From assembly GCF_030651625.1 (NCBI RefSeq), contig NZ_JAUSCF010000012.1, forward strand, positions 1-64,000: DNA of 64,000 nt, given 5' to 3'. The first letter of the stretch is position 1; each line of letters starts with the position of its first letter. This document shows positions 1 to 64,000 of the stretch, in pieces. The notes beneath the pieces were generated by a model. That model worked only from the letters and a program-made list of their open reading frames with translations, did no database searches and had not been told where the DNA came from. Made by a program: the position numbers and the translations under genes. Source of the DNA: Hydrogenophaga sp. Its GTDB lineage: Bacteria; Pseudomonadota; Gammaproteobacteria; Burkholderiales; Burkholderiaceae_C.

Positions 1-1149
1 ACGCTGGGCACCGTGCTGCTGATGGCGGCCGGGCCGCACGCACGCCTGAACCGCCTCCTGCTGGCCAGCAGGCCCATGGTCTGGGTCGGACTCATCAGCT
101 ACCCGCTCTACCTCTGGCACTGGCCCCTGCTCACCTTCGCATACCTTCGTGCCGGAGAAGAAGCACCCGTCTGGACCACCCAGCTGGGCTGGGTGGCCCT
201 GAGCGTGCTGCTGGCGTGGCTGACCTACCGGCTGATCGAGAAGCCCGTGCGCTTTGGCAGACTCAACCGCCGCGCCGTCACCGCTGCGCTGTGCACCGCC
301 ATGGTGGGTGTGGCCGCTGCGGGCACCACCATCCAGCAACGCGAGGGCTTCGACGAGCGGTTCCCGCCTTCCGTCAGGGAGTTGCTGACACGCGGCGGAC
401 TGCCGGCCGTGATCCAGGGCTGGCGTCTCAACGACTGCATGCTTGAATTCGAGAACCCAGCCTCGGACTACAAAGACTTTTGCATCGAAGAGAAGCGCCC
501 CTTGGTCTTCCTTTGGGGCGACTCGCACGCCGGCTCGCTTTACCCCGGCTTCAAGGCACTGCAGGAAAGCGGCCCATACGAATTCGGCATTGGCGAACGA
601 AGCAGCGCGGGCTGTCCACCCGTGCTCGGGCCAGAGGCACGCCCGCTGTGCGGGAGCCTGAATGACAACGCCATCGAAGCCATCCGACAGTCCAGGCCCG
701 ATGTGGTCCTGCTCTACGCCCTCTGGCATCACCGGCGCTACGATATCAGCACGCTGGAGGCCACCGTGGACGAAATCAAGCGCGCCGGCGTGCCCCGCAT
801 CATCGTGCTGGGCGCGGTGCCTTTCTGGCAAGGGCCCCTGCCCCGCATCCTGATCAACGAATGGGAGAAAGGTCCCGTCACCCGACCTCCACCTCTGCGC
901 CTCAACAGGCGTCTGGACCCTGGCGTTGATGCAATGACCCAGCAACTGCGCGCGCGGGCCGAAGCCATGGACATCGAGTTCATCTCCGGCATGGACTACT
1001 TCTGCAACGAAGAGGGCTGCCTGACGCGCCTCAACGAAAGTGCCACTGAACCCTTGTCCTACGACTACGGTCACCTCGCACCCGCCGCTGTGCGCTATTT
1101 CGCAGAGCAGCTGGCACCCCGGATTTTTCAGCCTGGAAGCGGCGACTGA
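1..1149 (+). CDS. Acyltransferase 3 / SGNH-domain (OafA/YrhL-like) protein, 5' truncated by window edge
   Basis: Membrane segment LISYPLYLWHWPLL, then a C-terminal SGNH-like domain (FLWGDSHAGSLYPGF). The ORF is open to the left edge. Confidence 0.85.
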   Translation, partial: TLGTVLLMAAGPHARLNRLLLASRPMVWVGLISYPLYLWHWPLLTFAYLRAGEEAPVWTTQLGWVALSVLLAWLTYRLIEKPVRFGRLNRRAVTAALCTAMVGVAAAGTTIQQREGFDERFPPSVRELLTRGGLPAVIQGWRLNDCMLEFENPASDYKDFCIEEKRPLVFLWGDSHAGSLYPGFKALQESGPYEFGIGERSSAGCPPVLGPEARPLCGSLNDNAIEAIRQSRPDVVLLYALWHHRRYDISTLEATVDEIKRAGVPRIIVLGAVPFWQGPLPRILINEWEKGPVTRPPPLRLNRRLDPGVDAMTQQLRARAEAMDIEFISGMDYFCNEEGCLTRLNESATEPLSYDYGHLAPAAVRYFAEQLAPRIFQPGSGD

Positions 1150-1296
1150 CTGCGCCGAGCCGCCCTGAGCACCACAAAAGGGCATGGCCCGGCGGGTGCA
1201 CCATGTCGCGCGGTCCAAGCGCACCACCAGGCCCTCGTTTGGTTCGCTGCGGCGCCTGGCGGTCGTTCAAACCGCCAAAATCAACTTTGCACAAGC

Positions 1297-1311
1297 TGGC
1301 ACGCTTTCTGC
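1297..1311 (+). promoter_or_regulatory. Sigma-54 (RpoN) -24/-12 type promoter upstream of riboswitch 1
   Basis: cTGGCACgctttCTGCtt against consensus TGGCAC-N5-TTGC; one mismatch in the -12 element. Confidence 0.6.
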
Positions 1312-1373
1312 TTCCAACAACTGTGCAAGAAGAGCGATTTGAGGTTCGACCGTCAAATGCTCAGTACAGGTGC

Positions 1374-1466
1374 ACTAGGGTTCCGACCACGCTGATGTGG
1401 TGTCTGGTCCGAGAGTGTGCCGGCCTCATCGCAGGCTCCACGGAGGGATAAAAGCCCGGGAGAACG
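1374..1466 (+). ncRNA. Guanidine-I (ykkC-yxkD) riboswitch, copy 1
   Basis: Conserved blocks in order: CTAGGGTTCCG ... GTCTGGTCCGAGAG ... CCACGGAGGGATAAAAGCCCGGGAGA. Located directly upstream of an ABC substrate-binding protein. Confidence 0.93.
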
Positions 1467-1516
1467 ATCACTGATCGGTCTTCCTGCATGTCCCACCAAC
1501 CCTTGGAGTCTCACCG

Positions 1517-2554
1517 ATGAAAACCCCTGTTCCACACACTTCGGGCCTGCGCTCTTCATCGCGGCGCAACCATTTCCTCAAGCCGGCGCTTGGCCTGGCG
1601 CTGTCGCTCTCGGCCCTCACTTCGTTTGCACAAACCCCTGCCTCCATGAAGATCGCCACGGTGGTGTGGATCGGCTACGGCCCGTTTTATGTGGCCGAGG
1701 CGCTGGACCTCTACAAGAAATACAACCTCAAGGTCTCGCTGCAGGTTTTCAACGACCCGGCCCTGATTCCAGCGGCCATCGCCTCGGGCGCGGTCGATGG
1801 TGGCATGCTGACCTACGACCAGGTGGTCGGTCAGGTGGCTGCCGGTCGCAACATGAAAGTGGTCATGCCCATCGACTACTCCAACGGCGGTGACGCCATC
1901 GTGGCCGACAGCAGCATCACCAAGGTGGCCGACTTCAAGGGCAAGAAGATCGGCTACAACCCGCTCTCGCCGTCGGACTTCCTGCTCTCCTACGCCCTCA
2001 AGACGGTGAGCCTGAGCGAGAAGGACATCAGCCCGGTGAGCATGACGCCTGAGGCCGTGCCGGCTGCCATGGCATCCGGCCAGTTGCCCATCGGCGTGAC
2101 CTACGAACCCAGCCTGTCGCAGATCCTGAGTCAGGGCGGCGGCAACAAGTTCAAGGTGGTGTTTTCCTCCAAAGACGCGCCTGGCCTGATTGCCGATGTG
2201 CTGGTGTTTGACGACAAGGTCATCAAGGCCAAGCCCACCCAGATCACCGGCATCATGAAGGCGTACCTGGACGGCATGGCCTACATGAAGTCCAAGCCCG
2301 ACGAAGCCCACAAGATCATCGGCAAATTCATGGGTGTGCCGGCTGCCGAGGTGAAGGAACAGCTCAGTGGCGTCTACAACATCCCCCTGGCGGAAATGCC
2401 CAAGGCCTTCATGCCAGCCAAGGAGACCACTTCGTACTACGCCAGCGGTGAAATCATCGCCGAGCTGCTCAAGGCCAAGGGCCAGATCACGAAGATCCCC
2501 GCCACCGAAGCCACCTTCGACGCCAGCCTCGTCAAGGCTCTCGCCGCCAAGTAA
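1517..2554 (+). CDS. NitT/TauT-type ABC transporter substrate-binding protein (putative guanidine transporter component)
   Basis: Signal peptide, then KIATVVWIGYGPFYVAEALDLYKKYNLKV, typical of the NMT1/SsuA-like family. Sits under a guanidine-I leader. Confidence 0.88.
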   Translation: MKTPVPHTSGLRSSSRRNHFLKPALGLALSLSALTSFAQTPASMKIATVVWIGYGPFYVAEALDLYKKYNLKVSLQVFNDPALIPAAIASGAVDGGMLTYDQVVGQVAAGRNMKVVMPIDYSNGGDAIVADSSITKVADFKGKKIGYNPLSPSDFLLSYALKTVSLSEKDISPVSMTPEAVPAAMASGQLPIGVTYEPSLSQILSQGGGNKFKVVFSSKDAPGLIADVLVFDDKVIKAKPTQITGIMKAYLDGMAYMKSKPDEAHKIIGKFMGVPAAEVKEQLSGVYNIPLAEMPKAFMPAKETTSYYASGEIIAELLKAKGQITKIPATEATFDASLVKALAAK

Positions 2555-2635
2555 GCCCCGCGCCGCTGCAACAGCGCCTCAAAGCGCTGGCGCAGCGGGC
2601 CAGGAGCCTGCGCGGCAGAAGACATCGAGGCGAAA

Positions 2636-2732
2636 CGTGTGGGAAAAGAGCCCAATTTGGCCCCGCTTTTGAGGACTTTGGCCGTAGCCACAGCCGGAAA
2701 TACGGGGGCGAGGCGGGACTTTTCTCCACGCG
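2636..2732. repeat. Imperfect full-length palindrome (MITE/REP-like)
   Basis: Ends CGTGTGGGAAAAGAGCCC / GGGACTTTTCTCCACGCG are imperfect inverted repeats around a centre near GGCCGTAGCCACAGCC. Confidence 0.45.
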
Positions 2733-2793
2733 TTGCAGCCGATGTCGTCCTGCTGCGCAAGCTCCCAGGTGCGCCCCGTTTGAAAGCAACTCC

Positions 2794-3804
2794 ATGAAAC
2801 CGGTCTTTCGATACGAAGACGGCGTGTGGCCGAACACCGCCGCCCTGACCTTCACCGTGCTGGGCTGGCCTGTGGGCATTGCCCTGTTGGGGCAGGCCCA
2901 CTGGGCGCTCAATGTGCTGGGTGTGATGCTGGTGGCGTTGACCCTCGTCTGGTCGGCCTACTTCATCCACGAGTTCGCGCACAACGCCATCTTTCGCACA
3001 CCGCAGGCGAACGAGCGATGGGGCAAGTTCATGAGCTGGATCAACGGCAGCGCCTACGCCAGCTTCGCCGACCTGCGCCGCAAGCACATGCGCCACCACA
3101 TCGAGCGGGCCGACGTCATCACCTTCGACCTGCAGGGTTTCCTGCGTACCCATCCGCTGGTGCGTCGGGTGGTGCTGGCGCTCGAATGGCTTCACATCCC
3201 TGCGGTGGAATTCGTGATGCGCGGCTTCGTGATCGCGCTGCCCTTCATGGGCGAACGCAAGAAAGAAGCGCGCGGTCGTGTGATCGGTGTCGCCGCCGTG
3301 CGGCTCACGGCCTGGGCGCTGCTGGCCTGGTGGTCGATCAAGGCATTGGTCCTCTACGCGCTGGCCTACCTGCTGTTCGTGCACCTGCTTCGCTTTGCCG
3401 ACTGCTTTCAGCACACCTACGACGCCTACCCCATCCTTGATGAAACCCCGATTCCTCAAGACAAGCTGCGCGACCGTGCATACGAACAGGCCAACACTTA
3501 CAGCGACGTGGTCAGCATTGATGCGAAGTGGCTCAACCTCGTCTGGCTCAATTTCGGTTTCCACAACGCGCACCACGAACGCCCGGTCGCACCCTGGTAC
3601 CAGTTGCCGAAGCTGCACCGCGAGCTGTACCCCGACGGCAATGCCCAGGTGGTCACGGTGGGCGAGTTGCTGCGTGCCTACCACCGTCACCGCGTGACCC
3701 GGGTGCTCGCCAGCGACTACGGCGAGGTGCTGGCGCCCGGCACCCCGCACCGCGCGGACGGGTTCATCGGCGCCGTGGGCGTTTCATTTCTCACAGCCGT
3801 GTGA
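2794..3804 (+). CDS. Fatty acid desaturase family (membrane di-iron) protein
   Basis: Histidine boxes HEFAHN, HMRHH and HNAHHE in a membrane protein. Confidence 0.88.
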   Translation: MKPVFRYEDGVWPNTAALTFTVLGWPVGIALLGQAHWALNVLGVMLVALTLVWSAYFIHEFAHNAIFRTPQANERWGKFMSWINGSAYASFADLRRKHMRHHIERADVITFDLQGFLRTHPLVRRVVLALEWLHIPAVEFVMRGFVIALPFMGERKKEARGRVIGVAAVRLTAWALLAWWSIKALVLYALAYLLFVHLLRFADCFQHTYDAYPILDETPIPQDKLRDRAYEQANTYSDVVSIDAKWLNLVWLNFGFHNAHHERPVAPWYQLPKLHRELYPDGNAQVVTVGELLRAYHRHRVTRVLASDYGEVLAPGTPHRADGFIGAVGVSFLTAV

Positions 3805-3807
3805 TGA

Positions 3808-3893
3808 CACACCCCCCGCAGCACCTTTGGCGCTACCCCAGAGGGGGCAACACCAGCCGTCCGGAAAAGCCGGCCCGGCGGTGTTCTCGTCTG
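3808..3893 (+). repeat. 3'-of-stop intergenic repeat family, copy A
   Basis: CACCCCCCGCAGCACCTTTGGCGCTACCCCAGAGGGGGCAACACCAGCCGTCCGGAAAAGCCGGCCCGGCGGTGTTCTCGTCTGG; shared blocks with copies B-E. Confidence 0.75.
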
Positions 3894-3921
3894 GCTTCCC
3901 CTTACTTCCGGGAACGCTGAT

Positions 3922-4710
3922 ATGGCAGACCCCACCTACGGACTGCAGGGGAAGACGGTGCTCATCACGGGTGCGGCCGGTGGCATCGGCAGCGCGTTGG
4001 CGCGGGCGTTTCTGGCACAAGGTACTCAGCTCGTGTTGCTGGACCGCTCTGCCGCACCGCTCGACGCGCTGGTGGAATCGCTGCACAGCAGCCGGGTGTG
4101 CAGTGCCATGTGCGACCTCGGCAGTGACGCAGAAGTGGCTGCCGTGGCCGCGATCGTGAAAGAACGCTTCGGTCAACTCGATGTGCTGGTCAACAACGCC
4201 GGCACTGAGTACCCCACACCCATCGCAGACGAAGCGCCCGACGCCATGGCACGCTGGGCCAGCCTGCTGGACAACAACGTCACTTCGATGGTGCGCCTCA
4301 CGCAGGCCCTGCTGCCCATGCTGCCGCGCGGCGCGAGCGTCATCAACCAGTCGTCCATCTGGGGCCGCATTGGCGTGGCGGGGTTCTCGGCTTACGCTGC
4401 GAGCAAGCACGCCGTCGTGGGCCTCACACGCTCGCTGGCGCTGGAGCTGGGCCCGCGCGGCGTTCGTGTCAACGCGGTGTGCCCCGGCTGGGTGCATACC
4501 GCCGCCGCGCTGCGCTCGCTCACCGCCATGGCGCAGGCACAAGGCCGCAGCGAGGCCGAGGTGGAGCGCGAAATCCTGGCGAAACAGGCCATGCCGGCGA
4601 TGCTCACACCCGACGACCTGGCCGGCGTGTTCCTCTTCCTGGCCAGCGCGGGCGCGTCGCCCATCACCGGCCAGTGCATTGTGACCAGCCATGGCGAGGT
4701 GATGGCATGA
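3922..4710 (+). CDS. SDR family oxidoreductase
   Basis: TGxxxGIG (TGAAGGIG), NNAG, YAASK active site. Confidence 0.92.
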   Translation: MADPTYGLQGKTVLITGAAGGIGSALARAFLAQGTQLVLLDRSAAPLDALVESLHSSRVCSAMCDLGSDAEVAAVAAIVKERFGQLDVLVNNAGTEYPTPIADEAPDAMARWASLLDNNVTSMVRLTQALLPMLPRGASVINQSSIWGRIGVAGFSAYAASKHAVVGLTRSLALELGPRGVRVNAVCPGWVHTAAALRSLTAMAQAQGRSEAEVEREILAKQAMPAMLTPDDLAGVFLFLASAGASPITGQCIVTSHGEVMA

Positions 4711-4784
4711 ACGCCGCCCGACCGTTCCGAGGGCGCTCAGCCCCGCAGCGCGCGGCGCGCAGCACGGAGGGTCTTCCAGTGAAC
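4708..4784 (+). repeat. Short intergenic repeat pair, copy 1 (overlaps upstream stop, carries RBS-like GGAGGG)
   Basis: ATGAACGCCGCCCGACCGTTCCGAGGGCGCTCAGCCCCGCAGCGCG...AGCACGGAGGGTCTTCCAGTGAAC; near-copy at 7430-7497. Confidence 0.7.
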
Positions 4785-4810
4785 ACAGTGTGGCGCACGG
4801 GAACCGGCGA

Positions 4811-5557
4811 ATGAACCTCATTTCGCTGCACGACAGGACCGCGCTGGTCACCGGCGCCGCCACCGGTATCGGGCGCGCCATCGCCCTCCTGTTCGCGCAG
4901 GCCGGTGCGCGCGTGTTGGTGAACCACCTGAATCAGAACGAGCAGGCACAGGCCGTGGTGCAGGCGATCAAGAACGCAGGCGGCGACGCGATCGCCATCG
5001 ATGCCGATGTGAGCCTTGCCGCCGATGTGCAACGACTCGTGAACGAGGGGGGCGAGGTGCATGTTCTCGTCAACAACGCCGGCATCATCCAGGAAAAGCC
5101 TTTCCTTGAAACCACCGAAGCCGAATGGGACCGCATGCTCGGCGTCGATCTGAAATCGGTGTTCCTCATGGCGCGCGCGGTGTTGCCCGGCATGGTGGCT
5201 CGCGGCAGCGGCGTCATCGTCAATCTCGCGTCCGACCTTGGCATCCTCGGCCGCGAGAACTACGCGCCCTACTGCGCCGCCAAGGCCGGCGTGATCGGGC
5301 TCACGCGCTCACTGGCGCGCGAATTCGCGCCACACGGTATTCGCGTGAACGCCATCGCGCCCGGCCCGGTCAACACCGCCATGGTTTCGCTGGAAAACAT
5401 GAGCCCGGCGTGGATGGAGAAAGAACTCGCCATTCCGCAACACCGCGTGGCCGAGCCTGAGGAGATTGCGGCCACCGCGCTGTTCCTCGCTTCCGACCTC
5501 TCGCGTTTCTACTGCGGCCAGGTGCTGGGCCCCAACGGCGGCTCCGTCATGCCCTGA
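4811..5557 (+). CDS. SDR family oxidoreductase (3-oxoacyl-ACP reductase-like)
   Basis: TGAATGIGRAIA, NNAG, YCAAK; start set at the internal ATG (MNLISLHDRTALVTG). Confidence 0.92.
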   Translation: MNLISLHDRTALVTGAATGIGRAIALLFAQAGARVLVNHLNQNEQAQAVVQAIKNAGGDAIAIDADVSLAADVQRLVNEGGEVHVLVNNAGIIQEKPFLETTEAEWDRMLGVDLKSVFLMARAVLPGMVARGSGVIVNLASDLGILGRENYAPYCAAKAGVIGLTRSLAREFAPHGIRVNAIAPGPVNTAMVSLENMSPAWMEKELAIPQHRVAEPEEIAATALFLASDLSRFYCGQVLGPNGGSVMP

Positions 5558-5558
5558 G

Positions 5559-5715
5559 AAGGTGCGAATGGATTCGCCATGACCGCTCATCCCCCATCCA
5601 AGGCCCCACTCGGCGTTGCAAATGCCCGCCGTAGCGCGAGCTACGGCTGCGCTTTGCGCCTTGATTGGAACCTTGGCTGTGGCCTGCTCGATCACGCCGA
5701 ACCCATTCACACCTT
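5559..5715. repeat. Long imperfect palindrome / miniature inverted-repeat element
   Basis: AAGGTGCGAATGGATTCGCCATGA ... TCACGCCGAACCCATTCACACCTT termini, with perfect central GCCGTAGC-GCGA-GCTACGGC at 5628-5647. The two halves align over most of their length. Confidence 0.75.
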
Positions 5716-5724
5716 CTGAGTTTT

Positions 5725-6648
5725 ATGTTTCTTCCGTCCAACCCCTCTGACCGCCTCGCTACCGGCGTGCTGCTGTTCTCGGCCTCGCTCTGGGGCCTGT
5801 CGTGGGTGCCGCTCAAGTGGTTCATTGCGCAGGGCCTGAGCGGCCCGGTGGTGTCGCTGCTCTCGTATGGTCTGGTGGGCCTGTGTGCGCTGCCCTTCAT
5901 CTGGCGCGACCGCGGTGCGTGGCGGTCGCAGTGGGTTTTTGTTCTCGCGCTGGCGCTGGTGGGTGGCTGGGCCAACACCTCCTTCGTCAACGCACTGATG
6001 ATGGGCGACGTGGTACGGGTGATGTTCCTGTTCTACCTCTCGCCCGTGTGGTCGGTGCTGGGGGGCTGGCTGTTTCTGAAGGAGCGCATTCCGCCGCTGC
6101 GCTGGGCCGCGGTGGTGGCCGCCATCGTGGGCCTGTGGATGGTGCTGGGCGGGCCGGGTGTGGTCAGCCTCTCGCTCAGCTTCGTGGACTTCCTCGCTCT
6201 CTCGGCCGGCTTTGCGTTTGCAGCCAACAACATTCTCGCGCGTGCCGCGCAGGCCGTGCCCATGCGCACCAAAACGCTAGCGGTGTTCGCCGGCTGCGGC
6301 GCGATTTCGCTCGTGACCACCGGTGCGCTGGGCCACAGCGTGCCGACCATGGGCGCGCTGGTGTGGTTCGGCATCCTGGCCTACGGCTTTGGCTGGCTGC
6401 TGCTGGCCACCGCCACCTGGCAGTTCGGTGTCACCCACCTGGAAAGCAGCCGCGCTGGCGTGATCTTGCTGGCCGAGCTGGTGGTGGCGGTGCTCACCGC
6501 GCTGTGGTTCGGCGGTGAAACGCTCACGCCGCTGGGCTGGGCTGGCGGCACGCTCATTGCTGTGGCTGCCTTGGTGGAAGCACTGGGCGGCACGCCCGCC
6601 CCCACGACAAAACCTGCCCTGGCACACCCCGCCACCACAGGAGGATGA
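5725..6648 (+). CDS. DMT (EamA) family transporter
   Basis: Ten-TM EamA pattern, start MFLPSNPSDRLATGVLLFSASLWGLSWVPLKW. Confidence 0.88.
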   Translation: MFLPSNPSDRLATGVLLFSASLWGLSWVPLKWFIAQGLSGPVVSLLSYGLVGLCALPFIWRDRGAWRSQWVFVLALALVGGWANTSFVNALMMGDVVRVMFLFYLSPVWSVLGGWLFLKERIPPLRWAAVVAAIVGLWMVLGGPGVVSLSLSFVDFLALSAGFAFAANNILARAAQAVPMRTKTLAVFAGCGAISLVTTGALGHSVPTMGALVWFGILAYGFGWLLLATATWQFGVTHLESSRAGVILLAELVVAVLTALWFGGETLTPLGWAGGTLIAVAALVEALGGTPAPTTKPALAHPATTGG

Positions 6649-6652
6649 ACAC

Positions 6653-7432
6653 ATGAACGACACCGTCTGGATGAACCAGCTTTCATGGGTCGACTACCAG
6701 CATCGCATCCAGCGCGACCAGCCACCTGTGCTGCTGCCCGTGGGCGCACTGGAACAGCACGGCCCGCACCTGCCGCTGGGCACCGACGGCCTGCTATCCA
6801 GCGCCGTGGCCGCCGACACCGCCGCTCTGGTGGGCGGTCTGGTGGCGCCCACGCTCAGCTACGGCTACAAGTCGCAGCCCAAATGCGGTGGTGGTCAGCA
6901 CTTCTGCGGCACCACCAGCGTGGACGCGGCCACCCTGATCGGCCAGGTGCGCGACGCGGTGCGCGAGTTCGCAAGGCACGGACTCACCAAGCTCGTGATC
7001 GTCAACGGCCACTACGAGAACCAGTGGTTCCTGATCGAAGGCATCGACCTCGGCCTGCGCGACCTGGGACCCGGCACCACACTGCAGGTGATGCGCCTCG
7101 AGTACTGGGATTTCATGACACCCGACACCCTGGGCGACGTGTTCCCCGACGGCTTTCCCGGCTTCGCGCTGGAGCACGCCGCCGTGCTGGAAACGTCCAT
7201 GATGCTGCACTACCACCCCAACCTCGTGCGCATGGACCTGCTGCCCAGCGACGGCCCGGCCGACTTCCCTCCCTACGACATGTATCCGCCGCGCACCGAC
7301 TGGGTGCCGGCCTCGGGCGTGCTTTCGTCTGCCAAAGGTTCCGACGCCACCAAGGGCCAACTGCTGGCCACCGAAGTGACGCGCCGCATGGCCGAAGCCA
7401 TCGCAACCGGCTTTGAGAGGCCGGCACCATGA
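6653..7432 (+). CDS. Creatininase family amidohydrolase
   Basis: LLPVGALEQHGPHLPLGTD metal-binding motif, VNGHYEN; RBS AGGAGG precedes the ATG at 6653. Confidence 0.9.
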   Translation: MNDTVWMNQLSWVDYQHRIQRDQPPVLLPVGALEQHGPHLPLGTDGLLSSAVAADTAALVGGLVAPTLSYGYKSQPKCGGGQHFCGTTSVDAATLIGQVRDAVREFARHGLTKLVIVNGHYENQWFLIEGIDLGLRDLGPGTTLQVMRLEYWDFMTPDTLGDVFPDGFPGFALEHAAVLETSMMLHYHPNLVRMDLLPSDGPADFPPYDMYPPRTDWVPASGVLSSAKGSDATKGQLLATEVTRRMAEAIATGFERPAP

Positions 7433-7497
7433 GCGCCGCACGGTCGCTCCGAAGGCGTTCAGCCCCGCAGTGCGTAGCACGGAGGGTAGTCCAGTGA
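7430..7497 (+). repeat. Short intergenic repeat pair, copy 2
   Basis: TGAGCGCCGCACGGTCGCTCCGAAGGCGTTCAGCCCCGCAGTGCGTAGCACGGAGGGTAGTCCAGTGAGC. Confidence 0.7.
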
Positions 7498-8189
7498 GCG
7501 CCGCTTTTCCCCCTGCGCACACCGCGCTCATCGTCATCGACATGCAGCGCGACTTCTGCAGCCCCGGCGGCTACGCCGACCAGGCCGGCATGGACGTGCA
7601 GCGCCTGCGCGAACCCATTGCGAACATACAGAAATTGCTACAGGCAGCGCGCACCGCAGGTCTGCTGGTGGTGCACACCCGCGAAGGCCACCTGCCGGAC
7701 CTGAGCGACTGCCCTGCCGCCAAGATGGACCGCAGCATGGCGGCCGGCGCACCCATTGGCAGCCAGGGCCCGCTGGGGCGGCTGCTGGTGCGCGGCGAAC
7801 AGGGCCACGACTTTGTGGACGCACTCAAGCCTGCCAAAGGCGAACTGGTCATCGACAAGCCCGGCTATGGTGCCTTCCACCTCACGCGTCTGGCACAGGT
7901 CCTGGCCGACCACCACGTGCAGCAGATCATCCTCTGCGGCGTGACCACCGAGGTCTGCGTGCACTCCACGCTGCGCGAAGCGGTCGACCGTGGCTACACC
8001 TGCACCACCGTCGGCGACGCCACCGCCGCCAGCGACCCCTCGCTGCAGGCACCGGCACTGGCCATGATCGGGGTGGAGGGTGGCATCTTCGGCCGCGTAT
8101 GCAGCACCGCCGAGGTGGTGGCAGCACTGGGCGGCCCAGCCCTGGAAAACCGGGCAACCACCTGGGTACAAGCCTTCACCGGGATCTGA
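7494..8189 (+). CDS. Isochorismatase-like cysteine hydrolase
   Basis: TALIVIDMQRDFC, KPGYGAF, LCGVTTEVCVHSTLREA (Asp-Lys-Cys triad); GTG start after GGAGGG. Confidence 0.9.
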   Translation: MSAAFPPAHTALIVIDMQRDFCSPGGYADQAGMDVQRLREPIANIQKLLQAARTAGLLVVHTREGHLPDLSDCPAAKMDRSMAAGAPIGSQGPLGRLLVRGEQGHDFVDALKPAKGELVIDKPGYGAFHLTRLAQVLADHHVQQIILCGVTTEVCVHSTLREAVDRGYTCTTVGDATAASDPSLQAPALAMIGVEGGIFGRVCSTAEVVAALGGPALENRATTWVQAFTGI

Positions 8190-8192
8190 ACC

Positions 8193-8999
8193 ATGGCACC
8201 TCCCCTGCGCCTCTGGCCCCTGCTCACAGCCACGCACCGCTACGACAAGTCCATCTCCACCTTCAACCGGGGCAAGGGCGAAGTGATTGAGGCACCCATC
8301 CTCGCCTACCTCATTGAAACGCCCAATGGCCGCATCCTCTACGACGTGGGCTGCGACCACGCCAAAATCCAAGACCCTGTGCTGCGCGAGCGCTACTACA
8401 ACCCCGCCACCTTCGACATGGGCGCACCTGACATGCGCGAGGAGCAGCGCCTGCCGCACCACCTGGCGCGCCTGGGCCTCACGCCCGCCGATGTGGACCT
8501 GATCTTCATCGGCCACCTGCACTTCGACCACGCGGGCGGCCTGAAGGAATTGAAGCGCTGCGGCTGCGGCGCCGAGATCCACCTGCAGCGAGACGAATGG
8601 GACGCCGCCTGCAGCGGCCTGGATGGCGCGGTGTTCGAAGACGACCTCATCGATGACGAAGGCCGTGCCCTGCAGTTCTGCCTGAAGCGCGGCGAATACA
8701 CCGTGGCCCCCGGCGTCACCGCCGTGGCCACGCCCGGCCACACCGCCGGCCACATGTCCCTGCTGATCGAACTGCCCACCGGCCAGCCCGTGCTGCTCGC
8801 GGGCGATGCGGCCGACCTGCAGGAAAACATCACCGACGAAATCGCGCCGGGCACCCTCTGGCAAGGCCGCGAAGCGCAGGCGGTGGAAAGCATCCGCAAG
8901 CTCAAGGCCCTGGCGAGCGAAACCGGCGCCCAGCTCTGGCCCAACCACGACATGGCCTTCTACCGAAGCCTGCCCCCGTTTCCAACCCCATGCACCTGA
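8193..8999 (+). CDS. MBL-fold metallohydrolase (N-acyl-homoserine lactonase / BlcC-like)
   Basis: GHLHFDHAGG and TPGHTAGHMSLLI motifs. Confidence 0.88.
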   Translation: MAPPLRLWPLLTATHRYDKSISTFNRGKGEVIEAPILAYLIETPNGRILYDVGCDHAKIQDPVLRERYYNPATFDMGAPDMREEQRLPHHLARLGLTPADVDLIFIGHLHFDHAGGLKELKRCGCGAEIHLQRDEWDAACSGLDGAVFEDDLIDDEGRALQFCLKRGEYTVAPGVTAVATPGHTAGHMSLLIELPTGQPVLLAGDAADLQENITDEIAPGTLWQGREAQAVESIRKLKALASETGAQLWPNHDMAFYRSLPPFPTPCT

Positions 9000-9015
9000 A
9001 CGCTTGCGCACACCG

Positions 9016-9040
9016 CCGTTCGTGCTGAGCTTGTCGAAGC
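9016..9040. repeat. Dispersed repeat GTTCGTGCTGAGCTTGTCGAAGC
   Basis: Near-identical core CTGAGCTTGTCGAAG recurs at 30520-30543. Confidence 0.6.
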
Positions 9041-9054
9041 CCATCCACGCACAC

Positions 9055-9819
9055 ATGACCACCCCAACCGCCGCCCCCATCCCCGAGCGCTACCACGGCG
9101 TGTGGCAGCGCACCCTGCTCGAATCGCCCGAAGGCCGCGACACCACCACCTGGGTGCGCTGGCTGCAAACCGGCCTGTGGCACGGCGACCTGCGCGTGCC
9201 CGCTGAAGCCGACCGCAGCACGCCGCCTGGGCGCGCGCAACAACAAGGCTTCGCCGGCACCACCGCCATCACACGGCCCGACCCAGCGCTACCCGAAGTC
9301 TGCACCTGGCAACGCACCATCGACTTCCAGCCACCACGCAGCACACCAGATGCCGGCCACATGGTGTTCGAAACACCCGACCGCGTGATCGAGACCGGCA
9401 TCCACGGCACCTACCTGGAAGTGTGGGAGCGCCTGCCCGGCTCAATCGGGCAACGCATCGCGCTCGCGCGCCTGGGCCCCAACGGCGAACCCACCGCCGA
9501 GCGCCTGCTGGTGTGTGGCCGCTACCTCATGCACCTGTGCCCGCGCGACACACCATGGCCCGCCGACCTGGCGCCCGACGAAACGCTGGCCGACCTGATG
9601 CAGCGCCACCCGCACCAAGCCAGCGCCTTGCTCAACTTCACCATTGCTTTCGGCACGTGGATCGACGGCATGTGGACGGTGGAGCGCGCCACGCGGCCCG
9701 CGCTCGAAGGCCATGCCATGACCTTCACGCTCGAGCGCATAAGCAACACCGTCGTGAACGTGATGAGCAACGGCATGCCACCGCGCTGGCACGTGCTGGA
9801 GTGGCACGCACCCGACTGA
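9055..9819 (+). CDS. HRI1-like small domain protein (tentative)
   Basis: YHGVWQRTLLESPEGRDTTTWVRWLQTGLWHGDLRVP resembles the HRI1-type pattern from memory; family assignment uncertain. Confidence 0.55.
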   Translation: MTTPTAAPIPERYHGVWQRTLLESPEGRDTTTWVRWLQTGLWHGDLRVPAEADRSTPPGRAQQQGFAGTTAITRPDPALPEVCTWQRTIDFQPPRSTPDAGHMVFETPDRVIETGIHGTYLEVWERLPGSIGQRIALARLGPNGEPTAERLLVCGRYLMHLCPRDTPWPADLAPDETLADLMQRHPHQASALLNFTIAFGTWIDGMWTVERATRPALEGHAMTFTLERISNTVVNVMSNGMPPRWHVLEWHAPD

Positions 9820-9994
9820 AGCGCCGGCCACGCACCGTCGCCGTGCGCTGCCCGGCGCATGCACCGCGCTCGCCAGCGGGTGGGTCGGCTTCGTCCCTGC
9901 ACACACGCTTCCATGGCCTTTCCATGGGCATGCAACTTGCGCGGATGGTGATGCGTTCGACACCCGCCCACCCTCATTCACCAGGAGCTTCACC

Positions 9995-10834
9995 ATGACA
10001 CCCGCCACCCCTGCATTCAACCGCCGCGGCGTGCTCGCCGCCCTGCTGCTGCCACTCGCCCTGTGGGCCGGCACCGCGCAAGCAGCCAACCTCGACGAGA
10101 TCAAGAAGCGCGGCTATCTCATCGTTGTCACCGAAGACGATTTCAAGCCCTTTGAGTTCATCAAGGACGGCAAACCCACCGGGTTCAACCACGAGATGGT
10201 CGACGCACTTCGCAAATACGCGCCGTTCGAGATCCGCCAGGAAATCCTGCCGTGGCCCGGCATTCTGGCTGGTGTGGCGACGGGCAAGTACGACATCGCC
10301 ATCAGCGCCATCCTCATGACCAAGGAGCGCACGCAGTCGCTCGACTTCACCAGCCCGATCGCCGACGCCACACACTTCTATGTGAAGCGCAAGGACGACA
10401 GCAGCATCAAGTCCATCAAGGATCTCAACGGCAAGACCGTGGGCGTGCAGACCGGCAGCGCCTTCCTGAGCCGCCTGCCCGAGCTGCAAGCCATGCTGGC
10501 CAAGGACGGCGGCAAGATCGGCAAGGTCGTGGAATACGCGTCCTACCCCGAGGCTTACCAGGACCTCGCCCTGAAGCGCACCGACTACGTGATCAACACC
10601 GTCATCAACCTCAAGGCGCTGGTGGCCGAAAAGCCGGCCGTGTTCGAACTGGGCCAGGCGGTGTCGGGCAACTCGTACCCGGCGTGGGCGATGAAGAAGG
10701 GCAACACCGAGCTGCAGAAGTTCATGAACGACTTCATTGCCGCGCAGAAGGCCAACGGCGTGATGCCAGCCTTGCAGAAGAAGTGGTTCGGCGAATCCTT
10801 CAACCTGCCGGTGAGCTACACGCCCGAGCAGTGA
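9995..10834 (+). CDS. Polar amino-acid ABC transporter substrate-binding protein
   Basis: Signal peptide and KPFEFIKDGKPTGFNHEMVDAL (SBP_bac_3). Confidence 0.92.
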   Translation: MTPATPAFNRRGVLAALLLPLALWAGTAQAANLDEIKKRGYLIVVTEDDFKPFEFIKDGKPTGFNHEMVDALRKYAPFEIRQEILPWPGILAGVATGKYDIAISAILMTKERTQSLDFTSPIADATHFYVKRKDDSSIKSIKDLNGKTVGVQTGSAFLSRLPELQAMLAKDGGKIGKVVEYASYPEAYQDLALKRTDYVINTVINLKALVAEKPAVFELGQAVSGNSYPAWAMKKGNTELQKFMNDFIAAQKANGVMPALQKKWFGESFNLPVSYTPEQ

Positions 10835-10861
10835 ACGCCCTCCGGTTTTGGCGCCCGTCGC

Positions 10862-11509
10862 ATGAGCCATGCCGATGTTCTGACCATCTTCAACGGCGCG
10901 TGGACCACGCTGCTGCTGTCGGTCGCCGGCATCGCGCTGGGGCTGCCGCTCGGGCTGGGGCTGGCGCTGCTGCGCTGGGGCCAGGTGCCGATCTTCAATC
11001 AGGCGGTGGCGGTTTACGTGAGCCTGCTGCGCGCCACCCCATTGGTCACCCTGGTGCTGCTGCTGTTCTTCGCGCTGCCCAGTGCCGGCATTTCCATGGG
11101 GCCAATGACCGCCGGCCTGCTGGCCCTTACCCTGAACACAGCGGCCTTCAACTGCGAGGTGTGGCGCGCGGCACTCCTGGACTTGCCGAAAGACCAGCTC
11201 GAGGCTGCGCAGTCCGTCGGCATGGGGCGCGTGCTGCGCTTCCGCCGCATCGTGCTGCCGCAGATCGCACGCACCGCGCTGCCCGGCCTCATCAACGAGA
11301 TGTCGCTATTGATCAAGCTCACACCCGTGCTTGCCGTGGTGGGTGTGGTCGACATCACGCGCGCCGCCGTGCGCATCGGCGCGCAGACCTACGAGCCGCT
11401 GCCGCCGTTCCTGGTGGCCCTGGCAATCTACATTCCCATCGTGTTTGCGCTGGTGAGCGCGCAGCGCTGGGTCGAGCGCCGCCTGGTGCGGCGCGAGGCC
11501 GTCGCATGA
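10862..11509 (+). CDS. Amino-acid ABC transporter permease (His/Glu/Gln/Arg type)
   Basis: HisM-type TM pattern, SLLRATPLVTLVLLLFFALP. Confidence 0.92.
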   Translation: MSHADVLTIFNGAWTTLLLSVAGIALGLPLGLGLALLRWGQVPIFNQAVAVYVSLLRATPLVTLVLLLFFALPSAGISMGPMTAGLLALTLNTAAFNCEVWRAALLDLPKDQLEAAQSVGMGRVLRFRRIVLPQIARTALPGLINEMSLLIKLTPVLAVVGVVDITRAAVRIGAQTYEPLPPFLVALAIYIPIVFALVSAQRWVERRLVRREAVA

Positions 11510-12162
11510 TGAATGACTTCGCCATCGTGTGGTCCGAGCGCGGGCTGCTGCTCTCGGGCCTGGGCAACACGGTCATCCTGTCGCTGCTGGCCGCGCTGGT
11601 CGGTCTGCTTCTGGGCGCCCTGCTCTCCACGCTGCTGATGAGCCCGAAACCGTGGTTGTCCGCGCCGGCCAAGGTGTTTGTGGACGCCGCGCGCTGCACG
11701 CCCTTCCTGCTGTTCGCCTACATCGTCTACTACGGCCTGCCCTCGATCGGCCTGCAGTTCGACGCCTGGAGCGCCGGCCTGCTGGCGCTTACCGTGTACC
11801 ACTCAGCCTATATGGCAGAAATCCTGCGTGCGGCCTGGACGGCGCAGCCGCGCGCGCCCATCGAAGCCGGCTTGGCCTTCGGTTACAGCGGATTCGGCCT
11901 GTTCCGCCGCATCGTTCTGCCGCCGCTGGCGTTGTCGTCGGCGCCGGTGCTGGGCAACCAGGTGATCCAGATCATCAAGGACAGCGCCTTCCTCACCATC
12001 ATCACACTGCCCGAACTCACTCACGCGGTGAGCTCCATCCAGGCGCGCCACTTCATTCCGTTCGCCGCTTTCGTCACCGCCGTGCTGCTGTACTGGGCAC
12101 TCTGCCTGGTGGTGGAGGCCGGCGTCTCCGCCGTGGGTCGCATGGCAGAGGCGCGCCGCTGA
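11506..12162 (+). CDS. Amino-acid ABC transporter permease
   Basis: ATGA overlap with upstream gene; [22 protein letters not shown]. Confidence 0.92.
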
Positions 12163-12190
12163 GCCAGCCTGCCCAGGGACCTGCACAACC

Positions 12191-12973
12191 ATGCCCACGC
12201 GCGCCCCCCTGCTCAGTGTCATATCGATCAGCAAACGATTCGGCAGCCTGCGCGTGCTCGAAGACATTACTTTCACCGTGGCCCACGGCGAGACGGTGTG
12301 CCTGCTCGGCCCCTCGGGTTCGGGCAAGTCCACCCTGCTGCGCTGTATCAACTGGCTGGAGCGCCCGGACAGCGGCCGTGTGTTGCTCGACAACCAGCCC
12401 ATCGGCGTCACCTCGGGCGGGGTGGTGATGACCGACCGGCAGCTTGCGCTCGTGCGCACCCGCATCGGCATGGTGTTTCAGCAGTTCGCACTGTGGCCGC
12501 ACCTCACCGTACTGCAAAATGTGATGGAAGCGCCGCTGCACGTGCAGCGCCGGCCAAAAGACGAGGTGCGCGCCGATGCCGAGGCCTTGCTTCAGCGGGT
12601 GGGTCTGCTTGACAAGCGCGACATCTTTCCCGCCCGCCTGTCTGGCGGACAGAAGCAGCGCGTGGGCATTGCCCGCGCGCTGGCCATGAAGCCTGTGCTG
12701 TTGCTGTTCGACGAACCCACCAGCGAGCTCGACCCCGAACTGGTGGGCGAGGTGCTGGCGGTGATGCGCGACCTCGCCACCGAAGGCATGACCATGGTGG
12801 TAGTGACGCACGAGATGGCCTTCGCCCGCGAAGCGGCCCACCGCGTGATCCTGATGGACCGGGGCGTGGTGGTGGAGACCGGCGCACCCGAACAGTTCTT
12901 TTCAGCGCCGAGCACCGAGCGTGGGCGGCAGTTCCTTCGGCGCTATGCCGACGGCCGAGCAGCCATTGGCTGA
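12191..12973 (+). CDS. Amino-acid ABC transporter ATP-binding protein
   Basis: Walker [18 protein letters not shown], Walker [13 protein letters not shown]. Confidence 0.95.
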
Positions 12974-13111
12974 TGCCTGACCCGGCGCCGGCCTGGCCCA
13001 CTCGGACGCATTTACTTGACCTGCGTCAATCCCGCGGCAATGACCACGCGCGGGCCGGAACCATCGGCCCTGAAACGATGCCCAACAGGCACCACAACCT
13101 CTGGAGCCCCC

Positions 13112-13429
13112 ATGAAACCCTTTCACACCATTCTGGCGCTGTCCGCCGCCGCCCTGTTGACAGCCTGCGCGGGCCCTGGCCCGGCGGCCAACGTGGAAGG
13201 TCACGCTGCTCACCAGGCTGCCGGAACTTCGCCAGTAGGCGCGCCACATGCCATGCACAGGCGCATGCAACACACGCCAGCAATGCAGGCCATGCACGAG
13301 AAGATGATGAGCGCCCAGACTCAGGCGGAGCGGCAGGCACTGAGGGCCGAGCACATGAAGTCCATGCATGAGGGTATGGACCCCGCGAAGTGCATGCAGG
13401 GGCATGGGATGCACCGCAAGGGCGGATGA
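13112..13429 (+). CDS. Small Met/His-rich lipoprotein
   Basis: Signal peptide with lipobox LLTAC; C-terminal half rich in Met and His (MHRRMQHTPAMQAMHEKMMS...MKSMHEGMDPAKCMQGHGMHRKGG). Confidence 0.7.
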   Translation: MKPFHTILALSAAALLTACAGPGPAANVEGHAAHQAAGTSPVGAPHAMHRRMQHTPAMQAMHEKMMSAQTQAERQALRAEHMKSMHEGMDPAKCMQGHGMHRKGG

Positions 13430-13555
13430 TTGATCTACTGCACAGCAACCCAGATCTCAAATGCAACCTGCTGCATGTGGACAGACGGTGTGGCGAAGGG
13501 ACCTGGCTCATTTGCGTCACTCACCACTTCAATCCTTCTGCGAGCAAATGCATAC

Positions 13556-13570
13556 TGGCACCATACTTGC
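13556..13570 (+). promoter_or_regulatory. Sigma-54 (RpoN) -24/-12 promoter upstream of riboswitch 2
   Basis: cTGGCACcatacTTGCtt, exact TGGCAC-N5-TTGC. Confidence 0.75.
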
Positions 13571-13624
13571 TTGTTTTAAACCAAGAGAGGCGCTGTGCCC
13601 AGCACACCGCCAGCCTTGAAGACC

Positions 13625-13735
13625 GCTAGGGTTCCGGGCTCAGATCACTGCTTCAACGTAGCCATCTGAGCCGTCTGGTCCGAGAGCAGTCGGCCACGAT
13701 CGTGTGGTTCCACGGAGGGACAAAAGCCCGGGAGA
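13625..13735 (+). ncRNA. Guanidine-I (ykkC-yxkD) riboswitch, copy 2
   Basis: CTAGGGTTCCGG ... GTCTGGTCCGAGAG ... CCACGGAGGGACAAAAGCCCGGGAGA; extra 9-bp arm GGCTCAGAT/ATCTGAGCC. Confidence 0.94.
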
Positions 13736-13793
13736 CGCTTGCGCTGCAAAGCACATGCCTCTCCGTGTTTTGTCCCCCGTTCAGGAGCCCCGC

Positions 13794-14660
13794 ATGTCTT
13801 CTCAGACCCACCCCACCGTTGCCGTGCGCCCCAGCGCGGCACCGCCTGCGCGAGCGGTGCCCCGGAGGCGTTCCAACCTCTGGACGGTGCGTGCGCCCAT
13901 TGCGCGGCGCACCTATTGGGTGCTTGCCCTGGTGGGGCTGTTCACCCCTTTGGTGCTCTGGACCATGCTGGCCGCCTGGGGCGGGCTGGACCCCACCTTC
14001 CTGCCGGCGCCGCTACAGGTACTGAACAAGACCTGGACCTGGATCACTGAAACTGGCCTGATGGAAGACATGGGCATCAGCATCTACCGGGTGGTGGCAG
14101 GCTTTCTGCTCTCGGCCGTGATTGCCTTGCCCCTGGGTTTGATGATTGGTTCGTTTCGCGCGGTGCAGGCGCTGCTGGAACCGCTGACCGACTTCGTGCG
14201 CTACATGCCGGCGGTGGCGTTCATTCCGCTGGTGATGCTGTGGGTGGGCATTGGCGAGGGTTCAAAGATCGCCATCATCTTCATTGGCACCTTCTTTCAA
14301 ATGGTGCTCATGGTGGCCGAAGACGTGCGCCGGGTGCCGGCCGCGCAGGTGGAAGCCGCACAGACCATGGGCGCGAGCCGCAGCGAGCTGGTGGAGAAGG
14401 TGATCTTCCCCAGCGCCAAGCCGGCCTTGCTGGACACCCTGCGCATCACCATGGGCTGGGCCTGGACCTACCTGGTGGTGGCCGAGCTGGTGGCCGCGAA
14501 TTCGGGCCTGGGCTACGCCATCCTGCGGGCGCAGCGCTTCCTGCAGACCGACACCATCTTCGCGGGAATCATCGTCATCGGCCTCATCGGGTTGATCACG
14601 GACCAGTTGTTCCGCCTCGCGCACCGCCGCGCCTTCCCATGGCTTTATCTGAAGGGCTGA
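13794..14660 (+). CDS. NitT/TauT-type ABC transporter permease (putative guanidine transporter)
   Basis: SsuC/TauC-like permease motif EAAQTMGASRSELVEKVIFPSAKPALLDTLRI. Confidence 0.92.
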   Translation: MSSQTHPTVAVRPSAAPPARAVPRRRSNLWTVRAPIARRTYWVLALVGLFTPLVLWTMLAAWGGLDPTFLPAPLQVLNKTWTWITETGLMEDMGISIYRVVAGFLLSAVIALPLGLMIGSFRAVQALLEPLTDFVRYMPAVAFIPLVMLWVGIGEGSKIAIIFIGTFFQMVLMVAEDVRRVPAAQVEAAQTMGASRSELVEKVIFPSAKPALLDTLRITMGWAWTYLVVAELVAANSGLGYAILRAQRFLQTDTIFAGIIVIGLIGLITDQLFRLAHRRAFPWLYLKG

Positions 14661-14665
14661 ACACC

Positions 14666-15526
14666 ATGAGCACCAACCCCATGCCCCGCCCGCCGATCGC
14701 GCTGCCCAAGATCGAGATCCGCGACGTCTGCAAGCACTTCGATGGCGCGCCGATCAACGCACTCGAAGGCATCAACCTCAACATCTGCGAAAACGAATTC
14801 GTCACCTTCGTGGGTGCATCGGGCTGCGGCAAGTCCACGCTGCTGCGCACCATTGGCGGGCTGGAGGTGCAGACCTCGGGCGAACTGCTGGTGGACGGCC
14901 AGGCCGTCACCGGCCCGGGCATCGACCGCGCCATGGTGTTCCAGCACTACAGCCTGTACCCGTGGATGCGGGTGAGCGAAAACATCAAGTTCTGTCGCCA
15001 GCTTGCGGCCCACACCGAAGGCCGCACCTCGGCCGACGTGGAAGCCGCCGAAGGCCGGGCCGATGCACTGCTGCGCCTGATGGGCCTGGAGCCGGTTGCG
15101 CGCTCGTGGCCGAACCAGCTTTCAGGCGGCATGCAGCAGCGCGTGGCCATCGCACGCGCGCTCATGGGCCGCCCCGACATCGTGCTCATGGACGAGCCCT
15201 TTGGCGCACTGGACGCACAGACCCGCGAGGTGATGCACGACCTGATCCGCTACGTGCACAAGCTGGAAAAGTCGACCATCGTGTTCGTCACGCACGACGT
15301 GGAAGAGGCACTGTACCTGGGCGGCCGCGTGGTGCTCATGGCACCGCGCCCGGGGCGCATCGACACCGTCTACGACGTGCCCTTTGGCGATCAGCGCCAG
15401 CAAGACCTGAAACACGCGCCCGAGTTCGTGCGCTTGAAGCGCGACATCCTCGATCGCATCCGCGAAACATCGGGCATGAAGACCGACCTGGAACAGCTTC
15501 AGCGCATGACCGGCGCCATCGTCTGA
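14666..15526 (+). CDS. NitT/TauT-type ABC transporter ATP-binding protein
   Basis: [35 protein letters not shown]. Confidence 0.95.
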
Positions 15527-15545
15527 AATTTAGGAAGACCCACAC

Positions 15546-16385
15546 ATGACCCCCCACGACACCACCCTCAACGACCCGCTCACCGAGGTACCGCCCAACC
15601 CACCACAGGCCTCACCCGTGGACGCCCCGGCCTTGTGGCAACGCTTCCCCGCCGCATCGCTTGAAGGCGTGGACGAAGCCCGCGCCATGTGGAGTGAAGT
15701 GGTGCCCGGTGGCAGCCACTGGAGCTGGCGCATGCCACGCGGCAGTGCCATGCGCTTCGTCGCCCTGGAGGCCGGCGCCAACGTGAGCCTGGTGCTTTAC
15801 AGCGCGCTGGAAAAACTGGAACGCTACAACATGCCCGACAGCCTGAAGGCGCAGCATACCGCGCACTACACGCGCGGCCATGTGCTCATGAGCGACATGG
15901 GCCGCAGCATGGCCAGCTTCACAGCCGACAGCCTTGGATGGCACGACCCCCTGGGCGCCCTGCTCGACAACGAGCTGATGCAGCAGAAATACGGCGAGAA
16001 GCGCTATGAGGCGAACCGCAACGCCATGCACCGTTCGGGCAGGGATGGTCTGCTGATCGAGATCGGCAAGCACGGCCTGAGCAAGCGCGACCTGATCGCG
16101 CCGGTGAACCTGTTCAGCAAGGTGGGCGTGGACGTGCAAGGCCGCTTTGCCTTTGCGCCCAACCACGCCAGGGCCGGTGACTTCGTGGAGCTGCGTTTCG
16201 ACATGGACGTGATCGTGGCCATCAGCACCGCGCCCCATGGGCTGGACACCGCGCCCGCCTACAGCCCAAAGAAAGTGGGCCTGCTGGCCTGGCGCTGCGG
16301 CACCGCACCGGCGAATGACGTGTGCCGCGCCTTCCGCCCGGAAAACGCGCGCGCCCTGCACAACACCGACATGCTGTATGCGTGA
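15546..16385 (+). CDS. Urea carboxylase-associated family protein 1 (DUF1989; candidate carboxyguanidine deiminase subunit)
   Basis: DUF1989-like sequence in the conserved position before the carboxylase; GSHWSWRMPRGSAMRFVALEAGANVSLVLYSA. Confidence 0.88.
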   Translation: MTPHDTTLNDPLTEVPPNPPQASPVDAPALWQRFPAASLEGVDEARAMWSEVVPGGSHWSWRMPRGSAMRFVALEAGANVSLVLYSALEKLERYNMPDSLKAQHTAHYTRGHVLMSDMGRSMASFTADSLGWHDPLGALLDNELMQQKYGEKRYEANRNAMHRSGRDGLLIEIGKHGLSKRDLIAPVNLFSKVGVDVQGRFAFAPNHARAGDFVELRFDMDVIVAISTAPHGLDTAPAYSPKKVGLLAWRCGTAPANDVCRAFRPENARALHNTDMLYA

Positions 16386-16500
16386 CACCCCCCTGCGCCG
16401 CTTCGCGTCTTCCCCCCTCCCTGGCGCCTTCGGCTTGGAGGGGGGACCGCACCTGCAGCCGGCAAAGCCGGTTCTGCGGTGCGTCTGGACGAGTCCCCGC
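16386..16500 (+). repeat. 3'-of-stop intergenic repeat family, copy B
   Basis: CACCCCCCTGCGCCGCTTCGCGTC...GGAGGGGGGACCGCACCTGCAGCCGGCAAAGCCGGTTCTGCGGTGCGTCTGG starts immediately after the stop codon. Confidence 0.75.
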
Positions 16501-16545
16501 TGACCACCCAGCTGAATTGAGAACCCGAGTCTGGAGATCTGCAAC

Positions 16546-17214
16546 ATGCAAGCCACCACCGCCACCGACATCCGCATTCTGGAGAGCCAGCTGGACCCGG
16601 CCCACGCCGTGAGGAACCAGCGCCACCCCGCGGGCGAGCCCATCCTGTTTGAAGTGAAGCGCGGGCAGACGCTGCGCATCGTCGACCTTGAAGGCAACCA
16701 GGCCGCCGACGTGCTGTTCTACAACCGGCACGACCCGGCCGAACACTACAGCGCCACCGACACCATGCAGCGCCAGGGCGGCATCTACCTCACCACGGGT
16801 TCCGTCATCCGCAGCAACGACGGCAACGCCATGCTCACCATCGTGGCCGACACCTGTGGCCGGCACGACACGCTGGGTGGTGCCTGCGCAGCCGAAAGCA
16901 ACACCGTGCGCTACGCGCTGCAAAAGAAATTCATGCACAGCTGCCGCGACAACTACCTCATTGCCCTGCAACACGCCGACGTGGGCCTGGGCAAGCGCGA
17001 CCTGGTACCCAACATCAACTTCTTCATGAACGTGCCGGTCACAGCCGATGGTGCGCTGAGTTTTGAGGATGGCGTGTCCGGCCCGGGCAAGTATGTGGAG
17101 ATGCGCGCGGAGATGGATGTGTGGGTGCTCATCAGCAACTGCCCGCAGTTGAACAACCCGTGCAACGCCTACAACCCGACGCCGATTCAGTTGCTGGTCT
17201 GGAATCCCGTCTGA
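16546..17214 (+). CDS. Urea carboxylase-associated family protein 2 (DUF1989; candidate carboxyguanidine deiminase subunit)
   Basis: [39 protein letters not shown]; second DUF1989 gene in tandem. Confidence 0.88.
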
Positions 17215-17231
17215 ACGATCTTGTGTGAACC

Positions 17232-17288
17232 GCTGCTGCGGGACGACCCGCAGCAGCACAACCCTTTCGCAGGACGGCCTGCCTTTTT
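17232..17288 (+). promoter_or_regulatory. Tandem intercistronic hairpins (possible attenuator)
   Basis: GCTGCTGCGGG-ACGA-CCCGCAGCAGC (11 bp perfect), then GCAGG-ACGG-CCTGC followed by CTTTTTCG. Confidence 0.6.
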
Positions 17289-17306
17289 CGTTCCGAGGTT
17301 CACCTC

Positions 17307-20300
17307 ATGTTCAGCAAGGTCCTGATTGCCAACCGCGGCGCCATCGCCTGCCGCATCATCCGCACACTCAAGCAGTTGGGCGTGCGGAGTGTGGCTGTGT
17401 ATTCCGAAGCCGATGCCCAGGCCCGCCATGTGCGCGAGGCTGACGAGGCCTTCCTTCTGGGCCCGGCCCCTGCGACGGAAAGCTACTTGCGGGCCGACCG
17501 CATCCTGCAGATCGCGAAGGATTGCGGCGCGCAGGCCATCCACCCCGGCTACGGTTTCCTGTCGGAGAACCCGGGCTTTGCCGAAGCCTGCGAGGCCGCG
17601 GGCATTGCCTTCATCGGCCCGACGCCGGCGCAGATGCGCGCCTTTGGTTTGAAGCACACGGCGCGTGATCTGGCTGAGCAGCGTGGCGTGCCGCTGCTGC
17701 CCGGCTCGGGTCTGTTGAGCGATCTGACGCAGGCGCAGTTGGAGGCCGAGCGCATCGGCTTCCCGGTCATGCTCAAGAGCACGGCGGGCGGCGGTGGTAT
17801 CGGCATGCGGCTGGTGTGGAATGCGGCCGATCTGAGTGATGCGTTTGAGAGCGTGGGGCGGCTTGCACAGGCCAACTTCAAGGACGCCGGCCTTTTCCTG
17901 GAAAAGTACGTGGAGCAGGCACGCCACATCGAGGTGCAGGTGTTCGGCGACGGCACGGGCAGCGTGATCGCGCTGGGCGAGCGCGACTGTTCGGTGCAGC
18001 GGCGCAACCAGAAGGTGATTGAAGAAACGCCAGCGCCCGGCCTGAGCGACGCACAACGCAGCGAGCTGCACGCCACCGCCGTGCGGCTGGCGCAGGCGGT
18101 GAACTACCGCTCCGCCGGCACGGTGGAGTTTGTTTACGACGCGGCCAGCGGCGCGTTCTATTTTCTGGAAGTGAACACGCGCCTGCAGGTGGAACACGGC
18201 GTGACCGAGCAGGTGACCGGCGTGGACCTGGTGGCCTGGATGCTGCAGCTGGCCGCCGGTGATCTGCCACCGTTGCACACGCTGCAGCCCACGCCACAGG
18301 GTGCTTCCATCCAGGTGCGGCTGTACGCCGAAGACCCGGCGAAAAATTTCCAGCCGAGTGCAGGACTGCTCACCGAAGTGGTGTTCCCCGCCGATGTGCG
18401 CGTGGACAGCTGGGTGGAACGCGGCACCGAGGTGCCCGCCTGGTACGACCCGATGCTGGCCAAGCTCATCGTCACCGCCGACACCCGCGAGCAGGCGCTC
18501 TTGAAGATGGAAGCCGCGCTGGACGCGACGTGCCTGGCCGGCATCGAAACCAACCTGGACTACCTGCGCCAGGTGGTGCGCAGCGCGGTGTTCCGCGAAG
18601 GCCGGCAGGTCACGCGTTTCCTCAACAGCTTCGAGTACCGGCCCGCCACCATCGAGGTGCTGGAACCGGGCGTGCAGACCAGCGTGCAGGACTGGCCGGG
18701 CCGCACCGGTTACTGGGACGTGGGTGTGCCCCCCAGCGGCCCGATGGACGCCTACGCGCACCGCCTCGCCAACCAGCTGGTGGGCAATGCGCCCGACGCC
18801 CCCGCGCTGGAGATCACGCTGGCCGGTCCCACGCTGCGCTTCAACACCGACGCCGTGGTGGCCGTGACCGGCGCGCCGGTAAAGCTCACGCTGGACGGCC
18901 AGCCGGTGGCGATGTGGAAGACGCTTCAAATCAGCGCGGGCAGCACGCTCACCGTAGGCCGCACCGAAGCGGGCGTGCGGCTGGCCCTTGCCGTGGCCGG
19001 CGGGCTGAATGTACCCGCCTACCTCGGCAGCCGCAGCACCTTCACGCTCGGCCAGTTCGGCGGCCACGCCGGGCGGCATTTGCGCGCAGGCGATGTGTTG
19101 CACCTCACGGGCACGGCCCCTCACGCTGCCGCCATCACACCCCCCGCACTGATCCCCACCTACGGTCACCACTGGGACGTGGGCGTGCTCTACGGCCCAC
19201 ACGGTGCGCCCGACTTCTTCCAGCCAGACGACATCACCACCTTCTTCGCCACCGACTGGAAGGTGCACCACAACAGCAGCCGCACGGGCGTGCGCCTGAT
19301 CGGCCCCCGGCCCCAGTGGGCTCGCGCCGACGGCGGCGAGGCGGGGCTGCACCCGTCGAACATCCACGACAACGCCTACGCCATCGGCGCGATCGACTTC
19401 ACCGGCGACATGCCCGTGATCCTCGGGCCCGATGGGCCGAGCCTCGGCGGCTTCGTCTGCCCCGCCGTGGTGGTGAATGCCGAGCTGTGGAAGCTGGGCC
19501 AACTGCGCCCGGGCGACACGGTGCGCTTCCACCGGCTCTCGCTGGCGCAGGCGGGCGAGCGCGAAGCGGCGGTCGAGCTCGCCCTGGCAACTCTGGATGG
19601 CTCGCTGCCCGCGGCACCGCAAGACGATGCACTGGCGCACACCTCACCGGTGATTCACGAAGACCCGGCGCGCGAAGACGTGCCCGCCATGGTGGTGCGC
19701 CAGGCCGGTGATCGTTACCTGCTGCTGGAGTTCGGTCCGCTGGTGCTGGACATCGAGCTGCGCCTGAGGGTGCACGTGCTGATGACGGCGTTGAAAGACC
19801 TGCAGGCCCAAGGCCAGCTGCCCGGCATCATCGACATGACGCCCGGCATCCGTTCGTTGCAGTTGCACTTCGACCCGGCGCTGATCAGCCGCGACGCGTT
19901 GCTGCAAACGCTGATCGCGGCGGAGGCCGCGCTGCCACCGGTGGACGACATGGTGGTGCCCAGCCGCACCGTGCACCTGCCACTCTCGTGGGACGACCCG
20001 CAGACGAAGCTGGCGATTGACAAGTACATGCTGTCGGTGCGGCCCGATGCGCCCTGGTGCCCGAGCAATATCGAGTTCATCCGCCGCATCAACGGACTGG
20101 ACAGCATCGAGGATGTGTACCGCACGGTGTTCGAGGCGCCCTACCTTGTGCTGGGCCTGGGCGACGTGTACCTGGGCGCGCCGGTGGCCACGCCGCTGGA
20201 CCCGCGCCAGCGCCTCGTGACCACCAAGTACAACCCGGCGCGCACCTGGACGCCGGAAAACGCCGTGGGCATCGGTGGCGCCTATCTTTGCGTCTACGGC

Positions 20301-20936
20301 ATGGAAGGCCCGGGCGGCTACCAGTTCGTCGGCCGCACGCTGCAGATGTGGAACCGCTGGCGCCACGGCGAAGCGGGCACGGTATTCGAACAGCCCTGGC
20401 TGCTGCGCTTCTTCGACCAGATCCGCTTTTGTCCCGTGAGCCAGGATGAGCTGCTGCGCATCCGCGCTGATTTCCCTCACGGTGGCTACGCGCTGCGCAC
20501 CGTGGAAGGCACATTCAGCCTCAAGGACCACCGCCGCTTCCTCACAGACAACGCGGCCAGCATCGCCACCTTCAAGTCCAGGCAGCAGGCGGCATTCGAG
20601 GCCGAGCGCGAACGCTGGGCTGCCGCCGGTCTGGCCGAGGTCACGAGCGAAGCCGACGTGGAGGCCGCTGGCCCAGACAGCGAGATCGACCTGCCCGAAG
20701 GTGGACGCCTGATCGCCACCAGCGTGCCGGGCTCCGTATGGAAGGTGGCCGTGAGCGAAGGCCAGCAGGTGCAAGCCGGTGACGTGCTGATGGTGATCGA
20801 GTCCATGAAGATGGAGTTCAACCTGCTCGCACCTGCCGACGCCACGGTGCACCGCCTTCTTTGCACACAGGGCGGCTCGGTGGCTGCCGGGCAGAACGTG
20901 CTGGTGCTGGTGGAAAAGACCACCTGCCTGGCGTGA
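17307..20936 (+). CDS. Urea/guanidine carboxylase (biotin-dependent; KipA/KipI-like middle domains)
   Basis: Biotin carboxylase N-terminus [24 protein letters not shown]1/AHS2-like middle, C-terminal biotinyl motif VIESMKMEF; guanidine preference inferred from the riboswitch. Confidence 0.94.
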
Positions 20937-21010
20937 CGCCTGACACCTTCATGCACACACGCCACACCCACTCGTCACCCATCACTGCGATACCCTTCGG
21001 AGGCCCTACC

Positions 21011-22849
21011 ATGTCTTTGCACCAACTGTCTTTCGACCTCGCCAGCGTACAGGCCGCCTACCGCGACGGCTTCACCGTGCGGGAAGTGATCGGCGAGGCG
21101 CTGCGCCGCAGTGCAGCCGATACGCACCACACGTATATCCACCTCCTCGGCAGCGATGAGATCGAACCCTTTGTCTCCCGCCTCGACGGAGCGGACCCCG
21201 CCAGCCTGCCGCTGTACGGAGTGCCCTTCGCCATCAAGGACAACATCGACCTGGCGCAGATTCCCACCACCGCCGCTTGCCCTGAATTTGCCTTCACGCC
21301 ATCCGAACACGCCTTCGTCATCCAGCAACTGCTGGCGGCGGGTGCGGTGCCGGTGGGCAAGACCAATCTCGACCAGTTCGCCACCGGCCTGAACGGAACA
21401 CGTTCACCTTATGGCGCCTGCCAGAACGCGCACGACCCGGCCTTCGTTTCCGGCGGCTCCAGTTCGGGCTCGGCTGTGGCGGTGGCCAGGGGCTACGTCA
21501 CGTTTGCGCTGGGCACGGACACCGCTGGTTCTGGGCGCGTGCCCGCGTCGTTCAACCAGTTGATCGGCCTCAAGCCCACGCTGGGCCTGCTCTCGGGCAC
21601 GGGCGTGCTGCCGGCCTGCCGATCGGTGGAAACGGTGTCCATCCTCGCGCTCACGGCAGGCGATGCGCAAGCCGTGCTGGGGGCTGTGGCCGCGTTCGAT
21701 GAAGCCGATGCCTACAGCCGCCCGGCACAACCCATGGGTGTGGACTTCAGCGCTGGCCCGTTCCGCTTCGGCGTGCCCCGTGCACAAGACCTGGAATTCT
21801 TTGGCAACGACGCGGCATCGGAACTGTTCGCTGCATCGGTGCAACGGCTGTCTTCCATGGGTGGCATCGCGGTCGAGTTCGACCTCACGCCCTTTCTTGA
21901 AGCCGCCAGGCTGCTCTACGAAGGGCCCTGGGTGGCTGAACGCTATGTCGCCATTCAGGGCTTTATCGACACGCAGCCCGAGGCCGTGTTCGGTCCAGTG
22001 CGCACCATCATCGAAGGGGGCCGCGACAAGACCGCCGCCGAAGCCTTCGCCGCAGCCTACAAGCTGAAGGCATTGCGGCGCATTTGCGACCGCGTGTGGA
22101 ACGATGTGGACTGCCTGCTCACCCCCACCGCAGGCACCATCTACCGCATCGACGACATGGAGGCCGACCCGATCCGCCTGAACTCGAATCTGGGCCGTTA
22201 CACCAATTTCGTGAACCTGCTTGATCTCAGTGCCGTGGCGGTACCCGCAGGCCGGTTGGCCAGTGGGCCGGCACAAGGCCTGCCCTGGGGCGTGACTCTG
22301 GTGGCGCCCGCGTTCAAGGACTTGCCGCTGCTGCGCCTGGCCGACCGCTTCCACCGGCTCGTGGATGGGCACCTCGGTTCCACAACCACGAACGTGGCAT
22401 CGGTCCCCACCTGCACCGGTCTGCCGTCGGGCGAGTTGGGCACCGCGGGCGCAGGCACCGTGCGCGTGGCGGTGTGCGGCGCGCATCTTTCGGGTCTGCC
22501 ACTCAACCACCAACTCACTTCACGCGGCGCACGCATCGTGGGCAGCCCGCTGTCGGCACCCGAGTACCGGTTGTACGCGCTGGCAGGCGGCCCCGTGCAG
22601 CGGCCAGGCATGGTGCGCATGGCAGAAGGCGGCGCGTCGATCGCACTCGAAGTGTGGGAAGTACCAGCCGCCCTCTTCGGCAGTTTCGTGGCCGGCATTC
22701 CTGCGCCGTTGGGCATCGGGAAAGTGAAGCTGGAAGACGGCAGCGAAGCAACGGGCTTCATCTGCGAAGGTCTCGGCGTGGAAGGCGGCACCGACATCAC
22801 CCACTTCGGCGGATGGCGGGCCTGGCTGGCAGCGGGTGCGCCGCGCTGA
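21011..22849 (+). CDS. atzF: Allophanate hydrolase (amidase signature family)
   Basis: Amidase signature GGSSSGSAVAVARGYVTFALGTDTAGSGRVPA; C-terminal AtzF-type domain; adjacent to the carboxylase. Confidence 0.92.
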   Translation: MSLHQLSFDLASVQAAYRDGFTVREVIGEALRRSAADTHHTYIHLLGSDEIEPFVSRLDGADPASLPLYGVPFAIKDNIDLAQIPTTAACPEFAFTPSEHAFVIQQLLAAGAVPVGKTNLDQFATGLNGTRSPYGACQNAHDPAFVSGGSSSGSAVAVARGYVTFALGTDTAGSGRVPASFNQLIGLKPTLGLLSGTGVLPACRSVETVSILALTAGDAQAVLGAVAAFDEADAYSRPAQPMGVDFSAGPFRFGVPRAQDLEFFGNDAASELFAASVQRLSSMGGIAVEFDLTPFLEAARLLYEGPWVAERYVAIQGFIDTQPEAVFGPVRTIIEGGRDKTAAEAFAAAYKLKALRRICDRVWNDVDCLLTPTAGTIYRIDDMEADPIRLNSNLGRYTNFVNLLDLSAVAVPAGRLASGPAQGLPWGVTLVAPAFKDLPLLRLADRFHRLVDGHLGSTTTNVASVPTCTGLPSGELGTAGAGTVRVAVCGAHLSGLPLNHQLTSRGARIVGSPLSAPEYRLYALAGGPVQRPGMVRMAEGGASIALEVWEVPAALFGSFVAGIPAPLGIGKVKLEDGSEATGFICEGLGVEGGTDITHFGGWRAWLAAGAPR

Positions 22850-22885
22850 AGACAGGCTGGTGCCGATGGAACACCGCGCCAGCGG

Positions 22886-24415
22886 TCAGGAAAAATCCAG
22901 GCTCGCCTGCGCCTGAACTTCCGGACTGCGCGGCCTTGAGAGGTTCTCGGCGCTCCGGTTGCGAGAGCCGTGGCGGCGCACGATGTCGGCCTGAACGGCT
23001 GCTATCGCCGGGTCGGTGCGCAAGGCATACACGCGCTGCTTCGCTTCGCGTGTGGCCTGCTCCAGATCCACCAGTGGCATGGCGATGTCCTCGCCTACCA
23101 CCACGCCACACCGTGTCTGGACTTCGGGCGGCATGCGCCAGGGCTCAAACAGCCAGGCGTCGGGTACCTTCTGCATGGCAGGCAACCAGTGGCGAACGAA
23201 GTGCCCATCAGGGTCATGGTCCCGTGCCTGCTTGATCGGGTTGTAGACGCGGGTGGTGTTGATGCCTGTGGTGCCGGACTGCATCTGCATCTGGCTCCAG
23301 TGAATGCCGGGCTCGTAGTCGAGAAACTGGCGCGCCAGCCACTCGCCCACCGGGCGCCAGTGCAACCACAACGGGTACGCCGCCACCGACACCAGCATGG
23401 CTCGCATGCGGAAATTGATCCATCCGGTCTCGCGCAGCATGGCCACGCAGGCGTCGACCAGCGGCCAGCCCGTTCGGCCGTCCTTGAGCGCCTGCAAATG
23501 GACCTCGTTGTGGTCGCTTTCGCGCAGGCCGTCGTACCCCCGGTGCATGTTGTGGTGCTCGATGGCCGGCTCGGTTTCGAGCTTCTGGATGAAGTGACAG
23601 TGCCAGTGCAATCGACTCATGAATCCTTCCAGCCCCAGACGCTGGCGGGTCGGCAGGGCGGGGTCGCCCATGCGGAGGCGGGCGGCCTGCACCACCTCGC
23701 GCAGACTCAGGCAACCCCAGGTGAGATACGGCGAGAGCCTTGAACACGCATGTGAAGCCGAAAGTGGTGAAGAGATGCCGCCTAGGTAGGTGGCGCTGCG
23801 GTCCGTCAGAAAGCTCTGCAACATCTCAAGGCCATTGGCGCGTCCGCCCCGTTGGCGCCGGTCTGGCTCGTGTACCTCCAGACCCAGCGAGTCTGCGCTC
23901 GGCCATGGATCGTTTGAGCGCAGCACCTCGGCAGCTTGCAGCGCAGGCGATGGCATCAGCTCGCTTTGCACAAGTTGCTCCCACTGCCGCACCCAATGCT
24001 TGCGCTCGCGCAAGCCACGCACCACGCCAAACTGGCGATACTCACGCCACGGCACGGCGTTCGCCTCGCACCAAAGCTTCACGCGGCGGTCGCGCTCGTA
24101 GCTGGCTGCGTTGCCCGATTCTTCATGCGAAAACAACCCTAGAAACGGTGACTGCCGATGCAGTCGATCCAGCACGTCGACAGCATCACCCACCGCGAAA
24201 TGCAACCGACCACCCAGGCACTTGAGTTCCACTTGCAGATCGCGCAGGCTTTCCTGAACAAAAGCCAGGTGTTGCCGCGCAGCATCGGGCTGCTGCCACA
24301 GCACAGGCTCCAGCGCATACAGGCACAGCACCGGCCCAAGCCGGGCAGCCTCGGCCAGCGGCGCGTGGTCATGCACTCTCAGATCTCGCTTGAACCACAC
24401 CACCCGGTACGTCAT
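22886..24415 (-). CDS. Cryptochrome/DNA photolyase family protein
   Basis: VVWFKRDLRVHDHAPL N-terminus; FAD-binding WHCHFIQK...NMHRGYDGL...INFRMRAMLVS...WSQMQMQSGTTGINTTRVYNPIKQ. Confidence 0.93.
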   Translation of the reverse strand: MTYRVVWFKRDLRVHDHAPLAEAARLGPVLCLYALEPVLWQQPDAARQHLAFVQESLRDLQVELKCLGGRLHFAVGDAVDVLDRLHRQSPFLGLFSHEESGNAASYERDRRVKLWCEANAVPWREYRQFGVVRGLRERKHWVRQWEQLVQSELMPSPALQAAEVLRSNDPWPSADSLGLEVHEPDRRQRGGRANGLEMLQSFLTDRSATYLGGISSPLSASHACSRLSPYLTWGCLSLREVVQAARLRMGDPALPTRQRLGLEGFMSRLHWHCHFIQKLETEPAIEHHNMHRGYDGLRESDHNEVHLQALKDGRTGWPLVDACVAMLRETGWINFRMRAMLVSVAAYPLWLHWRPVGEWLARQFLDYEPGIHWSQMQMQSGTTGINTTRVYNPIKQARDHDPDGHFVRHWLPAMQKVPDAWLFEPWRMPPEVQTRCGVVVGEDIAMPLVDLEQATREAKQRVYALRTDPAIAAVQADIVRRHGSRNRSAENLSRPRSPEVQAQASLDFS

Positions 24416-24486
24416 GGCGTCATTCTCGCGGCAGCTTGCCCGCAGTGCACGACGGAGGCCATTACGGTGAAGACAACATTCAAGCG

Positions 24487-24518
24487 AAAAAAAACCAGAC
24501 CCGAAGGTCTGGTTTTTT
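24487..24518 (-). terminator. Rho-independent terminator (helicase gene; near-symmetric)
   Basis: AAAAACCAGACC-CGAA-GGTCTGGTTTTT 12-bp stem with flanking A/T runs. Confidence 0.9.
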
Positions 24519-24536
24519 CAAGCGGCTGGAACCGGA

Positions 24537-26450
24537 TCAGCGTGGGCTGCGACGTGCGACCGGGCGAGCGGGGCCGCCTTCGTTGCGTCGTGGCTGGAAA
24601 TCGCCGCGCATGGCGCCGCGCTCGGCGTTGCCACGGTCGCTGAAACCACCGCGATCGCCGGCACCTGCCGGCTTGTCACTGCGGCCAAAGCTGGAGAAGC
24701 CACCCGGCTTGCCCACGGTGCGGGCCGGAGCACGATCACCAAAACCGCGGCCGGCAGCCGGGCGCGTGTCGGGGCGGTAGCCGCCTTGTTCGCCGCGGTT
24801 GTCACCCCGGTTGTCGAAACGGCCTTCGGGGCGCTGTGGCTCGGCACGGCCTTCGAAGCGTGGATCAAAGCGCGCGTCTGGGCGGCGGAATTCGGTACGC
24901 GGTGCTTCAGCGCGGCCTTCCGGACGACCTTCAAAACGCGGGCCTCGCGGGGCTGGGCCACGGCGGTCGGCGAAGCGGTCGTTGGAACCACCGAAGCGGT
25001 CACCACCGCGCGCTGGCGGGCGGCCACGGCCGAAGGTGTCGGCCTGCGGTGCGCGCTGGCGCGGCTCAAGGCCGGGCACGGTTTCCACGTTGATGCGTTG
25101 ACGGGTATAGCCTTCGATGTCGGAAATTTTGCGGCGATCACGCAGTTCGGCAAAGGTCACCGCCAGGCCATCGCGGCCCGCACGACCGGTGCGGCCAATG
25201 CGGTGGGTGTAGTCCTCGGCCTTCATCGGCAGGCCGAAGTTGAACACATGGGTGATGGTGGGCACGTCAATGCCACGGGCCGCCACGTCGGTGGCCACCA
25301 GAATCTGCACCTGGCCGGCACGCAGCGCCATCAAGCGGCGGTTGCGAATGCCCTGGCTCAGGGCACCATGCAGCGCCACGGCTGCAAAGTTGGACTGTTG
25401 CAGGTCGGTGGCCAAGCCATCGCATTCGATCTGCGTGCTGCAGAAAACGATGGCCTGGTTGATGCTGGTGTCGCGCAACCAGTGATCGAGCAGCTTGCGC
25501 TTGTGGTCGGCGTTGTCGGCCCAGAACAGCACCTGCTTGATGTTGGCGTGTTGCTCCTGCGGCGAATCGATCTGCACCTTCTGCACATGCTTGCCGCCGT
25601 CGTGCATCACACGCATGGCGAGCTGCTGGATGCGTGGCGCAAACGTGGCGCTGAACATCATGGTCTGGCGACGCTGGCTGGTGAGTTCATTGACTTCGGC
25701 CAGGTCGTCGGCAAAGCCGAGATCCAGCATGCGGTCGGCCTCGTCCACGACCAGGAACTGCACCTTGTCGAGCTTGAGCTGCTGCGAGCGCTGCAGATCC
25801 AGCAGGCGCCCGGGAGTGGCCACCACGAGGTCGGCATTCTGCAGACGCGCAATCTGCATCTGGTAAGGCATGCCACCCACCACGTTGGCAATGCGCAGAC
25901 CACGGCAATGGCGCACCAGGTCAATGGCGTCGTTGGCCACCTGTTGGGCCAGTTCACGCGTGGGGCACAGAATCAGGGCGCCGGGGGTGGCGGCCTTGAA
26001 ATTGCGCGGGCTGGTGGGGTCCTTGCGCTTGGGCGCCTTGGGAGGCGCTTCGCCGCGGGCAATCGCTTCGGCAGACAGGCGCTCGCGCTCGGCACGCTCA
26101 TGGGCTTCGGCGTCGGCACGCTGTTGCAGCAAGGTGTGCAGCACAGGCAGCAGGAAGGCCGCGGTCTTGCCGCTACCCGTCTGGCTGGAGACCATCAGGT
26201 CGGCAAAACGCTGCTCACCTTCGGCCAGCATGGCCTTGGGGATCACGTTGTTCTGCACGGCCGTGGGCTGCAGATAGCCAAGGTCTGCACAGGCCTGCAC
26301 CAGTTCAGGCGCCAGGCCAATCAGCTCAAAACCATTGGGGCCGGCGGGCACTTCAGGCTCGGCCATGGGGGATGTGGAAATCTCTGCTTCGGTGTCGGCA
26401 GAGTTCATTTCGGGCGTGAATTCGCCGCGGGCTTCAAAAGAGTCGCTCAT
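24537..26450 (-). CDS. DEAD-box ATP-dependent RNA helicase with Arg/Gly-rich C-terminal tail
   Basis: SQTGSGKT, VVDEADRMLD, SAT, HRIGRTGRAGRDG; long R/G/F/D-rich tail. Confidence 0.94.
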   Translation of the reverse strand: MSDSFEARGEFTPEMNSADTEAEISTSPMAEPEVPAGPNGFELIGLAPELVQACADLGYLQPTAVQNNVIPKAMLAEGEQRFADLMVSSQTGSGKTAAFLLPVLHTLLQQRADAEAHERAERERLSAEAIARGEAPPKAPKRKDPTSPRNFKAATPGALILCPTRELAQQVANDAIDLVRHCRGLRIANVVGGMPYQMQIARLQNADLVVATPGRLLDLQRSQQLKLDKVQFLVVDEADRMLDLGFADDLAEVNELTSQRRQTMMFSATFAPRIQQLAMRVMHDGGKHVQKVQIDSPQEQHANIKQVLFWADNADHKRKLLDHWLRDTSINQAIVFCSTQIECDGLATDLQQSNFAAVALHGALSQGIRNRRLMALRAGQVQILVATDVAARGIDVPTITHVFNFGLPMKAEDYTHRIGRTGRAGRDGLAVTFAELRDRRKISDIEGYTRQRINVETVPGLEPRQRAPQADTFGRGRPPARGGDRFGGSNDRFADRRGPAPRGPRFEGRPEGRAEAPRTEFRRPDARFDPRFEGRAEPQRPEGRFDNRGDNRGEQGGYRPDTRPAAGRGFGDRAPARTVGKPGGFSSFGRSDKPAGAGDRGGFSDRGNAERGAMRGDFQPRRNEGGPARPVARRSPR

Positions 26451-26824
26451 GTTCGTCCATGCGCAAAAACGCGCAATTGATCGAATGCAGACGCTGAATG
26501 GGATGCCGACCTCAATGGGTGGCAGCTCCGGGGCGCTAGATCCGTTCGTGGTTACAAAACATCAACCATCAAACGATCAACGCGCCATGGGTCACAAGAG
26601 TTGACGCCGGGAGCGAAGGCCCCATCCGCTGTGCCAGGCTGAAAAGCTTGGCGGGCTGCTGCGAGCCGTTGCCGGCTGCGCGTCAACCCCGTGTTCGGGG
26701 GGCCTGGTGTGTGAGGCAGATGCACAAATCATCGCAGTTGCCTGCGAAGCCTTTGATTATCACACAGATTCAGGGAATACCCTGAATGTTTTTCTGTTCA
26801 AGGTTCGTCAGCCGGCAAAAAAGC

Positions 26825-28411
26825 TCAATCCAGGATAGCTGAAACGATCTGGAACAGGATGGCGGCCAGCACTGCCGTGGCAGGCACCGTGATGATCCAC
26901 GCGGCCACGATGCGCATCACCACAGAGCGCTTGACGATCTCTTTCTTGATCGCTTTCTTCAGCGCCTTCTGCTCCTTTTTTGCAAACACGGCCCCTTCGT
27001 CGCTCTCGCGCAGCTTGGCGCGGCGCTTCATGTCGGCCAGCATCCGCTTCTTCTCCTGTACTTCGGCTGCCTCGAAACGGTGAAGGTAGGCTTCGACTTC
27101 GGCACGATCGGCTCCCTGATGGCCAGCAAACACCACCGCTTCCATCTTGGCGTAGTTCACCTTGAGCAGTTCGCGCAAGAAACCCACACCGAACACAGCA
27201 CCAATGGTCACGTGTGTGGTGGACACCGGCATACCGAGTTGGGAAGCCACAATCACCGTCAAGGTGGCGGCCATGGCAATCGAATACGCGCGCATGTTGT
27301 CCAGCTCGGTGATCTCCTTGCCCACCGTGCGGATCAGCTTGGACCCGTACAGCGCCAGACCCACGGCCAGGCCCATTGCACCCAGCACCATGATCCACAG
27401 CGGTGTGGCTGCCCTGGAAGCAATGGCCCCACTCTTCACTGCTTCATAAATGGCCGCCAGCGGCCCGATGGCATTGGCCACGTCGTTGGCACCGTGTGCA
27501 AAACTCAGCAACGCGGCGGAGCAGATCAGGGGCCAGGTGAACAGGCGGTTGACGCCCTGTTTGCTGTTGTCCTGCCGCAGGGCCAATCTGCCCAAGGGCT
27601 TGCGCACGAACCACCACACCACCACGGCCACGCCAGCGCCGGCCAGAAGCGCCACGGGAAACGCAACCTTGACGATCTGCCCCAGCCCCTTGAGAAGCAT
27701 GTAGGTGGTGTAAGCCCAGACCATCAGCGCGATCAATACCGGCACCACACGACCGGCAGCATCGGTCTTTTCGTTGCGGTAGGTCACGCTGCGCTTGATG
27801 AGGTACAGAAACCCCGCCGCCAGTGCACCGCCCATGAAAGGCGAAATCACCCAGCTCATCACGATGGCCCCGATGGTGTCCCAGTTCACCAGCCCCCAGC
27901 CTCCAGCGGCGATGCCGGCGCCCATGACCGCACCGATGATCGAATGCGTGGTGGACACTGGTGCCCCCACCGCGGTCGCCAGATTGAGCCAGAGGGCGCC
28001 CGCCAGCAGCGCCGCGAACATCACCCAGGCGAACGTGGTGGCATCGCCGATCTGGGCCGGATCGATGATGCCACCCTTGATGGTGCCCACCACTTCACCA
28101 CCGGCCACAATGGCTCCCAGCGCCTCGAACACCGCCGCGATCACGATGGCCCAACCCATGGTCAGCGCGCCCGATCCGACCGATGGGCCCATGTTGTTGG
28201 CCACATCGTTGGCACCGATGTTCATGGCCATGTAGGCACCAACTCCGGCCGCCACAATCAGCAGCCAGGCGGCCGATGAGGTGAGTCCGATGGTCGATGC
28301 GCCCGTCAGCGACGCATAAATACCCACCATGACGAGAAACAAAACCGCAGCACCCAGCTGTAAAGCTTCCTGGTGCCGAGCCACAAAACGCGAACGGGAT
28401 TTTTTTGTCAT
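26825..28411 (-). CDS. Inorganic phosphate transporter, PiT family
   Basis: Repeated NIGANDVANNMGPSVG / GANDVANAIGP motifs; PVSTTHSIIGA. Confidence 0.94.
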   Translation of the reverse strand: MTKKSRSRFVARHQEALQLGAAVLFLVMVGIYASLTGASTIGLTSSAAWLLIVAAGVGAYMAMNIGANDVANNMGPSVGSGALTMGWAIVIAAVFEALGAIVAGGEVVGTIKGGIIDPAQIGDATTFAWVMFAALLAGALWLNLATAVGAPVSTTHSIIGAVMGAGIAAGGWGLVNWDTIGAIVMSWVISPFMGGALAAGFLYLIKRSVTYRNEKTDAAGRVVPVLIALMVWAYTTYMLLKGLGQIVKVAFPVALLAGAGVAVVVWWFVRKPLGRLALRQDNSKQGVNRLFTWPLICSAALLSFAHGANDVANAIGPLAAIYEAVKSGAIASRAATPLWIMVLGAMGLAVGLALYGSKLIRTVGKEITELDNMRAYSIAMAATLTVIVASQLGMPVSTTHVTIGAVFGVGFLRELLKVNYAKMEAVVFAGHQGADRAEVEAYLHRFEAAEVQEKKRMLADMKRRAKLRESDEGAVFAKKEQKALKKAIKKEIVKRSVVMRIVAAWIITVPATAVLAAILFQIVSAILD

Positions 28412-28508
28412 TGAAAATTCACGAGAATTTCACGATTCTGACATGATCGAACGGCCAGTCCGCTCGACGGACCGCAGGCGCCTGCGCGTCTGAAGCTGGC
28501 GCCGCGAC

Positions 28509-29108
28509 TCAGCGCAGAAAGTGTTCGCGGTAATGTTCGAGTTCGTCGATCGACTCGTGCACATCGGCCAGCGCCGTGTGCTTCTGCTGCTTCTTGAACG
28601 CGTCGTACACCTCCGGACGCCAGCGCTTGGCCAGTTCCTTCAGCGTGCTCACGTCCAGGCAGCGGTAATGGAAGTACGCCTCCAGCTTGGGCATGTACTT
28701 CACCAGGAATCGCCGGTCCTGGCTGATGGTGTTGCCGCACATGGGGGAGCCGTTTCTGGGCACATACTTGCCAATGAAAGCCAGCAGTTCGGCCTGAGCC
28801 GCCTCTTCGTCCACCGTGCTGGCCTTGACCTTGTCGATCAGGCCGCTCTTGCCATGGGTGCCCTTGTTCCAGTTGTCCATGGCCGCCAGCAACGCGTCGC
28901 TCTGGTGAATCACGATCACCGGGCCTTCCACGCGTGGCGTGAGCTGCGGCCCTGTGATCACCACCGCGATTTCCAGCAGGCGTTCTTTTTCGGGGTCCAG
29001 GCCACTCATTTCGCAGTCGATCCAGACCAGATTCTGGTCACTTTTTGTCAGTATTGGGGTGGCGCCGGCCTCAATGACAGGGGGTGCTGGTGTTTTTATG
29101 CTGGTCAT
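28509..29108 (-). CDS. orn: Oligoribonuclease
   Basis: [26 protein letters not shown]; start taken at MTSIKTPAP. Confidence 0.95.
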
Positions 29109-29202
29109 GTGCCGATTCTCACCGATCTGCGAAACAGGGCCCGATGAGCGGCATGCCCTGCTCAGGCACCCACCCTCTCCGTCTTCGATAGACTCCCTCT
29201 TC

Positions 29203-30465
29203 ATGGACACCGCTTCCCTCACACTCACTGCTGTTTTCTGCATCCTCCTGCTGGTAGGTCTTGCCATGCGCATGGTGCTGGCCAGCCGGCAGATCCGTCA
29301 CGTGGCCCGCCATCGGGACGCAGTACCTATCGCCTTTGCACAAACCATCACGCCGGAAGCCCACCGCAAGGCCGCCGACTACACCATCACCAAGACCCGT
29401 TTCGGCTTGCTGGAACTGGCGCTGGAGGCGGCGCTGCTCCTTGCCTGGACCTTGCTGGGGGGGCTTGAATGGCTGAACATGACGCTGCTGGCCGCGCTGG
29501 GCGGTGGCATGGTGCAGCAATTGGCGTTGCTGGCGTCCTTTGTGCTGATCGGCGGGCTGGTGTCCTTGCCGATGGGCTGGTGGTCGACCTTTCGCATCGA
29601 AGAGCGCTTTGGCTTCAACAAGATGACGCTGGGTATGTGGGTCGGCGATCTGCTGAAGGGCACACTCGTCGGCGCCTTGATCGGCCTGCCCATCGCGGCT
29701 CTGATGCTCTGGCTCATGGGTGCTGCCGGCCCACTGTGGTGGGTCTGGGCCTGGGGCGCGTGGATGGCGTTCAACCTGTTGCTGCTGGTGCTCTACCCCA
29801 CGGTCATCGCACCCCTGTTCAACAAATTCGAGCCGCTGAAGGACGAAGAACTGAAGTCGAGGGTGAATGCACTCATGCAGCGATGCGGCTTTGCCGCCAG
29901 CGGCCTGTTCGTGATGGACGGCAGCAAACGCAGTGCGCACGCCAACGCCTACTTCACCGGCTTCGGCGCCGCCAAACGCGTGGTCTTTTTTGACACCTTG
30001 CTGCAACAACTCAGCCCGCCAGAAATTGATGCGGTGCTGGCGCACGAACTGGGACACTACAAGCGCCGTCATATCGTCAAACGCATTGCCATGATGTTCG
30101 CCGTGAGCCTGCTGGGTTTCGCCTTGCTGGGCTGGGCATCGCAGCAAGCCTGGTTCTACCTGGGCCTGGGTGTCACGCCTTCGATGGATGCGCCCAACGA
30201 CGCACTCGCCCTGCTGCTGTTCATGCTGGTGATCCCGCTGTTCACCTTTTTTCTGTCGCCGCTGACCGCGCTGCTTTCCAGGCGCCACGAGTTTGAAGCC
30301 GACGCCTACGCCGTGACCCAGACCAGTGGATCGGACCTGGCTTCCGCACTGCTCAAGCTCTACAAGGACAACGCGAGCACCCTCACCCCCGATCCGGTGT
30401 ACGCCCGGTTCTATTACTCGCATCCCCCAGCGAGCGAACGCCTGGCCAGACTGCGCGCTGCCTGA
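29203..30465 (+). CDS. M48 family metallopeptidase (CAAX prenyl protease 1-like)
   Basis: [10 protein letters not shown] zinc motif, FEADAYA; multiple TMs. Confidence 0.94.
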
Positions 30466-30470
30466 GATGA

Positions 30471-30572
30471 AACACCCCCGCGCCGCTTCGCGTCACCCCC
30501 TCAAGGAGGCGGCACTGGCCGTCCGTCCTGAGCTTGTCGAAGGGCGGCCCGGCGGTGCCCCTGGATGGGACC
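30471..30572 (+). repeat. 3'-of-stop intergenic repeat family, copy C
   Basis: AACACCCCCGCGCCGCTTCGCGTCACCCCCTCAAGGAGGCGGCACTGGCC...GGGCGGCCCGGCGGTGCCCCTGG; contains the CTGAGCTTGTCGAAG element. Confidence 0.75.
30520..30543. repeat. Dispersed repeat CGTCCTGAGCTTGTCGAAGG
   Basis: Second occurrence of the CTGAGCTTGTCGAAG core (see 9016-9040). Confidence 0.6.
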
Positions 30573-30635
30573 GTTTCATGCGTCGCAGTAGCGCTTCGGC
30601 GCCATGAAAACTGGCTCGATCTCACCATCATCACA

Positions 30636-30947
30636 ATGCACCAGAACCGCCGAGCGCTCAGCGCCACCGAACTCGTCACCCATCTGACCCAGCTCAATGG
30701 CGACCACGCACAGGGCTGGAAGCTGTTGGACGGGGCACTGGAGAAGGCGTTTGCATTCGCCAACTTTCATGAAACCATGGCCTTCGTCAACGCGGTGGCC
30801 TGGATCGCGCACCGGGAAGACCATCACCCCGACCTTTCGCTGAGCCATGGGCGCTGTACGGTGCGCTTCAACACCCACGATGCGGATGGCATCTCGCTCA
30901 GCGATTTCCATTGCGCCGCTGCGGTGGACCAACTGCTCAAGGCCTGA
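30636..30947 (+). CDS. 4a-hydroxytetrahydrobiopterin dehydratase
   Basis: NFHETMAFVNAVAWIAHREDHHPDLSLSHGRCTVRFNTHDADGIS. Confidence 0.93.
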   Translation: MHQNRRALSATELVTHLTQLNGDHAQGWKLLDGALEKAFAFANFHETMAFVNAVAWIAHREDHHPDLSLSHGRCTVRFNTHDADGISLSDFHCAAAVDQLLKA

Positions 30948-30967
30948 ATGAACACATACCCTCACAG

Positions 30968-31960
30968 GTGGCCGCTTTGAAACCTCGCCACGCGCAGCCG
31001 CCGGCCGCTTCTGCCGAAACGATGGGTGGTCTTGTGGTGGCTGCTTTTGGACGACACTGCCTGGTGGAGACTGCGGACGGCACGCGGCGCATCTGCCACC
31101 CGCGTGGAAAAAAAAGCCAAGTGGTTGTGGGCGATCAAGTGCAGTGGCAGCACACGGGCGACGAAGGCAGCATCGAGCGTGTTGAAGAGCGTCGGAACCT
31201 CTTCTACCGTCAGGACGAGCTGCGAACCAAGTCATTTGCCGCCAACCTCGACCAGGTGCTGGTGTTGATCGCAGCCGACCCGGAGTTTTCTGAAACGCAA
31301 CTGGCCCGCGCCCTGATCGCGGCAGAAGCCGAGCGCATCGACGTGCTGGTCGTGCTGAACAAGAGCGATCTGCAACCCGCCTTTGACCGGGCCTGGGACC
31401 GTCTTGCCCCCTATCGCCGCATGGGGTGCACCGTGCTACCGCTCAGACTCAAGGGCAGTACGGCTGCGGGTTCGGAAGCCGGCATTGACGAACTTCTGGC
31501 GAAGCTGGCCGGCAAACGAACTCTGGTGCTGGGGCCGTCCGGCGCAGGCAAGAGCACCCTGGTGAACCGGTTGGTGCCTCATGCGCAGGCGCTCACCGGC
31601 GAGATATCAAAGGCCCTGAATTCCGGCAAACACACGACCACAAGCACCACTTGGTACTGGACCGACACCGAACGGCAAACCGCGCTGATCGACTCCCCCG
31701 GTTTTCAGGAATTCGGCCTCAACCACATCGAACCCATGCAGCTCGCGCAATACATGCCCGACCTGCGCGCCACACTCGGCCACTGCAAGTTCTACAACTG
31801 CACCCATCTGCACGAGCCTGGCTGTTCGGTGATCACCCATGTGCACGGCGGCCATTCAGGGTCCGACTCAGCCACATCGGACAACCTGTCCATCAGCGAG
31901 AACCGCTATCGCATATATCGCGACCTGTTTGCGGAACTGTCCGACAAGCGTATGTATTGA
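30968..31960 (+). CDS. rsgA: Ribosome small subunit-dependent GTPase A
   Basis: Circularly permuted GTPase: NKSD, GPSGAGKSTLVN, HTTTSTTWY, DSPGFQEFGL, CKFYNCTHLHEPGCSV. The start codon (GTG 30968) is a guess. Confidence 0.95.
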   Translation: MAALKPRHAQPPAASAETMGGLVVAAFGRHCLVETADGTRRICHPRGKKSQVVVGDQVQWQHTGDEGSIERVEERRNLFYRQDELRTKSFAANLDQVLVLIAADPEFSETQLARALIAAEAERIDVLVVLNKSDLQPAFDRAWDRLAPYRRMGCTVLPLRLKGSTAAGSEAGIDELLAKLAGKRTLVLGPSGAGKSTLVNRLVPHAQALTGEISKALNSGKHTTTSTTWYWTDTERQTALIDSPGFQEFGLNHIEPMQLAQYMPDLRATLGHCKFYNCTHLHEPGCSVITHVHGGHSGSDSATSDNLSISENRYRIYRDLFAELSDKRMY

Positions 31961-31963
31961 AAA

Positions 31964-32050
31964 GCACCCCCGCAGCGCTTCGCGCTACCCCCTCAAGGGG
32001 GCGATACCAGTGGCCCGGCAAAGCCGGTTCCACGGTATCTCTGGAAGGGG
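31964..32050 (+). repeat. 3'-of-stop intergenic repeat family, copy D
   Basis: GCACCCCCGCAGCGCTTCGCGCTACCCCCTCAAGGGGGCGATACCAGTGGCCCGGCAAAGCCGGTTCCACGGTATCTCTGG. Confidence 0.8.
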
Positions 32051-32129
32051 TCATTTCGCGCCGGAGAGACTTTGCTGCGGTGCGCCGCTTCCAGAGGGCG
32101 CGCTGAAAGCGACGCAGGAAAAAAAACAC

Positions 32130-32296
32130 CGGGCAACGAGGTACATCCATCCAGAGACACCGAGGATCCGGCTCCGCCGGTCCAAGGTGTCGCCCCCTTG
32201 GAACGTGTTTATGGTCTGCGTGGGGTCCCCACGCAGACCGTAAACACGTTCCCACAGGGGGGTGGCGCCGAAGGCGACGCGGGGGGTGGCTTTGCT
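32130..32296 (-). repeat. 3'-of-stop intergenic repeat family, copy E, with a palindrome inserted at its apex
   Basis: The reverse complement reads CCACCCCCCGCGTCGCCTTCGGCGCCACCCCCCT-[palindrome]-AAGGGGGCGACACCTTGGACCGGCGGAGCCGGATCCTCGGTGTCTCTGG. Confidence 0.75.
32200..32252. repeat. 26-bp-arm palindrome with 1-nt centre
   Basis: GGAACGTGTTTATGGTCTGCGTGGGG-T-CCCCACGCAGACCGTAAACACGTTCC; only one arm position differs (T/G wobble). Confidence 0.9.
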
Positions 32297-33231
32297 CAGC
32301 CGATCAAGCGGGCCAGGGTGAGCAGGGCCAGCAGCAGCATCCACAGCACCACAGTGCGCCAGACCAGGCCCACCACGCCGCCGAGGTGCACAAGCTGCGG
32401 ATCGGGCCGGAAGCTGCCATCTGCCTGTGAAGCCAGCACCTCTTGTGGTGCCTGAGCAGCCAGACGCACGTTCAGCGCACCCGCCGTGGCCGCCAGCACC
32501 ACACCGTCGCTGCCGGGTGCATGCCGGGCCGCCTCGCTTCGCCAGTTCGCCACGGCATCTTCAAAGTTGCCCACCACTGCAAACCCCAGTGCGGTGGAGC
32601 GGGCGGGCACATAGTCAATCCATTGCCAGGCACGTGCCGCAGCCACCTGAAGGGCCAGGCTCGGTGTGCCGTCGGCTCTGGCGCGCCAGTTGCGCGAAAG
32701 GTACTCTGCCAGGCGGTAAAGCACCGCGCCCACCGGCCCCAGGCCCAGCATCCAGAAAAAGACAAACACAATCAGCACCCCGAACACATGGCGATGCGCC
32801 GACACCACGGAGTGCTCGATCACCTGGCGCAGCAGCTCCGTGCGTGGCAGGCTGTGTGCATCCACGCGCAGCCATTGGGCAAATTTCTCACGGGCAGTCA
32901 GATCATCGCCACTTTCCAGCGCCTGGCGAATATCGCTGAAATGGTGGCTGAACTGTCGAAACCCCAAGGTGACATACAGCACCCCCACGAGCCAGACAAA
33001 ACCAAGCAAAGGGTTGAGGTAATTCAGTCCCCAATGGGCCACCCAGGCCACCCCGGCAGGCACGCCCACCGCAAGCAACCATGCCAGCCAGCCATGGGCC
33101 GACTCGCCGGCATCCAGGTTGCGCCGCACCAGCCTCACCCACCCGCGCATGGCGCCATGCACCGGGTTGTCGTACGCCAATGGGCGAGCCTGCTCCAGCA
33201 GCAAGGCAATGAGGATGGCAAAGAAACTCAT
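32296..33231 (-). CDS. CobD/CbiB-like membrane protein
   Basis: MSFFAILIALLLEQARPL...HRHVFGVLIVFVFFWMLGLGPVGAVLYRLAEYL. Confidence 0.75.
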   Translation of the reverse strand: MSFFAILIALLLEQARPLAYDNPVHGAMRGWVRLVRRNLDAGESAHGWLAWLLAVGVPAGVAWVAHWGLNYLNPLLGFVWLVGVLYVTLGFRQFSHHFSDIRQALESGDDLTAREKFAQWLRVDAHSLPRTELLRQVIEHSVVSAHRHVFGVLIVFVFFWMLGLGPVGAVLYRLAEYLSRNWRARADGTPSLALQVAAARAWQWIDYVPARSTALGFAVVGNFEDAVANWRSEAARHAPGSDGVVLAATAGALNVRLAAQAPQEVLASQADGSFRPDPQLVHLGGVVGLVWRTVVLWMLLLALLTLARLIG

Positions 33232-33262
33232 GGGTGCCATCATAGCGGTGGCACACAAAGGT

Positions 33263-33979
33263 TCAGGTTGACAGCAGGCGGTAGAAGTTGCGCAACATGC
33301 CCGCCGTGGCCCCCCAGATGAATCGTTCGCTGGCGCCATCCTGGTAGGGCATCGAGTACCACTCACGCACCACCCCTTCAAACTCGAACACGTGCCTGCG
33401 GTGGTGGGCGGGATTCATCAGAAACGCCAGTGGCACCTCGAACACATCGGCCACCTCGTAAGGGTTCGGCTGCAGCAAGAAATCGGGCTTCACCAGCCCG
33501 ACCACGGGCGTGATGACAAACGCACTGCCGGTGGTGTAAATCGGCAAAGTACCCAGCACTTCAATGGCGTCTGCCGGTAAACCGATTTCTTCATGGGCCT
33601 CGCGCAGTGCAGCGGCCGTCGGGTTCGCGTCTTCGGCGTCCACCTTGCCGCCTGGCAAGGCTATCTGGCCAGAGTGCGTGGACAGGTGTGCTGTTCGCTG
33701 GGTGAGGATCACGGTGAGACAGTCCCGCATGACAAGGGGCAGCAGAACAGCCGCATGGGCCGTTTCGCGGTTCATGAACCTCTGTTCGCGATGCAACTCC
33801 GGCGTCCACACGGGTGGGCTGGCAAACAGCCTGCGCAGACCTTCCGGCGTCATCCGGTCGGCATGGGCGGGACGCAAGTGATGGTCGTCGTCCCGAACCA
33901 GTACGGGCACTTCACGGGGATCGAACTGGGGCAGCAACTGTGTCATGTAAGGCGCGAAAACAAGAAACGACGGCTTCAT
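33263..33979 (-). CDS. NUDIX hydrolase (CoA pyrophosphatase-like)
   Basis: NUDIX box GGKVDAEDANPTAAALREAHEEIGL with the upstream CoA-type region. Confidence 0.92.
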   Translation of the reverse strand: MKPSFLVFAPYMTQLLPQFDPREVPVLVRDDDHHLRPAHADRMTPEGLRRLFASPPVWTPELHREQRFMNRETAHAAVLLPLVMRDCLTVILTQRTAHLSTHSGQIALPGGKVDAEDANPTAAALREAHEEIGLPADAIEVLGTLPIYTTGSAFVITPVVGLVKPDFLLQPNPYEVADVFEVPLAFLMNPAHHRRHVFEFEGVVREWYSMPYQDGASERFIWGATAGMLRNFYRLLST

Positions 33980-34054
33980 TCTGAACCAACACCGAACAGC
34001 CGCGTGCGGGGACACGCGGCAGCCCTGCCAACAAGTGACGGAATGGAGCACCCA

Positions 34055-34084
34055 GAAAAAAAGGCCGCTCCGGAGAGCGGCCTT
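34055..34084 (-). terminator. Rho-independent terminator of the rpsP-rimM-trmD-rplS operon
   Basis: AAGGCCGCTC-CGGA-GAGCGGCCTT 10-bp stem; T-run on the minus strand (rc of CCCAGAAAAAAA). Confidence 0.92.
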
Positions 34085-34116
34085 TCAGCGATGACACGGG
34101 GCCAATGGCCCGCGCA

Positions 34117-34494
34117 TCAAGCGCCCAGCTTTTCCTTGATGCGTGCCGACTTGCCGCTGCGCTCGCGCAGGTAGTACAGCTTGGCGCGACGCACGTCACC
34201 ACGGCGCTTGACTTCGATCTTGGCGATACGGGGGCTGTACAGCGGGAAGGTGCGCTCGACGCCTTCACCGTTGGAGATCTTGCGAACGATGAAGCTGGAG
34301 TTCAGGCCACGGTTGCGGCGGGCAATCACCACGCCTTCGTAAGCCTGCACACGCTTGCGCGTGCCTTCGACCACGTTCACGCTCACGATGACGGTGTCAC
34401 CGGGGGCAAACGGGGGGATGTCTTTGTTCAAACGAGCAATTTCTTCTTGCTCAAGGGTCTGGATGAGGTTCATGGTTTCCTGATTCACGATCAT
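34117..34494 (-). CDS. rplS: 50S ribosomal protein L19
   Basis: [44 protein letters not shown]. Confidence 0.98.
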
Positions 34495-34617
34495 GCCCGC
34501 GCTGCACTAAAGGCCACGAATCCGGCAGGGGCCCTGTCCATTGGGTCCATGACACATGGACACCATTGCGGGCTGGCCCGGTCACGGCGGCCGGTCAGAG
34601 GATCGAAAAGCTTTTGA

Positions 34618-35394
34618 TTATAGCTGTTCTCGAAAACGCAGGAAAGACTCATCCTGCGGGCTCAAAGCGCCCTGGGCGCGCGCCTGGTCCAGAAGGTCTG
34701 GCCGCAGGCTGGCGGTGAGCGCCAGGCTTTGCTCGCGGCGGTAGCGGGCGATGCGCTCGTGGTGCCCGCCGAGCAACACCTCAGGCGCCGGCATGGGGCC
34801 ATGGGGCCCGTGCCAGACTTCCGGGCGGGTGTGGTGCGGGCTGTCCAGCAAGCCATCGAGTGCGGGGTTGAAACTGTCCTGCTGATGGCTGCCTTCGTCG
34901 CTGAGCACGCCCGGCTGCAGGCGGGCGACGGCATCGAGCAAGGCCATGGCCGGGATCTCGCCGCCCGAAAGCACGAAGTCGCCGAGGCTGATCTGGATGT
35001 CGACACAGGCGTCGACGAAACGCTGATCCACCCCTTCGTACCGACCACACACCAGCACAGCACCCTCCCCCTTCGCCCAGGATTCGACGCCCGCGTGGGA
35101 GAGGCGCTCACCGGTGGGCGTGAACATCACCACAGGTGCCTGCTGGTCTGGCGGGTCACCCCGGTCGGACCGAACCGCCTGCAAACACTTCCAAAGCGGC
35201 TCGGCCATCATGACCATGCCGGGGCCTCCCCCGAAGGGACGATCGTCTACCCGTCGGTACTGTCCTTCGGCAAAATCCCGGGGGTTCCAGAGCCTCACAC
35301 TCACCAAGCCGCCCTCGAAGGCACGCCTGTTGATGCCGCTCTTGAAGAACGGTTCAAAGAGCTCGGGAAACAGGGTGATGACGTCGAATCGCAT
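34618..35394 (-). CDS. trmD: tRNA (guanine37-N1)-methyltransferase
   Basis: MRFDVITLFPELFEPFFKSGINRRAFEGG; YEGVDQRFVDACVDIQISLGDFVLSGGEIPAM. Confidence 0.97.
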   Translation of the reverse strand: MRFDVITLFPELFEPFFKSGINRRAFEGGLVSVRLWNPRDFAEGQYRRVDDRPFGGGPGMVMMAEPLWKCLQAVRSDRGDPPDQQAPVVMFTPTGERLSHAGVESWAKGEGAVLVCGRYEGVDQRFVDACVDIQISLGDFVLSGGEIPAMALLDAVARLQPGVLSDEGSHQQDSFNPALDGLLDSPHHTRPEVWHGPHGPMPAPEVLLGGHHERIARYRREQSLALTASLRPDLLDQARAQGALSPQDESFLRFREQL

Positions 35395-35417
35395 GCACGT
35401 ATTGTCCCCCTGGGGAT

Positions 35418-36020
35418 TCAATAGTCTTTTTGCCAGTCGACCGTGATGCGGCGGGCCACTCGGTCCACGTCGTCGACGTAGGCCGAGACGAAGGGGATCA
35501 TGCGCTCGGCCGTCTGCGGCTCGCCATCGACGGCATCTTCTGTGTACTCCAGCACCAGCACGGCGTTGGGGCCGGTCGACATGAGGTCGCGCACCACGCC
35601 CATGTGCTCGCCTTCGCGGTTGACCACATCGAGGCCGATCAGATCGACCCAGTAGTACTCCCCTTCGGGTGTGGGGGGGAATACGCTGCGAGGCACAAAG
35701 ATGCGAACACCTTTGAGCGATTCGGCCGCACTGCGGTCGTCCACGCCTTCAAACCTGGCAACAACGCCGTCAGCATGCGCTTTGATGTCGGCCACGGCGA
35801 CCGAAACGCAGCCGCCAAACGCCGAGAAGCCACGCGCGAAGCGGGCTTCGGGTGGCTGAAGAAACCATTGGGTAGAGGCAAACAGCGCCTGCGTATCGGT
35901 GCTGTGGGGGTGGATGCGCATCCACCCCTTGATGCCCCAGGCCTCCTGGATACGACCCAGTTCGACGGCATCGACCGGCAGGGCCGATGCCGCAAAAGGC
36001 GTGGGCGATGGGCTGCTCAC
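35418..36020 (-). CDS. rimM: Ribosome maturation factor RimM
   Basis: ELGRIQEAWGIKGWMRI; PRB-type C-terminus EYYWVDLIGLDVVNREGEHMGVVRD; position between rpsP and trmD. Confidence 0.95.
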   Translation of the reverse strand: MSSPSPTPFAASALPVDAVELGRIQEAWGIKGWMRIHPHSTDTQALFASTQWFLQPPEARFARGFSAFGGCVSVAVADIKAHADGVVARFEGVDDRSAAESLKGVRIFVPRSVFPPTPEGEYYWVDLIGLDVVNREGEHMGVVRDLMSTGPNAVLVLEYTEDAVDGEPQTAERMIPFVSAYVDDVDRVARRITVDWQKDY

Positions 36021-36047
36021 CAGAGGGTCACCGGGGCAGCCAGAGGA

Positions 36048-36305
36048 TCAGGCCGCGACGGCCTTCTCGGCGTTCTGCTTGACCAGACGGGCCACGGTAT
36101 CGGACGGGGTAGCACCCACGCCGGTCCAGTAGGTCAGGCGATCCACAGCAATGCGCAGAGGCTCCTCGCCACCGCGGGCCAGCGGGTTGTAGAAACCAAT
36201 GCGCTCGATGAAGCGGCCATCGCGGCGATTGCGCTTGTCGGCAACCACGATGTTGTAGAACGGACGGGATTTAGAACCGCCACGGGAGAGTCGGATGACG
36301 ACCAT
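36048..36305 (-). CDS. rpsP: 30S ribosomal protein S16
   Basis: [41 protein letters not shown]. Confidence 0.98.
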
Positions 36306-36515
36306 GATTTATCCTTCGGGTGGAGAGGTACCAAAATCGGTACTTCACCGGGTTCTTGCGGGATGCAACACATCCTACACAACAACCCGCTTGATTGCAG
36401 CGCTTGAGACACACGACTGACCACCCGGCCAGCGAAACGCCGCAAAGCCTGCGATTATAGCCCGTGCGGCAAAAAACAAGATGCCGTCCGACCGAACCTC
36501 ACCTGAACCTCACTC

Positions 36516-37055
36516 ATGCCGCTCATTCGTCCCAGCGTCGATACCGATCTTGACGCCATTACCCGCATCTACGGTCACCACGTGCTGCACGGCACAGGCA
36601 CGTTCGAGACCACCCCCCCTGCTGCACAGGACATGGCCGCCCGCCGCGCCGACGTGCTTTCCAAAGGGCTGCCCTGGCTGGTCATTGAAGAAGATGGACA
36701 GGTGGCCGGGTTCGCCTACGGCAACTGGTTCAAACCAAGGCCGGCATACCGTTTTTCTGTCGAAGATTCGATCTACATGGCGCCCGAAGCAGCAGGCAAG
36801 GGATGGGGCCGCGCCCTGCTCGCCGAGTTGATGGCGGCATTTGAACGCGCTGGCGCCCGCAAGGTGATGGCCGTGATTGGCGATTCGGCCAACGCAGGCT
36901 CGATCGGCGTCCACAAAGCGCTGGGCTTCGAGCACGTGGGTACCGTGCAGTCGTGTGGCTGGAAATTCGATCGTTGGCTTGACATCGTATTGATGCAAAA
37001 GAGCCTGGGACCTGGCGACACCACGCCTCCGACCGACATCGAAAGTCACCAGTGA
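36516..37055 (+). CDS. GNAT family N-acetyltransferase (phosphinothricin acetyltransferase-like)
   Basis: IRPSVDTDLDAITRIYGHHVLHGTGTFE...SIYMAPEAAGKGWGRALLAEL. Confidence 0.92.
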   Translation: MPLIRPSVDTDLDAITRIYGHHVLHGTGTFETTPPAAQDMAARRADVLSKGLPWLVIEEDGQVAGFAYGNWFKPRPAYRFSVEDSIYMAPEAAGKGWGRALLAELMAAFERAGARKVMAVIGDSANAGSIGVHKALGFEHVGTVQSCGWKFDRWLDIVLMQKSLGPGDTTPPTDIESHQ

Positions 37056-37519
37056 GCGGCGCCAAGCACAAGACGCTGGCCGTCGGGCTCGCATTGCTGG
37101 GTGGCTCGCTGGGCCTGCATCGTTTTTACCTGCGCGGCCTGGGTGACTGGGTCGGCTGGCTGCACCCGGTGCCTGCCGCGCTGGGGTGGTGGGGTGTGGA
37201 CCGGGTGCTCACCTATGGGCAGGACGACAAACTGTCGTGGGTACTGATTCCCCTGCTGGGTGCTTCAGTGGCAGCAAGCTGCCTGATGGCGATCATCTAT
37301 GCGCTGACCGAAAAAGAGAAATGGAACCAGCAGTTCAACCCAACGCTTCCTGCGGACGCCAGCGCCGGCAGCACAAACTGGCTGACCATCGGCGCCCTGG
37401 TATTTGCACTGCTGCTGGGCACCATCGCTTTCATGGGCAGCCTGGCCTTCGGCGTCCAGCGGTACTTTGAGTACCAGATTGAAGAGGCGAGAAAGATCAG
37501 TCAGCCGGCAGACGACTGA
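37052..37519 (+). CDS. TM2-domain-like membrane protein
   Basis: KTLAVGLALLGGSLGLHRFYLRGLGDWVGWL; GTG start overlaps the preceding stop. Confidence 0.7.
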   Translation: MSGAKHKTLAVGLALLGGSLGLHRFYLRGLGDWVGWLHPVPAALGWWGVDRVLTYGQDDKLSWVLIPLLGASVAASCLMAIIYALTEKEKWNQQFNPTLPADASAGSTNWLTIGALVFALLLGTIAFMGSLAFGVQRYFEYQIEEARKISQPADD

Positions 37520-37550
37520 GTCGTCGATGGTGATGCAGGAGGGCAAGCCC

Positions 37551-38504
37551 TCACCACCATGACATCACGAGCATCACAAGACTCAAGGTCAGCAACGCGG
37601 CAACAGTTGACACACCCATGCTGGCGGTCGTGGTTTCCTGTGCCACTTCGTAACGCTGCGCGAACAGAAACACGTTGGCACCTGTGGGCAGCGCTGCCGC
37701 CACCACCATCACCGTCAACGGCAAGCCGGTGATGCCGAATGCCCATGCGCTCAAGCCCACCATCACGGGCAACACCAGGTTCTTGGACAGAGTGGCCCAG
37801 AGCGCCGGCTGCCAATGCCCCGTGAGTGGCGTGCGGGCCAACGTGATGCCCACCAGCACCAGTGCAATCGGACCAAAAGCATTGCCCAGCAACTGCAGCG
37901 GTCGGTCGATCACTGTGGGCAAGGACCACCCGGTCTGGGCAAACAGCAGGCCACACAAGATGGGCAGGGGCACCGGATGGATCAATGCGCTCTTGAAGGC
38001 AGACCAGGTGGTGGCCAGCAGGTGCGGCTGCTCCATGCCGGCCTGTCGGTTTTCGCGCGCCACCGCCAGTTCCAGCACAACGGTGGCGGTGGTCAGCAGC
38101 AGCAGCGCGTGCACCGACACCAGGGTCAGCAAGGTCACCAGACCCGCCTTGCCGTAAGCCAGCTCCACCAGCGTGATGCCAATCATCACCATATTGGAAA
38201 AAACCCCGGTGAGCGCCAACACCACACTGCGGCGGTTGAAGCCTCGCCATCCGATCAGCACCGCCAGCAACACCCCCGCTGCCAGGAAATAGGCCACCAG
38301 CGGCCGCAGATCCAGCTCTTCGAAGCGCACCGCACTCATGGTGCGAAACAGCAGCGCAGGGATCAGCAGCAGAAAGACCAGATTGGACAGGTCCTTGATG
38401 GCGGCGTCCCGAATCCATTGCAGGCGCCCGGCCATGAAGCCAATGGCAACGAGCAGAAAGACGGGGGCGAGGGAAGCAAAAACAGGATGGGCAGATGGGT
38501 TCAC
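37551..38504 (-). CDS. AEC family transporter (auxin efflux carrier-like)
   Basis: Membrane transporter pattern, GFMAGRLQWIRDAAIKDLSNLVFLLLIPALLFRTMS. Confidence 0.88.
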   Translation of the reverse strand: MNPSAHPVFASLAPVFLLVAIGFMAGRLQWIRDAAIKDLSNLVFLLLIPALLFRTMSAVRFEELDLRPLVAYFLAAGVLLAVLIGWRGFNRRSVVLALTGVFSNMVMIGITLVELAYGKAGLVTLLTLVSVHALLLLTTATVVLELAVARENRQAGMEQPHLLATTWSAFKSALIHPVPLPILCGLLFAQTGWSLPTVIDRPLQLLGNAFGPIALVLVGITLARTPLTGHWQPALWATLSKNLVLPVMVGLSAWAFGITGLPLTVMVVAAALPTGANVFLFAQRYEVAQETTTASMGVSTVAALLTLSLVMLVMSWW

Positions 38505-38578
38505 CCGCCAATGTTAAGGCCGTCGAACCGAAAGGTCGCTCACAGGGGTGGATGGATGGCCTGGCAAGACCCCCTCCG

Positions 38579-39199
38579 TCAGGCAAGTAGCGGCTCACCC
38601 AGCATGTAGCGCGCGAAGTGCGACAGCGAGTCGCGCATGAAACGGCGTCGCTCTCGCAAGCTGGGCCATTGCTGCCCGGCAGGACCATCTACGATGAGGC
38701 AGGCCAGACCGTGCACCTGCGCCCAGTAGATGGGGGACAGCGCCGCCACTTCAGATTCGCCATGCAGCAAGCACACCATGCGCTGGAGTTCACCGTGGGC
38801 CGAGTCACCAGCCTCTCGGGCTGCCGGGTACCGCGATGGGTCGCAAATTTCAGGCCTGAACATGATGCGGAAGATGCCCGGCCGGTCGATCGCAAAGCCG
38901 ACGTACGCCTGTCCCGATTCCATCAGGATGGCATGACGGCCCTCGCCGGCATTGCGCTGATTGGCCAGCGCCAACCTTCGGGCCAGCTCCACGAAACCCT
39001 GGGTCACCAGTTCGCCCAGGATGCTTTCCCGATCGGCGAAGTGGTGATAAGGCGCCTGATGCGTGACACCACTGCGTCGGGCCACCTCGCGCATGGACAA
39101 CGCAGCCAACCCCTCGGTTTCGAGGAGTTGCTCACTGGCTTCAAGAATGCGTTGACGCAGATCAGGAGCGGTGGCTTTTTCGGAACGGCGTACGGACAT
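38579..39199 (-). CDS. TetR/AcrR family transcriptional regulator
   Basis: HTH RQRILEASEQLLETEGLAALSMREVARRSGVTHQAPYHHFADRESILGELV. Confidence 0.92.
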   Translation of the reverse strand: MSVRRSEKATAPDLRQRILEASEQLLETEGLAALSMREVARRSGVTHQAPYHHFADRESILGELVTQGFVELARRLALANQRNAGEGRHAILMESGQAYVGFAIDRPGIFRIMFRPEICDPSRYPAAREAGDSAHGELQRMVCLLHGESEVAALSPIYWAQVHGLACLIVDGPAGQQWPSLRERRRFMRDSLSHFARYMLGEPLLA

Positions 39200-39257
39200 G
39201 TTGCTGGGTGGAAGCAGACGCAAGTGGGCAATCAAAGGCATCAGCATAAGCGCACTT

Positions 39258-39313
39258 GACACCGTCTAGTTTTATTTCTACCATTTCACCAAACCAGACA
39301 GTGTCTAGTTTTT
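39258..39313. promoter_or_regulatory. Candidate TetR operator region (direct repeat with internal palindrome)
   Basis: GACACCGTCTAGTTTTA and GACAGTGTCTAGTTTTT, 39 bp apart; AGACA-G-TGTCT palindrome at 39296-39306. Confidence 0.6.
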
Positions 39314-39442
39314 TCCGACTCGTCCATCTTTGTTCACTGTTGATCCCATGACTTTCAACCTTGCGTCCGCTCCGGTGGCCGAACCACCCAATCCGGCATG
39401 CCTCATTTCCTCTTCGGCACAGCGCAACAGAAGGGGCCAGAC

Positions 39443-39913
39443 ATGACGCCACTTGCGCAGCTCGATCCCGACACCGCCTTCGGTTGGGCCAACACTCTGG
39501 CCCTGCTGGCATGGCTGTCGCTGGCACTTTCACCGGCCAAGGCACGCTGGACGCCTTGGATCTGGCGCATCACCGGGCGCGCATTGCCCGTTGCTTTCGG
39601 CATGGTTTATGGGGCCTTGCTGGCGCTTCACTGGCGCGGCGAGGGCGGCTTCAACAGTCTGGACGATGTGCGCGCCATGTTCGCCGTGCCGGGCGCCCTG
39701 GCCGCTGGCTGGGTGCACTACCTGGCCTTTGACCTCTTCGTGGGCACCTGGATCTCCGAACGCAGTGCACAGCTCGGCATCGGCCATGGCTGGGTGCTCC
39801 CACTGTTGTTGTTGACTTTCATGCTGGGCCCGCTCGGCATTCTCGCTTTTGTGCTGGTTCGTGCGCTGCGCCGACCGGCTTCCCTGAAATGGCAACCCGG
39901 AGCAACCCCATGA
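39443..39913 (+). CDS. ABA4-like (DUF4281) family membrane protein
   Basis: HYLAFDLFVGTWISERS...HGWVLPLLLLTFMLGPLGILAF. Confidence 0.82.
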   Translation: MTPLAQLDPDTAFGWANTLALLAWLSLALSPAKARWTPWIWRITGRALPVAFGMVYGALLALHWRGEGGFNSLDDVRAMFAVPGALAAGWVHYLAFDLFVGTWISERSAQLGIGHGWVLPLLLLTFMLGPLGILAFVLVRALRRPASLKWQPGATP

Positions 39914-40767
39914 GCCTCCCTTCCTCCCCAGCATCCCGCATGATCGGCACCCCTGCTTCCGCATGGCAGAACCCCTTCCAGACTTTTCTTGCCGAATCCC
40001 TGTCGCGCCAGAGGGCGCTCACCGTCTTCGCACTGCTGATGTGGGCGGCCATGCTGCCCACGTTGCTCGCCTGGGGTCTGGACGACCGCCAACTGCGAGG
40101 CGTCAACGTGTGGATCAAACCACTCAAGTTCATGGCATCGGTCGGCCTCTTTGCCCTGTGCACGGCGTGGTTCATCGGCCTGCTGCCCCCTGATCGAAGA
40201 ACCCATCGCATCATCAGGATCGTGGTGGGCATGCTCATCGGTGCCGGCCTGTTCGAGATCGGCTACATCACCCTGCAGGCAGGGTTGGGCGTGGGCTCGC
40301 ACTACAACACCAGCAGTGCGTTTCACGGCGTCATGTATTCGCTCATGGGTGCAGGCGCGTTGGTACTGACGGCCACACAACCACTGCTGGCCTGGCAAAT
40401 CGCACGCCACGCACGACCCGAGGTGCCCAGGGTATGGCGTGACGCCGTGGTGCTGGGCCTCGTGTTGACCTTTGTGCTGGGTGCAGGTTCGGGTGGTCTG
40501 CTGGGTTCGGTTCAGCCCCCCTCTGGCGCTGGCCTGCCGATTCTGGGCTGGCATTTCTCAGGTGGTGACCTGCGTCCCGCCCATTTCATTGGCATGCATG
40601 CCCAACAATGGTTGCCTTTGGCGGGACTGCTGCTGGTCCATTCGACGCCACGGTTTGCGCGCGTCGCCTTGGTTGCGGTCACGTTGCTGGTGGTGGGCGT
40701 TTGGCTCTGGGCATTGGCCAATGGGCTGGACGGCGCGGTATTCATCACGCCGGGGATCCCGCGATGA
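39910..40767 (+). CDS. Hypothetical multi-pass membrane protein
   Basis: Several hydrophobic segments; overlaps the upstream stop (ATGA). Confidence 0.75.
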   Translation: MSLPSSPASRMIGTPASAWQNPFQTFLAESLSRQRALTVFALLMWAAMLPTLLAWGLDDRQLRGVNVWIKPLKFMASVGLFALCTAWFIGLLPPDRRTHRIIRIVVGMLIGAGLFEIGYITLQAGLGVGSHYNTSSAFHGVMYSLMGAGALVLTATQPLLAWQIARHARPEVPRVWRDAVVLGLVLTFVLGAGSGGLLGSVQPPSGAGLPILGWHFSGGDLRPAHFIGMHAQQWLPLAGLLLVHSTPRFARVALVAVTLLVVGVWLWALANGLDGAVFITPGIPR

Positions 40768-40782
40768 ATCGCTGGGAAGCCG

Positions 40783-41409
40783 CTACTTCACACCGACTGC
40801 ATCGGTGAACCGGTAGTAGAAGCCAAAGGGATCATTCGGCAAAACGTGGAATGTGCCTTCCACCACCACGGCCCCGAGGCTGTACTTCACCGGCACCTTG
40901 GTGCGCACCTCCACCATGCTTTCAGGGCCGCCTGGCGTGCAGAATGAACAGGTGAGCGGCACGGACGACAACAGAAAATGGCGCTGCTGTTCACCCGGGT
41001 CCAGCGGCATCATGAAACCCTGCAGCCGCTGCTTCTTCTGGTCAAGCGCCTTCACCTCGGCCGAATACACCGGCACGATGCGCTTTTTTTCAATGCGCGT
41101 GGTCACGTCGGTCAGCAGCGACCAAGCCAGCACGTCTTCGCGCCTGGGCAGCGGCGCAAACGGGCTGAGCGGGCTGTGAACGCCCGCACCCTCCCCACTG
41201 GGCAAAACGCCACCATGGCCCTGAGCGTCAGGAGCCTGGCCTGCCGGTGGCAGCGGCGAGGTCAGGGTCTGCGCCCAAGCCCCACCCATCAAGGCGCCCG
41301 ACAGGCACAGCAGTAAAAGGTCTCGACGACACGAAAGCAGCGGAATGGAAAGAAGTCGAGGCATCAGCGTGAACGAATCAGAACGGGAAGTGACAGGTTG
41401 CAGAGTCAT
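40783..41409 (-). CDS. DUF3299 domain-containing protein
   Basis: RLQGFMMPLDPGEQQRHFLLSSVPLTCSFCTPGGPESMVEV...VEGTFHVLPNDPFGFYYRFTDA. Confidence 0.88.
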   Translation of the reverse strand: MTLQPVTSRSDSFTLMPRLLSIPLLSCRRDLLLLCLSGALMGGAWAQTLTSPLPPAGQAPDAQGHGGVLPSGEGAGVHSPLSPFAPLPRREDVLAWSLLTDVTTRIEKKRIVPVYSAEVKALDQKKQRLQGFMMPLDPGEQQRHFLLSSVPLTCSFCTPGGPESMVEVRTKVPVKYSLGAVVVEGTFHVLPNDPFGFYYRFTDAVGVK

Positions 41410-41432
41410 TGTGTGCCCACCGGCACCCAAGC

Positions 41433-41672
41433 TCAATGCGCGTGGCGCATGCCACAGTATTTGCCCAACGCAAGACCTTTGCAAGCGGCCTGGAGTTCCG
41501 CCGTACAGACCTTTTCACCTTTGCCCGCCTCCAGGCACTTGGCGGCGCCTTCGTGGGCGGCGGCCATGGCGCGGTGGCGCTGGATGTCTTCCTTCACTTC
41601 CTTCTCGGAGTGCTGAGCCATGGCCACGGAAGCCAGCAAGGCGGTGGAAAGGATCAGGAGTGCTTTTTTCAT
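41433..41672 (-). CDS. Small secreted Cys/His-containing protein (79 aa)
   Basis: MKKALLILSTALLASVAMAQHSEKEVKEDIQRHRAMAAAHEGAAKCLEAGKGEKVCTAELQAACKGLALGKYCGMRHAH; in frame inside the longer ORF 41433-42008. Confidence 0.8.
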   Translation of the reverse strand: MKKALLILSTALLASVAMAQHSEKEVKEDIQRHRAMAAAHEGAAKCLEAGKGEKVCTAELQAACKGLALGKYCGMRHAH

Positions 41673-42901
41673 GAAATGGACCTCGGATTCAGGAGTTGAG
41701 TGACATCGATGCGGTAGACGCTGGCGACCGGCAGACACGCCGCCACCACCGCCACCCCCAGGGCCAGCACCGGCACCCACCCCTCGGCAGGTACCCATTG
41801 CCAACCCGAAATGGACAGCGACTGACTGTCCACCAACCACTGGCCGATCAGGGTCGCCAGGCCGTGAGCCGCCAACAGACCCAGCACGCAGGCCAGCGCC
41901 GCCAGCCAGAGCGCTTCCAGAAGCAGCAGCAGTGCCACCCGCTGCGGCGGTGCACCCAGCATGCGCAACATGGCCAGATCGTCGCGGCGCTCGCGCACCG
42001 CATTCCACAGCGCGATGAACACCGACAAACCCGCCACAGCGAGCAACACCGCCGCAAGCGCACGCAGGGCCTGTGTGCCCACGCCCACCATGTGGAGCAG
42101 GCGGGTGATCTCGATCGCGGGCGCGGCCGCCTGCATGGAGGTGGACTGGTTCACAAACCGCGGAAAACTCGCTGCCGCCAATGGCGTTTTGTAGCTCAGA
42201 AGGGCCAGCGTGATTTCTCGGTCAGCCGCCAGCGCCTCGGCCAGCTCGACCTTTTCAGCCTCGCTCATGCCATCGCCCGCATGCACGTCATCGTGCACCT
42301 GCCAGACGGATTCGCTGGCGGTGAGGATCAGTCTGTCCAGGACGCAACCGCATGGCGCCAACACACCGGTCACGACGTACGGCGTGGCGTCGTGCACCGC
42401 ACCGCCAGTGCCCAGCCCGTGCATGCCTTCAAAGGCCTGGCCCAGCTTCAAGCCAGTGTGCTCGGCCACCCGGGCGCCCAGCACAGCCTGCATGGGTGCG
42501 GTCCACAGAGCACCCCGCGCCACCTTTGCCCCGTAATGCGCCACATAGGCGTGCGTGGTACCCACGATGCGGTAACCCTGCAGGTTGTCCCCCAGGCTCA
42601 GCGGAATCAGTTGGGCCACCTGTGGATGCTGGGCGAGCTGTTCCGCCTCGGCCAGGGGTATGTTGCCGGGCGGCACATCGATGTGGAACACTCCCGACAG
42701 GATGAGCTGCATGGGGCTGCCCTTGGCACCCACCACCACGTCAATCCCTGCCAGGTCTCGCTCAAAGGCCCGCGCGGCCTGGTCCTGCACGATGATCACA
42801 AAGGCCATGGATGCCAGGCCCAGCGACAGCAGAATCAAATTGAGTGCGGTGGACAGAGGGCGTGCCCAGAGGTAGCGCCACGAGAGGCTGAACGCGTTCA
42901 C
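41669..42901 (-). CDS. ABC transporter permease (FtsX/MacB-like)
   Basis: FtsX-like C-terminus RERRDDLAMLRMLGAPPQRVALLLLLEALWLA. Confidence 0.9.
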   Translation of the reverse strand: MNAFSLSWRYLWARPLSTALNLILLSLGLASMAFVIIVQDQAARAFERDLAGIDVVVGAKGSPMQLILSGVFHIDVPPGNIPLAEAEQLAQHPQVAQLIPLSLGDNLQGYRIVGTTHAYVAHYGAKVARGALWTAPMQAVLGARVAEHTGLKLGQAFEGMHGLGTGGAVHDATPYVVTGVLAPCGCVLDRLILTASESVWQVHDDVHAGDGMSEAEKVELAEALAADREITLALLSYKTPLAAASFPRFVNQSTSMQAAAPAIEITRLLHMVGVGTQALRALAAVLLAVAGLSVFIALWNAVRERRDDLAMLRMLGAPPQRVALLLLLEALWLAALACVLGLLAAHGLATLIGQWLVDSQSLSISGWQWVPAEGWVPVLALGVAVVAACLPVASVYRIDVTQLLNPRSIS

Positions 42902-43557
42902 GCGTGCACCTCCTGCCCCACCGATTCAAACGGCAGCTCCTGCGCCTGCGGCAGGGCCTGTCGAACCCTCGCATCGTGCGTGGCGATCACCAGGGTGGCG
43001 CCAGCCGCATTGGCAGCGTGCATCAGCAATGCGAGTGCTGCTTGACACGCAGCGTCGTCCAGGCTGGCCGTGGGTTCGTCTGCCAGCACGACCCGGGGCT
43101 GCATCAGCACGGCACGCGCCAGCGCCACGCGCTGTGCCTGCCCGCCAGAGAGCTGGTGTGGGCGCCGACCGGCCAACGCGGTCAAGTCAAGCGCGGCCAA
43201 CGAGCGCCGAATGGCTTCGCGGTCCAACGGCACACCGGCCGCAAAGTAGGCCAGTGCCAGATTGTCGTGCACCGTGAGGGCGCTGCTCAGGTGCAGCTTC
43301 TGCGGCAGAAAGCCCACATTCTGTGCGCGCCAGCGGTCGCGCTGCCCGGAGCGCAGTACACCCACCGACTGACCGGCCACCACCACCTCACCCTCTGCAG
43401 GCGTGAGCAGCCCGGCCGCCAGCGCCAGCCAGGTGGATTTGCCGCTGCCCGAAGCGCCGCGCAACAACAGGGTGCCGCCTTGTGGCACCACCACATTGCG
43501 GAAGCACAAGGGGGCATGGCCCGCGTAAGCGAACCGCAGGTCGCGGGTTTCAATCAC
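42898..43557 (-). CDS. ABC transporter ATP-binding protein
   Basis: [41 protein letters not shown] start ([11 protein letters not shown]). Confidence 0.93.
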
Positions 43558-44066
43558 GCCCGAGGTTCCTGTGCTGCCCCGGGCTCGACACACGAAGCAC
43601 AGGTGCCGTGCACAGCCAGATCGACCCGCGTTCCCGCATGACCCATCTGGGCCAGCGCCTGGAAAAGGTGGTGGGTGGCGATGCGGGTGGGCTCGCTGGC
43701 GTCGAGCAGGGGGAACTGCCGGTGGCAGGCGTCGCATTCAAACCGAGGGGCGACGTCGGGCGAAGCATCGGTTGACAAGGGTGCCAGGCTGAAGCGCCAG
43801 GTACGCTGATCGTCGGTCTGACGCTGCAACACGCCACACCCGGCCAGGCGGTCCAGCAAGCGGTAGAGCGTGACGCGGTTGATGTTCAGGCCTCGCGCCG
43901 TCAATGCTGCGAGCGCCTGCGCATGCGTGAGTCCACCATTGGGACGCGCCAGGAACAGACCCAGCACCGCGCGTGTGGCCAGCGTTCGGCGCAGGCCGGC
44001 GACTTCCAGCCGGGACTGGATTTCGGCCGGTACAGACACAGCCACTTTCGGATTGGGATGGACCAC
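43554..44066 (-). CDS. Fur family transcriptional regulator (probable Zur)
   Basis: VTLYRLLDRLAGCGVLQR; CDACHRQFPLL and CASC Cys motifs; operon context with ABC and DUF3299. Confidence 0.85.
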   Translation of the reverse strand: MVHPNPKVAVSVPAEIQSRLEVAGLRRTLATRAVLGLFLARPNGGLTHAQALAALTARGLNINRVTLYRLLDRLAGCGVLQRQTDDQRTWRFSLAPLSTDASPDVAPRFECDACHRQFPLLDASEPTRIATHHLFQALAQMGHAGTRVDLAVHGTCASCVEPGAAQEPRA

Positions 44067-44083
44067 AGGCGATTCTCAATTTA

Positions 44084-44130
44084 TTGCAACTGGGTTGCGT
44101 CATTGTTGCACTAACGCCATCAGGTTGCAA
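44084..44130. promoter_or_regulatory. TTGCAA-rich inverted repeats upstream of the Fur-family gene (candidate Zur box)
   Basis: TTGCAACTGGGTTGC with perfect GCAAC-TGG-GTTGC, plus TGTTGCAC and GGTTGCAA downstream. Confidence 0.5.
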
Positions 44131-44223
44131 TAAAAACCGCCTGTCAAATCGGTGAACACTTGCCCGGGGGCATATGTTGCGCTGGTGTGCTGTCCCGCTC
44201 CGGATAGGCGTACCGGCTGGGCG

Positions 44224-45168
44224 ATGCGCTCACCACTACACTGTGCACCCCTCTTGCGCGCGACCCCGGAGACCCCCTTGCCCGTCACCCACCTGCTCCT
44301 CGCTCTCGCGGTGGTCTTCGTCTGGGGCACCAATTTCGTGGTCATTCGCTGGGGGTTGGACGGCATGCCGCCGTTCCTCTACGCCACACTGCGCTTCGTC
44401 TTCTCTGCCCTGCCCTGGCTACTGTTTGTGCCGCGTCCCACGGTGCCCTGGTCGCGCATGGCCACGTTTGGCGTCCTGCTGGGTGTGGGTCAGTTCGGCC
44501 TGCTGTTTCTGGCCATGCGCAGCGACATCTCGCCCGGCATGGCGTCGCTGGTGGTGCAGTCGCAGGTGTTTTTCACGATTGGCCTTTCCCTGATCTGGCT
44601 GCGCGAGCGGCTGCGGTGGTTTCAGGGCGTGGGTCTGGCCCTCGCACTGGCAGGGCTTGCCGTGATCGGTCTGAATCTGGACGCCACCATCACCCTCATT
44701 GGCGTGGCACTGGTCATGGCTGCCGCGTTCTTCTGGGCCTGTGCGAATCTGGTGGTGAAGTCCCTCGGACCGGTGAACATGTTGCACTTCATGGTCTGGA
44801 GCAGCGTGTTCGCCATACCGCCCTTGCTCGCTTTGTCCCTGTGGCTGGAGGGCCCTACCGCCATGGCTGGTGCCATGCAGCACGCAAGCGCTGGCGTATG
44901 GGTCAGTGTTTTCTGGCAGGCCGTGGGGAATACCTTGTTTGGCTACGGCGTGTGGAACTGGCTATTGGCCCGTCACCCGGCAGCAACGGTCACGCCACTG
45001 GCTCTGCTCGTGCCGGTGTTCGGCATGGGAGCTTCAGCGCTGTCGCTGGGCGAATCGCTGCCTGGGTGGAAGCTGGGTGCGGCCACCCTGGTGCTAGGTG
45101 GGCTGGCAGTGATCGTGCTGTGGCCCAAGCTTCGGCAGCGCTTGACCAGCAAGCTGCATGACGCCTGA
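44224..45168 (+). CDS. EamA family transporter
   Basis: HLLLALAVVFVWGTNFVVIRWGLDGMPPFLYATLRFVF. Confidence 0.9.
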   Translation: MRSPLHCAPLLRATPETPLPVTHLLLALAVVFVWGTNFVVIRWGLDGMPPFLYATLRFVFSALPWLLFVPRPTVPWSRMATFGVLLGVGQFGLLFLAMRSDISPGMASLVVQSQVFFTIGLSLIWLRERLRWFQGVGLALALAGLAVIGLNLDATITLIGVALVMAAAFFWACANLVVKSLGPVNMLHFMVWSSVFAIPPLLALSLWLEGPTAMAGAMQHASAGVWVSVFWQAVGNTLFGYGVWNWLLARHPAATVTPLALLVPVFGMGASALSLGESLPGWKLGAATLVLGGLAVIVLWPKLRQRLTSKLHDA

Positions 45169-45285
45169 AACAGGTGACGTCACAGTTGGCGTTGGAGCTC
45201 GTCGAAGCGCAGCGCGCGAAAGGGTTGCACTCTCAGACAGGGCTTAGACAGGCTCATCCCAATAGGCTGTGTTGGAAGGAAGGAC

Positions 45286-45825
45286 CTACTTCGCAAGCCT
45301 TGCAAAGGTCTTGCGAAACTTCGCCACTTTGGGTGCGGCCACTGCCATGCAATACCCCTGGTGTGGGTTGCGCTCGAAAAAGTCCTGGTGATAGGGTTCG
45401 GCCGGCCAGTAGTTGCTCAGTGCCAGCACCTCGGTCACGATGGGGCGTCCGAACACGTTGTCTTTGGACAGCTCGGCAATGATGCCCTGTGCCTCGGCTT
45501 CCTGTTCCGGCGAGGTGAAGTAGATACCGCTGCGGTACTGCGTTCCCACGTCGTTGCCTTGACGGTTGAGCGTGGTGGGGTCGTGCACCACGAAGAAAAT
45601 CTCCAGCACATCGCGCGTGCTGATCACGGCGGGATCGTACTCCAGCCGCACCACTTCGTTGTGGCCGGTGTCACCGGAGCAAACCTGTTCGTAGCTGGGC
45701 TGCATCACGTGGCCGTTGCAGTAGCCGGACTCGACATCGGTCACACCTTGTACCTCCTTGTACACCGACTCCGTGCACCAGAAGCAACCTCCTCCCAGCA
45801 CAAGCACTTCTCGATTGTTCTCTGC
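45286..45825 (-). CDS. msrA: Peptide-methionine (S)-S-oxide reductase
   Basis: LGGGCFWCTESVYKEVQGV; YYNGHVMQPSYEQVCSGDTGHNEVV-type motif. Confidence 0.97.
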   Translation of the reverse strand, partial: AENNREVLVLGGGCFWCTESVYKEVQGVTDVESGYCNGHVMQPSYEQVCSGDTGHNEVVRLEYDPAVISTRDVLEIFFVVHDPTTLNRQGNDVGTQYRSGIYFTSPEQEAEAQGIIAELSKDNVFGRPIVTEVLALSNYWPAEPYHQDFFERNPHQGYCMAVAAPKVAKFRKTFARLAK

Positions 45826-45912
45826 CATGGTCCGACTCCTGCATATGTAGCGTTGCAAGCTGCGCTCAACTGGTGAACTGACACACCCTGCAAATGCTGC
45901 TGGGTGCGGCCT

Positions 45913-46803
45913 TTACTTTATCGGTTGGGCAAAGCCCCGCACCGCTGCGAGGAATGCCGCCAGCGCGGCCTGCTCACGCTCGGTCTTCCAGAGGCAGCGC
46001 GTGTCGTAGGGCGGCGTCTCGCCCTTGAGCGGGATGAAACGCACATCCGGCATACCTGCCATGGCCAGCGCCTCGGGCACCAGCGACACGCCCAGGCCCT
46101 GCGCGACCACCGACACCACACTCAACCAATGCCGCAATTCAAACCGCACCTCCGGCAGGAACCCGTGGTCGGCACAAAGCCCCAGGATGCGGTCGTGGTA
46201 GTCGGGCGACACCGACCGTGAAATGGCCACAAAAGGCTCGCCCGCGAAAGCCGCCGGGTCGATGCTGCGCCGTTTGGCCAACCGGTGCGAGCTGGGCAAG
46301 CAGGCCACAAATGACTGACGCGACACCAGCACCTGCGAAAACCCGCTGGCCACCCGCGGCGTGTGCACGAAGCCCACATCCAGCCGGTCGTGCATGAGAT
46401 CCACCAGTTGGTCGCTGGAACTCATCTCGCGCAACACCAGGCGCAGTTGGGGATGTTCGGCATGAAAGTGCTTGAGGATCTGCGGTAGCCCGCGATACAG
46501 CACCGTGCCTGCAAACCCCACCTGCAGGCTGCCCACCACGCCTTGTGCCACCTCGCGTGCCTCGCGCGCGGCAGCTCCGGCCCGCTCCAGCAATTGACGG
46601 GCCGCCGGCACAAACGCCTGCCCGGCGGCCGTCAGCTGCACCCCCCGGCTGTTGCGGGTGAACAGCTGCGCGCCCACCGACGCCTCCAGTTGCTGGATGT
46701 TGAGCGACAACGGCGGCTGGGTGATGGCCAGGCGCTGGGCGGCTCGACCGAAGTGCAATTCTTCGGCCAGCACCAGAAAATACCGCAGGTGGCGGAACTC
46801 CAT
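45913..46803 (-). CDS. LysR family transcriptional regulator
   Basis: [40 protein letters not shown]. Confidence 0.96.
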
Positions 46804-46900
46804 GAATAGATTTCCTGTATGGATGAATACCTATTCGATATTAGACAGGTATCCATCAGCAAACGACAATGCGCCATTGCCACCCCACCCGGAGACACCC

Positions 46901-48094
46901 ATGCTTTCCCCCACCAAGACCAAAGCCAGCTTCAGCTGGGAAGACCCCTTCCACCTGAGCAGCCAACTCACCGATGACGAACGCCAGGTGCAGGAGGCCG
47001 CCTACGCCTACTGCCAGGAAAAGCTGCTGCCGCGCGTGACCGAGGCCTTCCGCCACGAGAAGACTGATGTGGCCATCTTCCGCGAGATGGGTGAACTCGG
47101 CCTGCTCGGCCCCACCATTCCGGAGGCCTACGGTGGCAGCGGTCTGAATTACGTGTGCTACGGCCTGGTGGCGCGCGAAGTGGAGCGCGTGGACTCCGGC
47201 TACCGCAGCATGATGAGCGTGCAAAGCTCGCTGGTGATGGTGCCCATCAACGAATTCGGCTCTGAAGCGCAGAAACAGAAATACCTGCCCAAGCTGGCCA
47301 CCGGTGAATGGATCGGCTGCTTCGGCCTGACCGAACCCAACCACGGATCCGACCCCGGCAGCATGGTGACCCGCGCCAAGGCCGTGCCCGGTGGCTACAG
47401 CCTCTCGGGCGCCAAGATGTGGATCACCAACAGCCCGATTGCTGACGTGTTCGTGGTGTGGGCCAAGGACGATGGCGGCCAGATCCGTGGCTTCATTCTG
47501 GAGAAAGGCTGGAAGGGCCTGAGCGCCCCGGCCATCCACAGCAAGGTGGGCCTGCGCGCCAGCATCACCGGCGAGATCGTGATGGACGAAGTCTTCGTGC
47601 CGGAAGAAAACGCCTTCCCCGAAGTGCGCGGCCTCAAGGGCCCGTTCACCTGCCTGAACAGCGCGCGCTACGGCATCGCCTGGGGCGCACTGGGCGCGGC
47701 CGAAGACTGCTACTTCCGTGCCCGCCAATACGTGATGGACCGCCAGCAGTTCGGCCGCCCGCTCGCTGCCAACCAGCTGATCCAGAAAAAGCTGGCCGAC
47801 ATGCTGACCGAGATCAGCCTGGGCCTGCAAGGCTGCCTGCGCCTGGGTCGCATGAAGGACGAAGGCACGGCCGCGGTGGAGGTCACCAGCATTCTCAAAC
47901 GCAACAGCTGCGGCAAGGCGCTGGAAATTGCCCGCATGGCCCGCGACATGATGGGTGGCAACGGCATCAGCGACGAGTTCGGCGTGGCGCGCCACCTGGT
48001 GAACCTGGAGGTTGTGAACACCTACGAAGGCACGCACGACATCCACGCGCTCATCCTGGGCCGGGCCATCACGGGCATTCAAGCCTTCTCCTGA
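46901..48094 (+). CDS. gcdH: Acyl-CoA dehydrogenase (glutaryl-CoA dehydrogenase-like)
   Basis: [44 protein letters not shown]. Confidence 0.9.
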
Positions 48095-48168
48095 GGCGCT
48101 CGCCGGGCAGGGTGCAAACTACGCCCTGCCTCGCCTGAGGCTGGCACACTTTCTGTTAGCTTCGAGGG

Positions 48169-49647
48169 ATGTTGATCTCCCTGGATTTCCTTGCCCTGCC
48201 CCTGCTTGCGGCCGCCTCACTGGTGTTCATCAGCGTGCTGGCCGGCGTGTTTTCCGCCAGGGTCGGGTTCTCGTTCCTGCTGGTTTTTCTGGTCGTGGGT
48301 ACGCTCGCAGGCTCCGATGGGCCCGGCGGCCTGGTGTTCGAAGATTTTCGCCTCAGCTTCTGGGTGGGCAACGTGGCGCTCGCCGTGATTCTGCTGGACG
48401 GCGGCTTGCGCACCAACATCACCACTTTCCGCACCGGCCTTCGCCCATCTCTGCTGCTGGCAACTGTGGGCGTCGTTGTATGCACGGCCATCACAGGCGC
48501 AGCGGCCTACTGGTTGCTGGACCTGTCGTGGCCGCTCGCACTGTTGCTGGGCGCGATCGTCGGCTCCACCGACGCCGCAGCGGTGTTCTCGCTGCTCAAA
48601 TCGTCTGGTGTGAAGCTGAACGAGCGGGTGGCGGCCACGCTGGAAATCGAGTCCGGCATGAACGATCCGATGGCGGTCTATCTGACACTGACGTTCATCG
48701 GCATTGCGCTGGCAACCGCCAGCCAGGGCATGGCTGGCCTGGATGCCGAGGCGATCTTCAAATCGCTGCTGCAACAGTTCGGGTGGGGCGCCTTGATGGG
48801 CGCTGCCAGCGGTTTCGGGTTGGCTGGCCTGCTCAAACGCATGGGGCGCGGCGCCGATGGCGGCGGCGGCGTGCGTGCGCTGCTGGTGGTGTCTGGTGGC
48901 CTGGCGGTGTTTGCATTCACCACCTGGCTGGGTGGCTCCGGGTTTCTGGCGGTCTACATGATGGGCGTGATCACCGGCAATCGGGCACGGCGTCAGGTAC
49001 GCCCCTGCCTTTCGGCCATGGACGGTTACGCCTGGCTGGCGCAGGCGGGCATGTTTCTTTTGCTGGGGTTGCTGGTCACGCCAACGGACTTGCTGCGCAC
49101 CATCTGGCCGGCATTGGGTGTTTCGGTGGTTCTGATGTTCATTGCGCGACCGGTGTCGGTCTGGCTGTGTCTGGCGCCGCTGCGCTTCAAGCGCAATGAA
49201 ATCGCCTTCATTTCGTGGGTGGGCCTGCGTGGCGCGGTACCGATTGTGCTGGCGGTGTTCCCTGTGATGGCCGGCGTTCAGGGCGCGCAGACCTTCTTCA
49301 ATGTGGCATTCGTGGTGGTGCTCACCTCCTTGTTGTTGCAGGGTTCCACCATTGCCATGGCGGCACGCAAGACGGGTGTGGACTTGCCCGATCCCGACGA
49401 CACCGAACACGCCCGCCTGGTGTTCGGCGATTTTGTGCTCGACGCCAGCACACCGCTGGAAACCTTGTGCTCTTTTTATGGCCTGCCCGTTCCGGCCGAA
49501 TCGCAACAGTCCGTCGGCCGCTGGCTGCGCCAGGAGCTCAACCGTCCCCCGGTGGAGGGCGACAGTGCGCAACTCGGCCATGCCGAGATCAGTGTGCGCA
49601 GCATGGATGGCGAGCGCATTCAGCAAGTCGGTATCAAGCTGGGCTGA
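48169..49647 (+). CDS. Potassium/proton antiporter (CPA1, NhaP2/CvrA-like)
   Basis: Na+/H+ exchanger core, GSTDAAAVFSLLKSSGVKLNERVAATLEIESGMNDPMAV; C-terminal soluble domain. Confidence 0.92.
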   Translation: MLISLDFLALPLLAAASLVFISVLAGVFSARVGFSFLLVFLVVGTLAGSDGPGGLVFEDFRLSFWVGNVALAVILLDGGLRTNITTFRTGLRPSLLLATVGVVVCTAITGAAAYWLLDLSWPLALLLGAIVGSTDAAAVFSLLKSSGVKLNERVAATLEIESGMNDPMAVYLTLTFIGIALATASQGMAGLDAEAIFKSLLQQFGWGALMGAASGFGLAGLLKRMGRGADGGGGVRALLVVSGGLAVFAFTTWLGGSGFLAVYMMGVITGNRARRQVRPCLSAMDGYAWLAQAGMFLLLGLLVTPTDLLRTIWPALGVSVVLMFIARPVSVWLCLAPLRFKRNEIAFISWVGLRGAVPIVLAVFPVMAGVQGAQTFFNVAFVVVLTSLLLQGSTIAMAARKTGVDLPDPDDTEHARLVFGDFVLDASTPLETLCSFYGLPVPAESQQSVGRWLRQELNRPPVEGDSAQLGHAEISVRSMDGERIQQVGIKLG

Positions 49648-49723
49648 ATCCGGGTCAGCCAGGCGTCACGTCACGCGGGGGATTTCCTGTCGGGCGGCGG
49701 AAGGTGATCCCGGCATGGGTTAT

Positions 49724-49747
49724 ATTAATAACCGTTCGGTCATTAAT
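49724..49747. promoter_or_regulatory. TetR-type operator palindrome
   Basis: ATTAATaACCGttCGGTcATTAAT, 24 bp, one mismatched pair outside the central spacer. Confidence 0.85.
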
Positions 49748-49753
49748 TGAGCC

Positions 49754-50440
49754 ATGCCAGCCATCCCGTCACCGCTTCCCCTTGACACCTCAAACGAAGG
49801 AGAGCCGCGTCAGCGCCGCAGCCGCCGCAAGGAAGCGCGACCGGGTGAACTGCTCGACGCGGCATTGGCGCTGTTCGTCGAAAAGGGCTTTGCCGCCACG
49901 CGCGTTGAAGAGGTGGCTGCGCGCGCGGGCGTATCCAAGGGCACACTGTTCATCTACTTTCCCAGCAAGGAAGAGCTGTTCAAGGCGGTGGTGCGGGAAA
50001 ACATTTCAGGGCGTTTCACCGCCTGGGGCGAGGAACTCGAAACCTACACCGACAGCAGTGCGGAACTGGTGCGCTATTGCATGCATTCCTGGTGGGAGCA
50101 GATCGGCATGTCCGCCGCGTCGGGCATCACCAAGCTGGTCATGAGCGAGGCCGGCATGTTCCCCGAGATCGCGGCCTTCTACCAGCAGGAAGTGATCGAG
50201 CCCGGCCACGACCTGTTGCGCAAGGTGCTCCAGCGGGGCATTGCCAGCGGCGAGTTCCGGCCGATGCCCATCGAGTACGCGGTTTACAGCCTGATTGCAC
50301 CCATGATTTTCCTGCTGATGTGGAAACACTCCATGGCAACCTGCTGCCCACCATCGCAACAGCTTGATCCCGTGAGCTTCATCGACAGCCAGGTCAGCCT
50401 GTTGCTTGGCGGCATGCTGGCCCCCACCAAATCGCGCTGA
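49754..50440 (+). CDS. TetR/AcrR family transcriptional regulator
   Basis: [48 protein letters not shown]. Confidence 0.95.
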
Positions 50441-50464
50441 ATCCCCCCACACCCGGTCGCCAGC

Positions 50465-51676
50465 ATGTCCATTCCTCGCAAAAGCGCTTCCTGGTTCAAG
50501 TGGCTGCTTCTGGGCGCCTTGGTGCTGGCCCTCGCGTTCGGCCTCTACCGGGCGATTCAGAAGAAACAATCGCAGCAGGCCACCGCCATCGCGGCCGCGC
50601 AGGCGCTGCAGGTCGCACCTGTCTACGAACTCTCGGCCAACGATGTGACCGAGGTAGCGTCCCTCAAACTCACCCAGACGATCATGGTCTCCGGCTCACT
50701 GCAGGCCATTCAGACCGCCACGGTGAAGGCACGTGCCGCCGGCGAACTGCGGGATCTGACCAAGCGCGAAGGCGACCCTGTGATCGCAGGTGAGGTGCTC
50801 GCACGCATCGACAGCACCGAGGCGGAGGCGCGCGTGCGCCAGGCTGCCCGCCAGGCCGACGCCGCGCAGACGCAGGTGGACATCGCACGCCGCGCTCTGG
50901 ACAACAACCAGGCACTGGTGCGCCAGGGGTTCATTTCGGCCACGGCGCTGGAGACATCCAATGCCAACCTCAGGAGCGCCGAAGCCACCCACCAGGCGGC
51001 CATGGCGGCACTCGACATCGCCCGCAAAGGGCTCTCAGACACGACGCTGCGATCGCCTCTGACCGGTCAGGTCTCAGCCCGCCTGGCTCAGAACGGTGAG
51101 CGGGTGGGCATCGATGCACGCATCCTCGATGTGGTGGACCTTTCTTCGTTCGAACTTGCAGCGGCGATCGCGCCAGCCGATGCCGTCGCGGTGCGCGTGG
51201 GCCAGCCGGCCACCGTCCAGGTGGAAGGCCTGAGCGAGCCATTGCAGGCCACGGTGCTGCGTATCAACCCCAGCGTACAGGCCGGCAGTCGAAGCGTGCT
51301 GGTCTACCTGCGCGTGCCTGCCCAGCCCGGCATGCGCCAGGGCCTGTTCGCGCAAGGCAGCATCAGCACCGGCCAGCTCCATGCGCTGGCTGTACCGCTG
51401 TCGGCTGTGCGCAATGACAGACCTCTGCCCTACGTGCAGGTGGTGCAAGAAGGGATCGTCAGGCATGTGACGTTGCAGCCGGGCGCGCTGGGTGCAATGA
51501 ATGGTGAGCCCATGCGAGTGGTCGAGGGCCTGCCAGCCGGCACGGTGGTGCTGCGGGCCCAGGCCGGCTTGATCCGCGAGGGAACGGCGGTGCGTGCAGG
51601 TACGGCTGAAACAGGCGCAGCAACCGCGGCCCCTGATGGGTCCATTGCGCCCGCTGCACCGACCAACGTCAACTGA
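50465..51676 (+). CDS. RND efflux periplasmic adaptor subunit
   Basis: N-terminal anchor; MFP motifs GSLQAIQTATVKARAAGELRDLTKREGDPVIAGEVLARID. Confidence 0.95.
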   Translation: MSIPRKSASWFKWLLLGALVLALAFGLYRAIQKKQSQQATAIAAAQALQVAPVYELSANDVTEVASLKLTQTIMVSGSLQAIQTATVKARAAGELRDLTKREGDPVIAGEVLARIDSTEAEARVRQAARQADAAQTQVDIARRALDNNQALVRQGFISATALETSNANLRSAEATHQAAMAALDIARKGLSDTTLRSPLTGQVSARLAQNGERVGIDARILDVVDLSSFELAAAIAPADAVAVRVGQPATVQVEGLSEPLQATVLRINPSVQAGSRSVLVYLRVPAQPGMRQGLFAQGSISTGQLHALAVPLSAVRNDRPLPYVQVVQEGIVRHVTLQPGALGAMNGEPMRVVEGLPAGTVVLRAQAGLIREGTAVRAGTAETGAATAAPDGSIAPAAPTNVN

Positions 51677-51685
51677 ACCCAACCC

Positions 51686-54600
51686 ATGTGGTTCACCCGC
51701 ATCTCCCTGCTCAACCCGGTGTTCGCCACCATGGTGATGGTGGCCTTCGTGGTGCTGGGGGTGTTCTCGTTTCAGCGGCTGCAAGTGGACCAGTTCCCCA
51801 GCATCGACTTCCCGGTCGTGGTCGTCACCACGGCCTATCCAGGCGCATCGCCGGAGATTGTGGAGTCCGAAGTCACCAAGCGGGTTGAAGAAGCCGTCAA
51901 CGCGATCGCGGGCGTGAACGCCATCACCTCGCGAAGCTACGAGGGCTCTTCGATTGTCATCGTTGAATTCCAGCTCACGGTGGACGGGCGCAAAGGCGCC
52001 GAGGATGTGCGCGAGAAGATCGCCATCCTGCGCCCGGTGTTCCGCGACGAAGTGGAAGAGCCGCGCGTGTTGCGCTTCGATCCGGCCAGCCGCGCCATCT
52101 GGTCGGTGGCCGTCATTCCCGAAGCAATCAACGGCCAGGCCCCGAGCGCAGTCGAGCTCACCACCTGGGCCGAACAGACCCTGAAGAAGCGTCTGGAGAA
52201 CGTGCGAGGCGTGGGCTCCGTGAATCTGGTGGGTGGCACTCGCCGCGCCATCAACATCGACCTTGACCCCGTGGCCATGGAGGCCCTTGGCGTGTCGGCC
52301 GATCAGATCGCCAACGCGGTGCGCAACGAAAACCAGGACCTGCCCGTGGGCGCGCTCAAGACCGGCGAGCGCGAGCGCGTCGTGCAGGTGCTTTCGCGCT
52401 TGCACAACCCGGATGATTTCAACGGCATCATCGTCGCGCGTCGTGGCGGACAGGCGGTGAGGCTGGGCGAACTGGCCCGCATCACAGACGGCACCGAAGA
52501 AGTGGAAAGCCTGGCGCTCTACAACGGACAGCGCACACTGTTGCTGCAGGTTCAGAAAGCCCAGGACGAAAACACCATAGCCGTGACCGACGGACTCAAG
52601 GCGGCGGTGGAAACCCTCGCGGCAGAGTTGCCTCCGGGCATGCGGCTGGAGCAAATTGCCGACGGTTCACGGCCGATCCGGGTGTCGGTGGACAACGTTC
52701 GCCGCACCTTGATCGAAGGCGCCTTGCTGACGGTGCTGATCGTGTTTCTGTTTCTCAACTCGTGGCGTTCCACCGTCATCACCGGCCTCACCTTGCCGAT
52801 CGCGCTCATCGGCACCTTCTTCTTCATGAACCTGTTCGGGTTCACCATCAACATGATCACGCTGATGGCACTCACGCTGTCGGTCGGGCTGCTGATCGAC
52901 GACGCCATCGTGGTGCGCGAAAACATCGTGCGCCACGTGCAGATGGGCAAAACGCCTTACCAGGCCGCGCTGGACGGCACCCAGGAGATCGGTCTGGCGG
53001 TGCTGGCCACCACGCTGTCCATTGTGGCGGTGTTCCTGCCCATCGGCTTCATGGGCGGCATCATCGGCAAGTTCTTCCACGAGTTCGGTATCACGATGGT
53101 GGCCGCCGTGCTGATCTCCATGTTCGTGAGCTTCACGCTCGACCCCATGCTGTCGTCCATCTGGCACGACCCGGCGATTGAACAGCACGGCCAGCCGTTC
53201 CGGCCCAAGACCTGGTACGACCGCACCATCGGCCGCGTCACCCACTGGTTTGACGGTGTCCAGGACGACCTGACGGAAGCCTACCAGGGCGCACTGAAAT
53301 GGTCGCTCAGGCACAAGCTGCTCACGCTGGGCCTGGCGCTGGCCACCTTTGTCGGCAGCCTGTTCATCGTGCCCGTGCTGGGCAGCGAATTTGTCCCCAA
53401 GGCCGACTTCTCCGAAACCTCGCTCAGCTTCCATACACCGGTGGGCTCATCCCTGCAGACCACCGAAGCCAAGACAAAACAGGTCGAGGCGATCCTGCGC
53501 GAGTTTCCGGAGGTGCAGTACACGCTCTCCACCATCAACACCGGTAACGCCCAGGGCGCCATGTACGCCAGCGTCTACGTGCGCCTGGTGGACCGCAAAG
53601 ACCGCTTGCTGAGCGCGGACGCCATGTCGGCCCAGTTGCGTGAGCGCCTGCGCAGCGTGCCGGGCATCACCGTCACGCACGTGGGCCTGCTCGATGCGGT
53701 GGGGGGCAACAAGCAGGTGGAGTTTTCACTGCAAGGCGATGACCTTGTCGAGCTTGAACGGCTGACCACCCAGGTGATGGACCGAATCCGGCCGATCGTG
53801 GGCCTGGTGGACCTCGACGCGAGCGTCAAGCCCGACAAGCCGACGGTCGATGTGCGGGTGCGCCGCGACATCGCGTCCGACGCGGGCTTGAACGCGGCCA
53901 TGGTGGCCAACAGCCTGCGCACCCTGGTGGCGGGGCAAACGGTGGGCAACTGGCGCGCGCAGGACGGACAAAGCTACAACGTCAACGTGCGGCTGCCACC
54001 GGAACAACGGGCACAAGCCAGTCAGCTGGAACAGTTGCCTTTCATGGTGGGGAACACGGGTGGCGAGGGGTCGGCCGTGGTTCGGCTTGGTCAGATCGCC
54101 GAGGTGGTCGAATCCACCGGTCCCAACCAGATCAACCGCCGCAACCTCAACCGCGAAGTGGCCATCACCGCCAATGTGTACGGCCGTTCGGCTGGCGAAG
54201 TCTCGACCGAAATCCGGCAGGTGCTCGACACAATCGCATTCCCTCCGGGCTACCGGCATGAATTCGGCGGCTCCACCAAGAACATGGAAGAATCGTTTGG
54301 CTACGCCTTGTCGGCGCTGGCGCTGGCGGTGATCTTCATCTACATGATTCTGGCCAGCCAGTTCCAGAGCTTTCTGCAGCCGCTCGCGCTGATGACCGCC
54401 CTGCCGCTGACGCTGATCGGCGTGGTGCTCACGCTCATGATGTTCGGCTCCACCATGAGCATGTTCTCGGTCATCGGCATCATCCTGCTGATGGGTCTGG
54501 TCACCAAGAACGCCATCCTGCTGGTCGACTTTGCCATTCGGGCCCGGGAAGGGCGCGCCGGCATGGAGGCGCTGGAACGCGAGCCGGCGCTGTTGATGGC

Positions 54601-54892
54601 CGCCCGTGTCCGCCTGCGCCCCATCCTCATGACCACACTGGCCATGGTGTTCGGCATGGTGCCCCTGGCGTTTGCGCTCACGGAAGGTTCGGAACAGCGC
54701 GCGCCCATGGGCCAGGCCGTCATCGGCGGTGTGATCACGTCGTCACTGCTGACGCTGGTGGTCGTTCCGGTGGTGTACTGCTACATGGACGATCTGGCCC
54801 AGTGGTTCCGGCGGCGGCTGGGTCTGGCGCCCCGCACATTGCCCTTCACGCCTGCACCGCCTGTCACGCCGGCGCAGTCGGACGCTCAGTAA
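51686..54892 (+). CDS. RND efflux permease (AcrB/MexB superfamily)
   Basis: 1068 aa; [52 protein letters not shown]. Confidence 0.96.
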
Positions 54893-54934
54893 AATGCCAC
54901 ATCGACGTACAATATACCCCAAGGAGTATAAGTA

Positions 54935-55639
54935 ATGACAGCGCCCACCACCTCCAACCGGCTCGGCCTCGATCAGGCCCGGTTCAACATGATCGAACAG
55001 CAGATCCGCCCCTGGGAGGTTCTGGATGCCCAGGTGCTGGACCTGTTGACCCGCGTGCATCGGGAAGAATTTGCGCCGGCAGCGCACCGGGCGCTGGCTT
55101 TTGCCGACATGGAACTGCCGCTCACCCAGCCTGCGGCTGAAGGCAAGGTCATGCTGGCACCGCGCGTCGAGGCTCGCATGCTGCAGGACCTGCAGCTTCA
55201 GCCCGGCGACAAGGTGCTGGAAATCGGAACCGGCAGCGGTCACATGGCAGCCCTCATGGCCAGCCTTGCGCAGCGTGTGGTCACCCTGGAAATCGATGAA
55301 ACCCTGGCCAGCGCCGCGCGGCGCAACCTTCAGAACGCCGGCATCAACAACGTGGACGTGCGGGTGGCCGATGCCACAGCCCAGCAGTTCGCAGCATGTG
55401 CCACCGAAGCGCCCTACAACGCCATCTTGCTCAGCGGATCGGTGACCGAAGTGCCTGCGACCTTGCTCAGCCTGCTCGCGCCCGGCGGACGCCTGATGGC
55501 CATTGTGGGCGACGAACCCATGATGCGCGCCACCATCGTCACCCGTACGGCCGAAGCCGCGTTCCAGACCGCCCAGCCCTGGGACACGGTAGCGCCCAGG
55601 CTCCTGCATTTCCCTGAACCCTCCCGCTTCCATTTCTAA
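54935..55639 (+). CDS. Protein-L-isoaspartate O-methyltransferase family protein
   Basis: VLEIGTGSGHMAALMASLAQRVVTLEIDE. Confidence 0.9.
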   Translation: MTAPTTSNRLGLDQARFNMIEQQIRPWEVLDAQVLDLLTRVHREEFAPAAHRALAFADMELPLTQPAAEGKVMLAPRVEARMLQDLQLQPGDKVLEIGTGSGHMAALMASLAQRVVTLEIDETLASAARRNLQNAGINNVDVRVADATAQQFAACATEAPYNAILLSGSVTEVPATLLSLLAPGGRLMAIVGDEPMMRATIVTRTAEAAFQTAQPWDTVAPRLLHFPEPSRFHF

Positions 55640-55652
55640 GGCAGCCCCAGCC

Positions 55653-56003
55653 ATGAACGCCATCCAGCCGTCCCACTTCGCGCAGTGGCTTGAGCATGCC
55701 AGGGCGCGCGCTCCTGAAGGCCCTTTGCCGGTCGTGCTGGACGTGCGCGAACCTTGGGAATTCCAGACCGCTTCCGTGACACCCAATGACTTCGAGTTGA
55801 CAAAGATGCCGATGCGCTCTGTGCCCGCGCGCTACATGGAACTGGACCGTTCGCGGCCGATCGCCTGCCTCTGCCACCATGGGGCGCGAAGTGCACAGGT
55901 GGTGCGTTTCCTCATGGAACAGGGCTTTACTGAAGTGGTCAACATCCACGGTGGCATTCACGCCTGGTCACAGGAAAAAGATCCTTCGGTGCCGCAGTAT
56001 TGA
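55653..56003 (+). CDS. Rhodanese-like domain protein
   Basis: VVLDVREPWEF; active site CHHGARSAQVVRFL. Confidence 0.94.
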   Translation: MNAIQPSHFAQWLEHARARAPEGPLPVVLDVREPWEFQTASVTPNDFELTKMPMRSVPARYMELDRSRPIACLCHHGARSAQVVRFLMEQGFTEVVNIHGGIHAWSQEKDPSVPQY

Positions 56004-56081
56004 ACTCTTCAGGCGCGACCGCGCCGCTCTGGGTCCGCCCGCCATGGGTTATTCAGTCTTTCTTTCATAAAGGTTCCTGTC

Positions 56082-57440
56082 ATGACGCCCTACTCAGCCA
56101 GCCCACAGCCCACTCGCACCCGGTCTGCCCTGGGTCGCTCGGCCCTCGCTGCCCTGCTCTCGCTCGGCACAATGGGCGCGCAGGCACAGAATCTGGTGGA
56201 ACTGTTCGAGGATGCCCGTGGCTTTGATGCCAGCTACCTTTCTGCACGTTCACAGTTTGATGCCAATCTCGCACGCGCAGAACAGGCACGAGCAGGGCTC
56301 CTGCCCCAGGCGGGTCTGTCCGCCGGTGCAAGCTGGGGCAACGTCGACACCGCAGGTATCGGGTCAAGCCGCAACGTCAACAACCAGAACGTGACGCTCT
56401 CGGCCAACCAACCCCTTTACCGCCCGGCCAACAGGCTGGCTTTCGAACAGGGACAATTGTTGATCGATGTGGCCCGGGCGCAACTGGTTGAGGCCGAACA
56501 GGACCTGGTCTTGCGAACCACCACCGCCTACTTCGATGTATTGGCTGCCGTTGACACGCTGGCCTTTGTGCAGGCACAGAAATCCGCCGTGGGCGAGCAG
56601 TTGGCTGCTGCCAAGCGCAACTTTGAAGTCGGCACCACCACCATCACCGATTCGCGCGAAGCGCAAGCCCGCTTCGACCTTGTGCTGGCGCAGGAAATTG
56701 CTGCCGAGAACGACCTCCGGGTCAAGCGGCTCGCGCTGGACCAGCTCGTGGGAAAGAATGGCGTGACACCCCGGCCCTTGGCAATACCGGTCGCGTTGCC
56801 GGCCATCAGCCCGGCCGATCCGGAAGCCTGGGTCGCGCAGGCCGAAGCGGCACACCCCACCCTTCTTCAAGCCACACGAAGCCTGGAAGTTGCCCAGCTT
56901 GAAACCCGCAAGGCCGAGGCAGGGCACAAGCCCACACTCGATCTGGTGGGCCAGTACCAGGTCGCGCGCGGACCTTCCACGGTGTTTCCGACCGCTGGCA
57001 ATGTGCGCACCAACACCGCCAGTGTGGGCGTGCAGTTCAACTTGCCGCTGTTTGCCGGCTACGCGATCCAGAATCGGGTCAAGGAAACACTGGCGCTCGA
57101 AGAAAAGGCCCGCACCGACCTCGAAGCCGCCAGACGCGGTGTGACACAGGCCACCCGCAGCGCCTACTTTGGCGTGCTTTCCGGCCAAGGCCAGGTCAAG
57201 GCACTGGAAGCCGCAGAGGCCTCCAGCCAAAGCGCGCTGGAGGCCAACCAGCTCGGCTATCAGGTGGGCGTGCGAATCAACATCGACGTGCTCAACGCCC
57301 AAAGCCAGCTGTTCCAGACCAAGCGCGATCTGGCACAGGCCCGCTACAACGTTCTTTTGGGTCAGCTGCGACTCAAGCAGGCCAGCGGTCAACTCACCCC
57401 CGCAGACCTGCAAGCCATCAACGCCCTGCTCGCCCAGTAA
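56082..57440 (+). CDS. TolC family outer membrane protein
   Basis: Signal peptide; LVELFEDARGFDASYLSARSQFDANLARAEQARAGLLPQ; paired OEP repeats. Confidence 0.94.
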   Translation: MTPYSASPQPTRTRSALGRSALAALLSLGTMGAQAQNLVELFEDARGFDASYLSARSQFDANLARAEQARAGLLPQAGLSAGASWGNVDTAGIGSSRNVNNQNVTLSANQPLYRPANRLAFEQGQLLIDVARAQLVEAEQDLVLRTTTAYFDVLAAVDTLAFVQAQKSAVGEQLAAAKRNFEVGTTTITDSREAQARFDLVLAQEIAAENDLRVKRLALDQLVGKNGVTPRPLAIPVALPAISPADPEAWVAQAEAAHPTLLQATRSLEVAQLETRKAEAGHKPTLDLVGQYQVARGPSTVFPTAGNVRTNTASVGVQFNLPLFAGYAIQNRVKETLALEEKARTDLEAARRGVTQATRSAYFGVLSGQGQVKALEAAEASSQSALEANQLGYQVGVRINIDVLNAQSQLFQTKRDLAQARYNVLLGQLRLKQASGQLTPADLQAINALLAQ

Positions 57441-57508
57441 AAGCGAGCTACACTGCCCGGCACGCATGCGCCAAGCGCGGTCTTGCCTGCGATCAGTGAA
57501 GGGTTTTC

Positions 57509-58249
57509 ATGCAAGCAGTGAATGTGCTGTGCATCAAGTGGGGCAAAAAATACGGCCCGGAGTACGTCAACAAGCTGCACAACATGGTCGGGCGCAATCT
57601 CAGGCGTCCTTTCCGCTTTGTGTGCCTGACCGATGATGCAGCGGGGATCGATCCCCAGATCGAAGTCAAACCGATCCCGGCCATCGGCTTCGACGAATTT
57701 GATCAACGCAAGCCATGGACTTTCGCCCACGGCTGGCTCAAGCTCACCAGCTTCGCCAATCCCCTGTACGACCTTCAAGGCCGAACGCTTTTTCTCGACC
57801 TCGACATCGTCATCCTCGACAGTCTCGACCCCTTCTTTGATCAAAAAGGCGACTTCATCGTCATCAAGGAATGGGACAAGTCCGACGGCACCGGGAACAC
57901 GTCGGCCTACCTCTACACGATCGGCGCGCACACCGACGCCCTTGAACACCTGAAAAACAACTACCCAGCGTCCATTGCCGACGTGCGCAATGAGCAGGAA
58001 TTCATCACAGGCTATCTCTCGCGCCAGGGCAAGCTCAGCTACTGGCCCGAAGCGTGGTGCCGCAGCTTCAAGCGGCACTGCCTGCGGCGCGGCCTCATGG
58101 GCTGGTTCGCACCACCGCAGATCCCGTCAGGCGCCCGCATCATTGCCTTCCACGGCAAACCCAACCCCCCCGATGCGATAGCCGGTGTGAGCGGCAAGTG
58201 GTACCGCCGCGTCATGCCCACGCAGTGGGTTGCCGACCATTGGCGGTGA
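57509..58249 (+). CDS. Glycosyltransferase family protein
   Basis: RTLFLDLDIVILDSLDPFF DxD-type motif; adjacent to the Kdo transferase. Confidence 0.75.
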   Translation: MQAVNVLCIKWGKKYGPEYVNKLHNMVGRNLRRPFRFVCLTDDAAGIDPQIEVKPIPAIGFDEFDQRKPWTFAHGWLKLTSFANPLYDLQGRTLFLDLDIVILDSLDPFFDQKGDFIVIKEWDKSDGTGNTSAYLYTIGAHTDALEHLKNNYPASIADVRNEQEFITGYLSRQGKLSYWPEAWCRSFKRHCLRRGLMGWFAPPQIPSGARIIAFHGKPNPPDAIAGVSGKWYRRVMPTQWVADHWR

Positions 58250-60258
58250 AAGACCCAACCCCCTGGCAGCGGGGGTACCGCGTGCTCAGCCGCCTGCTGA
58301 TGCTGCCTGTGCTGGCATGGCTGTGGTGGCGGGGCCGCAAGGAGCCAGGTTACCGCCACCGCATGGGCGAGCGACTGGGCTTCCTGTGCACCCATCCGGC
58401 GACTTCGGGGTGCATCCTCATCCAGGCCGCATCCGTGGGCGAGGTGCAGGCCGCCCGCCCGCTGATTCAGGCGCTGCGGGCCCATTGGCCCGACCACGCC
58501 CTCATGGTCAGCACCCACACACCCACTGGCGCTGCCACACTGCGCGACCACTGGGGCGAGGCGATTGCGCATGTGTTTTCGCCGCTGGACACCCCGGGTG
58601 CCTGCGGCCGCTTCCTGGACCGCCTGCAACCCCGCATGCTGGTGCTGCTGGAGCGCGAACTCTGGCCCGAACTGCTGCTGCAATGCCGGCAGCGCGCCAT
58701 CCCGGTCGTTCTGGTCAATGCCCGGCTCTCCGAGCACTCCCTGCGCCTCTACCAGCGCTGGCCGGGTCTGATGGCGCCCATCTGGTCGCAGTTGACGCTG
58801 GTGGCGGCCGCAGACCGCGCCAGCATGGCCCGCCTGCAGGAACTGGGCATACCCACCGAGCGACTGGTCGACACCGGCAACCTGAAGTTCGACACACCCA
58901 CCCCACCCGCAGAGGCGCGGCCTGCACCGCCCTGGCTCAACGGTCGCACCGTGATCGTGGCCGGCAGCACCCACGAAGCCGAAGAAACAGCCCTGCTGGC
59001 GGCCTGGCCTGCCTGGCAAGCCCTCCATCCACGCGCTCTGCTGATCCTGGTGCCACGTCATCCTCAGCGCTTTGAAGCCGTGGCGACCAAGCTGGAAAAG
59101 CTGGGCTTGATCCATGCGCGGCACAGCCGGGGCGAAACCCCATCGGCCCAGACCCAGGTGTTGCTGGGTGACACCATGGGCGAGTTGTCGCACTGGTACC
59201 GGCTGTCCACCGTGTGCTTCATCGGCGGCACGCTGGCACCCATCGGCGGGCACAATCCGCTGGAAGCGCTGGCCATGGGCAAGCCCGTGCTCTTTGGACC
59301 CCACATCCGCAACGCCCAGACCCTGTTCGAGGCCATCGAAACTGCGGGCGCAGGCCAGCGGGTCGCCAGCGCTGATGAATTGCTTGCAACGGCAGAGGTC
59401 TGGATCGCGCAAACCGATGGGCTGAGCCAGAAAGCGTTGCGAGCCACCGAATTCATGCAATTGCACCAAGGCGCCACGCAAAGATGCATGCAGCGCCTGG
59501 TGCCGCTGCTGGGGCATCCACCTGCACCCCTGCAATGCACAGGAATGCAGCACGAAACCTTGTGGTTCGACCCCGATCGCCTGCCTTCCATTGGTCAAGA
59601 ACAGTTCTCCCCTCCACAGCCACACAGGGCACACCGCTCGCTCGCCACCGGAAGCGGCCGTGGCCAAGCCCACTTGGTGAACATTGCGGGCAATGAAGCT
59701 GTGCTCAGACACTACCGCAGAGGCGGATTCATTGCACGGCTCAGTGAAGACCAGTATTGGAAAAAACCCGCCCACCACAGCAGGGCCATGCGGGAATTCA
59801 GCTTGTTGAGATTCATGCGCTCGTGGGATTTGCCAGTGCCAGTGCCGCTGGCCGCCCGCCACAGTCCCAGTGGCTGGTTCTACCGGGCCGACATCCTGGT
59901 CGCACTCATACCGGACAGCCAGAACGTTGCGCAACTCCTGTCGCAACGCCAGCTGGAACCGGGTGAATGGCATGCCCTGGGACGGACCATCCGGCTGTTG
60001 CATGACCGGCAGATTTTTCACGCCGACCTCAACTGCCACAACCTGCTGCTCGACGCCAGGGGTCTGGCCTGGGTGGTTGACTTTGATCGTTGTGAGATCC
60101 GGCCAGGCAACCCATGGAAGCAAGCCAACCTGGCCCGCCTGCAGCGCTCCCTGCGCAAGGAAAAGGGCAAGCGCCCGATATTCCATTGGAATGAAGCCGA
60201 CTGGGCAAACCTGTTGCAGGGATACCACTCGCACGGCATGCCTTCCCCCGATCCTTGA
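58246..60258 (+). CDS. waaA: 3-deoxy-D-manno-octulosonic acid transferase fused to a Kdo kinase (WaaA-KdkA)
   Basis: N-terminal WaaA (ASVGEVQAARPLI, GGTLAPIGGHNPLEA); C-terminal KdkA (YRRGGFIARL, HADLNCHNLLLD, WVVDFDRCEIR) in one ORF; GTG start overlaps the previous stop. Confidence 0.93.
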   Translation: MKDPTPWQRGYRVLSRLLMLPVLAWLWWRGRKEPGYRHRMGERLGFLCTHPATSGCILIQAASVGEVQAARPLIQALRAHWPDHALMVSTHTPTGAATLRDHWGEAIAHVFSPLDTPGACGRFLDRLQPRMLVLLERELWPELLLQCRQRAIPVVLVNARLSEHSLRLYQRWPGLMAPIWSQLTLVAAADRASMARLQELGIPTERLVDTGNLKFDTPTPPAEARPAPPWLNGRTVIVAGSTHEAEETALLAAWPAWQALHPRALLILVPRHPQRFEAVATKLEKLGLIHARHSRGETPSAQTQVLLGDTMGELSHWYRLSTVCFIGGTLAPIGGHNPLEALAMGKPVLFGPHIRNAQTLFEAIETAGAGQRVASADELLATAEVWIAQTDGLSQKALRATEFMQLHQGATQRCMQRLVPLLGHPPAPLQCTGMQHETLWFDPDRLPSIGQEQFSPPQPHRAHRSLATGSGRGQAHLVNIAGNEAVLRHYRRGGFIARLSEDQYWKKPAHHSRAMREFSLLRFMRSWDLPVPVPLAARHSPSGWFYRADILVALIPDSQNVAQLLSQRQLEPGEWHALGRTIRLLHDRQIFHADLNCHNLLLDARGLAWVVDFDRCEIRPGNPWKQANLARLQRSLRKEKGKRPIFHWNEADWANLLQGYHSHGMPSPDP

Positions 60259-60356
60259 AGGTCCTGACAGGGGGAGGCAGAGGGCGGATTGCCCTCCGCA
60301 TCGACTTCAATACGACAGAATAACTCGAAACCGTGTGGCAAAATCACGGGTTTATG

Positions 60357-60383
60357 GTCGGCATAAGCCCGGTAGCGTCCGAC
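60357..60383 (+). promoter_or_regulatory. ops/JUMPstart-like element in a hairpin upstream of ugd
   Basis: GTCGG-CATAAGCCCGGTAGCGT-CCGAC; CGGTAGCGT equals 9 contiguous nt of the ops core GGCGGTAGCGTG, preceded by TAAGCC as in JUMPstart. Confidence 0.65.
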
Positions 60384-60467
60384 TTGTGCATTAATTTGGG
60401 GCAGAAGCGGAGGGGATCCGACAGGATCTGGTCGCCACTGCCTCGCACACGCTCACTACAGAACGCC

Positions 60468-60495
60468 CGGCTCCTCCCAAGGAGCCGTGTTTTTT
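60468..60495 (+). terminator. Rho-independent terminator in the ugd leader
   Basis: CGGCTCC-TCCCAA-GGAGCCG-TGTTTTTT, 7-bp perfect stem plus T-tract, about 220 nt before the ugd ATG. Confidence 0.85.
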
Positions 60496-60713
60496 GAGGA
60501 ACTACTACCGCAGATACTTGGAAAAAAGGCGCCATGCCGCCCGTTGTCATTTCGCACGGGTCGTGCGGGGCGTCGAGTGGATCCGCGTGCCTTCCATCCT
60601 GAAAGCTCAACCTTGCGCGCTCTTTGCTCTTCACTGCGATTGCTCACCACCCAGGCGACAGCTGGGGTGCGCCAGAGACTGGGCAGCCCGAGCGGGAAGA
60701 CAAGGTCCTCCCC

Positions 60714-61880
60714 ATGAAAATCGCAGTCGTCGGCACCGGCTATGTGGGCTTGTCCAATGCTGTCCTGCTCGCAAAGTACAACGAGGTGGTGGCCCTTGAC
60801 ATTGTTCCTGCCCGCGTTGAAGCGATCAACGCCGGACGCAGCCCCATCGTCGACGACGACATCGCGCACCACCTCAAAACCCAGCCCCTGAAGCTCAAGG
60901 CAACGCTGGACAAAGCCGAGGCTTTCGCGGGGGCGACCTATGTGGTGATTGCCACCCCCACCAACTACGACCCCCAGACCAACTACTTCAACACCGAGTC
61001 GGTCGAAGGCGTGGCGCGTGGGGTGCTGGCGATCAACCCCGATGCCACGCTGATCATCCGGTCCACCGTACCGGTGGGCTACACCACAGCCCTTCGCAAG
61101 ACGCTGGGTACCCCGAACATCATCTTCGTCCCCGAATTCCTGCGCGAAGGCAAGGCCCTCCACGACAACCTGCACCCCTCGCGCATCATCGTGGGCGACA
61201 ACAGTGAGCAGGCGCGGCAATTTGCCGGATTGTTGCAAAAAGCCGCCCTCACTGACAACGCACCGGTGCTGTTCACCGATTCGACCGAAGCCGAAGCCAT
61301 CAAGCTGTTTTCGAACACCTACCTGGCCATGCGAGTGGCCTTTTTCAACGAACTCGACAGCTACGCCGTGGTGCACGGCCTGGACACCCGGCAGATCATC
61401 GAAGGTGTCAGCCTTGACCCTCGCATTGGCAACCACTACAACAACCCTTCGTTTGGCTACGGTGGTTACTGCCTGCCCAAGGACACCAAGCAATTGCTGG
61501 CCAACTACCAGGACGTTCCACAGAACCTCATTCAGGCCATCGTTCAGTCCAACACCACCCGCAAGGACTTCATCGCCGAATGCATCATCCGCAAACAGCC
61601 CCGCATCGTGGGTGTGCACCGGCTGATCATGAAGTCGGGCTCCGACAATTTCAGATCCTCCAGCATCCAGGGCATCATGAAACGCATCAAGGCCAAGGGC
61701 ATCGAGGTGATCGTTTTCGAGCCCGCCCTTGACGAACCGGAGTTCTTCCAATCACGGGTCGTCAACGATCTGGACGAATTCAAGCGCACCTCCGACCTGA
61801 TCATTGCGAATCGCATGACACCTGCCCTTCAGGACGTCAGGGACAAGGTGTATACACGCGATCTTTTTGAAAGCGACTGA
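60714..61880 (+). CDS. ugd: UDP-glucose 6-dehydrogenase
   Basis: [52 protein letters not shown]. Confidence 0.94.
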
Positions 61881-61940
61881 TCTCGGCAATCCTGATCGGT
61901 CGGCCATCCAAACCCAGCTTTTTTTCGCGAGATCCACGTC

Positions 61941-63797
61941 ATGAAGTCACCCCTCCGTCAGACCGCCCTGTACGCTGCCGTGATGCTCTGTATCGCCCTC
62001 ACGGGATGCGCCGGCTCGGGCGGCGGCCAAGCCCCAGGCGAAGCGCCCCCGGGCGCCCTGGCCAGCAACCCGTTTGCCGCCCCGGAGGCGACATCGTTTG
62101 ATCAAGTCAAGGTGAAAACGCTGCGGGTGTTCGGCGACAGCTATTCAGCGCTCGACTACACCGACACACGCGGCACCATCAACTGGGCCACAGAGCTTCA
62201 GAAACGTGGAAGGGCCGAGAGGGTCGACAATTACGCCCTTGGAGGGGCACGTGCGGCCAAAGGCACCACCACCGCATTTGATCGCCAGGTCAATTCGGCC
62301 CTCAGGGGGAACAACCCAATTGGCGATGGCGATCTGTCCGTGGTCTATTTCGGCTACAACGACATCGGCATCAATGGCAGCACCGATGGCTTGCGGTCTG
62401 CCCGTGCAGGCTACTTCGATGGCATCAACACCCTCATCAATGCGGGTGCCACCAACGGAAACAACCGGATTTTTGTCACCCAGATCCATGACTGGAGCCG
62501 CAACCCACGCAACGACCCCAGAACCGCGAGCCAAGTGGTGGCCTGGAACAACTTCATAGCAGAGCAGGCCAACGCCAATCCGAATATCGTTGCCGTCGAC
62601 CTCTTCACCGTGTTCAATCGAATCTACGAAGATCCAGCCCGTTTCGGCTTCGTCAATGTCACCACGAGAGACTACGCACGTTCGTTCATTGACACGCTCT
62701 ACCTCGATCTGAACCATTTCGGCAGCCGTGGGCAGGATGTCATGTCCCGCACCTTCGAGCACTACCTCACACGCGGCTGGGAGTGGGCCAGCACGGTCAA
62801 TGCAGGCGCTGAAGCAGCGTTGCGCCTGAATCAAGACATCGACAACCGTGTGCTGCTGCTGAACCACAGCGGACCAAACGCAGCGAAATCGGGCTTCGCC
62901 GTCCACGCCATGGGCAATCTTGAGCAAGAGGCCTACCGCCCAGCGCGCTACGAAATGTTCCCGGGGTCGACCAACCCCGCCCGGGTCGATCTGACAGGCA
63001 AGTTCAACCTCACAGACAGCAACACACGCGGCGTGGCCCTGAGCTTCCAGCCCGAACAACAGCTGGGCAACAACTCGAACCGGTTTGGCATGGCCATCAA
63101 CACCAGCCACACACCTCGCTACTTCAGCGAACGAAACACGCCCTTCTCACAGAAGTCGGATTTCAACGCCACCACGATGTTCTGGCACCAGGCGGTGCGC
63201 GGCTTTGACTTCACCACCCAGGCCACCTTCCTGCGCACGAAGTTCGACAGCTACAAATACGACGACCTGCTCGACCTGCGCGTGGCCAATGCCGGTGCCG
63301 GCTCCACCTGGTCGTTTGAACAACGCCTGCGCCATTCGACCCGCCTCGGCAACATGACGCTTTCGCCATGGATGTCGCTCACCCACCTGACCCACAAGCT
63401 GGACGCGCAAACTGCGCAGTCGATCTACACCACCGACGTCAGGTACTCGTCCAGCAAATCCAGCGAATGGCTTTCCGGCTTTGGCCTCGACCTCCGCTCC
63501 GATCCGATTGATCTGGGAAAGCGTCGCAGCATGACCCTGGGTGCAGGCATCAACCACCTCGTCAGCCTGCACCGAGATGCCATGGGCGTGTCCATGCAGG
63601 AAACTGGCGGATTCGGCGCCTATGGCGCTGTACAGCGCGAAATGTTCACCCGACCCAAGATCAACCGCACACAGATCGGTTTCAATGCTGCCGTGTCACT
63701 CGCGCCGAACCTCAACGTGCAAGCCTTCTACGCCACCGATACGGGCGACCTGAAGCAGGGACAGCGCGTGAGCCTGCAGGCGAACATGAAATTCTGA
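61941..63797 (+). CDS. GDSL/SGNH esterase autotransporter with lipoprotein-type signal
   Basis: Lipobox CIALTGCAG; VFGDSYSALDYTDT; YNDIGING; DLNHFGSRG; C-terminal beta-barrel ending LQANMKF. Confidence 0.85.
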   Translation: MKSPLRQTALYAAVMLCIALTGCAGSGGGQAPGEAPPGALASNPFAAPEATSFDQVKVKTLRVFGDSYSALDYTDTRGTINWATELQKRGRAERVDNYALGGARAAKGTTTAFDRQVNSALRGNNPIGDGDLSVVYFGYNDIGINGSTDGLRSARAGYFDGINTLINAGATNGNNRIFVTQIHDWSRNPRNDPRTASQVVAWNNFIAEQANANPNIVAVDLFTVFNRIYEDPARFGFVNVTTRDYARSFIDTLYLDLNHFGSRGQDVMSRTFEHYLTRGWEWASTVNAGAEAALRLNQDIDNRVLLLNHSGPNAAKSGFAVHAMGNLEQEAYRPARYEMFPGSTNPARVDLTGKFNLTDSNTRGVALSFQPEQQLGNNSNRFGMAINTSHTPRYFSERNTPFSQKSDFNATTMFWHQAVRGFDFTTQATFLRTKFDSYKYDDLLDLRVANAGAGSTWSFEQRLRHSTRLGNMTLSPWMSLTHLTHKLDAQTAQSIYTTDVRYSSSKSSEWLSGFGLDLRSDPIDLGKRRSMTLGAGINHLVSLHRDAMGVSMQETGGFGAYGAVQREMFTRPKINRTQIGFNAAVSLAPNLNVQAFYATDTGDLKQGQRVSLQANMKF

Positions 63798-63879
63798 GAT
63801 CGTTCGCATCTCCGTTCTCGGCAATCGACCACCAATCACTCATTTTTCACAGTCCAACGGACGGCGATTTCTTCAGAAC

Positions 63880-64000
63880 ATGAAAATTCTCTATGTAGCG
63901 GGGCGGGAAGAGACCTACTCGCGGACCCGAATCGTGCTGCGCGCGTTGCGCGAAAAGGGTCATGAAGTCATCACCTGCCTCCCGCCCGACCGGTCGTTCA
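63880..64000 (+). CDS. Glycosyltransferase, N-terminal fragment (truncated by window edge)
   Basis: MKILYVAGREETYSRTRIVLRALREKGHEVITCLPPDRSF; GT-B-like N-terminus. Confidence 0.65.
   Translation, partial: MKILYVAGREETYSRTRIVLRALREKGHEVITCLPPDRSF

What the first reader, a model, noticed from the sequence alone, without database searches (positions are those of the whole stretch)
1297..13735. Two guanidine-I riboswitches, each behind a sigma-54-type promoter, bracket a split guanidine regulon
Seen: two ykkC-type leaders (1374-1466, 13625-13735). Each has a TGGCAC-N5-(T/C)TGC element about 60 bp upstream (1297-1311, one mismatch; 13556-13570, exact). Known: ykkC class I senses guanidine, and RpoN/NtrC promoters respond to nitrogen limitation. 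Inference: a two-key logic in which nitrogen starvation starts transcription and guanidine permits gene expression. Duplication of the whole promoter-plus-riboswitch module in one locus is unusual.
Basis: partly seen in the sequence, partly recalled or inferred. Interest (0 to 1): 0.8.

Follow-up and report, generated by a model that had tools for sequence, protein, structure and literature searches.

The report
Nitrogen-starvation promoters driving guanidine riboswitches
Two gene clusters for using guanidine as a nitrogen source each start with a nitrogen-starvation (sigma-54) promoter directly in front of a guanidine-sensing RNA switch, and the same pairing turns up in most proteobacterial copies of this switch that were sampled, so it looks like a general "starving AND guanidine present" control that I could not find described.

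Summary
Rfam confirms two guanidine-I riboswitches (1364-1464, 13615-13736), with sigma-54 -24/-12 elements 51 and 43 nt upstream.

Comparison turns a two-site guess into a strong case. Of 126 guanidine-I copies sampled across Pseudomonadota, 107 (32 of 40 families) carry such an element within 100 nt upstream. Shuffles give about 0.65, control windows 0-1, and 30 guanidine-II loci none. NtrC-type sites (at least 9 of 12 matches) lie upstream in 72% against 13% of control windows. Published RNA-seq of a Burkholderia cenocepacia ntrC mutant shows the carboxylase operon needs NtrC; a sequenced strain of that species carries the same promoter-riboswitch pair there.

"Unusual duplication of a module in one locus" is wrong. 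Modules A (transport plus guanidine carboxylase pathway) and B (binding protein, desaturase-like enzyme, creatininase, biuret-hydrolase-like) are separate old units that recur across Burkholderiales. A's transporter lacks a binding protein; B supplies it.

Best model: serial AND gate of nitrogen starvation and guanidine. Weak points: no clear NtrC site before module A in Hydrogenophaga, the window's apparent genus; nothing tested at the bench for this strain.

The parts
1168..1184 (+). NtrC-like site AGCACCACAAAAGGGCA upstream of promoter B (9 of 12 consensus matches)
   Evidence: shuffle p=0.023; similar GCACCA sites at about -100 to -120 in several Hydrogenophaga relatives
1297..1312 (+). 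sigma-54 -24/-12 element of module B; inferred transcription start about 1323
   Evidence: 66 of 68 module-B riboswitches in named genomes have such an element
1364..1464 (+). guanidine-I riboswitch of module B
   Evidence: RF00442 82.7 bits
1517..2554 (+). substrate-binding protein (NMT1/SsuA type, resembles TIGR03427 putative urea-transporter binding protein), module B; inferred partner of the permease/ATPase at 13794-15526
2794..3804 (+). FA_desaturase-type membrane di-iron enzyme with three His boxes, core of module B
3922..4710 (+). SDR oxidoreductase a, module B
4790..5557 (+). SDR oxidoreductase b, module B
5665..6648 (+). EamA-family transporter, module B
6653..7432 (+). creatininase (TIGR04448 above cutoff), module B
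7494..8189 (+). isochorismatase-fold hydrolase closest to biuret hydrolase, module B (start codon uncertain)
8193..8999 (+). metallo-beta-lactamase-fold lactonase-like protein, module B
9995..12973 (+). polar amino acid type ABC transporter (binding protein, two permeases, ATPase), present after module B in some Hydrogenophaga only
13556..13571 (+). sigma-54 -24/-12 element of module A (exact consensus); inferred transcription start about 13582
13615..13736 (+). guanidine-I riboswitch of module A
   Evidence: RF00442 84.5 bits
13794..14660 (+). ABC permease (taurine/nitrate type), module A
14666..15526 (+). ABC ATPase, module A
15546..16385 (+). UAAP1/DUF1989, carboxyguanidine deiminase subunit (CgdA/B type), module A
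16546..17214 (+). UAAP2/DUF1989, carboxyguanidine deiminase subunit (CgdA/B type), module A
17235..17282 (+). guanidine-II riboswitch (mini-ykkC) inside operon A, in front of the carboxylase
   Evidence: RF01068 43.8 bits
17307..20936 (+). urea/guanidine carboxylase
   Evidence: TIGR02712 1892.8 bits
21011..22849 (+). allophanate hydrolase AtzF (start codon uncertain)
   Evidence: TIGR02713 766 bits

Best explanation
Each of the two operons is transcribed by sigma-54 RNA polymerase from a -24/-12 promoter and carries a guanidine-I riboswitch as the first functional element of its leader. Sigma-54 holoenzyme cannot open the promoter without an ATP-driven activator; the most likely activator is NtrC, which is active when the cell is short of nitrogen. 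Transcripts are therefore made only under nitrogen limitation, and the riboswitch allows expression of the transporter and catabolic genes only when guanidine is bound, giving a serial AND gate. In module A a guanidine-II riboswitch adds a further guanidine check in front of the carboxylase. The two modules form one regulon: module B carries the substrate-binding protein that module A's permease/ATPase lacks, plus enzymes that probably feed guanidine (or a related compound) into module A's carboxylase / carboxyguanidine deiminase / allophanate hydrolase route to ammonium. Shown: riboswitches, sigma-54 elements, their conserved pairing, presence of rpoN and ntrC, gene families. Inferred: use of the promoters, NtrC as activator here, ON-switch direction, translational mode, substrate of module B.
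For: Rfam hits. Sigma-54 element (score at least 12) within 100 nt upstream of 107 of 126 guanidine-I copies (38/40 in the family sample, 27/35 class, 42/51 phylum); composition-preserving shuffles total about 0.65, control windows 0-1; 32 of 40 families have at least one. Positions flanking the element carry almost no information (mostly under 0.15 bit) and the distance varies from 4 to 83 nt, so the element itself is conserved rather than the whole leader. The closest elements (4 nt) place the inferred start exactly at the first base of stem P1, and none lies closer. NtrC consensus (at least 9/12) within 200 nt upstream of the element: 72% against 13% of control windows; top 6-mers GCACCA 73 vs 11 expected and GGTGCA 50 vs 9.8. 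Guanidine-II controls: 0/30, including 19 in front of the exporter gene sugE. Own genome has rpoN and an ntrC equivalog. Published RNA-seq: in the B. cenocepacia H111 ntrC mutant under nitrogen limitation, urea carboxylase BCAS0272 fell 6-fold and reads for the associated binding protein BCAS0269 and for BCAS0271 were absent (PMC5491218); a sequenced B. cenocepacia strain has the same operon with guanidine-I plus sigma-54 on both divergent arms. Sigma-54 control of COG3665 (UAAP) genes was predicted independently (PMC12316311). SBP split: a Ramlibacter MAG has riboswitch-permease-ATPase-binding protein-FAD in a single run (L242).
Against: No expression data for this organism. Module A in the window and eight Hydrogenophaga relatives has no convincing NtrC site within 600 nt (window p=0.185), so the activator there is uncertain. 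19 of 126 copies lack the element though most also head assimilation operons. My sigma-54 matrix is a hand-set approximation of the published consensus. The B. cenocepacia strain used in the ntrC study was not itself available; I compared another strain of the species.
Confidence: 0.82

Rival explanations
1. The promoters are sigma-54 dependent, but the activator in Hydrogenophaga (at least for module A) is another enhancer-binding protein rather than NtrC, so the second input is not general nitrogen status.
For: No NtrC-like site near promoter A in Hydrogenophaga; the genome encodes several other NtrC-family regulators.
Against: NtrC motif is strongly enriched over the whole set and present upstream of module B in most Hydrogenophaga; published NtrC dependence of the homologous operon in Burkholderia (PMC5491218); no enhancer-binding-protein gene was identified beside the modules among the genes scanned.
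Confidence: 0.15
2. The riboswitch alone decides: a sigma-70 promoter or read-through from upstream genes supplies transcript at all times, and the sigma-54 element only boosts it (no true AND gate).
For: Intergenic regions are short and the guanidine-II switch inside operon A shows that riboswitches can act without their own promoter.
Against: No sigma-70-like site found in 1000-17400 (0, shuffles 1.7); the ntrC mutant largely loses the homologous transcripts in Burkholderia (PMC5491218).
Confidence: 0.1
3. The sigma-54-like elements are chance matches or non-functional leftovers of a conserved leader.
For: Consensus matches alone are not evidence of function.
Against: 107 of 126 against about 0.65 expected, 32 of 40 families, unconserved flanks and variable spacing, exact limit at the aptamer's first base pair, 0/30 in guanidine-II controls.
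Confidence: 0.02

Closest known systems
Guanidine-I (ykkC) riboswitch, RF00442
   Same: Both leaders match the full aptamer model above the gathering score; downstream genes are of the guanidine uptake and carboxylase type.
   Different: Here and in most Pseudomonadota sampled it sits directly behind a sigma-54 promoter; I found no description of that in the literature held. A Paenibacillus copy in front of a UAAP1 operon has no such element.
Guanidine carboxylase operon of Vreelandella boliviensis (PMC12508155)
   Same: Guanidine-I at the head, guanidine-II before the carboxylase, CgdAB, AtzF and ABC importer; expressed on guanidine, mostly not detected on ammonium.
   Different: One operon with a 2OG dioxygenase/lyase for methylguanidine; here the binding protein and a different enzyme set lie in a second riboswitch operon. 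Promoter type is not discussed in the passages found.
NtrC/sigma-54 nitrogen regulon, e.g. Burkholderia cenocepacia H111 (PMC5491218)
   Same: Urea/guanidine carboxylase genes are NtrC dependent under nitrogen limitation.
   Different: That paper mentions neither guanidine nor riboswitches.
Guanidine-II with SugE/Gdx exporters (detoxification)
   Same: Guanidine-sensing riboswitch in the same bacterial groups.
   Different: No sigma-54 element at 30 loci, 19 of them in front of sugE: detoxification is not gated by nitrogen promoters.

Membership tests
Guanidine-I riboswitch (RF00442) | Aptamer sequence and structure above the curated score | tested here: met
   84.5 and 82.7 bits against 63, full length
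Guanidine-I riboswitch (RF00442) | Binds guanidine and changes expression of the downstream gene | not testable with these tools
   needs in-line probing and reporters
Sigma-54 (RpoN) promoter | TGGCAC-N5-TTGC with invariant GG and GC 10 bp apart | tested here: met
   1297-1312 (one departure) and 13556-13571 (exact); conserved in 107 of 126 homologous leaders
Sigma-54 (RpoN) promoter | Genome encodes RpoN | tested here: met
   TIGR02395 430.9 bits
Sigma-54 (RpoN) promoter | Start site about 12 nt downstream of the GC and rpoN-dependent transcription | not testable with these tools
   needs 5'-end mapping and an rpoN mutant
NtrC regulon | NtrC binding sites (TGCACC-N5-GGTGCA) upstream of the promoter | tested here: inconclusive
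   Strong enrichment over the set (72% vs 13%); module B 9/12 at -129 (p=0.023); module A weak (p=0.185)
NtrC regulon | Genome encodes NtrC | tested here: met
   TIGR01818 622.7 bits (673 with its neighbour in frame) against cutoff 558.6
Guanidine carboxylase pathway (Gca-CgdAB-AtzF) | Carboxylase, both DUF1989 subunits and allophanate hydrolase in one operon under a guanidine riboswitch | tested here: met
Guanidine carboxylase pathway (Gca-CgdAB-AtzF) | Active-site Asp (guanidine) rather than Asn (urea), as described in PMC12186494 | tested here: inconclusive
   review gives no residue number and the structure alignment was cut before the relevant region
Guanidine-II riboswitch (RF01068) | Two GGACGACC-type hairpins above the curated score | tested here: met
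   17235-17282, 43.8 bits against 32

The most novel reading that the evidence does not exclude
Guanidine-I riboswitches that control guanidine assimilation in Pseudomonadota are as a rule the second half of a two-input device whose first half is an NtrC-activated sigma-54 promoter, while detoxification genes under guanidine-II lack it; bacteria thus treat guanidine as a nitrogen source only when starving. In Burkholderiales this device also controls an uncharacterised second operon (binding protein, FA_desaturase-type enzyme, SDRs, creatininase, biuret-hydrolase-like enzyme) that probably generates guanidine from a larger guanidino compound.
Probability: 0.7. Interest if true: 0.72.

Novelty: new variant of a known kind. 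Interest (0 to 1): 0.62.

Why it matters
The physiological role of guanidine and of its riboswitches has been an open question (PMC12186494). A conserved nitrogen-starvation promoter in front of most proteobacterial guanidine-I riboswitches is direct genomic evidence that these bacteria handle guanidine as a reserve nitrogen source, and it separates assimilation (guanidine-I, sigma-54) from export (guanidine-II, no sigma-54). It predicts that guanidine reporters will look dead in ammonium-grown cells, gives a simple test in many cultured species, and marks an apparently undescribed Burkholderiales operon as part of the guanidine regulon.

Tried and rejected
First orientation pass missed sites on minus-strand loci; redone with orientation. 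Local duplication of the promoter-riboswitch module: rejected because the aptamers group by module across genera. Intrinsic-terminator expression platform: not seen in the two leaders, and T5 runs between aptamer and start occur in only 2 of 39 family leaders. Translational platform: both leaders fold so that the aptamer's 3' strand pairs with the Shine-Dalgarno region, but statistics over relatives are modest (mean z -1.1 to -1.9), so only suggestive. Carboxylase Asp/Asn substrate test: could not be placed. B. cenocepacia H111 record itself not held. Pseudomonas stutzeri and Paraburkholderia phymatum nitrogen papers hold no relevant genes in the main text. FA_desaturase alignment found no solved-structure relative.
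Full report
CHECK OF THE OBSERVATION. cmscan confirms two guanidine-I riboswitches at 1364-1464 (82.7 bits) and 13615-13736 (84.5 bits) and adds a guanidine-II riboswitch at 17235-17282. No other RF00442 match exists in the 4.27 Mb genome. The -24/-12 elements are TGGCACGCTTTCTGCT at 1297-1312 and TGGCACCATACTTGCT at 13556-13571, 51 and 43 nt before the aptamers, with inferred starts at 1323 and 13582. The exact sigma-54 pattern is rare in this genome: 13 matches against 1 for its reversed control.

THE GENES. Module B (from 1297): binding protein, FA_desaturase-type enzyme, two SDRs, EamA transporter, creatininase, isochorismatase-fold hydrolase nearest to biuret hydrolase, MBL-fold protein. 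Module A (from 13556): permease, ATPase, UAAP1, UAAP2, guanidine-II, carboxylase, allophanate hydrolase. Module A is the known guanidine carboxylase pathway (named from PMC12508155 and PMC12186494). The closest named relatives of the module-B enzyme are mostly Hydrogenophaga, so the window probably belongs to that genus.

THE SIGMA-54 ELEMENT IS CONSERVED. I sampled RF00442 in 301 genomes of the family, 369 of the class and 399 of the phylum and read the upstream DNA of 126 copies. A sigma-54 element scoring at least 12 lies within 100 nt upstream of 107 (38/40, 27/35, 42/51). Shuffled sequences give about 0.65 in total, and control windows upstream or downstream give 0-1. At family level 32 of 40 families have it. 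Outside the element the aligned sequences carry almost no information and the spacing to the aptamer varies from 4 to 83 nt, so this is not simply a conserved leader. The nearest elements place the expected start exactly at the first base of P1 and none lies nearer, as expected if the transcript must include the whole aptamer. Caveats: the matrix was hand-set from the textbook consensus, choosing the best position inflates the conservation of the core letters, and relatedness is controlled only by the family tally.

NTRC. NtrC-type palindromes (at least 9 of 12 consensus letters) occur within 200 nt upstream of the element in 72% of cases against 13% of control windows, and GCACCA and GGTGCA are the most enriched 6-mers in an unseeded count. 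The window's genome encodes RpoN and an NtrC equivalog. Module B has a site at 1168-1184 (p=0.023) with counterparts in many Hydrogenophaga relatives; module A has none that convinces, in the window or in eight relatives. Independent published data support NtrC control: in Burkholderia cenocepacia H111 the ntrC mutant shows a six-fold drop of urea carboxylase BCAS0272, with reads for the neighbouring binding protein and BCAS0271 absent (PMC5491218). Another B. cenocepacia strain has guanidine-I plus sigma-54 on both divergent arms of that operon. B. pyrrocinia, Paraburkholderia sprentiae, Cupriavidus basilensis and Pantoea vagans plasmids show the same pairing, while Paenibacillus, a Bacillota control, does not.

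SPECIFICITY. Of 30 guanidine-II loci (19 in front of sugE, 9 in front of the carboxylase) none has a sigma-54 element. The coupling thus goes with guanidine-I and assimilation, not with guanidine sensing or detoxification in general.

THE "SPLIT" REGULON. Modules A and B lie next to each other in either order, or far apart, in different genera. Of 71 named Burkholderiales contigs with enough DNA upstream of the module-B enzyme, 68 have guanidine-I and 66 also the sigma-54 element. Aptamers group by module across genera, so neither is a recent copy of the other. Module A in the window has no binding protein of its own; module B begins with one. In several genomes without module B, module A carries its own distant binding protein (26-34% identical), and in one Ramlibacter MAG permease, ATPase, binding protein and module-B enzyme follow one riboswitch (L242). 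I infer that the binding protein of B serves the transporter of A.

HOW IT PROBABLY WORKS. Nitrogen shortage activates NtrC, which opens the sigma-54 promoters (inferred for this strain; supported by homologues). The leader RNA then tests for guanidine. Both leaders fold, without ligand constraints, so that the aptamer's 3' strand pairs with the Shine-Dalgarno region, and T-runs needed for intrinsic terminators are mostly missing in the family. A translational ON switch is therefore my guess for this group, at moderate confidence, although a terminator mode is presumed for the guanidine-I switch of V. boliviensis (PMC12508155). The guanidine-II switch adds control of the carboxylase.

NOVELTY. 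In the open-access library I found no paper joining guanidine riboswitches with sigma-54, RpoN or NtrC. Sigma-54 control of UAAP genes was predicted without mention of guanidine (PMC12316311). Each part is known; the systematic pairing appears new. Subscription journals were not searched.

Noticed in passing
17235-17282: Guanidine-II riboswitch inside operon A in front of the carboxylase; two riboswitch classes and three switches in one 16 kb stretch.
   Followed up: yes
2794-3804: FA_desaturase-type membrane di-iron enzyme, hallmark of module B, found in 129 stretches of genome contigs (the best 80 almost all Burkholderiales); three invariant His boxes and an invariant C-terminus GAVGVSFLTAV; no solved-structure relative. 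Likely acts on a guanidino compound.
   Followed up: partly
6653-8189: Creatininase and biuret-hydrolase-like genes in the same riboswitch operon suggest breakdown of creatinine-like or guanylurea-like compounds to guanidine.
   Followed up: no
9055-9819: Uncharacterised protein (MTTPTAAPIPERYHGVWQRTLLESP...) with no Pfam or NCBIfam match (scanned as the longer ORF 8806-9819) between module B and the amino acid ABC transporter.
   Followed up: no
L276:1-2211: An IscB gene with its HEARO RNA lies a few kb from the guanidine operon on Cupriavidus basilensis plasmid pRK1-2.
   Followed up: no
L275, L292, L293: Burkholderia and Paraburkholderia also carry two sigma-54/guanidine-I units, divergent, one for the binding protein and one for the carboxylase operon: the same split logic in another arrangement.
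   Followed up: partly
G000, 13 sites (L277-L289): Thirteen exact sigma-54 consensus sites in the genome; most target genes not yet named.
   Followed up: partly
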